Positions 1 to 64,000 of a stretch of DNA of 64,000 bases are shown here, one piece after another. Positions within the stretch are counted from its first letter, which is position 1, and the number at the start of each line of letters is the position of its first letter. The stretch is from the NCBI GenBank assembly GCA_001466705.2, contig LATX02000211.1:1426001-1490000 (forward strand), given 5' to 3'. This stretch comes from Moniliophthora roreri. Its lineage: Eukaryota > Basidiomycota > Agaricomycetes > Agaricales > Marasmiaceae. The position numbers were made by a program, and so were the translations under genes. The notes under the pieces were generated by a model. That model was not told where the DNA came from. It searched no databases and was given only the letters and a program-made list of their open reading frames with translations.

Positions 1-46
1 ACAACCCTTTCACCATATACTTCTTCTTGTCTGCTTCTGTCATCTT

Positions 47-1187
47 TCAGATAGAGGTACCTTCCTTCTTTTGGAAGCTCCTTTGTCCCTTCTTTCCATT
101 GTCTTCATCCCACTTCTTTCTATATTCCAGTGCTTGCTTCCAACTTTTGTTGAACAGGATTGCCATGTTCATCCAATCCTTTGTAGTTTCCAGCTTCTCT
201 TCTGGCCTAGTCATGACCTTCATCATAAGGCCTTTTGGAAGCCCTCTCTTGAAAGTTTCAATCTGGGCAGCATTGTTGTATCCTGTCTGTTTCACAAGGT
301 ACTGGAATTGATAATTGTACTCATCAGTGCATTTCTTCATCTTCAGATCCCAAAGTTTCATCTGTGCTTCAAGTGCAGTGTCTAGTGGTTCAAACAACAC
401 CTTAAAGTCTTCAATAAAATCTCCCTATGAGACTGCTTCTGCTTCTGAGTTGCATTCTAGAAGTAAGTCTGTCTTCTCGTTCTTTCAAAACTCTTCTGGT
501 CCATCTGTCATGTATGAGAGTAAAAAAAGCTTCTTTATTCTGTCACTTGAAAACATCTTTGGGTTCAGTGCAATGTATAACTGTACTTCTCAGAGAAACT
601 TCTTGGTGTCCTTCTGTTCTTCTGTAAATTCTCTGGGAAAGGCCACCTTTACTTCCTTTTCCTCTGTGATAACCTGCACTGGTACTGTAGATCCAATGGT
701 CATTTCTTCTGCCCTGGGCTCATCTCTTGGTTTGTCCTTTGGTCTACTTCCCAAGGGTTTCTTTTTGTCATTTATTTCTTTTAGCAAGAAAGGGGTCTTT
801 GGTCTGGGACTGTTTCTCAGGGTTTCCAGAAGTTTCTGGAATGGATCTTGTTCTTCAGAAGATCTGGCAGAGGTATCTAATGTAGCTTTCTTTCTTCAAT
901 ACTTGCAGCAATAAGGTGTCTCTGGAGCTTGCTTCTCTTGATCCACACACTGTGGATGATGGGATCAAGGTTCTCTTTGTTGTTGGCTGGTCTGGTGACA
1001 TCTCTTCCTGAGACAGCTTCTGTTGCAAGAGCAAGAGGGAGGGGGTCAGAAGTTGCCTCTGCAGTGCTCTGGTTAATGATGGGATCACTTGTCCACCAGG
1101 GTTCAATATTGATTGGGTTTGTAATCCACACTGCCACTCTTCTGCTTCAGCGATGTCTTGCTCAATCTGCTGTTCTGTCCATTTCAA
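47..1187 (-). pseudogene. gypsy Gag (G0), frame-broken
   Basis: Retrotransposon capsid protein. Read on the minus strand from about 1187, the pieces give the same order as Gag of the element at 10039-11031: an N-terminal linker, a charged KxPLGSRPKD segment, then the capsid-type region ending in a conserved stretch around FKRGLPKGLMMKV. At least two stops or frame changes (near 855 and 590) break it, so it cannot make a full protein as given. It runs on toward the left edge; the CCHC knuckle and pol would lie beyond. Confidence 0.7.
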
Positions 1188-1261
1188 TGTTGTTTTGATT
1201 CTTTCTTTCCTAGGTGAATGCCTAAACCTTGGGAGGTCAGCAGTCGATCAGCTTGACCTTT

Positions 1262-1700
1262 TGTTATGCTACTTATGTGGCAACATTTCTAAACACCTCA
1301 AGTACAGATGTCTAGTTCTCAGGTCAAGTTTGAGTTTACTCAAAGGGTTCTTTGAGGTTCAGAGTTCCTTAGGGTATTGTGTTGACACAAGTAGTAAATT
1401 AACCAGGTCAAGCTAGAGAGCTAAGTCCTGGGCATAGGCATTTAAATAGATACATCCAATGTCTATGTAATAATATTGTTTATATAAGCAGTAGAATCAG
1501 TAAAATATAAATAATATCTGACTCTGTTGGTGTATGCTGATGAAATATTATTACAAGCATGAGAGGGGAAGAGGACTGGAAAAGTGGATGTGTCTGATAT
1601 GAAAGGGAAGCATGGTTGAGAAGGGAGGAGAGAACTGGGGAGTGTAGTAAGTCCAAGGGGAAAGAGAAGCATATGTATGTAATGGAGGGAATTTGTAACA
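1262..1700 (-). repeat. 5' LTR of gypsy element G0
   Basis: A 439-bp sequence starting TGTTATG and ending TTGTAACA, so the ends are an inverted repeat. It aligns with the LTRs at 2385-2800, 11198-11624, 28454-28878 and 38059-38483, sharing the '...agtccaag...agagaagcatatg...' 3' portion. Just inside it lies 'cagcttgacct', the same putative primer-binding region seen inside the other gypsy LTRs. Confidence 0.8.
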
Positions 1701-1705
1701 CTGCC

Positions 1706-2320
1706 AGTCAATTTCAGGATTATGGGATTTAAGCCATAGAAGTCTAAGGATAATGTCTTCCTCTTCTAAGCCCAAGATTAGAAAGTCTTCATGGAAGTCT
1801 TTCTCTCCTATGGTGAAGATGAGGTTGACAGTATGCATAATCTATGTGGTTTTGTTCAGAGTTCCATCCACATTGAAAACCTTTACTGGTTTGGAGAGCG
1901 GGTTCTACTTTTTCTTTAGGGTTTAGGCAAGTCATAGACTGACAAGTTTCCCTCCTGCCCCTGAGTCTAAGCGAGCCTTTGCTTTGATGATTTCATTTTC
2001 CACTTTGTACTTGAAAGGGATATGTATGGAATTTTGATTGACACTAGCTAGTACAAAGTGTCAAATTGTTATTGGCAGTAGAGATGTCATACTCTTCTGC
2101 CAGTTCAAAAACCCTCTTGTTCCATAAGGTTGAGGAGATCCTTCTCATTCTTCAGCTGGTTGTTAATAATAGCTCTGATTTTGGCATATTGTTCCTTGAC
2201 TGTAGCCTTCTTTGGCTCCTCTTTCTTCAGCTTGTCTGTGTAGTCCTTTACTCAATGTCTATTTCTTCCACATTGGAAGCAGAGTCCTTTTGCCATGTAT
2301 TCCTTCCCATCTTTGCCACT
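1706..2320 (-). pseudogene. Older gypsy relic: Gag zinc-knuckle and protease region
   Basis: Minus-strand remnant into which G0 inserted. It contains the Gag CCHC knuckle area (around 2270, aligning with the knuckle at about 36060) and, toward 1710, a protease segment with GEKDFHEDFLILGLEEEDII that matches the equivalent segment of the elements at 10039 and 35500. The protease frame runs into the LTR at 1700. Homology to gypsy fades near 2320, about 60 bp before the next element starts; that border is approximate. Confidence 0.6.
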
Positions 2321-2384
2321 CAGGTCAGAAAACTTCTCAGCAGAACCATTCAGACTGAGTTCTATGCTCTCATACCACAGCCTC

Positions 2385-2800
2385 TGTTATGTTGCTTGTG
2401 CAGCAACAAGCCTCCTACACTCAATGAATGAGCATTGGATTCACTTAGTCAAGTTTGAGTTCATTCAACAGTTGTTGAAGTTTAGAGTTCCTTTGTCGTG
2501 GCTTTAGACACAAGCTAATAGAATTAACTAAGTCAAGCTGGAGACCTAAGTCTCTGCTTGGGCACTTAAATAGGTACAACCAATCATAATGTTACTATGT
2601 GACAAGTCTGGCAATTGGTAATATATAGCGATATCATTGGCATATGTGTGGGACGATGTAGAAGGAAAGGGGAACTGGGAAGGTGTAAGTGTCCGATGGA
2701 AGGAGAAGCATGTGAATTGAGAGGGAAAAGGAGACTGGGAAGGTGTACTAAGTCCAAGGAAAAGAGAAGCATATGTAATAAATAGAAAGGGGTCATAACA
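2385..2800 (-). repeat. 3' LTR of gypsy element G1
   Basis: 416 bp, TGTTATG...CATAACA. Preceded by TSD GCCTC. The inner border is followed on the plus strand by 'ttaccctctgctt', which on the minus strand is a purine-rich tract, as expected for the polypurine tract before a 3' LTR. Confidence 0.9.
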
Positions 2801-2814
2801 TTACCCTCTGCTTA

Positions 2815-4101
2815 AGGTCTAGATTCCAGCTCTAGACTCCTAAGACTTCCTGTCACCATAAAGTTCCCCATTATAGTCTTGTGACTCATCTGGGGACCAT
2901 CCAACCATGTTGTTATTCATCTCAACTTCCAGAGATCCTGCCTGCCAACCCTGCACCATTCTGTCTCTCAGCTTCAGTATCGACGACAAAGGTCTGATCA
3001 TTATTCTCTGTCATGATTGTCATATCTGTCATCATCATAATTGTTATGGTCCAACAGAGCGCTACTATCTGGACAAGCCCTTCCATGTGAAAGTCTCAAC
3101 AACCATCTTCAGACAGTGCACTCTGCAGTGATATGTCCAGGTGCATAGAGGAGGCATTGCTTGCAAACATAGCTTGCGCAGTTTTGGGGGAGATGGTGGT
3201 CCAGTTCACACACAAGGCATAGACACAATCCATCAATGTCTCTGGATGAGTCAGCAGCAGCAATCTGTTGCTCTGTGGGGGTTCGTTGGGAAGGCCCAGT
3301 GTGAATGAGAGTGGAGATGGAGGGGGCTGATTTTCTTGGTCTTCCCCTCCTTCCCTTGCCGCCACACTCTTCTTGACCTGTGGCTTGAACTAAACTACTG
3401 GAGTTGATGATGAGGGTGTTGAAAGGGAGGACTCGTTGGAGGGTGTGCTCAGTTTTCAGTTTAATGTCAGGATCAGGAGAGGGTTTAGGATAAAGGAGGG
3501 AGTAGTCAGGTGAGGGTTCAGTGGCCAGGTGAGGGGGGGAGGAGATTCGTTCTTGTAAAGAGGGTCACAGGTAGCTGTTCCTGTCAGTTCATTGTTCAAG
3601 TTGATTGACAAGGCTGAAAGTATTCGGGTTGGGATACTTGGAAGCTGCTCAGGGATCTGGAGGTGGAGGCATGGATAGGTGAGGGTGGTAGGGGAAAGTA
3701 GACAGTACCGTTATGGGGCCTTCTAGTCTGAGTCTGTAATTGCATGCATATAGGACCTGATTTGCAATTTCCAGCTTGCAATTCTGAGTGATCTTCTCAA
3801 GTAAGTTCTGTTGGGCCCATAAGAAAAAGAGGCTTTTGATTGTGGGTTCCAGTCAGTTGTTGGGATTAGTGGCATTCCAGATCTGCTGGTCGTATTGTCA
3901 GGGGTTGAACAGGTGGAGGAGTTGGTAGAGGTTTGGACATAGTCCATGGTGGTAGGTGATTCATTCACTATATCAACCTTCTCCAGCTTCAGTAGGAGTA
4001 GGACTCAGAAGTTCTTGTGGTTGGCTACCAGAAGCAGAGCCAGAAGCAGAAGCAGAAGCAGAAGCAGAAGCAGAAGCAGAAGAAGATGCATTGGTGGACA
4101 T
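2815..4101 (-). pseudogene. Extra 3' ORF of gypsy G1 with paired zinc knuckles
   Basis: Starts with an ATG at 4101, about 22 bp after the pol stop at 4124. The N-terminus is a Ser/Ala repeat; then comes a region alignable to the same place in the second gypsy (28917-31620), including LHLFN..QYDQQI and LEIANQ plus FPYHPHLS. Around 3220-3115 one frame reads C-LV-C-ELDH-H-LPQN-C, a perfect CX2CX4HX4C knuckle, then CX2CX6HX4C. An acidic DNNYDDD-type stretch follows. Several stops and frame changes are present. The function is unknown. It is not the main Gag, which is present at the 5' end and has its own knuckle in relatives. Confidence 0.65.
4041..4083. repeat. Hexanucleotide microsatellite (GAAGCA)n
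   Basis: About seven copies of a GAAGCA unit. On the minus strand it encodes the alternating Ser-Ala tract at the start of the extra ORF of gypsy G1. The equivalent place in the second gypsy (about 31590) encodes a poly-Ser run instead, so the tract length is variable. Confidence 0.85.
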
Positions 4102-4123
4102 GTTATGCAGTGGGGATGGGGTC

Positions 4124-5496
4124 TCAAGGGTTCAGTCGATGTCTTTTTATATAATCCTTGTATAGATCCAGACAGTTGACCATCCCTTCAGTTTGGGTCC
4201 ACCTGTTGTGAGAGGAGTCATAACCAGCATAGGACATGAGGAATTCTCTGGGCTGCTTCTTCGGTCTATGTCCCACAATAGCATCCACCTCGTATTCTTC
4301 AAATCCTTCAATCAGATCAGGCAGTGGTTCCATAAAGCTTGGTCCATGTGCTTTGGTTTGTTTAAATAGGGTTAATAGAACTACATGGAACACCACCAGG
4401 TGGATCTTCCATTGATGTGGAGGTTGCAACTGGTAAGTTACTGGTCTCATTACTTCAAGTATCTTGAAGAGTCCTTCTCTTTTGGGCACCAATTTCTTCA
4501 TAGGGTATCCAATAACTAGGTTCTTCCCTTCTAACCACATCTTCTGTCCTACTTCAAATGTATCCAATTTCTGTTTTTCCCTTCTTATCATCTGTTGCCT
4601 TGCCAATTCCAACAAGCTTGTCATTTCTTCTCATATCCTTTTGAGTTTGTGGAGTCTCTCTTCCACCAATGGGATGTTGGTTCATGTGAAGACTGTGGGA
4701 AGGGGTCTAGAGTGATATCCCATCATTATGAAGAAAGGGGATTTCTTGAGCACTGAGTGCATTCGATTATTGTGTGTGAATTCTGCTAGCAGCAAAAACT
4801 CCTTCCACCTTGTCTGTTCTTTAGCACAGAAGATCCTGAGATAGACCTCAATTTCTTGGTTTACCCTTTCGGTTTCTCTGTCTGTTTGCAGGTGGAAGGC
4901 TATACTTATTGAATGTTTGATAGAAAGTTGTCTTCCCATTTCCTGAAAGACTTCTGTGGCAAACTGGAGGTCTTGATCTGAAATAATGCAGTCTGGGAGT
5001 CCAAATCTTTTGTATAGTTGTTGAATTAATAGTTCCGCTATCTCTGTTGCATCTGTTGTCTTGGTACACAGTGTGAAAATTACCTCCTTCATAGAGGAGT
5101 GGTCCACCACTACTAAGATACAGTTCATCCCCTCGCTTTCTAGTAGATCGGTGATAAGGTCTATCATACAGACCTGGAAGGGGAAAGAATTCTCCACTGG
5201 TTTTATAGGCTGGATCAGTGTTCTCATCAGGTGTGTATTTATTTTCATTTGTTGACAGAGAACACATCCATCCACAAAATTACATATGAATTTAGCCATT
5301 CCAGGCCACCAGTAGTTGCACTGAACCTGTTCCAGAGTGTTCCATTGCCCTGGGTGTCAGACCTCTGGTACTTCATGAACCATTTGTATGATGGAACATT
5401 GTAATTGTTCATTATTTGGTACATAGACTTGTCCCTTGAAGAATAGGAGGTCCTCCTTGATTTCTCAATCAGAGAGGGCTGATTTGATCAGTGGCA
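4124..5496 (-). pseudogene. gypsy G1 integrase and chromodomain (C-terminal pol)
   Basis: Catalyses insertion of the cDNA copy. The integrase core is readable: Asp in CMIDLITD, Asp in IISDQDLQF and Glu in TDRETERVNQE form the DDE triad. A C-terminal chromodomain follows (YEVDAIVGHRPKK... to RWTQTEG), a feature of chromoviruses thought to guide insertion into chromatin bearing methylated histone. Pieces at 4682-5299 and 4124-4624 are in different frames, and the HHCC end is cut at 5496 by the inserted 2.2 kb sequence. Non-functional as it stands. Confidence 0.85.
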
Positions 5497-7711
5497 TGCT
5501 GATATGCATAACTTTTACCTTTTATTTTGCACGCAAATAGAGAATATTTTGCACTTTTATGGTTGAAAATAACATATACAAGGGAATTGAGGACTAGTGT
5601 GAGCCCTGAGCAGCTAGCCAAAGTGAGTAGTAGAGAAGGATACAAAATATTAGCAGAGTAATGGTTGACAGTAGGCCATACAAGGGTACCTGACCACTGC
5701 TAGTATGAAAATAAACAGCGAATCTGAACACAGAGGAGCATCCCGAAACCTGTAGGGAAACACACCACATCACACCTCTCTATCAAAAGCATACCAAAGG
5801 GAATATTTTAATTTTTAACAATATTTTCAAACCACACCCAATTTGAAGGAAGAATAAAAGCCTTTGATGATACATCAACGAGAATATTACCGAGAAATAG
5901 ATATGAAACAGAGAATGACAAATTATCAGCGGGGGATACTCGAGATACCAATAATCAAATTAGAGGAATGAAATAGATGATCAGTTACCAAAAAGGTGCC
6001 TGTATCATGGAAAGCGGAAGACAAAGCTGTATGACGAGAAGATAGCACAGCTAAGCTTACACATACACTTTAGAGGAGAAATGGAAGCATATTACACGTC
6101 CACAGAGCAGATGACAATAGACGGAGAAGGAAGGAACCATGTGAAGTGGCATGGAAGCATAATATTTTCAAACAGAGTTGGAAGGAGAGCTGTTTGATCA
6201 AGGAAATTGCAAACAATTAGTGTCAGGAGACTGTGCAATCATCATAGAAAAAGAATAAAAGAGATTATGGCTATGAAGCCTGACTACAATTGGACACTGT
6301 GACAGAGAAATTACCAAACACAGCTCAGTTTATATAATATTTAGCACCCGACTCAGTTTTATTTGTATGTGTGACAGATATATTAGATTATTTATGTTGT
6401 AGGCCATACAAGGGTACCTGACCACTGCTAGTATGAAAATAAACAGCGAATCTGAACACAGAGGAGCATCCCGAAACCTGTAGGGAAACACACCACATCA
6501 CACCTCTCTATCAAAAGCATACCAAAGGGAATATTTTAATTTTTAACAATATTTTCAAACCACACCCAATTTGAAGGAAGAATAAAAGCCTTTGATGATA
6601 CATCAACGAGAATATTACCGAGAAATAGATATGAAACAGAGAATGACAAATTATCAGCGGGGGATACTCGAGATACCAATAATCAAATTAGAGGAATGAA
6701 ATAGATGATCAGTTACCAAAAAGGTGCCTGTATCATGGAAAGCGGAAGACAAAGCTGTATGACGAGAAGATAGCACACAGATGACAATAGACAGAGAAGG
6801 AAGGAACCATGTGAAGTGGCATGGAAGCATAATATTTTCAAACAGAGTTGGAAGGAGAGCTGTTTGATCAAGGAAATTGCAAACAATTAGTGTCAGGAGA
6901 CTGTGCAATCATCATAGAAAAAGAATAAAAGAGATTATGGCTATGAAGCCTGACTACAATTGGACACTGTGACAGAGAAATTACCAAACACAGCTCAGTT
7001 TATATAATATTTAGCACCCGACTCAGTTTTATTTGTATGTGTGACAGATATATTAGATTATTTATGTTGTAGGGTATATAAGGGGACGTGTTTTGTAGGT
7101 GGAAGGCAGGAGAGATACTGCCCACCGATTACCAGAGTGTATGACGTTGTTGTTCAGGTAGAAGAGCTACTGGCAATCAGTATTTTTCAACCACTTTGGG
7201 CCCTAGCTTATTTAGTTGTGCAAGAGGCACAGGCTAGTTGAGACCTGAGATTGTAACCCAAACCAGAGATATAAATAAAAGCTAGGAAGAGCTTAGTTTT
7301 TAACGCAAGAGGCGTGTTTTCTGATAAGAAGAATATTGTATCAGTTTACCAAGAGGGTAGCTGATGTGCATCAGTATAGTCTGGTGTTCTGATGTGAATC
7401 AGAGAGGGTTTCAGGCTAGCAGTGTCTAGAAGATTTGTCCTCTTGAGAATTGTTGCAGAACATAGCTAAGAGGGCTATATTCAGGTACAAGAGGTACCTT
7501 TGTTCTCACTTAGAAGAAGTTTATTCTTTGGGCAGTTTTCTGGTCGAACATCGATACCAGTATTTGCTTTGAAGTGATTAATAAAACTATAAACCCATAA
7601 ATAATTGAGAAATTATTCTTGACGTTGTGGTAACAGTGAACCATGCCAAACCAACTCGCAAACAAAACTGAGAATCAAGAACTTATATATATACCTTTTT
7701 TGGGGGTATTT
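5497..7711. mobile_element. Unclassified 2.2 kb non-coding insertion in gypsy pol
   Basis: The pol frame of G1 breaks here and resumes at 7712. TGGCA occurs immediately left (5492-5496) and right (7712-7716), a 5-bp TSD. The ends are TGCTGATATGC... and ...TTTGGGGGTATTT, with no convincing TG..CA or inverted repeat. No coding region is recognisable. It contains a large direct repeat (5671-7068), a TATATAA-like box near 7075-7081 and several polyadenylation-like AATAAA sequences. It could be a non-autonomous LTR-type or other element; class undetermined. Confidence 0.6.
5671..7068. repeat. Tandem direct repeat, 728 bp and 670 bp
   Basis: The block starting 'gtaggccatacaagggtacc' at 5671 begins again at 6399. 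The copies are almost identical except that the second lacks about 58 bp (the segment around 6055-6112). Both end in 'ttatgttgta'. Near identity implies a recent duplication inside the insertion. Confidence 0.9.
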
Positions 7712-8604
7712 TGGCACCACAGGCCTTGTGTTTTCATAGTAGAGGCATAGGTTTTTGAGCATCTTCAACGCCTTGTCCCAGGAGTTGTTCCAGGGCTGTT
7801 TTGTGGAAGTCATCTAGACCTAATTGTTCTCTAATCTCATCTCCTAACTCCAGGTTGATTCCTCATATGAACAGGTGCTTGGGCAAGAGCATCATATTTT
7901 CATTGTCATTGTTGTCACCATCTTGCTCATACGACCATCTTGATAGGGCATCAGCCTGGGTCATGCTTTTCCTGGGCATGTGAACAAGAGCAAGATCAAA
8001 TTCTGATAGAATAAGGCTCCATCTTGCTTGTCTTCAATTCAACTTTTGTGATTGGATAAGACCACCACCCTATGCTTCCCTCCCATTAGATAGTGCTGCC
8101 ATTCTGTCAGTGCTCGCACTATGGCTAACAGCTCCTGATCATAAATCTCGTAATTCTGTTCCATAGGCAACAGTGATTTTGACAGGTATCCACATGGGTG
8201 CCATTCTCCATCGATCTCTTGCTGTTGTAATACTCCTCCTGTGGCCCACTTCGAGGTGTCAGCTTCAATTATGAATGGTTTATCCACATTGGGCATTATC
8301 AAGACTGGCTCTGACAGGAACTTCTGTTTGAGAAGATCAAACGATGCCTGGCATCCCTTTGTCCATTCAAACTTTCACATCTTTTTTGTAAGGTCATTGA
8401 GTGGCTTGGTGATATGGAAGTATCTTCCAATGAACTTCCAATAGAAGTTCCCAAATCCAAGGAAACTTCACACTCCTTTGACTGTTTGGAGAGGTTCCCA
8501 CTCAGATATTCCTGCTAACTTTACAGGGTCCATGGTGATGTAACTGGGCTGGATGACCATTCCTAAGAAGACCACTTTGATGACATCAAATTCACATTTC
8601 TCCA
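7712..8604 (-). pseudogene. gypsy G1 RNase H and end of reverse transcriptase
   Basis: Minus-strand pol. At 8039-8302 the RNase H domain is clear: [18 protein letters not shown] near its start, then [25 protein letters not shown], the typical gypsy RNase H signature with the catalytic acidic residues (D of EADTSKW, E of DQELLA). The part at 8303-8604 is the RT thumb/connection, with a frame containing KCEFDVIKVVFLGM directly next to the solo LTR. Several stops occur. Confidence 0.8.
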
Positions 8605-9162
8605 TGTTACAGACTTTCTTATCAGACACTTTTTTTCTTCCTTCTTTTCTCTGTACTACTATTCCGGGCAAGTTAGCGCCCAACATTATGCTTCTCTTTA
8701 ACATCTGGACTCGTCCACATTCCCAGTCCCCTTTTTCAATACTTATAACGTCATCATGATTCCACCTTGTTCCATTAGTTTCTATCCCCTTCCGATGACA
8801 TCGCTTATGATGTCAAATCACCTATTTATAACTTCATCGACATTCTACCATATTCCATTGCTTTCTACTTGTTTGACAAACAACAATGTCGATCTCACAT
8901 TTGTATCCAAACGAGTAACTACAAAGGATGTATAAGTAGATAGTTTTCTTGGTCTAAGCTCTTCAGCTTGACCTAGTTTAACCAAACTTGTGTTTAGCCA
9001 ACGAGCGAACTTCTGAACTTTAGCTTTTCTTAAGCTAACTCTTAAACTTGAACCTTTCTCCTTCGGGAAGAGAATCTTCCTTTCTCGTCAAGGAGATCAA
9101 ACTTTGCATCATTGTGTCAAGTGGTGTAGAGTTGTTGTCGTTGCTGCGCAAGTAACGTAACA
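8605..9162. repeat. Solo LTR (family S) inside gypsy RT
   Basis: 558 bp, TGTTACAG...CGTAACA, with inverted TGTTAC/GTAACA ends and a perfect 5-bp TSD CTCCA (8600-8604 and 9163-9167). It interrupts RT between ...HDLYLKLE and KCEFDV. A second solo copy with different TSD lies at 29820-30399. No internal retroelement sequence is attached, so it is a solo LTR left after LTR-LTR recombination. Confidence 0.92.
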
Positions 9163-10030
9163 CTCCAGCTTTAGATAGAGGTCATGTTTCCTGATTTGGT
9201 GCATCAACCTCTGAGTTCTTTCCTGATGCTCCTCATGACTTCCCAAGAAAATGAGAATGTTGTCCATATACACAATGCACCATCCTTCATTGATGAAGTC
9301 TGACAGGATGTTGTTCATGAATGCTTGGAACGTGGCCAGGGAATTGCTTAACCTGAAGAACATGATGGTAGGTTCAAAGAGCCCTCTGTTTGTTTTGAAA
9401 GCAGCTTTCCACTGGTCTCTGTCCTTGATCTGAACATTGTTGTATCCATTCCATAAATCCAGCTTGCTAAAGATATTTGCTCCTTTTAGTTTATCTAAGA
9501 GTTCAGATATGAGAGGAAGGGGATAGGCATTCTTGATTGTTCCTTTATTGAGCTCTTGGTAATCATATGTGGGCCTTAGAGCTCCTTTCTCCTTCTTTGC
9601 CACAAAGAAGAATGGCAAGGCCATAGGCGACTTTGACTTCCTGATGCAGCTTTTTTGTAGATTTTCTTCCAGAAATCTATTCTGCTCCTTCTGCTCTGCA
9701 GGGCTGAGCAGGTACAGTTTGCAATTTCAGGGGATGAAGTCTGATTTGAGCTCTATTGTGTGATCATAAGTTCTAGAAGAAGGGAACCATTCTGACTTTC
9801 CCTTTTTGAAGTGTTCTCAATACTCTTGCAGGTATAACAGAATTAACTTGTCAATGCTTTTCTTCGTGCTCTCCATTTGTTGTGCTAGTTCCTGTGAAGT
9901 GGTTGTTTTTGCTCTAATGAGAACTTCTTCTGGGGTGTTATCCAGTATCCCTACGAATCGTTTGATCTGGATCTTCCTTCTCAGGGGAAACTCTATTTCT
10001 CTGGCCTCCCAATCTATTATGAGGCTGTGA
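9163..10030 (-). pseudogene. gypsy G1 reverse transcriptase, YMDN active site
   Basis: RT core at about 9163-9624: [47 protein letters not shown] and [11 protein letters not shown]. The catalytic box normally YMDD (as in the second gypsy at about 34720) reads YMDN, so the second catalytic Asp is lost. The N-terminal RT/linker part lies at about 9640-10030 with stops. The downstream end is cut by the solo LTR. Confidence 0.88.
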
Positions 10031-10038
10031 TACCTCAG

Positions 10039-11031
10039 TCAAGGGAGTCCCAAGATCATTTCTTTGTCCCCTATTCTGAATATCAGAAAGGCTTCTCTGA
10101 ACTCTTTTCCTGACACCTTGAACTCCACTTCAACAGTATGGGAAATCCATACTGTCTTGTTTGCAATCTTCAGCATGAGGCCCTTTGGTAGTCCTCTTTT
10201 GAAGGCTTCGATCTTGGCTACATTATTGTACCCCATTTTGTTGGCCAAGTACATAAACTGGTATGTGTACTTGTCAGCTCTTTCCTTCATCTTCAAATCC
10301 CTAAGCTTCATTTTTGCTTCTAGAGCCATATCTAATGGTTCAAAAGCCATCTTGAATTCTTCAACAAAGTCAAGCCAAGAGATCTTCTCAGCTTCAGGAT
10401 CACGTGCTAGCAACAGATCTGTTTTGTTGTTTTTCCAGAACTCTCCTGGCCTGTCCATCATGTAGGACAGAAGAAACAGCTTCTTTGTTCTATTGCTGGA
10501 AAAGGTTTTGGAGTTGAGAGCAATATACAATTGAACTTCTCTGAGGAACTTCTTTGCATCCTTCCACTGGCCCATGAACATTCTCGGCAATGCTGCTTTA
10601 ACCTCCTTCTCCACCACTACCACCTGTACTGATACTGTTGCTCCTATGGTTGTTTCTTCAGGTTCCAGCTCACTTTTGGGCATGCTTCCTGACGGCTTCT
10701 TTTCTTCAGCCATTTCTTCAATTGGCAGGTGTTTCTTGGATCTGGGGCTGTTCTTCAATGCTGCAAGAAGCTTTTCAAATGGGTCTTGTTCCTCTGCTGA
10801 TAATAAGGAGGTGGTGGATGTATCTGAGTCTTTCTTCTTTGAGGTAGGTGGAAATGTATCACCTTCAGATTCGTTCTCTTCTGAACCAGGCACGATGGAT
10901 GGTGGGGTCAAGGTTCTTCTTGTTTCTGACCATTCTTTTAGTGTCTCTGTTGGAAGTGGCCTCTCTTGCAAGAGCAGCTGCAAGTGGGTCAGAAGCTCCC
11001 TGTGGGATGCTCTGGTTAATGGTGGGGTCAC
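10039..11031 (-). CDS. gypsy G1 Gag fused to a protease remnant by an in-frame deletion
   Basis: A 330-residue open frame. Residues 1 to about 290 are Gag: an N-terminal linker (PPLTRASHRELL), a charged middle (PSGSMPKSELEPEE) and a capsid-type core (LYIALNSKTF, FLLSYMMDRPGEFWKN, then FKRGLPKGLMLKI). It then jumps directly to a segment (VWISHTVEVEFKVSGKEF...GDKEMILGLP) that in the second gypsy lies after the protease DSGAG site. The Gag CCHC knuckle and protease active site are therefore missing, yet the frame is kept. The natural start is probably upstream near 11130, because Gag-like sequence (ISNPGG) continues there beyond an in-frame TGA. Confidence 0.8.
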   Translation of the reverse strand: MTPPLTRASHRELLTHLQLLLQERPLPTETLKEWSETRRTLTPPSIVPGSEENESEGDTFPPTSKKKDSDTSTTSLLSAEEQDPFEKLLAALKNSPRSKKHLPIEEMAEEKKPSGSMPKSELEPEETTIGATVSVQVVVVEKEVKAALPRMFMGQWKDAKKFLREVQLYIALNSKTFSSNRTKKLFLLSYMMDRPGEFWKNNKTDLLLARDPEAEKISWLDFVEEFKMAFEPLDMALEAKMKLRDLKMKERADKYTYQFMYLANKMGYNNVAKIEAFKRGLPKGLMLKIANKTVWISHTVEVEFKVSGKEFREAFLIFRIGDKEMILGLP

Positions 11032-11197
11032 TCATCCACCAGGGTTTGATATTGATTGGGTTTGTAATCCATGCTGCTGTTCTTCTGCTTTGGTAATGTC
11101 CTGTTCAATCTGCTATTTTGTTTGTGATGGTGTCTTGTCCTTCTAAATGAGTGATGCCTAAACCTGTGAAGGTCAGCAATCAATCAGCTTGACCTTG

Positions 11198-11624
11198 TGT
11201 TACATTGCTTGTGCAGCAACAAGCCTCCTACACTCAATGAACAAGTGTTGGATTCACTTAGTCAAGTTTGAGTTTGTTCAACAGTTGTTGAAGTTTAGAG
11301 TTCCTTCATCATGGCTTTAGACACAAGCTAATAGAATTAACTAGGTCAAGCTGGAGATCTAAGTCTCTGCTTGGGCACTTAAATAGGTACAACCAATCGT
11401 AATGTTACTACATAAGTATATAGCAACAAGTCCAGCAATTGGTAATATATAGCAATATCGTTGGCATATGTGTGGGACAATGTAGAAGGAAAGGGGAACT
11501 GGAAAGGTGTAAGTGTCTGATGGAAGGGAAAGCATGTGAATTGAGAGAGAAAAGGGGACTGGGAAGGTGTACTAAGTCCAAGGAAAAGAGAAGCATATGT
11601 AATAAATAGAAAGGGGTTGTAACA
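11198..11624 (-). repeat. 5' LTR of gypsy element G1
   Basis: 427 bp, TGTTACATTGC...GGGGTTGTAACA, followed by TSD GCCTC. It is about as similar to the 2385-2800 LTR as expected for an old pair; differences are mostly transitions. The interior side carries 'caatcagcttgacctt', the putative primer-binding region. Confidence 0.9.
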
Positions 11625-11633
11625 GCCTCTGAT

Positions 11634-12420
11634 GACTTGGGTGCCACTTCTTCCCACAAAGATAGCCAGTCAGATGATGTTCTCTACTCACCCACTCTAA
11701 GGCCTGCAGATACTGGTCTGATGATTGATGAAGAAGACACAGATGAAGTGGAGAACAGGAAGGGAGATGACAGAGAACCTGCCAGTGGGTGTGATGACTT
11801 GTTTGAAGCATTGGATGAGATGGAGAAGAGAGCCTGGATAAAGCAGATAGACTTGAGGTTCCAGAATCTCATTGAAGAAGGGAATCCTGAGGCTGCCAAG
11901 CTTGCCACCAATGTTGATGCCCTGTACAAGTGGGCTCCACACTCATCAGAAAAGCAGACAAAGGCAAGACCAAAGCTGTGACACATCCACCCAATACCAT
12001 ACAACCACTGTGATGCTGCTCCACTACCATAGGCACTGACCCAAGCAGCAAGGAGGTCCTACCCCTTCCAGATTATGCTCTTGGAGGTTCAGACACTGTT
12101 CTAACTGGAAGCCCTCATGACTTCCACACAGGTGAGGATAACTGGGTTCTACCACTCAGCATAAGTCTAATGCATGTCCTCCAGGAGCTCCTTCTTTGGT
12201 CTTACCCCATGATGTGAAGAGGTTGAAGACTAAAGTGAGGACAGGTACACATTCTCTTTCTCACACATAGCTGGATCTCATCTACAGTTCACATTGTAGA
12301 GCTCTCACCTATCACAAATGTTGTCTGTTCTTCTCAAGCTGATGGAGGCTTCAGCAAGAATGTTCTCTGCCCAGCAGCATTACACCCAATTGGAGCTTCT
12401 TAGCACATGTCTGTCACAAA
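11634..12420 (+). CDS. Unrecognised multi-exon gene or gene remnant
   Basis: I do not recognise this protein. The first open stretch (about 11634-11981) is acidic and helical-looking, with MIDEEDTDEVENRK, LFEALDEMEKRAWIKQIDLRF and ANVDALYKWAPHS. Further plausible exons are 12043-12131 (LPLPDYALGGSDTVLTG) and 12182-12243 (PSLVLPHDVKRLKTKVR), bounded by GT and AG (donors after 'cacacag' and 'gaggacag'; acceptor 'cctccag'). Its 5' side is cut by gypsy G1: the GCCTC target lies in or just before it. Low CpG content, like the surrounding repeats, suggests a TE-borne gene rather than a housekeeping one. Confidence 0.35.
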
Positions 12421-12506
12421 GACATCTTCCTTGAATCTGAGGACTTCAAGATGTACTTATACACACTTAAAAGCTATTCTAATAGATCCTCTGGCCCAAA
12501 AAACCT

Positions 12507-13746
12507 CTAGCATAATTTTCCTGAGATGTCTAGATTTAAATTGAATGAGGGTGTCCCTCTCTCACTCAAGGACACAAAATGACCAAAATGATTTGCTGCT
12601 CCAAACTGATTCCTCCAAATATCCAACACTTTTCCATTAAGTACTATGTCAAGAAGGTCAACATATAGATAATAATTCACTTTGCTGACATTCCCAGGTG
12701 CCTTGTGCTTGATAGTATTTGCACTAAATCCCAAGGTTGATAGATTGGCACTTGTCAGCCCAACCCAATAAACTTCATAAACTTGGCTCCAATTGGTCCA
12801 AATTGTATGCTAAATCTTAAGAAATGGTTCAAGAATATCAAACAAAGATGCTCATATTCATTATCTATAAACTGAAGGTAGTTTCTAAGCTATACCATTC
12901 ATTCATATATTGAACTGTCTCCACTGAATAAGATTGACTGTGTATTGTATGACTCTACTGTTTGTCCAAGGCAAACTAGAAAGTTGCAAATGGATTTGTT
13001 GAGCTTGACAGTTACTGTTTTGTTGTATCCATTTGTTGGAAGAGGTAGTATTCTGGTCTGTCATAAGGCTACCTTATGCTTTGTTCCACAGATCATGTAG
13101 TTTTGGCCTATATCTTAAGCTCTAGAGTGAAATCCAGGAGAGTTTCCAGCTATAAAAGTAGGAGCATGTGAGAAGTAATTGTGGTCAATCTTATTCCACA
13201 ACTTCTCAAATATGAATCTGCTCTATAAATCCTTTGCCAGCCATTCTTGTTTGTCTGACAGATTAAGCATTCTTTGCTTAAATCTATAGATCTTGAACAC
13301 AGTACCAGTAGTACTAATAAGCATATAGGCACTGCAGCCAATGTGATAGTCACAAGGCTTGTTGTGCTTCTGGATATTGTTAAAGCAAATAGTAGCACTC
13401 CTATCAGGAGAAGTATCAAGCTCAAGAACAAGCTTTCTATCATGCTCAGCATATTTCTCTAGTGCATGATAAGTTGCATGATAGCTAGTAGATGAGCCAT
13501 TGCAAGAGTGATAGGAAAACAGATAGCAGTTCATACTATATGAGAAAAGAAGAAGGCCATTGTCTGCAGAAAGAAATAGAGTGGCCTCTGGTTGTAAATA
13601 TATAGAGGCCTTCTGACACAGTGTTCCTGCACTATTTGTGCACTAAACAAAGTGAGACTAGTATAGGCATACTTCAATTCCATATAAGGTTTTGATAGCA
13701 AGAACAAATAGCTTTGTTTTTCATACTTCTTTTTTGGAATTCCCAT
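12507..13746 (-). pseudogene. DUF6589-like protein relic (TE-associated family)
   Basis: Minus-strand fragments at 13531-13746, 13223-13534 and 12507-12734. The middle piece has YHALEKYAEHDRKLVLEL, then ATICFNNIQKHNKPCDYHIG and MLISTTGTVFKI. This resembles the core of DUF6589 proteins of Agaricomycetes, in which an 'FDN' element is followed by a basic 'riGr' segment and 'GTAAT'. Known: the family is abundant near fungal transposons and its role is unclear. Inference only; no catalytic residue can be named. The gene is broken by stops between pieces. Confidence 0.45.
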
Positions 13747-14865
13747 TAGGTTCTGGAACCAGTCTCAAACTGCATCACATACTGTATAGTCATATCCACC
13801 AGTCAAAAAGTATGAGAGCATATCTGCATGTCTTTAAGCATGGCCAGTGATTTTATTGCCATTCTCATCCCAAACCCAAGAAAAGCAGTGCAAAAACTTT
13901 CCTATGTTCCAGCCATTGAAAGACTATATGTATATAAGAATTCTCTTAAGGATAAGGTAATCATCACTGATGCTATCAGTAGTAGTTTCAGAGACAAAGC
14001 CACTTGCTGAAACATTGCCAGCACTGTTGTTGAATGAAGCAGGAGAACTAGTCATTCTGCACCATAGAGGTGGACTGTATGATAATAGTAGTATACTTTA
14101 AATAGCTGCAGGACTCAGTACTGTGACAAATCCAGAACCATAAGGCATTTGAACAGGAGTATAAATGATATTGGGAGTCAGAGTGAAGTTGAGTAGGTAT
14201 GTGTGAGCTGAGAGTGTATTAAATTGAGGTGTGGTTGGGAATAGGTAAGGATGGTGGTGTTCATTTGACTGAACAGAAGTGTTCAGATATGATTCTCAAC
14301 TTTGAGAAGGTGTCATTAAGGAAAAAAACTTGTTCAGCATAGACATTCAGTACAAATTTAATAAGATCAGTTATCTATATTATCAGCAAATGAGCTTCAG
14401 ATAGCATAAGACACCAGCAGAGTTTCAAATGGAGGACCATAAGCTTACCTTCTGCCTCAGGTACCAGGCTTTACTTGTATTACACAGAACAATTATCTTC
14501 TGTGCAAGTAAAACCAGCTTGCCAGGCTAAGGTCTAATAGTTAAGCTGCCAGACATTACATGACTCTATTGGCAGTCAGGTGCTGCCAAAGTACAAATTG
14601 TACTCCAACTTGTACTCATAATTTACATGATTCAGTTGATCTTGGATTATGCTCTGTGTATTGCCAATTGGATTAACAAGAATTACCTGCCCAACTTGAA
14701 TATAGATTACAGTTGGATTAGAGTTGGTTTCTGGATTAGATAGAATTAAATACAGGATTACAATCTGTCTCATGAACAGGATTAACTATAGTAACAATCT
14801 TCTACTAAATATCTAGTTAGACCTGAGTGGCCCTTGTATGACAATAGCAAGATGTATACAAGAAC
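13747..14865. other. Gene-free AT-rich repeat-like sequence
   Basis: I see no credible coding region, LTR or inverted-repeat ends here. Short open frames such as 13828-14010 (+) have no recognisable motif. Sequence composition (few CpG, many TpG/CpA) matches the neighbouring transposon relics. Confidence 0.5.
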
Positions 14866-16351
14866 CTGTAAATCTGAGTTTAAAATTGGCAAGGCTTACA
14901 CTATGATTGAAAAAGCTGTTTTGGGTGACATGGGAATTTCAGAAAAACCTTATAAGGTGATTGGGTGTCAAAAAACTCTCTCTCTCAACCCTTGCTTGTG
15001 CTGTATATTAGATTCTGGACTTTATATACCTTTATTTGTTAAGGAAAATGCATGAAATATATAATTGACCTTGCTTAAGCAAAATGGAGCTGGACAGGTG
15101 TAAGAAGACACACCAAAGTGCACTATAGTGTGTTTTCAGTGCTATGGATAAAGCTGATGGGCATTCACTGATAAATTTTGGGAAATTATTAGTATCATCA
15201 AGTACAGCTGCATGGCTCTAAGTAATTGTCATAATTCTCTACAGCTCACTGAACAATATGTCAAGGGGGCAGCAGGCCATGGATCCCGAACATGATGATG
15301 GTCAGTTGGTTCAGTCCTAAGGTCCTTAAAAATTTTTTTGAGTCAAACCTTTTTCAAGGTTTTGGGCATCCTTAGAGGCTCAAATGTGGTCAAATTATTC
15401 ACTACTTACTTTTCTCAGGATTTTCCTTGGCAGAAATAACAGAATTCTGTTGTTGTGGGCACCTATTTATTGAATATTCTGATTTCGAACTTCTTCAGTA
15501 ACCACAACAGTGCCTCTGTGACTGCTGTCAGTTTTGTTCTCAATCCTGAATCTCCTCATTCAGCCTGCTGCTTGTCACTGCATATGATTCTGACCTTGGA
15601 AATTCATTTACACAGCTGAAGGATTGTAGAGGGTGACGGAGGGCAGGTAACAAGGAATGAAAAAGCAGTGAGGGTCAACCAAATCTGGTAAGGTGACATC
15701 ACTTACTTTCCATATATGGCAGGTGATGGTCAGTTGGTTCCCCTCAACAGTCCTTAAAAAAAAAAATAACATCATGTATTAAACAATTTTTTTGCTACCC
15801 CCTTGCAATATGTAGTAAAAGTGAGCAATACAGTGTATCAGCAGCAAACATTTCTTTGGTAGATACAAGCAGCAGATGCTTGTGAAGAGGCAACAGATCC
15901 CTTTAGTGCAGTGGTAGCAGGTTGATCACAGAGATCAGATGATGGTATAAGAGGGAGGAACTGAGCTGATGATTGCAGTGTCTACAAGCTGCTTAAATAC
16001 TGAGGAGTGAACAAGTAAAGGATATAATGGGTAAGTAGAAAGAAGAGATGGAATGGAGATGTATTGTATGGTGTTTTATATGTATCTGTTGATAGTAACT
16101 GAGTGGTGCATGTGTGTAGGTTGATGGTAGTGATGACAGCTGATTTTAATGAGTAATAAACTGAGAGTAACATATGTACAGTGGAACTTGGAATACAAAC
16201 CTCTGACACAGTGAAGATGAATGCTTTGCCTTGAGGAACAGTATCTTGATCACCTTCCTTGTAAGGTTTTTCTGAAATTCCCATGTCACCCAAAACAGCT
16301 TTTTCAATCATAGTGTAAGCCCTGCCAGTTTTTTAACTCAGATTTGCAGGC
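14866..16351. repeat. Inverted pair of a 90-bp coding-like segment around 1.3 kb
   Basis: Plus strand 14866-14957 and minus strand 16351-16262 are nearly identical and both encode YTMIEKAVLGDMGISEKPYK. On the left copy the sequence after AAG is GTGATTGGG, a possible splice donor; on the right copy it continues openly as EGDQDTVPQGKAFIFTVSEV. Between the arms, a roughly 25-bp direct repeat 'gatggtcagttggttc...gtccttaaaaa' occurs at about 15301 and 15726. This looks like two exons of a TE gene arranged head to head. The family is not recognised. Confidence 0.5.
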
Positions 16352-16552
16352 CTAACATCTAGTGAAAATAATAATCCCTCCCAAGATTTAATTGTTGGAG
16401 GAAGCCTGCAGATATATTAGGTTATATTTGTGATCTATTATATATATCAGTGCTCAAGCAACATAACAAAGACAAACAGGTCTACATGGTGCATTACAAC
16501 AAGCAAAGAAACCAAAACAGCTCTAAATCTCCTACTCTCCCATCCATCTTCT

Positions 16553-18972
16553 CTAACTTAGGTCCCCATTCACCTCTCCATTAACTGGATGCTCTTTCAT
16601 CCCCCAATCCTTCCTCAATACCTCTTCACTGACCATACTTTCCACTGGGTGGGGCGGCTCAAATTGTGTCTCCTGCCACTCCAAAATTTCCTTCAAAACT
16701 GCAGGACCTGAAGCAGCTGCAACAAAACCAAGGAAAGGTGGGGAAGGATTCAGGGGACGGGTACAAAATTCCGGGTGGGCCTGGAGGCCTATAAAGAATG
16801 GATGGTCTTTGAGGAAGAAACAATGTTATCAGGGATATGTAGGGGAGAAAGGCAACGCATACCAGGAACCTCAAGTACCTGCATCCTCTCGCCCTTCTCA
16901 TCTCGTCCAGTGAAGCTCAATCCGCTTTCCGTGAGCCGATCGACCCACTCTGGATTGACTTCATACCGGTGACGATGGCGTTCCCAGATCTTTTCGGCAT
17001 TGGCATATAATTTGCGCACGAATGATGTTGTGGAGGAAGGCTGGAAAACGGTAGGTCGGAGCCCGAGACGCATCGTACCGCCCATATGAGTGCGAGATAT
17101 CTCTGGCATGAAGATGATAAGTGGGGAAGAGGTAGCGGTGTCAAATTCGGTAGAGGTTGCATCTTCAAGTAGATACGCATTGGTCACCAATCCAACCAAA
17201 GAAGAGAAAGAAATGCAACATACCTGCAACACCCAAAACATTTCTCGCCCACTCGACAACAGCCAACTGGAACCCAAGACAGATACCAAGGAAGGGAATC
17301 TTTTGTTCGCGAGCGTATTTAATGGCGAGAAGCATTCCTTCGGTTCCTCTGGAGCCGAAACCGCCTGGGACAAGGAGGCCGCTGCGAATTTTTAGTGTTG
17401 AATATTAAAAGAGAAAGGAGACATATACCTAGCACCAACAACAGCACGCCACGCATCGTGATAACGAGCAGGAGCGGCTTCTTGGACTTCGGGTTCAAGG
17501 TCAGAAGATTCAACCCACTGTCAACAGTTTCAAGGGTTAGTGCGTGCAAATATGGAAAGAAAGAGACAGTACCTGAAGAATAAGTTTTCGCTGCACTTTA
17601 AATGCTGAATGTTCCAGCGCCTTGATTACGGACATGTAAGAATCTTTAAGGTCGGTGTATTTTCCTACGAGGACAATGGTTACAGTGTCGAAGAGGCGTT
17701 CTTGTCTGCACAGCGTCAGTCTACACGTTGACAGTGACAATGAGAGGGAGACACCTAGAGGTGAGTTCACGCCATCGTTTTGAGAGCGATGCCCCGCGCT
17801 CTTTCATCTCCAATGTAACATTAACAGAGCCGAGGTTGAGACGCTTGGTAATGTACTCGATGATGCCCTGAGATTGTAGGAGGAGAGGAACATGGTATAC
17901 GGATGAAACGTCGTGTACGCCGACAACTTGTTCTGGAGATACGTGGCAGAACATGGATATCTTGCCTTTTGTGTCAGGACGGAGGGGTTGTGGGACTATG
18001 AGACGGCATGCAATCTGCGAGCGCCACGCTTGGGTGAGGGACTAGGGACTAGGGAACAGGCAGGACGAAAGAGACATACAATGTCTGGGAGAAGACCCAA
18101 CCCACGAAGTGAGTGAACAGTTGTCTGTGTAGGTTTAGTCTTTTGCTCTCCATGCATATCTGGGACAAGGGAGACGTGAATAAGAGCAAAGTTTTCGTGA
18201 CCGACGCGGAATTGGAATTGACGCATGGCTTCGACGAATGGTGCAGACTCGATGTCACCAATTGTTCCTCCGAGCTGCGCAAAGATGTCATGAACTGGGT
18301 ATCAAATATTTAAGAGAACAAGACGCACCTCGACAATACAAACGTCTGGCTCTTCACCTGTTTCGTCAACGGGTATCTTTGAGACGCGTTCGATCCAGTC
18401 TTGGATCGCGTTCGTCACATGGGGAATAATCTATGGTGCTTCAGAGAGGTTTCCTGGTTACAATTCAATGTTATTCACTTGAACAGTTTTTCCAAGGTAT
18501 TCGCCTTTTCGCTGGGACCGTAGTGAGTCAGAGCAGAAAACAAGATATCAATGGGCTCACCTCTTTTTCGATAACGTCTCGATAAATCTTTCCCGTTGTG
18601 ATATTGTTGTCGCGTGAAAGCGTCACGTTGAGGTATCTTTCATAGTTTCCAAGATCTAGATCGACTTCACCGCCGTCGTTGAGGACGTATACCTCGCCTG
18701 CCCAAGTGAGCTCAATGACTGGGAAAATGGGGAATCTCGTAAAGCTAACCGTGTTCCTGAGGCCTCATTGTTCCAGCATCGATGTTCATATAAGGATCAA
18801 TCTTGATCGCAGTGACCTTGAGTCCGGTGGTTTTGAGTAGGAGGCCGGTGGATGAGGCTGCCAACAAGATAGATGGTGCTGATTCAAGGGAGATGATGGG
18901 AAATCACATACCTATAACACCTTTTCCAATGCCACTGACTACACCACCAGAGACAAGAATGTACTTTGTCAT
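16553..18972 (-). CDS. URA7: CTP synthase
   Basis: Makes CTP from UTP with ATP and glutamine, the last step of pyrimidine nucleotide synthesis, in the cytosol. Start ATG at 18972 gives [18 protein letters not shown], the conserved N-terminus. About nine short introns follow; the first are 18858-18911 and roughly 18698-18749. The synthetase domain shows [46 protein letters not shown] and [21 protein letters not shown]. The glutamine amidotransferase domain shows [16 protein letters not shown] (nucleophile Cys) and LQAHPEF (catalytic His and Glu). Length is about 600 residues, normal for the family. The stop is at 16553-16555. It has normal CpG content and no lesions. It shares a 173-bp promoter with the J-protein gene. 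Confidence 0.95.
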
Positions 18973-19145
18973 AACTGAGGACGATGAGGATGAGGGGACA
19001 ACGCAGTCGCGTTCGATAATTTTTTTTCGTTGATGGAATCTGAGATTACGTGTGTTGAGAACAAGGGCGCTAAACTCACGTGTTATAACGAAACATGTGT
19101 TAACATAGGTTTACTTCTCAACGCACACTTGGCCTTTTGGCCAGA
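18973..19145. promoter_or_regulatory. Head-to-head promoter, CTP synthase / J-protein
   Basis: Only 173 bp separate the two divergent start codons, so both promoters and 5' UTRs must overlap here. It contains a T-run ('gataattttttttcg', about 19016-19030). No clear TATA box is visible on either strand. Confidence 0.6.
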
Positions 19146-20317
19146 ATGCTCTCCTATGCATTGTCAACAGGTACACTCGGGGTTCTTATACTGTCTACTT
19201 GTCATTGACAATCAATTGCAGCCTCGACATACTTTCACCTTCCAGTCGACGAAGATGAGGATAAAGACATCTTATCCTACGAGCGCAAGTATCTCACATG
19301 GACTGCCGAACCCTCTGGCTCTTCCACCCCATCCAGCCCCTCTTCCTCGTCACAACTCTCCCGGCAGCAAGATCAAGAAGCAATAGACTCTAAAACAGTT
19401 CATTCCGTCCTAGCAAACGACGATCTATATCAGATTCTAGGAGTCTCTAAATCAACCTATTTGGATAAGCTAGCTTTAAGAAGGGCTTATCTATCGAGGA
19501 GTAGAGCGTGCCATCCAGAGTACGCCCCTGCCTTCGTCCATCTTACTTGCTATATTAAAACTAGTTACTCAGTAAATTCCCTCCAACTCAATCCCCTGCC
19601 GCCACCTTGGCCTTTCAAAAAGTTGCCATCGCCTACAACATTCTCTCTAACCCATCCTCCCGGAGACAATACGACTCGCGACCACCTCAAGCAAAATACG
19701 ATGTATTTGCTGTTCGGCCTACGGGTGGATACGCAGATGAGACATTTAGAGGTGCTGTGCTGGGGGTATTTAATGATTTCTTGGATGGGGACATGGAAAT
19801 TGTCAGGACTTTCTTGAGTAAGTTTTCCAGCCACGTGAACGATAAAGCGCTAATGATGGTGTAGGGGCTGTGAGTGAAATCAACCCATCGCTAAGCCTTG
19901 GAGACGAGGGTATTAATTCGGTGTTGATCGCGTTGCAGAGTATCAGAGAAAGGGCTTTATGTACGCCCCATCCTTGCATCATAGTTCTTTACTAAATCAT
20001 TTCTTTTGACAGCTTGTAGAACGTGCATCTTTGCTCTCCACGGTGAATTCACCCGTCTACTCGAGACACAGCATGCATTGCGCCAATTACCCTACTTTGA
20101 TCTGTTTGGTCGTTCGAGGTTGACTATACGACTGACGAGGATAACTTTGAGTATACCGGTGGTCGTCGAGACGGCGCTGGTTGAGCAAAAGGCAATATAT
20201 GGCTCGGGAGCGGGAGGGAAGGAGGAAAGCAGTGGAGAGCTTTTGCCGAGACAGCTGGTGGGTGTGTTGAGAGCGCTGGATGTGACGCTGGAGAGATTGG
20301 AGAGGATATTGAAGTGA
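19146..20317 (+). CDS. J-domain (DnaJ/Hsp40-type) protein
   Basis: Hsp70 co-chaperone of unassigned subclass. Exon 1 19146-19170 (MLSYALST), intron 19171-19221, exon 2 19222-19519, intron 19520-19572, then exons to 20317. The J-domain lies near residues 60-130: DDLYQILGVSKSTYLDKLALRRAYL, then HPD formed across the second intron (CCA GA|T AAA gives HPDKFPP), then AFQKVAIAYNILSNPSSRRQYD. The C-terminal half (GGYADETFRGAVLGVF... to LRALDVTLERLERILK) has no zinc-finger region, so this is a class C type. A Ser/Pro-rich linker precedes the J-domain. Hsp70 partner and compartment cannot be told. Confidence 0.88.
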
Positions 20318-20547
20318 CATTCCTTCCGCATTCATTCCCTACCCTTATCATTATTGGTTTTGCATCGTAGAGACACATTCCTTTTCTCTTTTACTGTATC
20401 TTTAGACACCTATAGATTTCTTTTCATACACCTGTGACATTCTATGTCAATGTACATGACGTTCCTTTCGAGTCGACTATGCGAATTTTGGTATATTTCA
20501 GGGTTTTTATGATACAATCTACCTCTGTAACAAGTGGAACTGGGAGC
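20318..20547. terminator. Convergent 3' region, J-protein / Dus2
   Basis: 230 bp between the stop codons of two convergent genes. It is T-rich after 20340, typical of overlapping fungal 3' UTRs. No exact AATAAA was picked out. Confidence 0.4.
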
Positions 20548-22079
20548 CTAAGCTAGAGGCGTGGGTGTAGCTGGTATACTCCCCGGCGTAGGCGTCAACG
20601 GGTCCTGACCTGTCACTGCAGCTGGCAAAAAACGAGGACCGTCTTTACCCATGTGAGGTGCGCGTGAACTAGGAGGTTCGGGATTTGTTGTGTTGGGAGG
20701 TGTCAATGTCGTTGTGCTGTCTTCATCCGCTTCCTTATTGATGATGTCTGCTATACCCTCCTTCCTCATCCGTATAGGCCGTGCTTCTATCACTTTTGCA
20801 ATCTCCTTAAATTCTTCTTCCCCTGTCCACTCTCCCACTATACTCGCTACGTCCTCAAAGGAGCGAGCACGAACGACGGCTTCCCGGATGCGTTTTTCTT
20901 CGTTTTTGTTTGAAGTGGTGAAAGTACCTTTGAATTGGGAGGCGCAGAACTTCGTCAAGGACCAGTGATTGTCAAGGTACTTTGCCTGTTAACCGAGTGA
21001 ACGTTGGTTGGATTGGAAGGAAAGGAGCGGACGTACCAAGCGTAAATAAGCCGGAACAAGTGTTTGGTGTACGTCGGTCAAAGGTATGAGTGAGAAGGCA
21101 GACGGGTTAGCTTCCGCTGCTCGGGCAATCATAACCGAGTGTGCACCTGTCGAATGTGTCTACCATCAGTCTCGCATACAAACATATTGAAGGAAGGAGA
21201 GCGTACCTGTAGCGTCCCGTACCCTTTGTACGTCAGACGCACCTAAACAGTCCCCATTCTCAATAACAGCAATACCCCTTCCCATTCCTTCGACAAACTC
21301 GACAATTTCCCGGAGCCGAGAAATGACGGCTGGATCGTTTTCACGCATGGATCGAGTCCGGCAGTGGACTGTTAAACAGCTAACACCAGTATTGACGATC
21401 CTCTCTACCAGCTTCAACGTATCCTCCTGACTAGGCAACAGTCGTATCTTGGCAGAAACCGTTATATGTGGTGGCATTGCTTCTCTTAGTGCCACCAATA
21501 TGTTACACAACATATCGGGATTGGTTAATAAAGCAGCACCCATCCCTGCGTGAGTCGAGAATGGTTTGGGGCACCCGCAGTTTAAATCAATGCCAGAGAC
21601 GTCCTGCATGACGATTTTCGCGGCTTGGACTGCGAGCGAGGGGTCTGAGGAACCGATTTGGTAGATGAGATAGGGTTTTTCGATAGGATGGGTAGTGAAT
21701 ATGGCGCGGGATTTGCCGTTGTAGGAGACGAGGCCGGTTTTGGCTGGTACGTTTTTAAGTAAAAGAAGGAAAGATGAAAGCGGTGACTCACGATCTACAA
21801 CTCGTTCTGCATGTAAGATTGCTTTATCGACTATTTCTGGACCCCAGACAAGGGAGGCACCATGTTTGAGTGCAAAGAGGCGAGTGGGGACTGTATAAGG
21901 GATCCGTTACTGTCTTGTGCTCAAGAGGCAAATTTACACATACGAGCACCAGAACGAACCATAGGGGCTAGGACGAGCCCATTTTTAAAGTCCTCTGGCG
22001 TCAATGGAGCATGCTGGGTATCTAATTTTACTCGTTTAGCTGGAGGAGGAAGGGAAGGAGAGGCAGACCGTCGAGTCAT
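20548..22079 (-). CDS. SMM1: tRNA-dihydrouridine synthase, Dus2 class
   Basis: FMN enzyme that reduces a uridine in the tRNA D-loop (position 20 for Dus2). The chosen ATG at 22079 gives MTRRSASPS, a basic PPPAKRVKLD motif, then NGLVLAPMVRSGAR (FMN barrel start). Exons separated by short introns give PTRLFALKHGASLVWGPEIVDKAI, GKSRAIFTTHPIEKPYLIYQIGS, GIDLNCGCPKPFSTHAGMGAALL (the Cys of GCPK is the catalytic acid) and KIRLLPSQEDTLKLVERI, with the Dus2-type 'GCPK..S..GGMGAALL' and 'KIR.LPS.EDTL' signatures. A long low-complexity C-terminal tail rich in Thr/Pro ends at 20548. An in-frame upstream ATG at 22118 would add MRLLHNLLHRLKL, a possible mitochondrial presequence. Confidence 0.92.
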
Positions 22080-22185
22080 GAGCTTGAGCCGATGAAGCAG
22101 GTTGTGCAAGAGCCGCATCGCGTAAAATGTTTTGGCGCTTATCCTCATTTCCATCTCTTATACCACCGTATTACCACGGGCCATC
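22080..22185. promoter_or_regulatory. Head-to-head promoter, Dus2 / MTHFR
   Basis: The start codons are 106 bp apart, or 67 bp if the upstream Dus2 ATG (22118) is used. This is a compact bidirectional promoter. No TATA box is evident. Confidence 0.6.
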
Positions 22186-24521
22186 ATGAAGCTCAGTGAA
22201 AAGATCAGCACATATCCATCTTCTCATCCATTTTATACGTTTGAATTCTTCCCTCCGAGGACAGATCAGGTGCGCGTGCCTTGTCAGTCCATAATCATAC
22301 TCACCCCCACGACAGGGCTTTGAAAACCTCTTGCCCCGTATCGCTCGTCTAAGCAAACTCTCACCTCTGGCCATCAGTATAACATGGGGCGCAGGAGGAA
22401 GCACTAAAGATCGTAGTTTGGATTTAGCTTCCATGACGCAGGGAGAAGGAACAGAGACGATTCTGCATTTAACTTGTACGAATATGATGCAGGGAATGGT
22501 CGACGATGCCTTGCGAGTGTGTGTCGTCCTTCTAATCACTCTCGAGGACCTCCTGATATTGAAGAGGATAGGCTGCGAAAGATAGAGGCATTCAGAACGT
22601 TTTGGCACTGAGAGGAGGCGAGCGACTAACGGGTTTCCGACTACTACTTGGATTGGACTGATCTTTTTGTGTAGACCCGCCTAGAGGAAAAGAAGAATGG
22701 ATACCCATCGATCCTAGATTTCAGCATGGTGTTGATTTGGTGTCTTATATCCGGTCGAAAGGAGAGTTCAAAGATCATTTTTGTATTGGTGTTGCTGGTA
22801 AGCCCTCCTGCCTATTCATCTCCTCAGTTCAATATGCCCGACCTGCCACAGCATATCCCGATGGCCACCCCGACAAACTCGTCTCCCCAGAAGCCGAGCT
22901 CGATTCTCTCAAAGCAAAAGTAGACGCCGGAGCGGACTTTATCATCACTCAGTTATTCTATGACACGGAAAATTTCTTGGAGTGGGTGAAGAAGGTTAGA
23001 GAAAGAGGCATGTACCTTTTTACTCAACGGTTTAGAGTACTAACGGAGACTCGTACGCAGGAATAACACTACCTATTATACCTGGTATCATGCCTATTCA
23101 GACGTACTCATCTTTCCTTCGTCTCGTCAAACTATGCGGGAGTAGCGTGCCTTCAAAGATCTTGGAGGATTTGGAAGTGATCAAGGTACCTTTCTTCTCC
23201 TCTAGCCATTCATTAACTAATGAATTAACAGTACGATGACCAACTAGTCAAAGATTACGGTGTTCAACTCGCTATATCCATGATCCAACACATCGCTCAG
23301 AGCGATGCTGGGGTCAAGGGCGTCCACTTTTGCACCCTCAATCTGGAGAAGAGTGTGACAAGAGTACTAGAAGGGCTACAATGGACCGGTACACGTCCCT
23401 ACGCATATCACCACAATAGACTTATCGTGAGTACTCCCGTATTCTCTTGCACGGAGCGGCCTACTAACCCTCATACAGGAATCCTCGACCGATCTAACCG
23501 AGCACACCATAAACCCTTCTACCGCCCTATCTACCGCCCTCTCCGGCACCCGCGAGATCCCAAAATCTCAACACGAAGCAGGCACAGGCGAGCTTAACAA
23601 TGCCGACTCTTGGGACGACTTTCCTAATGGCCGATTTGGTGATCACAAGAGTCCGGCGTGGGCACTCGGTGAAGGTGATTTATGGGGGAATTTGGGATTG
23701 ATTATCGTGCGTATTCCTCTCCCCCTGCTTTACCTGTATTGATGTCTCTGGTGTTGGTTAGACAAATAAAACGCTAGAATCCTGGGGGCCCCCACAAACC
23801 CCAGACGATCTAACTAACCTGTTCTTGAAACACCTACGTGGCAAGATACATACAACGCCGTTTTCGCCTTCACCACTCTCTGCGGAATCGCAATCTATCC
23901 TACCTTATCTAGAAAAACTGACGAGAAAAGGTTTGTGGACAGTCGGATCTCAGCCTGCGGTAGACGGTATACACTCCGACGATCCTATCGTAGGTTGGGG
24001 TCCACGAGGAGGATACGTATACCAAAAAGCGTTCGTCGAATTCTTTTGTGACGCCGACGGGGTGGATGAGATAGAGAAAAAGGTAGAAGAGAAGGGCGGT
24101 GGCTGGGTTAGCTGGTTTGCCGGGAGTTTTTCGGTGCGTGCGACTACTCTTCTCTTGAAAAGCATACCGATGCAGATTGGTACAGGGCGAAATACGCAGT
24201 AACATGCCCGAAGACGGAAGAAATGCCGTTACTTGGGGTGTATTTCCAGGTCAAGAAATTGTGCAGACAACGACTATTGAGAAAGAAGGGTTTGGGTCAT
24301 GGAAGGTCCTGCTCTTTTAGCCCTTTATTAACGCAAGCTAATAATCATGCGCACAGGAGGAAGCATTCTCAATCTGGCTGAAGTGGGCATCGTACTACCC
24401 GCCTCAAAGCGCTGAACGCGCATTGCTGGACAAAGTGCGTAGGGAGAAGTGGCTGGTTAGTGTGGTGCACCATGATTATAAGGATAAGGATGCGCTCTGG
24501 GAGTTCTTGTTTGATGACTGA
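22186..24521 (+). CDS. MET13: Methylenetetrahydrofolate reductase
   Basis: Reduces 5,10-methylene-THF to 5-methyl-THF using FAD and NAD(P)H, feeding methionine synthesis. Start 22186: MKLSEKI..YTFEFFPPRT, with the catalytic Glu of the FEFFPP motif. Then ISITWGAGGSTKDRSLDLA, ETILHLTCTNM, GIQNVLALRG|DPPRG, DFIITQLFYD, LPIIPGIMPIQ and the C-terminal regulatory domain with WGPRGGYVYQKAFVEFF, NAVTWGVFPGQEI and the final WEFLFDD. About nine introns of 45-60 bp; two have GC donors (22618, 23008). Length about 600 residues, normal. Yeast has MET12 and MET13 paralogues; which one this matches best needs a tree. Intact, with high CpG. Confidence 0.93.
22618..22674 (+). other. Likely GC-AG intron in MTHFR
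   Basis: Splicing at GAG|GCGAGC...GTGTAG| gives ALRG-DPPRG, the conserved MTHFR motif. The only GT alternative (about 22632) is also in frame but would insert five residues (GERLT) in this motif. A branch-like CTGAT lies about 17 nt before the acceptor. Confidence 0.6.
23008..23060 (+). other. Second likely GC-AG intron in MTHFR
   Basis: AGAG|GCATGT...TACGCAG|GA joins RERG to ITLPIIPG in frame. The nearby GT (23012) would put the next exon out of frame, so a GC donor is required by the conserved protein sequence. Confidence 0.6.
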
Positions 24522-24717
24522 GCGGCTAGCAGGAAATAATACAATAATCCTGGCAAGACTGTTAGCCACTGATGAGCATCTAGAACATTGGGAGTTCGGT
24601 CTCGCACAGACTTTACAGCGTGCATTCCTAAACCTTATGAGCCAGCTTTGGCGCTTTGTGATATTGAAAAAATCATGTATAATTCCCGGTCAACTAGGGA
24701 TATATAATAGCGAAGGG

Positions 24718-24725
24718 TATAAAAA
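24718..24725 (+). promoter_or_regulatory. TATA box of the old-yellow-enzyme gene
   Basis: TATAAAAA lies 49 bp before the ATG at 24774, in the 252-bp space after MTHFR. A second weaker TATATAAT lies at about 24701. Confidence 0.55.
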
Positions 24726-24773
24726 GCACCATACTTCTCAAGCCAGCATCCAACAACTCCCTGTTAGTCCTCG

Positions 24774-25029
24774 ATGGAACACAGATACGCCGATTCAAAG
24801 CTTTTCCGGCCCATCCGCCTCGGGCATATCACGCTGAATAGTCATGGCACCGATGGGCCGTCTACGCAATGCAGGAAATCGTTCCGACATTCCTATTCCT
24901 GGTCTTGTGAAGGAGTACTATTCCCAGCGAGCGAGTACTCCTGGAACCCTGATAATAACGGAGGACTTGATCGTTGCACCGAAAGGTGCCGGTGTTCACG
25001 GAGTGGCGGGCTTATGGTCAGACGAACAA
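24774..25029 (+). pseudogene. Old yellow enzyme (NADH:flavin oxidoreductase) 5' fragment
   Basis: FMN ene-reductase family. MEHRYADSKLFRPIRLGHITLN is read from 24774. The frame then shifts near 24843, after which MAPMGRLRNAGNRS, EYYSQRASTPGTLIITE and GLWSDEQ continue in another frame. Between them family members have about three more residues (R-V-V type), so about 8 nt are missing. Similarity ends at DEQ (25029), where GTAGTT could be a real intron donor, but no downstream exon exists: transposon sequence follows within 170 bp. Roughly 85 of the usual 370-400 residues remain. Normal CpG content shows it was a host gene until recently. Confidence 0.8.
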
Positions 25030-25202
25030 GTAGTTGCATTGCCGCGAAATAGTGCATCAGGAAAAACCTCCCTCCGTAATTCAGGGGAATTCATATTATT
25101 TCATCTGATTTACGAATGCTACAAGCCATGATGTACTTAAATCAGCTTAATGAACCCCAATTCAGATTAACTATATATATGTGCATCTAAAGGACTCAAA
25201 TT

Positions 25203-25240
25203 TCAGAAGATTAAAATATAGTATAGTATGCATGGGCAAT
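25203..25240 (-). pseudogene. Plavaka transposase, last codons (piece 3 of 3)
   Basis: If the copia element is removed with one GCAAT copy, the Plavaka C-terminus at 41590 (...FYVNSFSD) continues here for about a dozen codons to a TGA at 25203-25205. The element's own terminus must lie between here and the old-yellow-enzyme break (25029). I could not identify its terminal repeat. Confidence 0.55.
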
Positions 25241-25529
25241 TGTCGAAGAGTGCGGATGATACATGAATTGCCGCCCGATCATACACTTCCGTTCTTACCT
25301 ACAGTTTCCGTTTCTCGACCACGATACACGTTCCATGTGGTATACACCAAACCAGTTTCACCCATTAATCAAATTCTTTAGACTAGTATTTATTTGCTAC
25401 GTACATACTGCAACACCTCAGCCGTTCACACACTTAGTGAGACTGTCTGAGGTGAGATACATCATTCTTTCTATACATTTACCTTACTCACAATAAGCCT
25501 TTACAGTACTTATTCTCTTATTTACAACA
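25241..25529 (+). repeat. 5' LTR of copia C1 (first assembled copy)
   Basis: TGTCGAAG...TTTACAACA, 289 bp, TSD GCAAT immediately left. It retains CpG at eight sites that read TpG or CpA in the 3' LTR. Confidence 0.92.
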
Positions 25530-25606
25530 GGTATAGTAAAGGCCTTAATACAGCCATTCACACACTTAGTGAGACTGTCTGAGTACTTATTCTCTTATTT
25601 ACAACA

Positions 25607-26030
25607 TGTTATGTTACTTGTGCAGCAATGTCACTACTAACTTCAACAAGAACAAGTCAAAGTAGTTTCAAGTTCAAGTTTGAGTTTGTTCAATGGTTGT
25701 TGAAGTTCAGAGGTCCTTATCATTGCTTAAACACAAGTTATAGAATTAACTAGGTCAAGCTAGAGATCCTGTCTCTGCTTGAGTGCTTAAATAAGTACAA
25801 CTGAACTAGTTTCTACCATATTTGTATATAGTGATGAGATCAGTGATTGTTAATAAATAGCAATGATGTCGGCATATAAGAAGTACAGTAGAGAGGAAAA
25901 GGGGGCGGGGATAGTGTATAGGTCTGATGGAAGGGGAAGCATGTTATGTCAGAGAGAAAAAGGGGGCTGGGAAGGTGTAATAAGTCCAAGGGAAAAGAGA
26001 AGCATATGGAAATGATGGGATAATGTAACA
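25607..26030. repeat. gypsy-type solo LTR in the copia leader (first assembled copy)
   Basis: 424 bp, TGTTATG...TAATGTAACA, with 5-bp TSD CAACA (25602-25606, 26031-26035). Related to the G1/G2 LTR family. Just before it, 25553-25606 partly repeats the end of the copia LTR. Confidence 0.88.
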
Positions 26031-26200
26031 CAACAGGTTATGGGCCCCATTGCCTAAACCACTGCATCAGAATATGGTCCACATGAGAAAATTGAACATT
26101 GGCTCACCTAAACCTACATTGGCTCCATCATGACGTCTGTCAATACCCCAAGCAACTATCTAAGCATTACCCAACTGCNAGTATAGTATGCATGGGCAAT

Positions 26201-26489
26201 TGTCGAAGAGTGCGGATGATACATGAATTGCCGCCCGATCATACACTTCCGTTCTTACCTACAGTTTCCGTTTCTCGACCACGATACACGTTCCATGTGG
26301 TATACACCAAACCAGTTTCACCCATTAATCAAATTCTTTAGACTAGTATTTATTTGCTACGTACATACTGCAACACCTCAGCCGTTCACACACTTAGTGA
26401 GACTGTCTGAGGTGAGATACATCATTCTTTCTATACATTTACCTTACTCACAATAAGCCTTTACAGTACTTATTCTCTTATTTACAACA
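26201..26489 (+). repeat. 5' LTR of copia C1 (second assembled copy)
   Basis: Same sequence as 25241-25529, 960 bp downstream, within the duplicated assembly block. Most likely the same genomic locus. Confidence 0.9.
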
Positions 26490-26566
26490 GGTATAGTAAA
26501 GGCCTTAATACAGCCATTCACACACTTAGTGAGACTGTCTGAGTACTTATTCTCTTATTTACAACA

Positions 26567-26990
26567 TGTTATGTTACTTGTGCAGCAATGTCACTACTAA
26601 CTTCAACAAGAACAAGTCAAAGTAGTTTCAAGTTCAAGTTTGAGTTTGTTCAATGGTTGTTGAAGTTCAGAGGTCCTTATCATTGCTTAAACACAAGTTA
26701 TAGAATTAACTAGGTCAAGCTAGAGATCCTGTCTCTGCTTGAGTGCTTAAATAAGTACAACTGAACTAGTTTCTACCATATTTGTATATAGTGATGAGAT
26801 CAGTGATTGTTAATAAATAGCAATGATGTCGGCATATAAGAAGTACAGTAGAGAGGAAAAGGGGGCGGGGATAGTGTATAGGTCTGATGGAAGGGGAAGC
26901 ATGTTATGTCAGAGAGAAAAAGGGGGCTGGGAAGGTGTAATAAGTCCAAGGGAAAAGAGAAGCATATGGAAATGATGGGATAATGTAACA
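26567..26990. repeat. gypsy-type solo LTR (second assembled copy)
   Basis: Same as 25607-26030 shifted by 960 bp; TSD CAACA at 26562-26566 and 26991-26995. Confidence 0.88.
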
Positions 26991-27090
26991 CAACAGGTTA
27001 TGGGCCCCATTGCCTAAACCACTGCATCAGAATATGGTCCACATGAGAAAATTGAACATTGGCTCACCTAAACCTACATTGGCTCCATCA

Positions 27091-28150
27091 TGACGTCTGT
27101 CAATACCCCAAGCAACTATCTAAGCATTACCCAACTGCCAGATGAGGAGAAGTTTAATGGTGAGAACTATGTCTCCTGAAAGGAGAACATACTCTGTCAT
27201 GCCAAACTGAAGGGCCTACACCTATACTGGCAGGGAGAAATAACAATCCCAGTTCCCCCCATCATGATCACTGTCAAGGATGAGGACAGTAATACAACAC
27301 TGACATCCCCATCAATCACACCGACTCCGATCAATGACTGCTGCCCCAATCACCTCAAATATGAGCAACAGGAAGCGGTTGCCTTCAACATGCTGTGGGA
27401 CAATATTTGAAACCCCCAGCTCAATGGGCTTCTCAGCCAGTGGGAAGACCTCAGTGGAACTATAGCTGTGGATCAATATTGAGTACCACACAATCAGCTG
27501 CCTTACCTGCAAGTTGAAGGAGGAAAAATGGTGGGAAATGCAATATGAAGACTTCAGGGGACTGGTTATAGGTGAGAACAGTTACTACAAGAAGTGGAAG
27601 GTATTGAAGAAGGAGGCTGAGGATGCAGGGGTTATTGTTACTGAGGGGCTCTCAATTACAGTGTTTGTTGATTTCTTCCCATTCATGCTTGAATGAATCC
27701 CAGCAACCAGCTTCTGTCTATCTGAAAACAACCTTTGTATTGCTGCTGCAAAGCTCCAGGAACACTATTGCCTCATTACCAAAGACAAGCCTGGCCAGCA
27801 CTCCTCAAAAGTCACAGCTCTTCATGTGCGAATCAAAGAGCTCAAAGAAGCAAATGCAGCACTCACCACTAACAGGCAATGCAAGGGACTGTGTAACCCC
27901 AATTTGAAATGCTCGAATACCAAGTGTGGGAAGGTTGAACACCTGATTGATGATTGTTTTGAAGAGGGAGGTGGTAAACAGAGCCAGTATCCTGATTGGT
28001 AGAAGGGGAAAAAGTGGGCTGCACTTCCTTCTGCCAATACCTCAAATCACTATGTGATGACTGCCAGGCTCATCGACACCCTGACTGTCATGGAATTGAA
28101 TCCAAAGGATAAAAGCCACATTCTCGCAGACTCCAGAGCCTCGGCATATA
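27091..28150 (+). pseudogene. copia C1 Gag and start of protease
   Basis: From ATG 27091: MTSVNTPSNYLSITQLPDEE, KFNGENYV, then a UBN2-like copia capsid region with several stops and frame changes. Near 27900 a knuckle reads C-SNTK-C-GKVE-H-LIDD-C (CX4CX4HX4C). About 28120-28150 gives ILADSRASAYK, the position of the aspartic protease DSGAS motif with Gly changed to Arg. Homology stops about 28150, where the inverted copia fragment begins. Confidence 0.75.
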
Positions 28151-28231
28151 AATTGCCAATCTATATACATATTTCATACATAAAACATAAAACCTACTAT
28201 AAAACCTGTACCTACTCTTACTGATGGACAA

Positions 28232-28453
28232 TTAATCTGACTCCTCATAATCTCCCCAAATCACCAATTCTTGACAGGTTATGGGCCCCTCTTGGTGATG
28301 CCCAATTCCATCCAAGAACTTCCACATCCAGATAGCTTGTTTTCTAGCATTTACCATGGCAATGTATTCAGCTTCCATCGTTGATAGTGCCATGACTCTC
28401 TGCTTGGCCAAGCTCCAACTTACTGCTCCTCCCGCAACCTTGAAGACATATCC
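28232..28453 (-). pseudogene. Inverted copia RNase H fragment, part 1
   Basis: Minus strand: VFKVAGGAVSWSLAKQRV, STMEAEYIAMVNARKQAIWMW, the copia RNase H core, opposite in orientation to C1 itself. Gypsy G2 cuts it at 28453/28454. The other half is at 38489-38560, where EENREPMRKSTM-like sequence precedes it. The two join exactly across G2 with one TATCC. Confidence 0.85.
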
Positions 28454-28878
28454 TGTTATGTTACTTGCACAGCAATGACTACTCAACACTTCGACGACAG
28501 TCAGTGTCAAGCCTCAAGTCAAGTTTGAGTTTGTTCAACAGATGTTGAAGTTCAGAAATCCTTCAATACTGCTTGCAACACAAGTTATAATAAACCAGGT
28601 CAAGCTGAAGACTTAGAGTCTCAGCTTGAGTGCTTAAATATGTACAACCAGTTGTGTAATCTACCTTATGTATATGTCTGTTAACTACGATGATCTGGTA
28701 ATAAATACCAACACGGTCAGGATATGAGTAAATGTTCTGATAATAGAAAAGGGGAACTGGGGGAGTGTAATAAGTCTGATGATAGAGAAGCATGTATATA
28801 GGGGGAAAAGGGGGCTGGGAAGGTGTATGAGTCCAATAGAAAGGAGAACCATAGGAAGAGGGTAACAAAAATGTAACA
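28454..28878 (-). repeat. 3' LTR of gypsy G2
   Basis: TGTTATGTTAC...AAATGTAACA, 425 bp, TSD TATCC on its left. A purine-rich tract (minus strand) abuts its right edge. Confidence 0.9.
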
Positions 28879-29678
28879 TTACTCCCCAGTTAAGGGCAAA
28901 ACTCCATATTGCCAATTCAAGATTCACCATCTTTGTACAACTCTGCATCGTAATCGTGTGGTGTATCTGGCATATCGTCCAAGTCCTTAAGCACCAGAGC
29001 GACTGGCATGCTCCATCTCGGCTGCCACCCCTGACGCTCTCGTTCTTCTACTGAAAGGTACTCCATAAACCTGCCGACTTTCTGTGGATCTGACCCTATG
29101 AACATGAAGTCTGTATCTCTGTTATCTCCTGCTGTTTCCTTGTCACTGTTCTCCATTGAAGTTGTCGTAAGGTTCATTGTCATAATCACGATGGTCCGAC
29201 AAAGAGCCAGAACTCTTATGAGCCTCTCAACACGCAATCCGGCGAGACCTTCAGTGGTCAGGGCAGCTTCCAGAAGTATGCCTAGGCTGAGTTTTGAAGC
29301 ATCACTTACACATGTACTGTGGGCAATCTCTGGCAAAATGGCGCTCCAATCCACACACAGGGCAGAGACACAGTCAACAAGCTGGGTCATTGGGGTCGGG
29401 ACTGGAGTCAGAGGCCACAAGTTGAGCCTTGGTGGGGTGTTGACATTTGAGGGGATTTAGTTCTCTCTGTCCTCATCCTCTAAGTCCTCCTCGTGGACCT
29501 CCCTGCCAACCACAGGCACAGTTTCAGTTTCGGGGTGGAACCGAGGGTTCAGGCATTCGAAGACTGCTGGTAGACATGTTGTTGGATTCGAGGAGCTCTC
29601 CAGTGGGGGCATTATTGAAATGTTTGACCTTAGGTTTGATGTTGGGATTGGGAGTGGGGTCAGGATAAACAAGGGTGT

Positions 29679-31011
29679 CACTATGTACAAGGTGTTCTTT
29701 TAACCATGGTTTTCTGATTGAGAAAACACTTAATCTTCTTGCAAAGAGAATTTTTATAAAACTATATATAAATTCTAAATTTCAATTGTGTCCTCTCAAC
29801 AAGAATATGCCTGGAGAATTGTTACAATTTTTCGTATCATCAGACACTCTTTCGCTTTTCTCTTTTCTGTACTACTAATCAAGGCAAATTAGCGCCCGAC
29901 ACTATGCTTCTTCTTAACATCTGGACTCATTCACATTCCCAGTACCCCTTTTCCTTTTCTTTTCTTTTCTTTTCCGATACTTATGACATCATTATGATTT
30001 CATTCTATTCCATTAGTTTCTATCCCCTTCTGATGACATCGCTTATGATGTCAAGATCTTTATTTATAACTTCCTCGACATTCTATCACATTCTGCAGTT
30101 TTCTACTTGTTTAACAAACAACGATGTCGATCTGGCGGTTTGTATCCAAACGAGTAACCACAAAGGATGTATAAGTAGATAGTTTTCTGGGTCTAAGCTC
30201 TTCAGCTTGACCTAGTTTAATCAAACTTGTGTTTAGCCAACGAATGAACTTCTGAACTTTAGCTTTTCTTAAGCTAACTCTCCAACTTGAACTTTACTCC
30301 TTCAGGAAGGGAATCTTCCTTTCTTGTCGAAGTTAACTCCGCATCACTGTGTCAAAAGTGGTGTTGAGTTGTTGTTGTTGCTGCGCAAGTAACGTAACAA
30401 GAATACTAAATTTTCAGCAGCAAAAGATATGGAATTTTCAAATTCTGAGAATTTATAGATAATACAATATATTAGAATAATTTCCATACTGAGAAAACAT
30501 TAAATTTTCTCTGGTTGAAAATGCTCAGAAAATGCTGATAAGATAAGATAAAAATTCCACATTTTCTATTGTGGGAAAGTCAGAGAAAACACTAGGAAAA
30601 CACTAGGAAAATGGTAGGAAAATCATGTGAAAACACTATATCTTAAAGCAGTTTTTAGATAGTTTTCATATAGTTTTCCTTTTGTATTTAACATGTTTCC
30701 TTTGATATAAAATTCAAAATTTTATATTTATTTTCTAAATGTTTCCTCACTATTTTATAAGGCAGAAAATTTAGTATATTTGTAATTAGAAAATTAAAGG
30801 ATAATTCTATAATTTCATTATCATAAAATAATAAAAAAACACAGACTCTTCTGGAAATTAAAATCCAGAGTATGCTTGCTGTTTTCAATATGTGATGACA
30901 ACTTGAAACTAATAGAATTTTCTGAGTGTTGTCTGGAAGCAAATATATAGCAGTATTCTGAGTGTATTTCCTTTGTATTAATAGCATAAAAAGAACACCT
31001 TGTATGTAGTG
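29679..31011. mobile_element. CACTA-ended MITE copy A, itself split by a solo LTR
   Basis: Starts CACTATGTACAAGGTGTTC and ends with its inverse (...AACACCTTGTATGTAGTG). TSD TGT (29676-29678, 31012-31014). About 748 bp without the solo LTR at 29820-30399. No coding capacity; very AT-rich with recurring 'gaaaac/gttttc'. Confidence 0.92.
29820..30399. repeat. Solo LTR (family S) inside MITE copy A
   Basis: 580 bp, TGTTACAA...CGTAACA, TSD AGAAT (29815-29819, 30400-30404). Same family as 8605-9162. MITE copies B and C show the uninterrupted site, confirming the borders. Confidence 0.93.
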
Positions 31012-31626
31012 TGTCTGGGGCTGCAGGTTCAGTGGTCTCATGAGCTGGGGAGGCAAGTCATTCCTCAAGAGTTCGGGGTTCAGAGGTAAGTCGTGAGATG
31101 AGGTTTCAGGTGTCTGTAATTTCTGGACAAGGATATCCATTTCTGTCTGTCCTTCATCTGAGGTGGTCGAGGAGGCTAAAGGAGAGGGGATCAGGGTACT
31201 CTGACATTTGACAGGGATCTGCAGGGGGGGGGGGATGGATAGATGTGGGTGGTAAGGGAAAAGAGACTGTACCATTACTGGTCCTGCCAGTCCAATGTTG
31301 TAATTACATGTGAACAGGGCCTGGTTTGCGATTTCCAAACTGCAGCTTTTGGCAATCTTTTTGAATAGCTTTCATTGGGATCGGAGGAAGAAGAGGCTTT
31401 TGACACAAGGCTCCAGTCAGTTGTGATTGTCAGCGGCCACTCGAATCTGATCATCGTACTGTTCAGTGTTGAACAGGTGAAGGAATTGATAGGGGTTGGG
31501 TCGGAGGCTGTTCTGGTAGGTGATGTTTTCTCTGTATCTGCCATCTCCAGCGATAGTGGGGACTGGGCTCTGGACTTCAGAAGAAGAAGAGGAGGAAGAG
31601 GAAGCGGTTGCGTTCAACATGTTTCA

Positions 31627-33120
31627 AGTGGTGGGAATGGGATGTTTTGGTTTCAGCTTGTGTTTCTCTATATAATCCTTGTAGAGCTCCAAACAGTTGA
31701 CCATTCCTCCTGTCTTGATCCATTGATTGTGGAATGAATCGTAACCTGTATATGATACCAGGAATTCACAAGGTATCTTCTTCGGTCTATGTCCAATGAT
31801 CACTTCTACCTCATATTCTTCAAACCCTTCTATGAGATCTGGGGGTGGTTCTGTGAAACTGGGTCCATGGGCCTCAGTTACCTTGAATGGGGTCAGAAGT
31901 GTGGTATGAAAAACTGGGTGGATCTTCTATTGATGAGGCAGGTCCAGTTTATATGTAACGGGTCCCAAGACTTCAAGAATCTTGAATGGTCCTTCTTGTT
32001 TCAGGGCTAGCTTCTTGGTTGGGTATCCTATGGCTAAGTTCTTCCCTTCTAACCACATCTTTTGTCCTATTTTGAACTCTTCTAACTTCTGTTTTTCCCT
32101 GCGTATCATCTGTTGCCTTGCTAGTTCCAACAGGCTTGTTGTCTCTTCTCTAACCCTCTTTAATTCTTGAAGATGCTCCTCTATTAATGGGATATTGGTG
32201 CATTTGAAGGCTGTTGGAAATGCTCTTGGGTGATACCCCATCATTATAAAGAACAGCAATTTCTTGAGTACAGAATGAGTCTGATTGTTGTGTGCGAATT
32301 CTGCTAGTGGTAGGTATTCCTTCCATTGTGTTTGTTCTTTGGAACAGAAGATCTGAAGATAGACTTCGACTTCTTGATTAACTCTTTCTGTTTCACTGTC
32401 TGTTTGAGAGTGAAAGACCGTGCTCATTGAGTGTTTGACGGATAACTGCCTTCCCATCTCTTAGAATACTTCTGCTGCAAATCTGGGGTCTCAATTGGAT
32501 ATAATGTGGTCTGGGAGTCTGAAACACTGGTATACATGTTGGATTAGAAGTTCCGCTATCTTTGTAGCATCCATCATCTTCGTGCATGGTGTAAAAATTA
32601 CACCCTTTGTAGAGGAGTGGTCCACCATGACTAAAATGGAGTCCATCCTGTTGCTCTCGGGGAAATCTGTGATGAGATCCATCATGCAGACCTGGAAGGG
32701 GAACTAGTCCTTGACAGGTTGTAGTGGTTGAATTGGGGTCTGTGTCAGGTGTGTGTTGATTTTCGATTGTTGACAAGGTACACATCCGTTGACGAAGCTG
32801 CAGACAAACTTCCCCATACTAGGCCACCAGGAGTCTTATTGTACTTGTTCTAGCATATTCCATTGACCAGAGTGTCCCGTTCCAGGTGTCTCGTGAATGG
32901 ACTGCACTATATTCTGTTGCAACTTGGTGTTGTTAGAGATATAGATATGTCCTTTGAAGAACAGTAGATTGTCCTTGATTTCCCAGTCTGATAGCGCTGA
33001 CTTGATTGGCGGCACACCTTGGGTCATTAAAGTCTCCAAGGCTGACTTGTGGAAGTTGTCCGGGCCCAATTGTTCAATAATTTCCTCCTTTAGTTCCAAG
33101 TTAATTCCTTTCATGAACAA
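31627..33120 (-). pseudogene. gypsy G2 integrase and chromodomain
   Basis: Pieces at 32836-33120 (zinc-binding end, HIYISNNTKLQQNIVQSIHETPGTGH), 32491-32685 (MMDLITDFPES, first Asp; IISN, second Asp changed or frame-shifted), 31927-32457 (SQTDSETERVNQE, the Glu; FIMMGYHPR) and the chromodomain at about 31650-31800. Stops separate them. DDE integrase of chromovirus type. Confidence 0.8.
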
Positions 33121-33160
33121 CTATTCTGGTAAAAGAACCATGTTTTCATTGTCTGTATCT

Positions 33161-33538
33161 TCATTGTCCCACTCGTTTGTTCGTCATGACAGTGCATTGG
33201 CCTGTGTAAGACTTTTTCCTGGCACATGAACCAGAGTGAGGTTGAATTCCAACAAGAACAGGCTCCATCTTGCCTGTCGCTGATTTAACTTCTGAGCCGT
33301 CCTGAAATACATAAGATTTTTGTGATCTGAAAGGATTACAACCTTGTATTTGCCTCCCATCAAATAATGATGCCATTCTGTCAGGGCTCATATGATGGTC
33401 AATAGCTCTCAGTCATAGATTTCGTAGATTTGTTCCATCAGAGATAAGGATTTGGATAGATATCCACATGGGTGCCATTCGCCATCTATTCCTTGCTGCT
33501 GGAGTACCGCACCAGTGGCCCATTTGGAGGCATCTGCT
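33161..33538 (-). pseudogene. gypsy G2 RNase H, split by MITE copy B
   Basis: The RNase H segment parallels 8039-8302 of G1. The expected [12 protein letters not shown] start is cut: EADASKW lies just left of MITE B at about 33525-33541, while the KPFI-type part lies right of it at 34290-34310. Confidence 0.75.
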
Positions 33539-33541
33539 TCT

Positions 33542-34288
33542 CACTATGTACAAGGTGTTCTTTTAACATAGTTTTCTGATTGAGAAAACACTTAATCTTC
33601 TTGCAAAGAAGATTTTCAAAAAAGCATTTATAAATTCTAAATTTTAATTGTGTCTCCTCAACAAGAATATGTCTGGAGAATGCTAAATTTTCAATAGCAA
33701 AAAATATAGAATTTTCAAATTCTGAGAATTAATAGACAATACAATATATTAGAATAATTTCCATGCTGAGAAAACATTAAATTTTCTCTGGTTGAAAATA
33801 CTCAGAAAATGCTGATAAGATAAGATAAAAATTCCAAATTTTTTATTGTGGGAAAGTCAGAGAAAACACTAGGAAAACACTAGGAAAATGGTAGGAAAAT
33901 CATGTGGAAATACTATATCTTACAGCAGTTTTCAGATAGTTTTCATATAATTTTCCTTTTGTATTTAACATGTTTTCCTTAATATAATATTCAAAATTTT
34001 ATATTTATTTTCTGAATGTTTTCTCACTATTTTATAAGGCAGAAAATCTAGTATATTTGTAATTAGAAAACTAAAGGATAATTTTATAATTTCATTGTTA
34101 TAAAATTATTAGAAAATACAGACTCTTCTGGAAATTAAAATACAGAATATGGTTGCTGTTTTCAATATGTGATGATAGCTTGAAACTAATAGAGTTTTCT
34201 GAGTGTTGTCTAGAAGTAAATATATAGCAGTATTCTGAGTGTATTTCCTTTGTATTAATGGCATGAAAAGAACACCTCATATGTAGTG
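33542..34288. mobile_element. CACTA-ended MITE copy B
   Basis: 747 bp, CACTATGTACAAGG...CTCATATGTAGTG, TSD TCT (33539-33541, 34289-34291). Same orientation as copy A. Uninterrupted, so it serves as the reference for copy A. Confidence 0.93.
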
Positions 34289-34291
34289 TCT

Positions 34292-35406
34292 ATAATGAAA
34301 GGCTTGTCTGTGTCTGGCATTAGCAACACAGGTTCCAATAAGAATTTCTTCTTGAGAAGGTTGAATGCAATCTGACATGCCATTGTCCATTCAAATTTCT
34401 GTGATTTCTTTGTTAAATCGTTGAGAGGTCTGGCGAGTTGTGTGTATTTTCCGATGAACTTTCAATAGAAGTTCCTGAACCCTAAGAAAGCTTGCACTCC
34501 TTTGACCATCTTAGGTGGTTCCCATTTGGCTATTCCAGCAAGTTTGACTGGGTCCATTGCCACGAAACCTGGTCGGATGACTATTCCTAAGAATACAACT
34601 TCTGTGACATCGAATTTGCATTTTTCAGGTTTGAAATAGAGGTCATGTTTCCTAATGCGTTGCATCAACCTCTCAGTCTGTTCCTGATGCTCTGACTGGT
34701 TGTTCGAGAAGAGGAGGATGTCGTCCATATATACCACACACCATCCTTTGTCGATGAAGTTGGACAGGATATCGTTCATGAAGGCTTGGAACATGGCTGG
34801 AGAGTTACTCAGACCAAAGAACATAACCATCGGTTTGAATAGACCTCGATTCATCTTGAAGGCAGCTTTCCACTGGTCTCCATCCTTGATTTGGACATTG
34901 TTATATCCATTATGAAGATCTAGCTTTGTGAAAACGTTTGCTCCCTTCAACTTGTCCAAGAGTTCAGAGATTAGGAGCAGGGGATACACATTCTTGATTG
35001 CTCCTTTGTTAAGTTTGCGGTAGTCCTGCATAGGTCTCAGGGCTTCTTTCTCCTTTTTTGCAACAAAGAAGAAGGGAGAAGCTATAGGTGACTTTGATTT
35101 CCTGATATATCCTTTATGCAAATTCTCTTCCAAGAACTTATCCTGCTCCTTCTGCTCTGCTGGGCTTAATGGATATAATTTGCAGTTTCATGGTATGAAA
35201 TTGGGTTTTAATTCAATGGCATGATCATAGCTTCGTGATGGAGAGAAACACTCTGATTTCCCTTTTTCGAAGTGATCCTTGTACCCTTGCAGATAGAAAG
35301 AGATGAGCTTGCTTATCTTCTTCTTGACCTTCCGTTCCTGGTGTGCTAGTTTCTGAGAAGTGGACATCTTGGCACCAATGAGAACTTCCTTGGGGGTGCT
35401 ATCCAA
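34292..35406 (-). pseudogene. gypsy G2 reverse transcriptase
   Basis: The open stretch 34462-35133 holds the RT core: [51 protein letters not shown] (intact YMDD) and [18 protein letters not shown]. It is the best-preserved enzyme domain of either gypsy element. The upstream linker is at 35188-35406. Downstream it passes into RNase H and MITE B. Confidence 0.88.
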
Positions 35407-35607
35407 TATACCTGTAAACCTTTTGATATGGATCTTTCACCTCGGTGGAAACTCTATTCCTCCCATCTCCCAATCAATTCTGGAGTTATAATATCTGAGC
35501 CATGGAAGTCTCAAGATCATATCTTCATCTCCAATTCCAGAGATCAGGAAGTTTTCTCAGAAGTCCTTTCCTGCTATCCTGAACTCAACTTCTACTACAT
35601 GCAATAT

Positions 35608-35856
35608 CTATGCAGTTTTATTTGTGGTCCCATCGGCATTGAATACCTTGATTTTCTCTGGAAGTTGAACCCATCTTTTCCCTAGCTTTCTTGCTAAGGT
35701 TGTACTGATGAATCTTCCTCCAGCTCCTGAATCTAATAACACTTGTGTTTCAATGATTTGCATTCCCACTTTGTATTGCAGAGAAATGTGCATAGAATTT
35801 CGATCCATTTTAGCTAGTACAAAGTGTGAAATTGTTACAGGCAGTGGAGAGGTCAT
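35608..35856 (-). pseudogene. gypsy G2 aspartic protease
   Basis: QVLLDSGAGGRFISTTLARKL contains the DSGAG active-site motif of retroviral-type proteases. A stop after TNKTA separates it from the following WILHVVEVEF segment. Exactly the part before this point is deleted in G1. Confidence 0.82.
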
Positions 35857-35869
35857 CCTCCTTCACCGC

Positions 35870-37986
35870 TTCAAAAACCCTCCTGCTCCATGAGGTTGAT
35901 CAACAGGTTCTTTTCTTCTTTGGTCTGATCATTCACAAGTGCTCGAATTTTGGTGAACCTTTCTTTCTTCGAGAGCTTCTTCAGTTCTTCCTTCTTCTTC
36001 TCCTCTTTCTTTGTCGCATCCAGACAATCCTGTATCCTGTGACCACTTCAGCCACATTGGAAGCAGAGCCCCTTGGTCATATACTCCTTTCAATCTGCTT
36101 TGGAGATCCATTTTACAGCAACTTCTTCCTTCTTCCTGAAGCTCTGTTGTGGTTTCCTTCCATTGTCTTCATTCCATGTCTTGCCATATTCTTGGGCCTG
36201 TTTGTAGCTTTCATCAAAGAGGATGGCGGCATCCATCCAATCCTTAATGTTCATTGGTGTCCCTTCGGGTCAAGTCATAATTTTCAGCACCAAGCTCTTG
36301 GGCAATCCTCGTTTAAAGGCCACTATCTGTGCTGTGTCATTATATCTGGTCTGCTTGGCCAGATAAGTAAATTGATAGGTGTACTTGTCAGCTCTTTCCT
36401 TTATCTTCAGATCCCAAAGTTTCAGCTGTGCCTCTAAAGCTGTATCGAGCAGCTCGAAGGATGTCTTGAAATCCTGTATGAAATCCCCCCACGAGACCTT
36501 TTCAGCTTCCTTATCATATGTGAGTAAAATGTCTGTCTTCTTGTTCTTCCAAAACTCTCCAGGTCTGTTGGTTATGTAAGAAAGGAGGAAGAGTTTCTTG
36601 GTTCTGTCACTTGTGAAGGTTTTGGAGTTAAGGGCGATGTACAGCAGTACTTCTCAGAGGAACCTCTTTGCTTCCTTCCTGTGACCTGTGAAGGCTCTTG
36701 GCAGCGCAGCTTTAACTTCCTTTTCTGCAGCTACCACCTGTACAGGTGCTGTTGTTCCTATTACTGTTTCTTCAGCTTGTGGACTATCCTTTAGCCTGCT
36801 CCCAGAGGGTTTCTTTTCTTTGGCCATCTCTTCAATCTGTGGCTGATTCATTGATCTGGGGCTGCTCTTCAGGGCATGGAGAAGGCGTCTGAACAGGTCT
36901 GATTCCTCTGCCGATGTCAAAGATGTATTCAATGTATCTGATTCTTGCCACTTCGGTGCAGTGGGCGATGTTTCTTCTTCGAATCTGATCTCTTCTGATC
37001 CAGTTGTAATGAATAATCACTATGTACAAGGTGTTCTTTTTATGCTATTAATACAAAGAAAATACACCCAGAATACTGCTATATATTTGCTTCCAGACAA
37101 CACTCAGAAAATTCTATTAGTTTCAAGTTGTCATCACATATTGAAAACAGCAAGCATACTCTGGATTTTAATTTCCAGAAGAGTCTGTGTTTTTTTATTA
37201 TTTTATGATAATGAAATTATAGAATTATCCTTTAATTTTCTAATTACAAATATACTAAATTTTCTGCCTTATAAAATAGTGAGAAAACATTTAGAAAATA
37301 AATATAAGATTTTGAATTTTATATCAAAGGAAACATGTTAAATACAAAAGGAAAACTATATGAAAACTATCTAAAAACTGCTTTAAAATATAGTGTTTTC
37401 ACATGATTTTCCTACCATTTTCCTAGTGTTTTCCTAGTGTTTTCTCTGACTTTCCCACAATAGAAAATGTGGAATTTTTATCTTATCTTATCAGCATTTT
37501 CTGAGCATTTTCAACCAGAGAAAATTTAATGTTTTCTCAGTATGGAAATTATTCTAATATATTGTATTATCTATTAATTCCCAGAATTTGAAAATTCCAT
37601 ATCTTTTGCTGCTGAAAATTTAGTATTCTCTAGGCATATTCTTGTTGAGAGGACACAATTGAAATTTAGAATTTATATATGGTTTTATAAAAATTCTCTT
37701 TGCAAGAAGATTAAGTGTTTTCTCAATCAGAAAACCATGGTTAAAAGAACACCTCATACATAGTGAATGGGGTCAAGGTTTTCTTTGTTTTAGGATGCTC
37801 TTCTGGTGTCTCAATTGGTGGTGGATTCGTTGGCAATAGCGACTGCGAGGGGGTTACTAGCTCTCTGCATGATGCTCTGGTTAATGGCAGGATTGCTCGT
37901 CCACCAGGATTTGATATGGATTGGGTTTGTAATGAATGCTGCTGCTCTTCCACTTCTGTGATGTCCTTCTCTAACTGTGATTCCAT
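35870..37986 (-). pseudogene. gypsy G2 Gag, split by MITE copy C
   Basis: Start near 37986 (MESQLEKDITEVEEQQ), interrupted by MITE C at 37018-37765. It then continues with TSAEESDLFRRLLHALKSSPRS, LYIALNSKTFTSDRTKKLF, RPGEFWKN and FKRGLPKSLVLKI, and ends in a CCHC knuckle near 36060 (C-FQ-C-G.SG-H-RIQD-C with one stop inside). Several other stops. Confidence 0.8.
37018..37765. mobile_element. CACTA-ended MITE copy C (inverted)
   Basis: 748 bp, TSD AAT (37015-37017, 37766-37768). It is the reverse complement of copies A and B and is closest to A (shared 'aagcatactctgg'). Confidence 0.93.
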
Positions 37987-38058
37987 CTGTGGTGGTGTCT
38001 TGTTTTCCTAAATGATGCCTGAACCTGGATAGGTTAGCAATCAATCAGGTTGACCTTG

Positions 38059-38483
38059 TGTTACGTTACTTGTGCAGCAACAACTACCCAACACTTCAAC
38101 AACAGTCAGTGTCAAGCCTCAAGTCAAGTTTGAGTTTGTTCAACAGATGTTGAAGTTCAGAAATCCTTCAATACTGCTTGCAACACAAGTTATAATAAAC
38201 TAGGTCAAGCTGAAGACTTAGAGTCTCAGCTTGAGCACTTAAATACGTACAACCAGTCATGTAGTCTACCTTATATATATGTCCATTAACTACAATGATC
38301 TGGTAATAAATACTGACACGGTCAGGATATGAGTAAATGTTCTGATAATAGAAAAGGGGAACTGGGGGAGTGTAATAAGTCCGACAATAGAGAAGCATGC
38401 ATATAGGGGGAAAAGGGGGCTGGGAAGGTGTATGAGTCCAATAGGAAGGAGAAGCATAGGAAGAGGGTAACAAAAACATAATA
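38059..38483 (-). repeat. 5' LTR of gypsy G2
   Basis: TGTTACGTTAC...AACATAATA, 425 bp, followed by TSD TATCC. The end CATAATA shows one transition from the expected CATAACA. Confidence 0.9.
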
Positions 38484-38488
38484 TATCC

Positions 38489-38560
38489 CATTGTTGACTT
38501 CCTCATAGGTTCTCTGTTCTCCTTCTGTATATCAGTGTGTGGTGCATCTGTGTACTCTAC
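38489..38560 (-). pseudogene. Inverted copia RNase H fragment, part 2
   Basis: Minus-strand continuation of the fragment at 28232-28453. It encodes the QKENREPMRKSTM-type stretch that precedes VFKVAGGAVSW in the intact-order copy at 40787-41032. Length of preserved homology on the right side is short and its end is approximate. Confidence 0.7.
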
Positions 38561-38569
38561 TGGCTTGAC

Positions 38570-41260
38570 AGGTTATCTATCTGCCAGAACTGCTGGGAAG
38601 GCAACATGAGCAAGCAGCCCAGGCCTAAGAGGCCAGATACAGTGACTGAGTCGAACTTCTGATGGTCAATAGACATATGGGGACTGTCAAGAGTTATTTC
38701 AACTGGAGGAAACCTGTACAGGCTGTTTGGAACAGATGAATTTACTAGTTGAAAATTCTTCGAAGCCTTGAAGAACCAGCAAGCCATGACGATCATAGGC
38801 AAGCTAGAGCCACTATGTGTCCAGTCAGAAATGCAGACTGGAAATAGACTCAAGAGAGTGAGGAGCAATAACACACCTGAGCTTCAGTCTGACTTTGCAA
38901 GATCCTGGTTCCAGAATCATGGCATCATCCATGAATTCACCATCCCATACTTCTCAGCTTCTAATGGTGCAGGGAAACATGCCATTGAGGTAGTGCTCCA
39001 GTCGGTCAGGTCAATGTTGCTGGACTCAAAGCTTTCAGCTAAATGGTGGGCACATGCAATGAGAACAGCCACTCACATGCTCAACCTTTTCCCCTTGGTT
39101 TGAACACCATCCAAGGTCCCCAAAGAAGTGTGGACTGGCCAATGACAAACAACTCAATATCTTGTTTCATTCAGCAGTGTTGGCTTTGCGCATATTCCAA
39201 AGGAGACAGGGAGAGGAAAATTGGATCCTTAGAGCAAGAAGGTCGTGATGGTGGGATATGACAGAAATAGAGTCTACCTTGCAAAGTTATGAAGGTTGAA
39301 CAGAATTGAGAGGGTAAGAGACATGGTATGGATCAAGGACAGGAGTCACTGGGTTGAAGGAAAAGACGGAGAGATCCAGGAGGACCTTTCGTTCCTGGAA
39401 GCCAGCTATGACAAATTGGTCAGTTAAGAATCAGAACACCTGACACTGATAACTCCAACTGTTGAACAACTGGAACCCGCATCCGAGATTGCTGAACCAT
39501 TAGTCAATGACAGTTCTCCCACTTCAACTGAACAACCTTGATGAACTAGATGTGCTCAAGAAGAGATTTGGGGCACTGAAGTTATCTGACATACCATGAG
39601 GGATTCCATTCAGAGTTGGAGGGCTCTGGATGCCCAGCATTCTGAATTACCTCCAGTCCTAGAACCTGATAATGATTGGGTGCCTGAGACATATAACGAA
39701 GTGGTGACAAGGCTTGATTTATAGGGACCAGCCATGGAGAAGGAGTTGAAGAAGATGGACGATCAAAAAGCTTTCACACCTATGCCGAGGCCTCCAAATA
39801 CACCCACGGTTACCATGAAATGGCATTATATGCTCAGGAAAGACAGTGAGGGGAGGATAACTGAAAGACAAGCCAGGCTGGTTGTTAGGAGATTCACACA
39901 GGTCAGAGGGGTACACTATGAGGATACATGGGCTATGGTGGCAAAGTATGAGTCCTTATGATTTGTTATTGCAATTGCAGCATACTACAGGCTGAAACTC
40001 TGGTCCGGGGACTTCATGGCGGCCTACCTTAATGCGAAACTGCAAGGTGTCAACTACCTCAATCTGCCACCTGGATACAAGAATTGATACAATTTGCAAG
40101 ATGGCTCTGAGACAGTCCTCAGAATGGATATTAATATTTATGGGATGAAAGATGCCAGCAACAATTGGTTCTGAATGCTTGATGACACTTACAGACAGCT
40201 TGGACATCTTCCCATCTCAGCTGATCTCTGTGTTCGGTACAAGGCCAATCACTTAGGCAGCACTATCACAGTCACATACATGGACAATGTTATTGGAGCC
40301 TCAGATATAGAGGAAGCTTGTGTGGAATTTGTGAAGGAAATTGAAAGCTTGTACAACTTCCAATTCTATGGTGAACCTGATGTTGCATTAGGAATCACAA
40401 CTAGGTGAAATGCTGGGACAGGTGATATATTATTGTACCAACAACTGCTTATTATGAAAATCATTGAGTCTTATAATCTGCAAAATGCAACACCTCGATT
40501 CACCCCTCTTCCATCCAACCTCGTTCTTATCAACAGTCAACCAAGTCTGATTCCTGCAGAAGATGCCAGATACATGTGAGACAAAGACTATAGGAGACTT
40601 ATAGGGTTGCTGAACCACATCTCTCAGGGAACGCAACCTGACATTTCCTATGCAGTTGCCCTGTTACAGTGCTATGCGAATGACCCTTGACCAGTGCACT
40701 GGAATGCCACAATTCACATGGTGACATATCTCAAGGGGACCATTTCTTACCAACTGATGTATCAGCAGTGCTGAGGAGAAGATGACTTGCTAAAGCTGGT
40801 AGGGTATGCAGATGCATCACATGCCGATATACAGGAGGAGAACAGAGAACCTATGAGGAAGTCGACAATGGAATATGTATTCAAGGTCATGGGAGGAGCA
40901 GTAAGTTGGAGCTCAGCCAAGCAGAGAGTAGTGGTGCTATTGACAATGGAAGCTGAATACATTGCCATGGTAAATGCCAGAAAACAAGCTATCTGGATGT
41001 GGAAGTTCTTGGATGGAATTGGGCATCACTGAGACTATCCCTTCGAAATCAACATTAATAATACTAGCACCATCACACTGTCAGATGAAACTATGAAGCA
41101 TGGATGAACTAAGCACTTTGACACAAACTGGTCATGGCTTTGAGACATGGTCTGAGCAAAGGAATTCAACTTTTCCTACATTCCATTGAATGACAACCTA
41201 GCAGACTTATTCACCAAACAACTTACACATTTCAAGACAGAACAGTTTGCATTCAGGATT
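38570..41260 (+). pseudogene. copia C1 integrase, reverse transcriptase and RNase H
   Basis: Integrase core at about 38600-39103 (NNTPELQSDFARSWF, GIIHEFTIPYFSASNG). RT at about 39734-40410: WHYMLRKDSEGRITERQARLVVRRF, DFMAAYLNAKLQG and TVTYMDNVIGASD, where the usual YVDD-type box is YMDN. RNase H at 40787-41032 (YADASHADIQ, STMEAEYIAM), ending LADLFTKQLTHFK near 41230. Many single-base stops. Integrase N-terminus is lost at the junction with the inverted fragment. Confidence 0.85.
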
Positions 41261-41290
41261 GGGCTTCAGGACAAATAATTGCATGCCAAT

Positions 41291-41300
41291 TCAGGGGGAG
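41291..41300 (+). other. Polypurine tract of copia C1
   Basis: 'tcagggggag' abuts the 3' LTR start at 41301, the normal position of the plus-strand primer. Confidence 0.75.
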
Positions 41301-41589
41301 TGTCAAAGAGTGTGGATGATACATGAATTGCCGCCCAATCATACACTTCTGTTCTTATCTACAGTTTCCGTTTCTCAACCACAATACACATTCCATGTGG
41401 TATACACCAAACCAGTTTCACCCATTAATCAAATTCTTTAGACTAGTATTTATTTGCTATGTAAATACTGCAACACCTCAGCCGTTCACACACTTAGTGA
41501 GACCATCTGAGGTGAGATACATCATTCTTTCTATACATTTACCTTACTCACGATAAGCCTTTACAGTACTTATTCTCTTATTTACAACA
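41301..41589 (+). repeat. 3' LTR of copia C1
   Basis: 289 bp, TGTCAAAG...TTTACAACA, followed by TSD GCAAT. It differs from the 5' LTR at 13 positions, 11 of them at present or former CpG sites. Confidence 0.93.
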
Positions 41590-42306
41590 GCAATCACTGA
41601 AGGAATTTACATAGAATTGCTTTGTGTCATCCAATACACTACTTGATGTCCACTCTGGCAGTACAGCAGATCCAAACTTGGGGTATAAATGGATACTATG
41701 TCTGAATGCCATGACAGGAACAATAGTAGAGTCCTGATAACCTTTGGAGTTGAATGAGGATCTGATTTTGTACAACCCATGTGGTCCCTTAGGAGACTGA
41801 GCAAACTGCATGAACCACTCCACATATGCAAGATGCTGGGGCACATGACTCTGCTGGTCAATGGTGAACAGCTGCTCCAGTAGCCATGAAGGAAGTGAAA
41901 AGATAACTTGGACTTGAGCCACTCTGTAACCTAATCACAAAGAGATCAGTATATTTGTACAAAGCATCAAAATAAGTAGTACCATGTACCTGCTATACCC
42001 AATGCCTTTCCCTCTTTCTCATCCACCAAAGTAGTGTCAAATCAGCCAGACACCTGGTTCCTTCTCTTGTTTGTATGAGAGGGATTGACATGGACACTAT
42101 TAACAATGACAGTCCCACTTGCATTGGAGTTGTACATATTGGGTGTTGTCCACTTGACTCAATGCCAGACAGGAACTCATGCAAACAAGATGTGTGTGTT
42201 CTGGGCTGTCTGTTCCAGTCCTCAACCTTCAAGCTGAGGATTGCATACTTGAGCAACATAGCAGGCTAGTGCATGACAGAAATCAGAAGCCCCATAGTCA
42301 GAGGCC
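41590..42306 (-). pseudogene. Plavaka transposase, C-terminal part (piece 2 of 3)
   Basis: Minus strand from 42306: DYGASDFCHALACYV, then VPVWHxVKW, VHVNPSHTNKRRNQ, FDTTLVDEKEGKALGIAG, an intron of about 60 bp (about 41932-41991, GT...TTAG), then YRVAQVQVIFSLP, LAYVEWFMQF, HGLYKI, IVPVMAFRHSIHLYPKFG and SVLDDTKQFYVNSF. These are the C-terminal hallmarks of Plavaka transposases of Agaricomycetes. A few TGA/TAG stops are inside. The copia element cuts its right end in transcription order, and the 16.9 kb KDZ element cuts its left. Confidence 0.85.
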
Positions 42307-42556
42307 CACCTATAGTGCCCAGGTAAACCAGCATAGTAGGAGGCATGGTCCAGGTGGTTTCTGCCCACTGATGAGAACTTTTTCTGCATCATTTCTCTGT
42401 ATGTGAATATCTCTTTCTTATTTTCTCAAATATGCTAATATCTTCCATCCTCCAGCATACAACTCCAACTCCCTCCAGCTAGTTCTCCCTCCTTCCACTT
42501 TGGGAAGGGTCCATGTTTCTCTTTCCTTACTGGGCAAAAAATACTTGAACCAAAAT
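42307..42556. repeat. Left terminal inverted repeat of the KDZ element
   Basis: Pairs with 58999-59248 reversed. Several mismatches are TG opposite CA (for example positions about 42328 and 42345), the signature of CpG decay on opposite strands, so the original repeats were more alike. Outer limit exact; inner limit approximate. Confidence 0.88.
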
Positions 42557-44129
42557 CATGCCATGGTCAGCAGTCTTCATTGTCAATGGCGACAAGTATG
42601 CAGACATGGTCAAATTTCTCGCCTTCTATGACAATGAACCATATACTAGCCTCAAGATAAGTCTTCCAATAATATTCATCTTAGTCATTTTCACATTTTG
42701 CCTGACCATTTGAGCAACAAAGTCAGCAAATGGTGCCTTGATCAGCCTTGAGGGTTGAAGAGGTATGCTCTTGTCATAAAAACTTAGAACATATCTATTT
42801 CTTCCTGCTGTCTACAAAGTAATCAAGTATTCACAGCTCCATAGTATGCCAGTCTAGGCTTAGAGTGACCACCAGCATCCCTTACACTGCCTCCAGTGTC
42901 ATCACTCCTATTCTCAGGCTCTTTATGGCTACTAATGGCTCTCTTTCCAGCATGACCTCTTAATGCACCCCTTTCATCTCCCCCTTGACTCTTCTTCTTC
43001 TGCTTGAGAGATTGATTAAGCAGTGGGTTCAGACCCACAGCTGGCTTCCTTTTTTGCTTTATTCTGGAAGACTCAATGTCATCGCCTTGGCCTTTGTTAT
43101 CACTGTTAGAACCTGGGTTGGGATTGGAAGGACCAGTGTTAGGATCAGAAGGACCTGAGTTCAAGTTGATGGCAGCATGGCATGAGCAGCAAGGGCAGCT
43201 TCAGTTTTGGCAATAATGTGAGGATCAAGGACAGAGCTTGGCAGAGTATGAGGAGGCTCTGGTGTCTGGCAAGGAGATTCTGGCATTTGGTGAGCTGGAA
43301 GATCAGAGGATTGACAAGGTGAAGCAGGACTGGCCATAGGGGACCTTGATGCCATTGTGTTCAGATCCTGTCTATTGTTGTGTTTATCGACATTGCATGG
43401 TGGTCTGGTCTGCCAACTGCCTCTTCCTCCAGTTCTTCCACTTTGCCCTCCACCTCAACCAACTCTTCCACTTCCATAAGGGGGTGCAGTAGACAAAGAG
43501 CTCAGAGATCTACAAGCAGCACCTCTCTTGGACTTTCCACCTCTAGGCCCTCTATCAGCACTATGATCAGATTGAATGCAGTGACCATTAGGATGACATG
43601 CAACAGTGTCATCAGTTTCCTGCAGCTGAGGAGGACAGAGATTGAGGTTCTCCAGGTATGCTGTCTTCTAGGCAGTCTACTCTTCATCTGACATGCGGCA
43701 AAAATCAGCATTCTCCCTTCTTGACCATCTGCAGAGTCTTTTCAAGAGGTGGAATAGCACTGCTGACCTTACTGAGGTTTTCAATCTTTCCCAGTGGCCA
43801 TTTTTTGAGAACCACATGATATTTCAGGGTTACTGCAGTATCAAGGTTTCTGTAGAATATTCATTTTGGGGCTCTATCACCAACAGCGGCTTCTATAAGT
43901 AGATTAGTAGAGTACAGATGTGTAGGAGCTTTGAAAAAACTGACAGAAGGATTTCTGCAGCTTGTCTTGAATTTGGGTCTTCAGCCAATTCACATGTTCA
44001 ACAACAGTCATATCAGCAGCCATATCTAATGCAAGGTAAAGGGATGTCAATTGTACAGTTTGGGGATGGACTCACTGGCAATGTCACATCCAGCCACTGC
44101 AAAGGCCTCAAGCTTTCCAGCCACCCAGT

Positions 44130-45897
44130 AATTTGTCTAAGATAAGACCAGTGGAGAACTACCCAAAAGATAACCTCCAAAGGTCTAAGTCAGTTTGTTG
44201 TGCAAGTGTGGATTGATTTGATCAGAGTTGCCGCACTTAGAACACCAACAAAACTCTTAGCTAGGTTGATTCTCTTTTATTGAACTGTTCTACTTTGAAG
44301 TGTTCACCTCCAAAGAAGTATAGATGGATTTAAAATGGGTTTATTTCACAAACACACACAAAACACAAATAACACAGTGCACAAAGCACAAACACAAAAG
44401 CTACAGTCTTGTACAAAGACTCAATAGCTGATATAGTCTGACTCTATAGAGTTCAAGACTTCTTTAAGACAACTACAGCACACAGCATACTGGAAAAGGT
44501 CCTAGACCAATTTCTACAAAGAGTTCAGCACACCTCTTGCTAAGACTCTAAGTGTGTCACTACCTGATACCCAACATAGGCCACACTCCAAGTGCCCAAG
44601 GCTCCTTCTTGGTGTAAAGTGTCTCTTAGAAAAGTGCTACAATGCACTCAAAATGTTACTCTTATCTCTTACAATGCAAGTTCATTATCAGATGTCTATC
44701 TCTCTGGAGTCACTCAGGACCAATCTCCAGGGCCTGAAATGAGGAAGCAAAACTGGAATGGCACACAAAATTATACACCAAACAAACTCATCATGTATTC
44801 ACAATCAGACACTATGGACAAAGGGTTCTTTTGAGATAGTTTCCCAAAGAATTTAGTCAACTGAAAATGTTTATATAGTACAGATAGATTTGATATGAAA
44901 AAGACAGTCTTAAAATTATATGCTTTGCTTTTATACTTTTTTTGTCCAAATTTTATAAAAATTAGATTAAAATCTTGATACTTTTCTATTAATTTTAGCT
45001 AAGAGGGAATTATCAAATATTCTAGTAGTTTTTAGGCACATTTAGCACAAATATTTTATATGTTAAAGTTTTGTTTTTTCCTACTGTTTTGCAACTGTTT
45101 TAGGTGTACTAAATTGGCATATGGTAATTTGATTAAGTTTTACTTCTGTTTTCCCAGAACCAAAAAATCTGGATTTTTGGCCCAGTTTGGTCTGGATTTC
45201 ACACACTTTTGATGTACAGAAAAACGCAATAACTTGGGCACATTTTAATACTATTTTCAGTGTAAATAATATAGTATATATTCCTATAATATTGCATTAA
45301 GGAAATGTTTTATTAATATAGAATAATTTACAATAAGTTTAGAGCAAATATTGCCCAGAAGAATGTATTAGTTTTTAGCAATATTTCTCAAATATTTTAG
45401 TAATCTCCAAAGGGACCTTTTGTCTGTAGTGAGAGGGGGCAGAGTTACTTGAGTATATATGAATATCTAGCTGTTCTTATATACTGTCCAAGGAATATTT
45501 CTATAGGAAAACGTAAATAATGTCTGATAATTCAGGAAAATAATAAATGAGTGACTGAGATGCTAAAAGAAGGAATATTTGGATGTCATGGAGTCTGGCC
45601 ACTAGGGTATCTGACTGTATCTGCATGAGTATCTATGTCTCCAGGTGTTCTGGACTCTATAATTTGTATTTTCTCTTTTCTAAGTCAGGTATCTACAAGT
45701 GGATGGTTGTATCTGTCCCATTTCTTACAGCATTTCCCTTTCTAGCATCCACACATCAGCAGAGACCTAGATGCCAAAGTTTCTGAGAGTGGAACACACT
45801 GTTACTGTTCCTATCTTCTTTGGCAATGCACTTTCAGTCTTAGTTAGGACTTCATATGCATTAGATATTCTTTGTATGTCTTGTTGTGTCTGTCCAT
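44130..45897. repeat. LTR copy (family T) in the HMG-like gene
   Basis: Starts 'taatttgtctaagataag' and is directly repeated at 55650-56808 with about 90 percent identity by eye. It includes a CACTA MITE (44810-45431) absent from the other copy. Exact LTR ends and TSD are unclear; the sequence up to about 46540 may belong to it. No internal retroelement genes adjoin, so probably a solo LTR. Confidence 0.7.
44810..45431. mobile_element. CACTA-ended MITE copy D (second family)
   Basis: 622 bp, starts CACTATGGACAAAGGGTTC, ends AAGGGACCTTTTGTCTGTAGTG. TSD AGA (44807-44809, 45432-45434). The other LTR copy has the empty site 'acaatc-aga-gggggcag' at 56334-56350, with a single AGA. Termini resemble copies A-C but the interior is unrelated. 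Confidence 0.93.
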
Positions 45898-48800
45898 TAA
45901 GTAACTTCAGTCCTACAAAAGTAGTCTTCTAGCTTCTGAGGTTACTTCTGCACTTAGTTATGTTATTTCTTATGTTTTTGCTGCTGTTGAACTCTTTCTT
46001 AAGAGATTGTCTGCTTTGACTCTGATTCATATGTTGACTTCAGAGGAGGATCATTCTTTGATCATTCCTGTTCTAAGACATCTTTCTGTTTTGATGTCTC
46101 TTTTAAGTACTTCTGTACTGTTTGACTGTGTGTTGCACCTTGCAGATGTTATAGAAGGTTGAAATAAAAATAAAATCCCATTGATAGCACTTTGAGGGCT
46201 TGGTTAACTAGCCAATGTGTTCATTGGGCCATAGTTAGGTCTCCTACAGGTTTCAGGAGTGATCTGCTTTGGATCTGATACATAGATAGGTCAGAAAGTA
46301 CAGCTTAGACACCTCTGTATAGCATATTATATAGCTTTTTGTACTTTCCAATGCACTATAGCTTCTCTAAGGCAATGACTAGCAGACTGGGCTCACTCTA
46401 GTCCTTATTACCCATTATCTTGTGTCATATTAAAGTGTTCTGATCCAAAAGTAATGTAAAAAGAATAAAATTGGGTCTTTCCTAGGTTCACCATATTACC
46501 ACTTTGAATCCCATCCTCTCTTTATTGTGAATAGCATGTAGTTATTGAGCTGTGTTAGTGAAGAACCAATGTGGATCCATATAGTTGTTGTGGGTGTTTC
46601 TCACTGCAACTAACATAGCATCAAGGCCTGCTCTTAGAGAAAGCGATTCAAGCTTTAAAACAGAGTAAGTCTGGTGAACTTATTTATTTGTCTATCCACC
46701 TACCATGTTCTCAACATTGGCTAGAGTGTTGGCAATGTCTAGTGCATGCCTATGACTATTAGGGCATTGTGCATTCTTCTGGCAGTCCTTCTTGTTCAGT
46801 TGTTCATACTCCTTTACAAGCACCTCCTTTTCAAGGTCAGTAAGCTTCTTATACTTGCCTTTGAACTGTTGAGTGATCTCTATAAGGGCAAGTGGTGTTC
46901 CAGCTGGATGCAGGCTGTCAGGACCAAAAAGGCACAAGATTGTGAACAGACTCACCCTTATGGAGTTCACATGATTTCAGCCACTTGTATGCATTCCAAG
47001 GGTTAGTCTTTATGGTAGCTCACACAAGCTTGATGCCTCCTTGGAAGAGCATGTCAAGGAAGTAACAAGGCTTCTTCTTGAAGTCAACAGCCAGTTGGTT
47101 CATGGTAGCATGGATCTGTGCAACCCACTTTTGCATTGCTGCTTGCATCCTCTGACGCTCAGTTGCTGCATCCTCACTGGCCTTCTGGTGTTGCACATAT
47201 GGAACTCAAGCTTGCTTCTTGCATTCAGCATGTCACATGCAAGAGCATATGAAATGGCAGGCAAGTGTTAGACCCTGGTATCAAACTATGATTAGACTGA
47301 GGCTGGAAAGAAACAATAACTATTTACAGACCTACTTGTGAATGATGTCAGAACATGCAGTTGAAATCTTTATATTTCATACCTTTAGCACATTCTTCAT
47401 CTTTGAGCAACTTGAAAGCAATCCATAGGGTTATGTGCCCTGGGCCATGAGCAGGCAGGATGTGATTGTGCTCAAACCAATAAAGAATGAAGTTGATGAG
47501 TTCATCTTTGCTAGACTCAACAAGCTTCTGGTACTTGTAGGGTTCCATTAGTGAAATCTTTCCTTGGGCCAATGTCTCTAAGGCTTTTCTATCACATTTT
47601 CTCAGACTGTTATAACAATTTTCCAATATATTACAATTTGAGTACATATGACAAGACTGTTTGTTGTTGAGATGTAGCTAAAATCAAGCTTCCCAACAAT
47701 GCATAAATAATTTCAAAATGAAATTTATTTCTCCTTCAGGCAAAGCCAGAAATGCCCCTCTCATCAAGTCCAAAAACCTGTCAATTGTTGAAGAGGAGCA
47801 GTAAAAGCCCACAACAACTCTGATGGCCTCCCCAGAGTACCCATGATCCAGGAAATATTCATGTTGCAAGTCGCTCAGAAGACTCATTGTGTCTGCTTGA
47901 GCATCTCAGAGATGAGAAGGACCTGCAGCAGGCTGTGGGGGATCCTGAGATAGAGTTGGTGTTATACCAGACCTATCAAATGCTGATACCCATGACAAAT
48001 TGCCTTCTAGATTGGCTGATACAATATGAGTGTTAAACCTATGGCAACAAAAATTACAGCTGACATACATGCTACTTGTGGGTCCAGGACCTTGGACTTT
48101 GGCAGTTGGAGTTTGGAAGCCAGAGCAGACAAATTGAGCTTCTCTGGCAACAGCGGCACCCACTTTGTAGCCAGAGACTTTCCTTTTTCCTTGGCCACAG
48201 GTGTCTGAGGCAATCTTGAAGAAAGCAAAGGTTGTGACAGTGTCAACAGTTGGGAAGTAGGAAGAGGCAGAGGCATAGTTGGATCTCGAGTTGGAGTGGG
48301 TAGAGAAACAGGTTCTGAGTCAACAAAGTCTTTGTGGGTTCTACCTTGGCTGATCATGTAGTATAAGGCACCATTAAAGGAAGAAAAGGTGTTCATCAAA
48401 GGCAGACACCTCAGTCATGCATGAGAGTCTCTCCAAATGCAACAGGCTTGTCCACTGAGAGAACTTAATTTCAGCACTGTTTAGTGATAGAGAAGAAGTC
48501 ACTCACTGATCGACAAAGATACCAGTCTCTCATGCAAGCAACATGGCATAGAAGTGGAAATTGAGGGTGTCCATCACAGCTGACATGTTCTGGAAGTTGG
48601 CTGATTGCCTAATTTCATTCCAAATCTGATCAGTATTGGAGATTTGATACACAGAGTTCATGACACCTTGGAGCACTTCAAATATGAATCAGGCATGCTC
48701 AATGGGTGCTTGTATGACAAGTGGAAATCATCTGCCAGATCTTCTGCCTGGAACAAAGGGTCTGGATAAAAAGGCAGCAATCCATAAGGTGTCAATGAAA

Positions 48801-49165
48801 ATATAAGGAGAAACAACTTACAGTGAAGTATACATGCCTGTGTCAAGCCTTGGCTGTTTAGATACAGTCAATTGAGCTTGATAAAGGCCAAGTGCTGAAG
48901 GCTATAGAAACACATAAGTGAATTTGGGGTTTCCAGAGGTATGGCTGTCATTGCTCATTGTAAGAAAGAGTAAGGAGCAATTTAATGGGCTTGGGTGAAG
49001 TTGGTGGCCATATGTGGTGGAAAAGGTTGTGCCGAGGAATTGTAGAAAAATCATCAACCTGTTTTGGAGGTCACAGGCCATGGCCTCATGAGTCATATTG
49101 TGTCACAACCTTTCTCACACCCTTTCTCTCAACTATTGCATTGTGCTGTAGATCAGAGCATATAG

Positions 49166-50851
49166 ATGCATGCAGCATTTTCTTTTTTTTTCATTATTCT
49201 TCACTCTGCATATACTCAAAGCCCTGGGAATATGTGTTTTATTCTTTTCCCCTCATCTGTGCATACTCAAAGCCCCAGGAATAACATAAACACTTACAGA
49301 GGACCTTTGAAAGTATGTGTTTGCTCTTCTGATGGACTCAAGCTAACAGCCCCATTAGGTCAGAGGCCCCAAATGAACCTCAGAAAGCCAGTCTCTTACC
49401 ATCTCCTGGCTAATGTCAACTTCAAGTTGCTGGTACAACACACTTTTGAAAACGAACAAGATGAACCTTCTATTGCTTTTACTGCCTCTTTGCTACTAAG
49501 CACTGTACCCTCTAGCTCAGAACTTCAAACATCCGAACTCCTGAGTGATGACATTATCACATCTCCACTTTCTATCAGCCATCAGACAGTCAACACCAAA
49601 TTGGGTCTGAACATGCCTAACAACCTTTCTAGACCTAGTAGAGTACCTGGAAAGGCCCAGAAAAGGAGCAAATCTCAGAGTAAGAAGAACTGTCAGAAAA
49701 AACATGCTACAGCCAAGGAGAAGTCCACTCCTGAAGCTTACCTGCTCCCTCCAATGAAAAGGCCATGCATGCAAGAGGCTATTGTTCTTGATGTAACTTT
49801 AGACCAGTTCTGGGCCTCAGGGAACAGTTTTACTAGCTATCATACTGAATACATCAGCTGCTGGTACTCCCTTGAGGATGTCGCTGGGCCAAACTCTGTG
49901 CTCAAGTTCAAGAAAGTTCCTTTGACTGGTCTGACCTCTCTTCTAGGTCAGACATAGTTCTCATCACACGAGATGGCTATAAGATCACACATGGCATCAG
50001 CATCGCTGATGAGAAGACTTGGCCTGCAGCTGCTACCAGACTTGCAGACAAGCTAGATGCTGAGAGGTCCAACACCAGCTTCACAGGAAAGCTCTTAAGC
50101 AACTGTCATGGCAACTTCTACACACTTTTGGCCAGCATCTCCTGTGATCGGAGCATGAAGGTGCTATTTTTCATTGCCTTCTGCCCCAACACATCTGACC
50201 ACATCTGCATTTTAGAAGCCTAACATTGTTGGCCAAGCCAATGCAAAGAATGCTGCTGTCATCAAAAGACTTCTTCAGAATACAGATGCTGTTCAGCTTG
50301 CAGGCTTCCAATCATTGGCATTCTGCTGCTGCCAGCCCATACTTTATTAGTGGTATGCTGAAAACTGCACTTGTCTCAAGAGTTGGTACCCCAAGCTCTT
50401 GTGGAACTTCAAGAACAGCATATTTGCTCACATTACCTTCAATTTTGGGCCTCAGACCATCTGCAAGGAGCATACTGATTATGGGAATTGGGCAGATAGT
50501 CCATGTGCAGTCACCACTTTGTCTCTGTCAGTTGGTGGGTACGACTATTGAAAAGGAGGCCACCTTATATTCTGGGATCTCCATGTTGTGATTGAATTTC
50601 CTCCTGAGACAACAATTCTGCTCTTTTCAGCCATTCTCTAACATTCCAATGTTGTGATTGGAGCAGAAGAGTGACACTTCTCCTTCACACAATACACTGC
50701 TGGCAGTCTGTTCCAATGGGTGGAGCATGGGTTTCATTCAGAAGGAGATTTTTGGGCATCACTCAATGCCAACAAGGTGAAGGCTGAGAAGGTGAAGGAC
50801 AAAGCTTACTGGAGAAACTCATTTGCTAATTTTGCCAAATTCACACCATAA
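49166..50851 (+). pseudogene. TET/JBP-family 2-oxoglutarate/Fe(II) dioxygenase relic
   Basis: Fungal TET/JBP enzymes oxidise 5-methylcytosine in DNA. Basic N-terminal tail (KAQKRSKSQSKKN), then VLDVTLDQFWASG. After a 1-nt frame change near 49921 come DWSDL, DIVLITRDGYKITHG, SNCHGNFYTL, a 55-bp GT-AG intron (50161-50215), KNAAVIKRLLQNTD, QLAGFQS and FNFGPQT. HTD (about 50471) is the first iron-binding pair; HSN (about 50642) supplies the distal His; SFTQYTAGSLFQWVEHGF closes the core. KGGHLIFWDLHVVIEFPP lies between. In-frame stops at 50348, 50549, 50639 and 50672 kill it; the last replaces the residue next to the usual 2OG-binding Arg. The N-terminal start is uncertain. Only three CpGs remain in 49981-50820. 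Confidence 0.85.
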
Positions 50852-51693
50852 TGCTCTACATTTGCTCATTTGCATCCTCCTCTTGTTGTACATACACCTA
50901 CTTTTTACCTTATGACATCTTACTCTTTACTGAGCACATTCTTGTCATTTTTATATGTTGGACTTGATGCAAGAATTGTAAATGGCTTTGAGGGACATGC
51001 CTTTTGAACAACTTCACAGCATCAGAAGAGGTGTATATAGTGAGTTTCAAGTGAAATAGATCATTAGAAAAAATTATTGCTTGAGGGGAGCATTAAAAAC
51101 CACCTGATGGCAGCATTGATGGCAAGTTGATTTGCACTTCTTGGTCAACCAACACATTCCAGTCCTACTCAAGCCCACTTAGCAACACCCTAATTTCTCA
51201 CAAATACTTACTGTTACAACTGTATGAATAGATCAGAAGAGGTATTATGCCAGGATAAGTGCCTATGAACAAGAGGTGAGTAAAAGTCTAATAGCATGGA
51301 GAGTTTCAAACTGAACAACATTTTCTTTCAGACAACCATTGCAATTGTGCTCTGACTCTTACAGTGGTATCCTTAGCTTCAAACCATCATGGCACTGTTG
51401 GTCATTAAAGAACAAACATTGGCTATGCTGCTATATGTGTGTTATCATTCAGGTGTGGAGAGTTTCAAAGGTACAGTAACAGTTGTATTAATACTGATTT
51501 TTTTCACCCTCTGGGCTGGGACAGATGTACCAAATACATGTTGTATCCAAGAACTGTACACCTTTGGCACATATGATAATAAAGGCTAGCATTACAGGTG
51601 TGTTTCATTTGAAGCAGCCAGCTCAGGCTTCACTCCTTATTTGGAACTGACAACTTGGGGTAGTTTTTGAGAGGCTCATTCTCTGTTTCATCC
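50852..51693. other. Spacer after the TET/JBP relic
   Basis: No recognisable coding region. A short AT-rich stretch, then a segment with open fragments (51389-51589) that lack known motifs. Probably promoter or 5' region of the next gene. Confidence 0.4.
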
Positions 51694-52509
51694 AGATGGC
51701 TCCACCAATCTTCAATCATGACTATTGCTCCAGAAACCAAAACCCAAGACTGTCTTCACTATTTTCTGATGATCTGTTACCTTCCTCTTCTCCAGAGGCC
51801 AACTGGACTGAATACTACAAGAAAAAACATCAGATATCTGCAGCTGTGCCTCTTTCTCTGAAAGCAGGTTGTCAATTCCTCACCTTGCTGATGTGTCCTG
51901 TCTCTGTCTCTCCTCTTCCATGGCAGCCACATTGAAAACCCTCACCACCATTGCCTGCATTTTCAGACTTCTCAGAACAGCCTTCTATGCCTTGTCTACC
52001 TGAGAAGAGTGTCAAAAAGTTGAAGACACACCCCTCACTAGGTAAGAAGGCAGCATTATTCAACAAAATGGTCTTCACATCTGTTTTGTTAGCTTCACAT
52101 TGCTCAACAAGCTTTGCATGCCAATTTCTGGGAACAGCATTGCATTAGAGAGAAGTAGGGTTCTTGAGGCTGGCAATCAAGCAGCAGAAGTGCAAGAACA
52201 GGGTGCAGAGAGGAGAGGGGAATTGAGATGCCAGCGAGCACAAGAATATGCATGGAAATACTACCAATGCAACTGGGCAGTACTTCAAAAAAGGGCCTGA
52301 GAGAACAAGCAAAGGTTAGTCTTCTGCTTAGAGGTCATACAACATGCTGTTTATTACTACTCCTACAGATGCAAGCAGCTTATTCAATCTCTTCCAGAGG
52401 AAGAACATAGGGAGGTGTCTGAACAGTTACAGAATCGGGAGAACAAATACAAAGCATGCTGGTGGAGCAAAAATTGGCCTTACTTGGCACTTGCAGAATC
52501 ACAATAGTG
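51694..52509 (+). pseudogene. Unrecognised multi-exon gene inside the KDZ element
   Basis: ATG at 51696 (MAPPIFNHDYCSRNQN, PEANWTEYYKKKH). Plausible GT-AG introns are 51868-51926 and 52041-52089. The third segment is highly charged and coiled-coil-like: ERSRVLEAGNQAAEVQEQG, RAQEYAWKYYQCNWAVLQKRA (then TGA), and after an intron (52316-52369) LIQSLPEEEHREVSEQLQN and KYKACWWSKNWPYL, stop 52507. The 'YA.KYY..N...LQKRA' pattern recalls basic coiled-coil segments in other fungal transposon proteins, but I cannot name the family. Confidence 0.4.
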
Positions 52510-53365
52510 TCTAAGGGTGTGTAATTCTTTATTCCAACCCATGTGGTTTGCTCACTGTGTCATCCAGAAAAAAAATCAGACCAATCCTATTATATAGCTC
52601 CATAGCTACAGACTGGCATTGTACCTATTAAAATAGTATTTGTTTTGACTTCCACAGCAACTATGCCTTGCCAAGTTGGTCCCAATCCATCTATGCAAAC
52701 CAAAACTACCTTCTCCTTTAACCTGTAGGTGGACACAGAGCCTGAGGACAACAGTGCATCTGACTTTGAGTCAGATAGCAAAGGCAAAGACAAAGAAGGC
52801 AATGATAAGAAGACAGAGATGCATGTGAGCAGTTGTTTGCCATTTTCTTTGCATATAAGTACAACTTACTCTTGATCTTTAGACTGCATCTGAGAAACAA
52901 AAGCCAGACCTTATATTTTGAAGATAACAAAGACAGCCAATGTGTGAGGAGAATGATTTTGAAAGAATGGTTGCTCCATGACATCCAGAGTTTAATCATG
53001 GGTGCATAGCCCTTTCTCAGTAAAGCTTATGTGTTAACTGACCTCTTGACAAGGCATTTGGCACCTTCCTGTAGCAATGCCTCTATATGATCCTGTTCTC
53101 TACAGTATCTATTGTCTACGACCTTCTGACATTGACCAACACCGAGCCAACAGGCTTGCTACAGCTACCCCCCAGACCTGTAAAATTGTAGAGGAGTTGA
53201 TAGGCTTTTAAATTGATCTCAAGGCTGAGCTAACAAGGAGAGAACATTTGAGAGAGGCTGCAGATAAATGGAGGAGTAAGCAATGCAGGCTTGAGAATGC
53301 TTAGTATGTTTATTATACTGAGAACACATAATAAAATCAACTAGAACTACTGTACAATGTGTTTG
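52510..53365. other. Weakly coding stretch, no family recognised
   Basis: Contains an acidic open fragment (plus strand, about 52729-52830: EPEDNSASDFESDSKGKDKEG) and another near 53090-53280 (IDQHRANRLATATPQTCKIVEELIGF). These could be further exons of the preceding gene. No complete structure can be drawn. Confidence 0.3.
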
Positions 53366-54030
53366 CTACTGTAGAGTAAGGTCTTCTATAAATGTTACTA
53401 TGTTTTCATCATTCCACCCTGACCATTCCTTCTTATGTATCTTGATGTCATTGTCAGCAGGATCAAACTTCTCATCCTCAATAGTTATTCCAATAATCTT
53501 GGTTGCCCAGATTGGAAGAGAAAGCTCTGATGATTGTTGATGTCTGATTTGCTCACTGGGTAAAAGGCTTCCTGTGGAGCCACATGATTGGTAAATAAAG
53601 GTCATTATCAGCATGTGAAGCACTGCACCAGTAAAACCATTCAGGTGACTTGTTTGTACCAAGTGCTCTGCAATCTGAGTGTGAATAGCTAGACAGCACT
53701 TTTGCTGTCTAGATAGCTCAGCACTCAGCTCAGAGTCAGTAAGGCTGGTTTGCTGGATAGCAGACTCATAATCCTCATTATTGTCAAGGATGAACATCAC
53801 CAGGTGCTTTATCTCCACATTCAGGCACTCAATTTTCTTCTTTGCATGCCAGAGCTGGAAGTGCATATGCATAAAATTTGTCCAGCACTTGTAGATGGTA
53901 CAGCCCTTCCTATCATAGGCTGCCCATGTTTTCTTCAGACATTCTGGTTCATAGTAAACATTGATGTCCCTTGGCTAAGAGGTTTCAGAGTTGCAAGAGC
54001 ACCCAGCAAGCCTGTCATTTGCCTTTTTAA
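53366..54030 (-). pseudogene. KDZ transposase, C-terminal part
   Basis: Minus strand: YYEPECLKKTWAAYDRKG, FQLWHAKKKIECLNVEIKHL, then LTDSELSAELSRQQKC and HLNGFTGAV, ending about 53366. This is the C-terminal helical region of KDZ transposases, in which 'NVEI.RL' is followed by two helices and a 'GF.G' turn. The tail PADNDIKIHKKEWSGWND is not recognised. The catalytic core that should lie before it is missing, replaced by an LTR-gag fragment. Confidence 0.7.
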
Positions 54031-54054
54031 GTTCTCAATTTCTTGAGTCTGTGC

Positions 54055-55464
54055 TCATATAGTACATTGGTGTGCATCTATGGTTGCTGCTACACCCAAG
54101 TTATACATATCACTATCCTGTTCCTCTTTCTTAGGAAACAGTGATTGTACTGTCTCTTCTTGTTTTATGGCTGGCAGTGTTGCAACCTGGCTAGGAGCTT
54201 GTCCTTGTGCTGCTTTCACCTGCACATTCGTCAAAGAAATAGGAATCCCCATAGAAAAGGCCATACCTGGTATAATAGGTTGCATCTCCTCAGGAATTGC
54301 TGACTGATGTGAATTCAGGAAATAAATGTTCTCCGAATTGGTTGACATCACTATCTCAGCCTGCTCAATGACATCGTTGAGTTCCCAAGGATCTTGTCGT
54401 CTTCTAGGGTCTTCTTTTCCCTTATCTAGCTTATTGAGCATGAACAGCTCCATCTGTTGTTGAACATGCATCTTGAATGTGGATTCAAAGGTGCTCAAAT
54501 ATGTTTGTACCACTGCATGGTTTGAAAGGAGAGCTGGAGGCTTAAGAAGCTTTTTGACTTTGAGTAGGAATGCTCAATTGTACTTCTTTAGTTTCTCCAG
54601 TCCTCCAAATCTGATGTACTGACTGTGCAACACTATCTGGTACAATTTGTCCATCAATCCATTGTCTGTATCCACTGAATCAGGGAATACCTTAAATAAT
54701 AGCTTTTTAAAGTCTTCCCAGGAGTTGCCTTTAGCTTCACTACTCTCTTGTAATTCTGTGCGTAGTTTATAGGACATCTTCTGCATTGCCGAATAGATCT
54801 TTGAGGCATCCTCTGTCAAACCAGCCATCTTAAATTGGATTTGAAGATCATCAAGCCATGCTTGTAAGGTATCTGGTTCATCTTCATTAAATGACTTTAC
54901 TGTATGCAGAATTTTTCTAACATTTCCTTCTGCCAACTTATCCAGCTGATCTTGCGGTAGGTCATCCCATCAGAAATGTTGCGTGTTTCCTGTAGCCAGC
55001 ATTTCATTGTTATTCTGGGTTTGTCTGGTTTCTACTTCATCTTCAAATATTTGAAGTAAGTTAAATTCTTCAGCTAAGACCTCTACTCTAGATAACTGAG
55101 CATTTTGGTCTGTAATTAAGGTAGCAACAGTAATAACGTTTCTACCAGGTGTGGATGGGGTAGTACTTCTTCTAGTAGATGTCATTGAAGTACTTGCTTG
55201 AGAATCAATATGAACAAGTCCACTTCTATTGAATTCAACTGGATCTGTTAACGAAACAGCTCCTGTCACAGTTGCTGATCTTGTAGCTCTGACTGGAGCT
55301 GTTGGATTCAATCTAGCAGTCTTTTTCTTTGATTCTTTCTGCTTTTTAGATCTTGATGAACTTTCTGCTACTGGAGTAGGTGGAAATGCACCAGGAATCT
55401 GTGTTTCGGGTTCAGACACCATTGACAATTCTGAATCCCTAATTCTTTTGCTAATTATGGACAA
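54055..55464 (-). pseudogene. LTR-retrotransposon Gag, one frame with two TGA stops
   Basis: 470 codons in a single frame from ATG 55464, broken only by TGA at 54970 and 54574. Signs: nuclear-type basic segment RSKKQKESKKKTARLNP, a capsid-like block ADLQIQFKMAGLTED-type (DEPDTLQAWLDDLQIQF, MSYKLRTELQESSEAK, SWEDFKKLLFKVFPDS), and Gln/Pro-rich C-terminus. No knuckle seen. It follows a 5' LTR at 55650-56808; pol is absent. Family unassigned among fungal LTR elements. Confidence 0.7.
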
Positions 55465-55649
55465 CTAGCAGTTAAGATAGAGCCTTACTGACAATTAGTC
55501 TATCCTTTTTATGACAGGTTGAAGTTCAAACTTGTCAAAATTATCTGGATGTGTTTTCTAAGAAGTATATACTCCTCAAAAAGATTGTTTCTCAATAGCT
55601 TAAAGCTTAAATTGGTATTCTAGATCCACCCCTCACAGTAGGCTCCAGA

Positions 55650-56808
55650 TAATTTGTCTAAGATAAGACTAATGGAAAACTACCCAAAAGATAACCTCCA
55701 AAAGTCTAACTCAGGTTGTTGTGAAAGTGTAGATTGGCATGATCAGAGTTGCCACACTTAGAATGCCAACAAAACTCTTAGCTAGGTTGATTCATTCTTA
55801 TTTGAAGCAATCTACTTCAAGGTGTTCACCTCCAGAGGAGTATATATGGGTTTTAAAAAGGGTTTTTATATCACAAACACACACACACAAAACACAAAGA
55901 ACACAGTGCACAAAGCACAAACACAAGAGCTACAGCTCTGTACAAAGACTCGATAGCCAATATAGTCTGACCCTATGGAGTTCAAGACTTCTTTAAGACA
56001 ACTACAGTACACAGTGTACTGGAAAAGGTCCTAGACCAATTTCTACAAAGAGCTCAATGCAGGCACACCTCTTGCTAAGACTCTAAGTGCATCAAACCTG
56101 ATACCCAATACAGGCCACACTTCAAGTGCCCAAGGCTCCTTCTTGGTGTAAAGTGTCTTTTAGAAAAGTGCTATAACACACTCAAGATGTTACTCTTATC
56201 TCTTATGACGCAAGTTCGTTATCAGATGTCTATCTCTCTGGAGTCACTCAGGACCAATCTCCAAGGCCTGAAGTGAGGAAGCAAAACTGGAATGGCACAC
56301 AAATTTATACACTAACAAACTCATCATGTATTCACAATCAGAGGGGGCAGAGTTACTTGAGTATGTATGAATATCTAGCTATCCTTATATATGGTCCATA
56401 GAATATATCTACAGAAAATTATAAATAAGGTCCAATAATTCAGGAAATGATAAATGAGTGACTGAGATACTAAAAGAGGGAATATTCAGATGTCACAGAG
56501 TCTGGCCACTAGGGTATCAGACCATATCCATGCAGGTATCTATGTTTCCAGGTGTTCTGGACTCTATAATTTGTATTTTCTCTTTTCTAAGTCAGGTATC
56601 TATGAGCAGATGGCTGTATCTGTCCTGTTTCTTTACAGCATTTCTCTTTCTAGTATCTGCACATCAGCAGAGGTCTAGATGCCAAAGCTTCCTAGGTCAG
56701 AACACACTGTTACTGTTCCTATCTCCTTCAACAATGCATGCTCAGTCTTATTTAGGACTTCTTATGCATTAGATATTCTTCTTATGTCTCATTGTATCTG
56801 TCTATAGG
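55650..56808 (-). repeat. LTR copy (family T), 5' LTR of the gag fragment
   Basis: Direct repeat of 44130-45897 without MITE D. On the minus strand its end is followed by TC and TGGAGCCTACTGTGAGG, a plausible tRNA primer-binding site, then the gag ATG. The right border (about 56808) abuts KDZ coding sequence. Confidence 0.75.
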
Positions 56809-56814
56809 TAGTGG

Positions 56815-57740
56815 ATGGCCTTTGGAAGTGATTTCCTTCTTTCCGAGAGGACTTTGTACCCAGTTAGTTTATCTCATATTGTTTAGCCACCATTTTGTTC
56901 ATTTCATTGACATTGAGCCATGCAATATCTTTATCCTCCTCGTCTTGTATGGACATCAATAGATCCAAGCTGCATGATGGATCTGAGTTGTGTAATGGGA
57001 GTGGGTCTGTTGCATTTGGGGGGGATGATGCATTCATTGCGTCAGAAGATCTGGATTTAGCCTGATGAGCATTAGTGATCCTGACTATAACAATCTAGCA
57101 GAACCACATACCTTGTCTGGATCCTGTGACTTCTGGACTTCATGTTTGAATTGATCAACAAATTCTTCCTCAATCAACCACTGGTCAGTAAGTGTGTGAT
57201 TGTCCTCTCAGGTTTTGCCAGCTCTGAACACAGGATCAACCTGTTTTTGAGAATTGTTGCCATCAATAGATAGTAGAATTGATGGATCTAGTGCTGGTTC
57301 ATCTTCAAGCTTGTATGCATAAGGTGGGCATATGGTTGTTATGAATAATTGCTCAGAGGTTTGATCTAATGTGGCAAGGCTGAGTTGTTGAACCCCATGT
57401 AGAATGGCCAGATACTTACCATAGGCAACCTGGAGTTGATCTTCTAGTTGCAGTTGTTGTGCTAGCTGCAACTGTGAATTAGCTAGATGCAGACTGTAGG
57501 AAGCCTTTATGCTGTGTAAATGCTGAAGTGTTTGTGCCAGTCTGTCAATGCTGAACTTGGGGCAGACCCAATGTATTTGCCTGTAAATCTCAAAGAGTGA
57601 TAATAGGAAGGCTAAACTTGGTCTATTTGGACTTGCACCAATGTAACCATGCTGCATCAGTGCTTTGTTAACTGTTTGGGTGTTGCTCAGATGAAAGAAA
57701 TTGTGTTTCCCATTAGCTGCCTTTACTATCAGCCATTAGA
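56815..57740 (-). pseudogene. KDZ transposase, N-terminal/central part
   Basis: Minus strand: TQTVNKALMQHGYIGASPNRPSL, AFLLSLFEIYRQIHWVCPKFSIDRL, TLQHLHSIKASYSLHL, YGKYLAILHGVQQL, CPPYAYKLEDEPALDPSILLSIDGNNSQKQVDPV. This is the defining N-terminal region of fungal KDZ transposases: 'G..G.sP..p..A....LE.yR', then 'l...H', then 'CP.C.YkLe.Ep.L....l...DGN.SlKR'. A TGA follows at 57207. The downstream part to 56815 is weakly preserved and is cut by the LTR. First catalytic Asp is probably not included. Confidence 0.82.
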
Positions 57741-58998
57741 AAAGTGTCAGAGGGAGCCAGACACACCCATGAAGTCTATAGTTGTCAATGGCCATTGTTC
57801 TGCTCCATTGTCATTTTGAGAAGGCTGCTTGGCCTTGAACAAGAGATATGACCAGACTAGCAGCAGCCTCTGGTCTTGCCATAAGTCTACAATCTTCTGT
57901 ATGTGGTTAGAATGTATCCTGTCATCTGCATGCCATCTAAGACTAGATGAGAATCATTTAAAGGATGTGCTGTTTCTTTACATACTGACTGTGTTCAAGA
58001 AGGCTGTTGAGTATAGAGTTGAAGGAATACTCCCTGCCTGCATGGCTGTTAATTGCACCTTCTTCACCTGGTGGAAAAATTGGCATAGAGAATGTATCAA
58101 CATCCATGAGGTCCTCCAGATCTGAATCTACACTACTGAAAAAGGTTAAGTTGATTTCTGAGGTATCTGTGCTGTTAATGTGGCCTTAGAGGTTGGAAGG
58201 ACCAGCTGAGCTCAAAGCATTGATGTTAGCCGATGCATCTGCAACATATTCCTCATGCTGCTTGAAACTCATTGCTAATAGGTTGATTGAATGAAAAGAA
58301 TAGAGGAGAAAACTATTAAACATACCCCCTAGAATTGTGTCATAGTGGTAGCACTGTTTATACTGTTCCTCTCTGGTATGATTGACATTCTGACATTGCT
58401 GGCTTAAGGGCCCTATGAGACCCAGCCTGCCCCCAGCATGAATCATGATCTTGTTGGACATAGCTCTTCTAGTTTTAAGCTAGGCATGATGGAGAATTGA
58501 GCAAAGAGTGAATGTATTTGATAATATAATCAGGCTATATCCAGCTTGTAGGCTGTACATGAAAAGTCTCATGTGCAATGTGAAAATGTGTATCGATGTA
58601 GACATAGTAGGATCAAGGATTAGAAGCTGTGTAATAGGTGAAAATTTCAGTACATGAAGCATAGTAAGAAGAAAGATCAATGCACTGACTGGAATTGACA
58701 TCTGCCTCCTCCTCTGTTATGGTATCCACAGAACTGTTGTCCCCAATGACTGGCACTGACATAGAAAGACTAGATGAACATTCTTCCCAAGGGCAACCTG
58801 AATCACCAGAATGTGGGCTCTCAAGGCCTTGGCTATCTTCTCATGTTATTTAATCCCTGTTGAACAGTAAAGAGGTCAGATTGAACATTGAATGAAAGAA
58901 TTGAGAGAGAATGTACCAAAGGCATCTTGGTATCTAAGTACCTCTGAGCTCTCCATCTCACAAGTTCTTGTTGTTGTCATTGCAGACAAGGTGAAACA
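57741..58998 (-). other. Upstream exons or 5' region of the KDZ gene, tentative
   Basis: Minus-strand open fragment 58186-58461 (MSNKIMIHAGGRLGLIGPLSQQ, then MSFKQHEEYVADASANINALSSAGPSN) with a possible intron near 58280-58330. I recognise no domain. The rest to the right TIR (58999) shows no coding signal. Confidence 0.35.
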
Positions 58999-59248
58999 TA
59001 GTGTGGTTCGAATGTTTTTCCCCAGTAAGGAGAGAGGAATGTGGATGATTCCAAAAGAGGAAGAAAGGGGGACTCACTGGAGGGACTTGAAGTCATGTGC
59101 AGGAGGAGAAGAAATATTAGTGTATTTGAGGAAATCAGAGATAGTTATTCACATACAGGGAAAAGATGCAGAAAAAGTTCTCATCAGTGGGCAGAAACCA
59201 TCTGGACTGTGCCTTCTACTATGCCAGTTTACCTGGGCACTATAGGTG
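58999..59248. repeat. Right terminal inverted repeat of the KDZ element
   Basis: Inverse of 42307-42556; the outermost 22 bases match perfectly and about 80 percent match overall by eye. Followed by TSD AGAGGCC (59249-59255). Confidence 0.88.
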
Positions 59249-61041
59249 AGAGGCCAGGCAGGTGAACTTGACCAATTTGCATGTTGAACACTGTGTCATC
59301 TTCAGAGTACATTCAAAAACAATTCCAGGTGTGATATCATACATAAGAGAGGGCAGACAGTCATTCAACATAGTGTTGCATGGGCTCAGGCCCAGAGCTG
59401 TGGGCCAGCCTGAGCCAGCCCTGGTTGAGCCTGAGCTGAGCCAGGCCCTCTGCACAGCTTGAGTAGGGCTTAAGGCCTGGCTCTAACTTTTGTGGGCTGT
59501 GGGCCTGAGGCTTGGGCCATGGCTTTGGGAGATCATAGATGAAGCCAAAATTCTCATGAATAAAGATTTGCTGCTGTTGACAGATCTGTAGTGCTGCCTT
59601 AATGATGACTTTGTTAAGGAACTTCATAATACCTCTATTTCTACCACCATCTTTCACTCTCTTGAACCTCTTTCAAGCAGAGTACACTAGGCTGATGCTT
59701 AGTGCCTAAATAACCTGCACTCAATGACACAATATGGACATCATATTGAGCCTCATGTCTTTCATGGGATATAGATATAGGTAGTATTAATGTGTAGTCA
59801 ACCTATTCAATCTATTTTACTTGCAGTACTCATGAGCCATGGCCCAAGCCTAAGCCAGCCCTCCTTTACAGCCCAAGGCCCAGCTCACAATTTGGATGGG
59901 CCTGAGCCCATGCAACACTAATTCAACATGACTAACTTGATATATTTCTTGTATTGTCAAACTCCTGCTATTCAAGCCAAGTTACCATCTGGGGTAATTC
60001 ATCACAATGGTTTGTAGAACAGAATGCATCTTTAGTAAGGTCAATGTGAAGGTGTTCAGTGTATTCAGTGTTGAAGTACTGAAGTTTTCAAAGTGATGTG
60101 CATAGTGTTGACAGGCATGCAACTTTAGGGTCTTATTGAACCCATTGCAGGCTCCAGCCTCAACAAAGGCCTTCTTGTGGTTGTAAAAGCATATCAATGC
60201 TTTCTTCATAAGAGAGAGGCATGAAGCAGGTACTGAGCTAAGTAGATGAAGCCAAGCATTCCACAAACAGCTGCACACAGTTTCTATAATAATGTGCCAT
60301 TTGGCAAGCACAAGTCAATCACCAGACTCAGTAAAATGTGACACATCTTCTTGTGCTTGGCCTCTGTAACACAACTCAGACCAGAGATTCCCTTTATGAA
60401 AACACAAATATTGTGGTTGGGTAGAAAGCAGTGACAGCAAGCATCAATCTCTGGTGCTCCATATATTTTGATTAACCAGGCAACAAGATGCTTAACAAGG
60501 CCCTGATAGAGCTGGTGGAGAATATTGGAAGTGGTGGATTGATAAATGTTCACATAAGGGAGGCCTTTCCAAAATGGCTTAGTAATGGGCTTCATACTGG
60601 CTTCCTTGCATGCTTGATAGAAAGCAGTTGGGCCCTCTGAGGGTGTCTCTAGTACTCTGAGGGCATTGGCAAGGTCAAGGAAGTTATAATTAGTGTTATC
60701 TTTGCCTATTTCATTCTTGCCAGCAGGGCAGAAACCTGGACATTAATAGTATTTCACATTTATAGCAAGACCCTGCTCTGGGTAGTCTGCAACATAAACA
60801 GCAAATATAGGATGGCTATGCTGCATGATGCTCTTGCCATCAACAACTGTCATCCCACTGACACTAGGAGCATGGATGGGAAGTGTAATATGATGCATGC
60901 AGGCATGGAAAAGGTTGCTAAGGGCTCTGCAGTGAGCAGCTTTGTTGTTGATGTGTTTGAGGGCTGAAGTAGGAAGATATATAAGGAGCACATAAGCACT
61001 CTGTGAAGGCTTTCAACAAATTTCCTTTGAGATGTTTCCAA
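59249..61041 (-). pseudogene. Plavaka transposase, central part (piece 1 of 3)
   Basis: Minus strand from about 61041: LFHACMHHITLPIHAP, GMTVVDGKSIMQHSHPIFAVYVADYPEQGL, KPFWKGLPYVNIYQSTTSNILHQLYQGL (the family's 'PFW..LP..nIf.s.tPDiLHQLhkG' block), then FIKGISGLS and CFYNHKKAFVEAG. After a frameshift near 60060 it continues with TEYTEHLHIDLTKDAF and MVTWLE. A hAT MITE (59371-59920) lies next, then LVKFTCLAS to the KDZ-element border. The N-terminal part, including any zinc finger, is missing to the right of about 61.05 kb. Known: Plavaka is a fungal DNA-transposon group expanded in basidiomycetes. Confidence 0.88.
59371..59920. mobile_element. hAT-type MITE in the Plavaka gene
   Basis: 550 bp. 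Ends TAGTGTTGCATGGGCTCAGG and its exact inverse; 24 bp match perfectly. 8-bp TSD ATTCAACA (59363-59370, 59921-59928). TAGTG ends with 8-bp TSD fit the hAT superfamily. The interior has many 'ggccc/gggcc/ctgagcc' words near both ends, like hAT subterminal repeats. No transposase. Confidence 0.93.
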
Positions 61042-62055
61042 TTGAAAGGTACATGGAATATGCAGTCTTGTTTCTAGAGCTATGAGCTGTTACCATATAT
61101 AGTAATAGCTGTCAACTTGACAGTAATTTGACAGTGTTCAGCAGACTGTTCTCATACTGTATTATGGTTAGTCTGAACCTTTGATGGTACAGGATGGTAG
61201 TACAGATGGCTGTATACAGTAATATGATGTGTATAGTGGAAGAAATGATATTATTTGGCATAAGCTTGGCATGCCTAGTGTTTGTATATGGTAATGATTT
61301 AGTCAGAGGGGGTGGTGACAAATGTATGTGGTTTGCTTGCAGATAAAGTTGGTTTTGAGTGTCCTTTGAGGCATATAATCCATGTGATATTAAGTAGCAT
61401 GGATCCTATAGTTGGAAGTTCATGTGAGAATGCATGAATTTTGGCCTGAAGAAGGCTTCATAGTTAGTATATATAGCACCTTTTGAAGTTGAGAGTGTCT
61501 CTTCTGGCACAGTTGGTCCAATTAAGATGAGAAGACATAATAGGGGTATAAATCTGCTTATTTGAGGGCATATGGTATTGGCATTAGAACATTATGGTTC
61601 GGGAACAAGGGACACGACACGGCGCCTGCAAAATTTTGGCTGGGGAGCCGTGGGACAATTCTCTATGCGTGAGAACTAAATCCTAGCGCCGCGCGCCCAG
61701 CAAAGAAAAAAAATCAGACTACGTGCCACTGAAAGAAAGCTCGTATTTGAACATCATACTGAACGCCTCCAAGCGCCGAATACGCATTTTTTGGACCAAT
61801 TTTATAGGGAGAGGTAGCGATGATGCATAGATGCGCTTCGAGGAGCTTTTGAATCGAGAAGCGAATGATAAAATAACATTCAACTTGATCATGAAGCACT
61901 ACAACGGACAAAACAACAGCTCATATAAACGGCAGATAGAACGAGAAGAAAAGGAAAAGTGAGGATAAAGATCGTGCACAATGTAGACAACACTTAACAG
62001 AGATAAGGAAAGTAAACAAACGACTCGGACTCGTACACATCCTCATACATCCACA
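61042..62055. other. Border between repeat block and CCR4 gene
   Basis: 61042-61590 is CpG-poor, with no gene, LTR or inverted repeat that I can define; it may be the outer part of the Plavaka element. At about 61600 base composition changes abruptly (CpG-rich 'acacgacacggcgcc' and 'gcgccgcgcgccc'). 61600-62055 is the downstream flank of CCR4. Confidence 0.5.
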
Positions 62056-64000
62056 CTAATGCGATGGTGTCTTTGGTAATACTGGTCTCTCCTTCCCTTG
62101 TGATTGGGCTGGGATATCCTTGGGTGGTTTGACGCGGAATTCAGACATGATGCAGATATGGCTGTGGGAGATGTACATGCTTATCAGTATTATACCAAGA
62201 ACAGGGCGTGTAGAGACGCACTCTGATGGGAAATGCGCATTCGGGAACCCAACCACTTTCTCCAGGTATCCTCCATCAATAGGACCCAACACCGAGTTGA
62301 CTGCTAGATTCCCGCCCGAGTACCAGATATAATCTAGTACACCTTGGAAAGACGGTGTAAAGTTCGTCAACGGCAGTAACTCTCCCTTTCCACCGCCTGC
62401 TTCCTTTGCTTTCGCTAACGAAGGCGGGGGATAAGGGTTCCCGTTGGGTGTTAGCTTATGTTTTGTTTGTGAGGAGTCCTTCTCGACCTATGTACACATT
62501 GTCAACATAAAATAGATGAAGGTAGGGAAATGGCTCACCATAGACCCGCTACCAACACAATACGCACTCTTCAATCCCAACCTGTGTCTCAAACCTTCAC
62601 TCGTATATTTCCCGTACGTATGACCCATGAAATCCGCATGATCCTTGGGTAAATACCCCGTCGAGAGGAACTCATATACTCCGCTTTCCGGTACGCTGTT
62701 CAAGTCAGCTGCGAGAATGATCGGGATCTTGGTTCCGTCGCTATACGTCGGAGGTGCCGGCGAATCCAGATCTTTGCGAGGTGGCAACTTGGCAAACCGG
62801 TCGGCGGCTTGTTCAATCTCCTCCACCAGCAAAGCAACTTGAACGAGTTTAACATCGCTATAATCTGGATTCCAAGTGATATGTGCGTTGGCAATGATCA
62901 CACGCGTTCCTGTATGCCGATGTTCGAAAAGGCATATGGAACCGATATTGTCCTTACCCAAAACGCGGTTAAACATATCTTCAGTCTTCTTGAAGTCACT
63001 GCGTTGCATGGCATGGGTACTGAATTCAATGAGGTGAGATTCGATAAGGGTGTAGGTGGATGAACGGTAAAAGGTGGCACAGCCGTCGACGGTGGAGCGG
63101 TCTGAGGAGGAAGGCATGTTCCTGGCGCGGGATTTTTGAAAGTAGATGCCAGAGTATGATTTGGGCGTTAGGCGGGAGGTAAAGAACTAGGTGTCGACTT
63201 GGTCGATATTTACGGCGTTGATGAGAATATTTATGAAACGCACCTCATCATACTGCTTTCCTGAAACCTCCTGCAAACAAAGAAAATCGGCGTTATAACC
63301 CAAAATCTCGTTCAAAATGAGCTCCTTCCTATAATCCCAATCCAATGCCCACTGAGGGGTGTAGCCATAAAGTCGCTCTGTAGCGTACTTTTCACAAAGG
63401 ATGTTATAGCATAACGCGCTCATTGTTTCGGGTTCTTCGTGCCCTCCAGGGTTGGGTGAGGCCGATAAGGCGATACTGGGATACAAAGCGGCTCGTTCTG
63501 CGGGAGAAAGAAGCGACTTTAGGATACGGGCCGGAGGAGGGGAAGGAACAGGGCATGAATCGCGGAGGTAGGCGATGAGTGCGGTGGTTCCCTTCTCCTG
63601 GACGATTTGCTTGAGCTGAGGATCTAATGGATTTCCTTCAACTCCCAAACATTGGAGTTGATGTAATGTGCCAAATTCAGGCGGAAGCGTTTGAAGTAGG
63701 TTATCAAAGACGTAGAACTCTTTGAGCGTGGTGAGCATGCCGATCTGTTTAGGTAGAGTGCGGAGTTGGTTTGCGGATAAATCGAGGAGTTCTAGGTGCT
63801 TGAGAGAGGCTATTTCCGGAGGAACGAGAGTGAGGGCATTGTGGTTGAGATAGAGATTACTGAGGAAGGAGAGTGACCATAATGAGGATGTGGATGGTAA
63901 GGATTTGAGAGCTACACCACCCATGTCGAGCGAGTGCCATGTATTGCTGGGTATTACAGCTTTGTTTGATGGACGAGGCGCCTCTGCGATGGGAGCTACG
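62056..64000 (-). CDS. CCR4: CCR4, catalytic deadenylase of the CCR4-NOT complex (5' end outside)
   Basis: Removes mRNA poly(A) tails in the cytoplasm. The minus-strand gene enters at the right edge. The first visible part is leucine-rich repeats: LSNLYLNHNALTLVPPEIASL, LELLDLSANQLRTLP, LKEFYVFDNLLQTLPPEFGTL (LRRs bind the NOT/CAF1 partners in yeast). Then the EEP nuclease: ALCYNILCEKYATERLYGYTP, FLCLQEVSGKQYDE (metal-binding Glu), DGCATFYR, ILAADLNSVPESGVYE (Asp, Asn) and the end FPSDHICIMSEF (Asp, His), where Asp is completed across an intron. Three introns are seen (about 63188-63242, about 62491-62541, about 62167-62212). Stop at 62056-62058. The N-terminal Gln-rich part lies beyond 64000. 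No lesions; CpG-rich. Confidence 0.95.

Follow-up and report, generated by a model that had tools for sequence, protein, structure and literature searches.

Positions 42307-59248 of the DNA analyzed here are very probably an old, immobile copy of a KDZ-type cut-and-paste DNA transposon that carries a TET/JBP-like dioxygenase. The window, i.e., the whole stretch under analysis, comprises 64,000 nucleotides of the Moniliophthora roreri genome (GCA_001466705.2, LATX02000211.1:1,426,001-1,490,000, forward), and positions are given within it. The ends of the element, its target site duplication (TSD), its gene order, and its sister copies in the same genome are established; the transposon, its later insertions, and its target are made up of the following features (evidence in brackets).

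41596-42299, minus strand: target, presumably where the Plavaka relic continues toward its C terminus (the frame is open over the join; translated matches to the C45 paralogue are short and weak)
42300-42306: left TSD AGAGGCC, 7 bp (sequence)
42307-42552, plus strand: left terminal inverted repeat (TIR), tip CACCTATAGTGCCCAGG (alignment to the right end; family members in the genome)
43717-48760, minus strand: coiled-coil gene relic, function unassigned, split by repeat R (translated matches to C83 and C101; genome search)
44126-46500: repeat R, which inserted later into the coiled-coil gene and is ∼1.75 kb long once its nested MITE is subtracted (shared loci, sharp edges)
44810-45431: miniature element of CACTA type within repeat R, with a TSD of 3 bp, AGA (comparison with the uninterrupted R copy at 55645-56890)
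49114-50842, plus strand: broken TET/JBP-like 2-oxoglutarate/Fe(II) dioxygenase gene (residue motif, translated matches)
51651-52507, plus strand: remains of a small third gene (similar to C77 and C8)
53369-53874, minus strand: KDZ transposase, C-terminal part (ORF residues 33 onward match KDZ loci)
53875-55464, minus strand: gag-like retroelement piece, later insertion (Ty3_capsid, E = 0.0034, under the cut-off)
55645-56890: second, partial copy of repeat R (89% to 44125-44809, 86% to 45432-45894)
56885-58475, minus strand: KDZ transposase, N-terminal part, with a CxC1-like stretch at 57211-57735 (profile and translated matches)
59004-59248, minus strand: right TIR (alignment to the left end)
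59249-59255: right TSD AGAGGCC (sequence)
59256-60742, minus strand: Plavaka transposase relic, target, upstream side of the insertion (PF18759; C45 paralogue)

Borders and Target Site

The inverted ends at 42307 and 59248, which a sequence-only reading of the window had put at about 250 bp, are real: 42307-42552 aligns to the reverse complement of 59004-59248 with 84.3% identity over 242 bases, and 26 of the 38 mismatches are transitions. The 7-bp TSD claimed in the same reading, unlike the 8 bp of Zisupton, is likewise exact at 7 bp and has 6 mismatches at 8 bp. Both borders are thereby confirmed as genuine. The proposed in-frame rejoining of the interrupted Plavaka gene holds in part. Once the element is removed, a single reading frame crosses the join, from FTC directly into LASDYGASDF, and a Plavaka domain (PF18759, 60287-60742, E = 1.4e-17) lies beside the insertion; however, no uninterrupted Plavaka copy was found with either the joined peptide or the joined DNA as query, and the alignment of the joined peptide to one paralogue (C45) is not significant, with 57 of 500 shuffles scoring equally high. 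The Plavaka reading frame is weaker border evidence than the TSD.

Gene Content and Later Insertions

What remains in the window is the dead remnant of an element that had four genes: a coiled-coil gene (−), a dioxygenase (+), a small gene (+), and a KDZ transposase (−). The KDZ relic is recognizable from a CxC1 match (E = 3.7e-4, 21 bits, under the curated cut-off of 26.9) in an ORF whose homologues adjoin KDZ domains at other loci, although the catalytic core is gone: none of the 67 genome matches to the KDZ catalytic domain (PF18758) falls in the window. Later insertions occupy the place of the missing core, such that the borders of the proposed 16.9-kb unit stand while part of its length is secondary. 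Repeat R is also present at C12, C68b, C119, C122, C44, C77, and C8, and the edge peptide of the gag-like piece recurs in 21 rows of a genome search that also matched KDZ loci. Direct repeats within the window were considered as LTRs and rejected, as their edges fit an independent repeat (R); the similarity of R to C8 was likewise rejected as a TET fragment, as the similar stretch sits beyond the KDZ end of C8.

The coiled-coil gene is borne out by genome search. The label "HMG-like" for the small third gene is not: no Pfam domain, an HMG box included, was matched among the third-gene ORFs tried (window, C77, C8, and C101), a search that a divergent version could escape.

For the dioxygenase, the gene relic is real, but comparison with Pfam and PDB-sequence profiles gave no TET/JBP match, and the assignment is by motif only. 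The window copy retains HTD, with a second His 57 residues on, and has a stop at the Arg position. The metal and 2-oxoglutarate (2OG) residues (HxD, distal His, and Arg) are all intact in three of the seven copies compared (C77, C101, and C78); C136 is included in the alignment and left out of this count because its HxD region fails to align. The spacings of HxD, second His, and Arg are close to those given for CcTet, and judged by these residues the gene appears to resemble enzymes that remove methyl marks from DNA. A genome-wide PF12851 search returned no match and its positive control was likewise silent, so nothing follows from it; a single-sequence fold of the fragment (mean pLDDT 44.3) was too poor for structure search.

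Sister Units and the TIR Family

That these genes form one mobile unit with defined ends, KDZ and TET/JBP-like genes, and further genes is upheld by two sister units, C101 sharing the gene order, the TIRs, and an exact TSD, and C83 enclosing KDZ with the coiled-coil gene between TIRs and an exact TSD. The C101 unit (C101:110064-122819; PF18758, E = 1.6e-38) carries the four genes in the window's order; its TIRs measure 319 bp, and its 7-bp TSD (ACTTGTG) is exact. The second unit (C83:214367-226670; PF18758, E = 5.8e-43) pairs KDZ with the coiled-coil gene, has 214-bp TIRs and an exact 7-bp TSD, and yielded no TET gene. The order coiled-coil/dioxygenase/KDZ is common to the window, C101, C99, and C8, and is flipped in C134. 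The KDZ/TET locus of C77 ends in the same tip and a related tip is present at C134; none was seen in the fetched stretch of C8 or in one 801-base stretch of C99. Long inverted repeats around C77 were rejected as TIRs, since with more sequence they proved to be retroelement pieces flanking the KDZ/TET core. Eight of 17 TET-like loci lie close to PF18758, compared with 0.4 expected under uniform placing, a rough yardstick given that transposons cluster.

The left TIR of the window has 33 matches in the genome, including the window's own two, and a 20-base tip pattern (≤3 mismatches) has 138, compared with 27 for the same pattern read backwards. Among 100 listed of these 138, adjacent tips less than 30 kb apart point inward in 24 cases, outward in 4, and the same way in 10. 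The occurrence of the tip and TIR exceeds chance. Ten two-ended units were delineated (window, C101, C83, C100, C68a, C68b, C69, C84, C119, and C12); C119, with one left and two right ends, was omitted from the TIR table and counted as a unit without a TSD, and the one-ended regions C131, C122, C112, C44, and C76 were excluded from the unit count. The TSD is exact at 7 bp in five units and at 8 bp in one (C68a), i.e., in 6/10, which fits the TIRs and 7-8-bp TSDs of the KDZ superfamily; one further unit has a single mismatch at 7 bp, two TSDs are apparently decayed (2 and 3 mismatches), and C119 lacks any. The 7-bp TSD is general for the two-ended units.

The sequence-only reading had proposed to test whether TIR pairs enclose KDZ plus TET/JBP genes and had named pairs lacking them as grounds for refutation; seven of the ten two-ended units are of the latter sort. 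None of the pairs located with the window's TIR holds PF18758, which might have been a case against a mobile unit, but the tip pattern led to C83 and C101 and overturned it. Besides the window, PF18758 is absent from seven of the ten two-ended units (C100, C68a, C68b, C69, C84, C119, and C12); these lack KDZ and TET alike, or KDZ alone in C68b. A TET match is absent from 7/10 two-ended units (C83 among them), the copies with a match being C101, C68b, and the window. The interiors of C100, C69, and C84 are mutually alike and unlike the window beyond the TIR. We read the seven TIR-paired units without KDZ as derivatives.

Differences between paired TIRs bear a further signature. In five young units, 35 of 45 are CpG-type transitions; the corresponding counts in older units are 1/38 (window), 0/36 (C68b), 0/58 (C12), and 8/22 (C68a), and the TIRs of the window, C68b, and C12 are nearly devoid of CpG. 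This pattern shows methylation-type CpG decay acting on these ends.

Alternative Explanations

The units without KDZ, together with the shared interiors of C100, C69, and C84, could instead mean that the TIRs come from a transposon family with no relation to KDZ, inside one member of which a KDZ/TET segment became nested by chance. Such nesting would have had to recur with identical gene order: C101 and C83, where KDZ has the same neighbors, are bounded by the same tip motif and by exact TSDs, and C77 ends in the tip beside KDZ. This explanation is largely refuted by C101, and we regard it as very unlikely. An assembly chimaera, with the two ends on separate molecules, might be suspected in a region so rich in repeats; the exact TSD, the C101-like gene order, and the Plavaka sequence to the right of the element with weak Plavaka matches to the left make it extremely improbable.

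Another alternative accepts the mobile, bounded unit and concerns its cargo, which would be some other 2-oxoglutarate dioxygenase carried along, or one acting on a different base. The missing TET/JBP profile match and the incomplete metal and 2OG residues in most copies compared are in its favor. The CcTet-like spacings, the link between TET/JBP genes and Kyakuja already in the literature (PMC12730594), and the CpG-type decay, which resembles methylation pressure on the ends, weigh against it, and we consider it unlikely.

Proposed Mechanism and Relation to Known Elements

For the preferred reading, a TET/JBP-bearing KDZ transposon, a full unit spans ∼12-13 kb in the order TIR, coiled-coil gene (−), dioxygenase (+), small gene (+), KDZ transposase (−), TIR. 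The KDZ transposase would recognize the 0.2-0.3-kb TIRs and insert with a 7-bp stagger; the dioxygenase may oxidize 5-methylcytosine in the element's DNA, easing silencing of the transposase gene; and gene-less copies that retain the tips could be mobilized in trans. The window copy inserted into a Plavaka transposase relic; nearly all of its CpGs have gone, later repeats have broken it up, and its KDZ core has disappeared.

Basidiomycetes reportedly have KDZ transposases beside TET/JBP and additional genes, in the KDZ/TET/HMG associations described by Iyer and colleagues in 2014; the HMG component was found in none of the M. roreri ORFs tried. Whether those associations lay in complete transposons was then unknown, according to a later account (PMC12730594). 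A paper of December 2025 (Kojima, 2025; PMC12730594) describes Kyakuja transposons in Agaricomycetes that carry TET and have 7-bp TSDs; they share with the M. roreri element a KDZ transposase and a TET/JBP gene in one unit, the 7-bp TSD, and 5′-CA..TG-3′ ends. By its TSD and CA..TG ends the M. roreri element appears most like Kyakuja. Two Laccaria bicolor families are described there without TIRs, whereas the M. roreri units have TIRs of 214-319 bp. TET-bearing KDZ elements with 7-bp TSDs are already described, and the long TIRs set the M. roreri element apart from the two Laccaria families. Zisupton, also of the KDZ superfamily and with TIRs, differs in its 8-bp TSD (same source), compared with 7 bp in the window, C68a alone being exact at 8. 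KDZ1-KDZ3 of Cryptococcus neoformans, which proved mobile, are similar in combining KDZ with CxC1 (a CxC1-like stretch in the window) in ∼9-11 kb between TIRs of 139-241 bp, and differ in a TSD of 8 bp (KDZ1) or 4-8 bp; the excerpts of that report mention no TET gene (PMC12810828).

A bolder possibility, which we hold to be doubtful, is a self-protecting system, in which a KDZ lineage with a TET gene, long TIRs, and a constant coiled-coil partner uses its own dioxygenase to shield the element's methylated CpGs from silencing and decay, and in which more numerous gene-less, tip-bearing derivatives exploit its transposase. If so, the mostly CpG-type differences between the ends of young units would be scars left by that conflict. 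Sister copies within one genome supply the exact ends, the 7-bp TSD, and the fixed gene order of a TET-carrying KDZ element; these make movement, end recognition, and end methylation directly testable, and they flag a coiled-coil gene, its role unassigned, as traveling with KDZ.

Ends and Target Site Duplications

The inverted ends at 42307 and 59248, which the sequence-only reading had estimated at about 250 bp, share 84.3% identity across an alignment of 242 bases; the AGAGGCC that it had reported on both sides is an exact 7-bp target site duplication (TSD). In the assembly searched (59.4 Mb, 154 contigs; window at G000:C110:1426001-1490000), the left terminal inverted repeat (TIR) gives 33 matches, the unit's own two ends included, and the outermost tip pattern, CACCTATRGTNCCCAGGTAA, gives 138 with at most three mismatches, versus 27 for the reversed pattern. 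Among the 100 matches listed of these 138, adjacent tips no more than 30 kb apart face inward in 24 cases, outward in 4 and the same way in 10. Ten two-ended units were inspected (the window unit and, on other contigs, C101, C83, C69, C84, C68a, C100, C68b, C12, and C119). The 7-bp TSD is exact in five (window, C101, C83, C69, and C84) and has one mismatch in C100, while the TSDs of C68b and C12 have two and three mismatches, respectively, every one a transition; that of C68a is exact at 8 bp, and none was seen at the ends of C119. Elsewhere, two exact tips of this end family bound 213 bp (G000:C1:2911593-2911805), perhaps its smallest derivative.

Excision of the unit had been claimed to rejoin a Plavaka transposase in frame. 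One reading frame does continue across the join, and Plavaka sequence (PF18759, E = 1.4e-17) forms the right flank, but no uninterrupted copy of the joined target was found in the genome, and the joined peptide was not significant against a paralogue in C45, which matches the right flank well and the left in short, weak pieces. The firm evidence for insertion is the TSD, not the Plavaka reading frame.

Assignment to KDZ Elements

The end family of the window unit belongs to KDZ elements. A first answer to the contrary came from the pairs found with the window TIR, which contain none of the 67 KDZ matches and, besides the window, a TET-like match only in C68b; it was overturned by two units:

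C101, 110064-122819: TIRs of 319 bp (96.6% identical), exact TSD ACTTGTG
C83, 214367-226670: TIRs of 214 bp, exact TSD TTGCGAA, KDZ and coiled-coil genes inside

The C101 unit encodes the coiled-coil gene (-), dioxygenase (+), small gene (+) and KDZ transposase (-), giving the paired ends around KDZ and TET/JBP-like genes that the sequence-only reading had proposed to look for; no dioxygenase was found in the C83 unit. The C77 unit has the same tip at 28053, its end once retroelement pieces are recognised, and in C134 a tip that departs from the pattern at two bases lies at 168938. No tip was seen in the stretch of C8 examined or in the single 801-base stretch of C99 inspected; beyond the window-TIR pairs, this inspection for tips covered C101, C83:214367-226670, C77, C134, C8, and C99.

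Gene Content

Eight of 17 merged TET-like loci lie within 15 kb of one of 47 PF18758 (KDZ catalytic domain) loci, against 0.4 expected under uniform placing, which exaggerates the contrast because transposons cluster; if any KDZ piece is counted, ten of the 17 are near one, window included. A genome search with the coiled-coil gene gives 15 matches (query included). The order coiled-coil (-), dioxygenase (+), KDZ (-) is common to the window, C101, C99, and C8, and is flipped in C134. When translations of the window are compared with C101 and C83, matches follow one another from the coiled-coil gene as far as the N-terminus of KDZ, apart from a few weak pieces that break the order.

In the window dioxygenase HTD is retained and the second His follows it at a distance of 57 residues, but a stop codon occupies the expected Arg position. 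Across seven copies, HxD is kept in five, the second His in six, Arg in five, and all three in three. CcTet (His326, Asp328, His376, Arg385) has spacings of 50 and 9 (PMC11040006); the corresponding values in these copies are 57, or 53 in two of them, and about 10. No TET match was found among Pfam or PDB sequences (the two PDB hits, E = 0.05 and 0.1, are to an unrelated antigen), and a PF12851 search of the genome, run without a positive control, gave none; we therefore infer from motif and company that the gene is TET/JBP-like. The small third gene, previously labelled HMG-like, gave no HMG match in a Pfam search, and that label is not supported.

Damage and CpG Decay

Later insertions interrupt the window unit:

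44126-46500 and 55645-56890: repeat R (about 1.75 kb; also in C12, C68b, C119, C122, C44, C77, and C8)
44810-45431: CACTA-type miniature element within repeat R, 3-bp TSD AGA
53875-55464: gag-like piece, edge peptide with 21 further matches in the genome

Repeat R, which has edges TAATTTGTC..CATATTA and perhaps a target duplication of 4 bp (CTGA in C12), is present in several KDZ-type units, and the homology between C8 and C77 stops at a further copy. That the copy at 44126-46500 interrupts the coiled-coil gene is seen from the segments 44086-44124 and 46548-46655, whose matches in C101 and C83 are adjacent. The KDZ catalytic core is absent between 53872 and 56885, where the second R copy and the gag-like piece, perhaps a short gag-only retroelement, are found instead. 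As a further repeat, the C69 unit (74770-83320) contains DNA 86-93% identical to window 5500-7770. The window also has a 962-bp tandem repeat at 99.9% (25220-27141; recent or an assembly matter) and, within retroelement-rich DNA, inverted copies at 98.5% (30400-31011 and 37018-37629).

The TIR pairs of five young units (C101, C83, C100, C69, and C84) have 45 differences, of which 42 are transitions and 35 CpG-type. Transitions affect 35 of 210 CpG bases versus 7 of 549 other C/G bases (Fisher p = 1.3e-14, which is too small because C100, C69, and C84 are closely related and sites are not fully independent). Stops within KDZ matches comprise 50 TGA, 24 TAG, and 18 TAA; this bias and the CpG-type differences fit 5-methylcytosine decay. 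CpG observed/expected is 0.07 in the window unit and 0.68 in the C101 unit. Because it is CpG-depleted, with decay of this type, the window copy is judged old and dead. Across 4-kb window blocks the ratio is 0.51-0.91 at 16-28 and 60-64 kb (0.78 and 0.91 in the two blocks at 16-24 kb, with a dihydrouridine synthase gene) and 0.02-0.36 elsewhere. At 63187-63996 lies part of a host gene, presumably Ccr4-like, that encodes leucine-rich repeats and the first portion of an endonuclease/phosphatase domain.

Comparison With Published Elements

Hypermutation is described as not detected in Agaricomycotina (PMC12730594), a statement that slow loss of methylated CpG would not contradict. The same source, from December 2025, describes Kyakuja transposons that carry TET genes, have CA..TG ends and produce TSDs of 7 bp; two Kyakuja families are without TIRs, whereas the M. 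roreri units have long ones. Cryptococcus KDZ elements have TIRs of 139-241 bp (PMC12810828), and KDZ and Plavaka TIR motifs are characterised in Marasmius oreades (PMC8290104); the part of PMC9674265 consulted adds nothing further on ends. The sequence-only reading stands in its main points: the window unit is of a kind already known, its ends are clear and its TIRs long, and a coiled-coil gene recurs as its companion.
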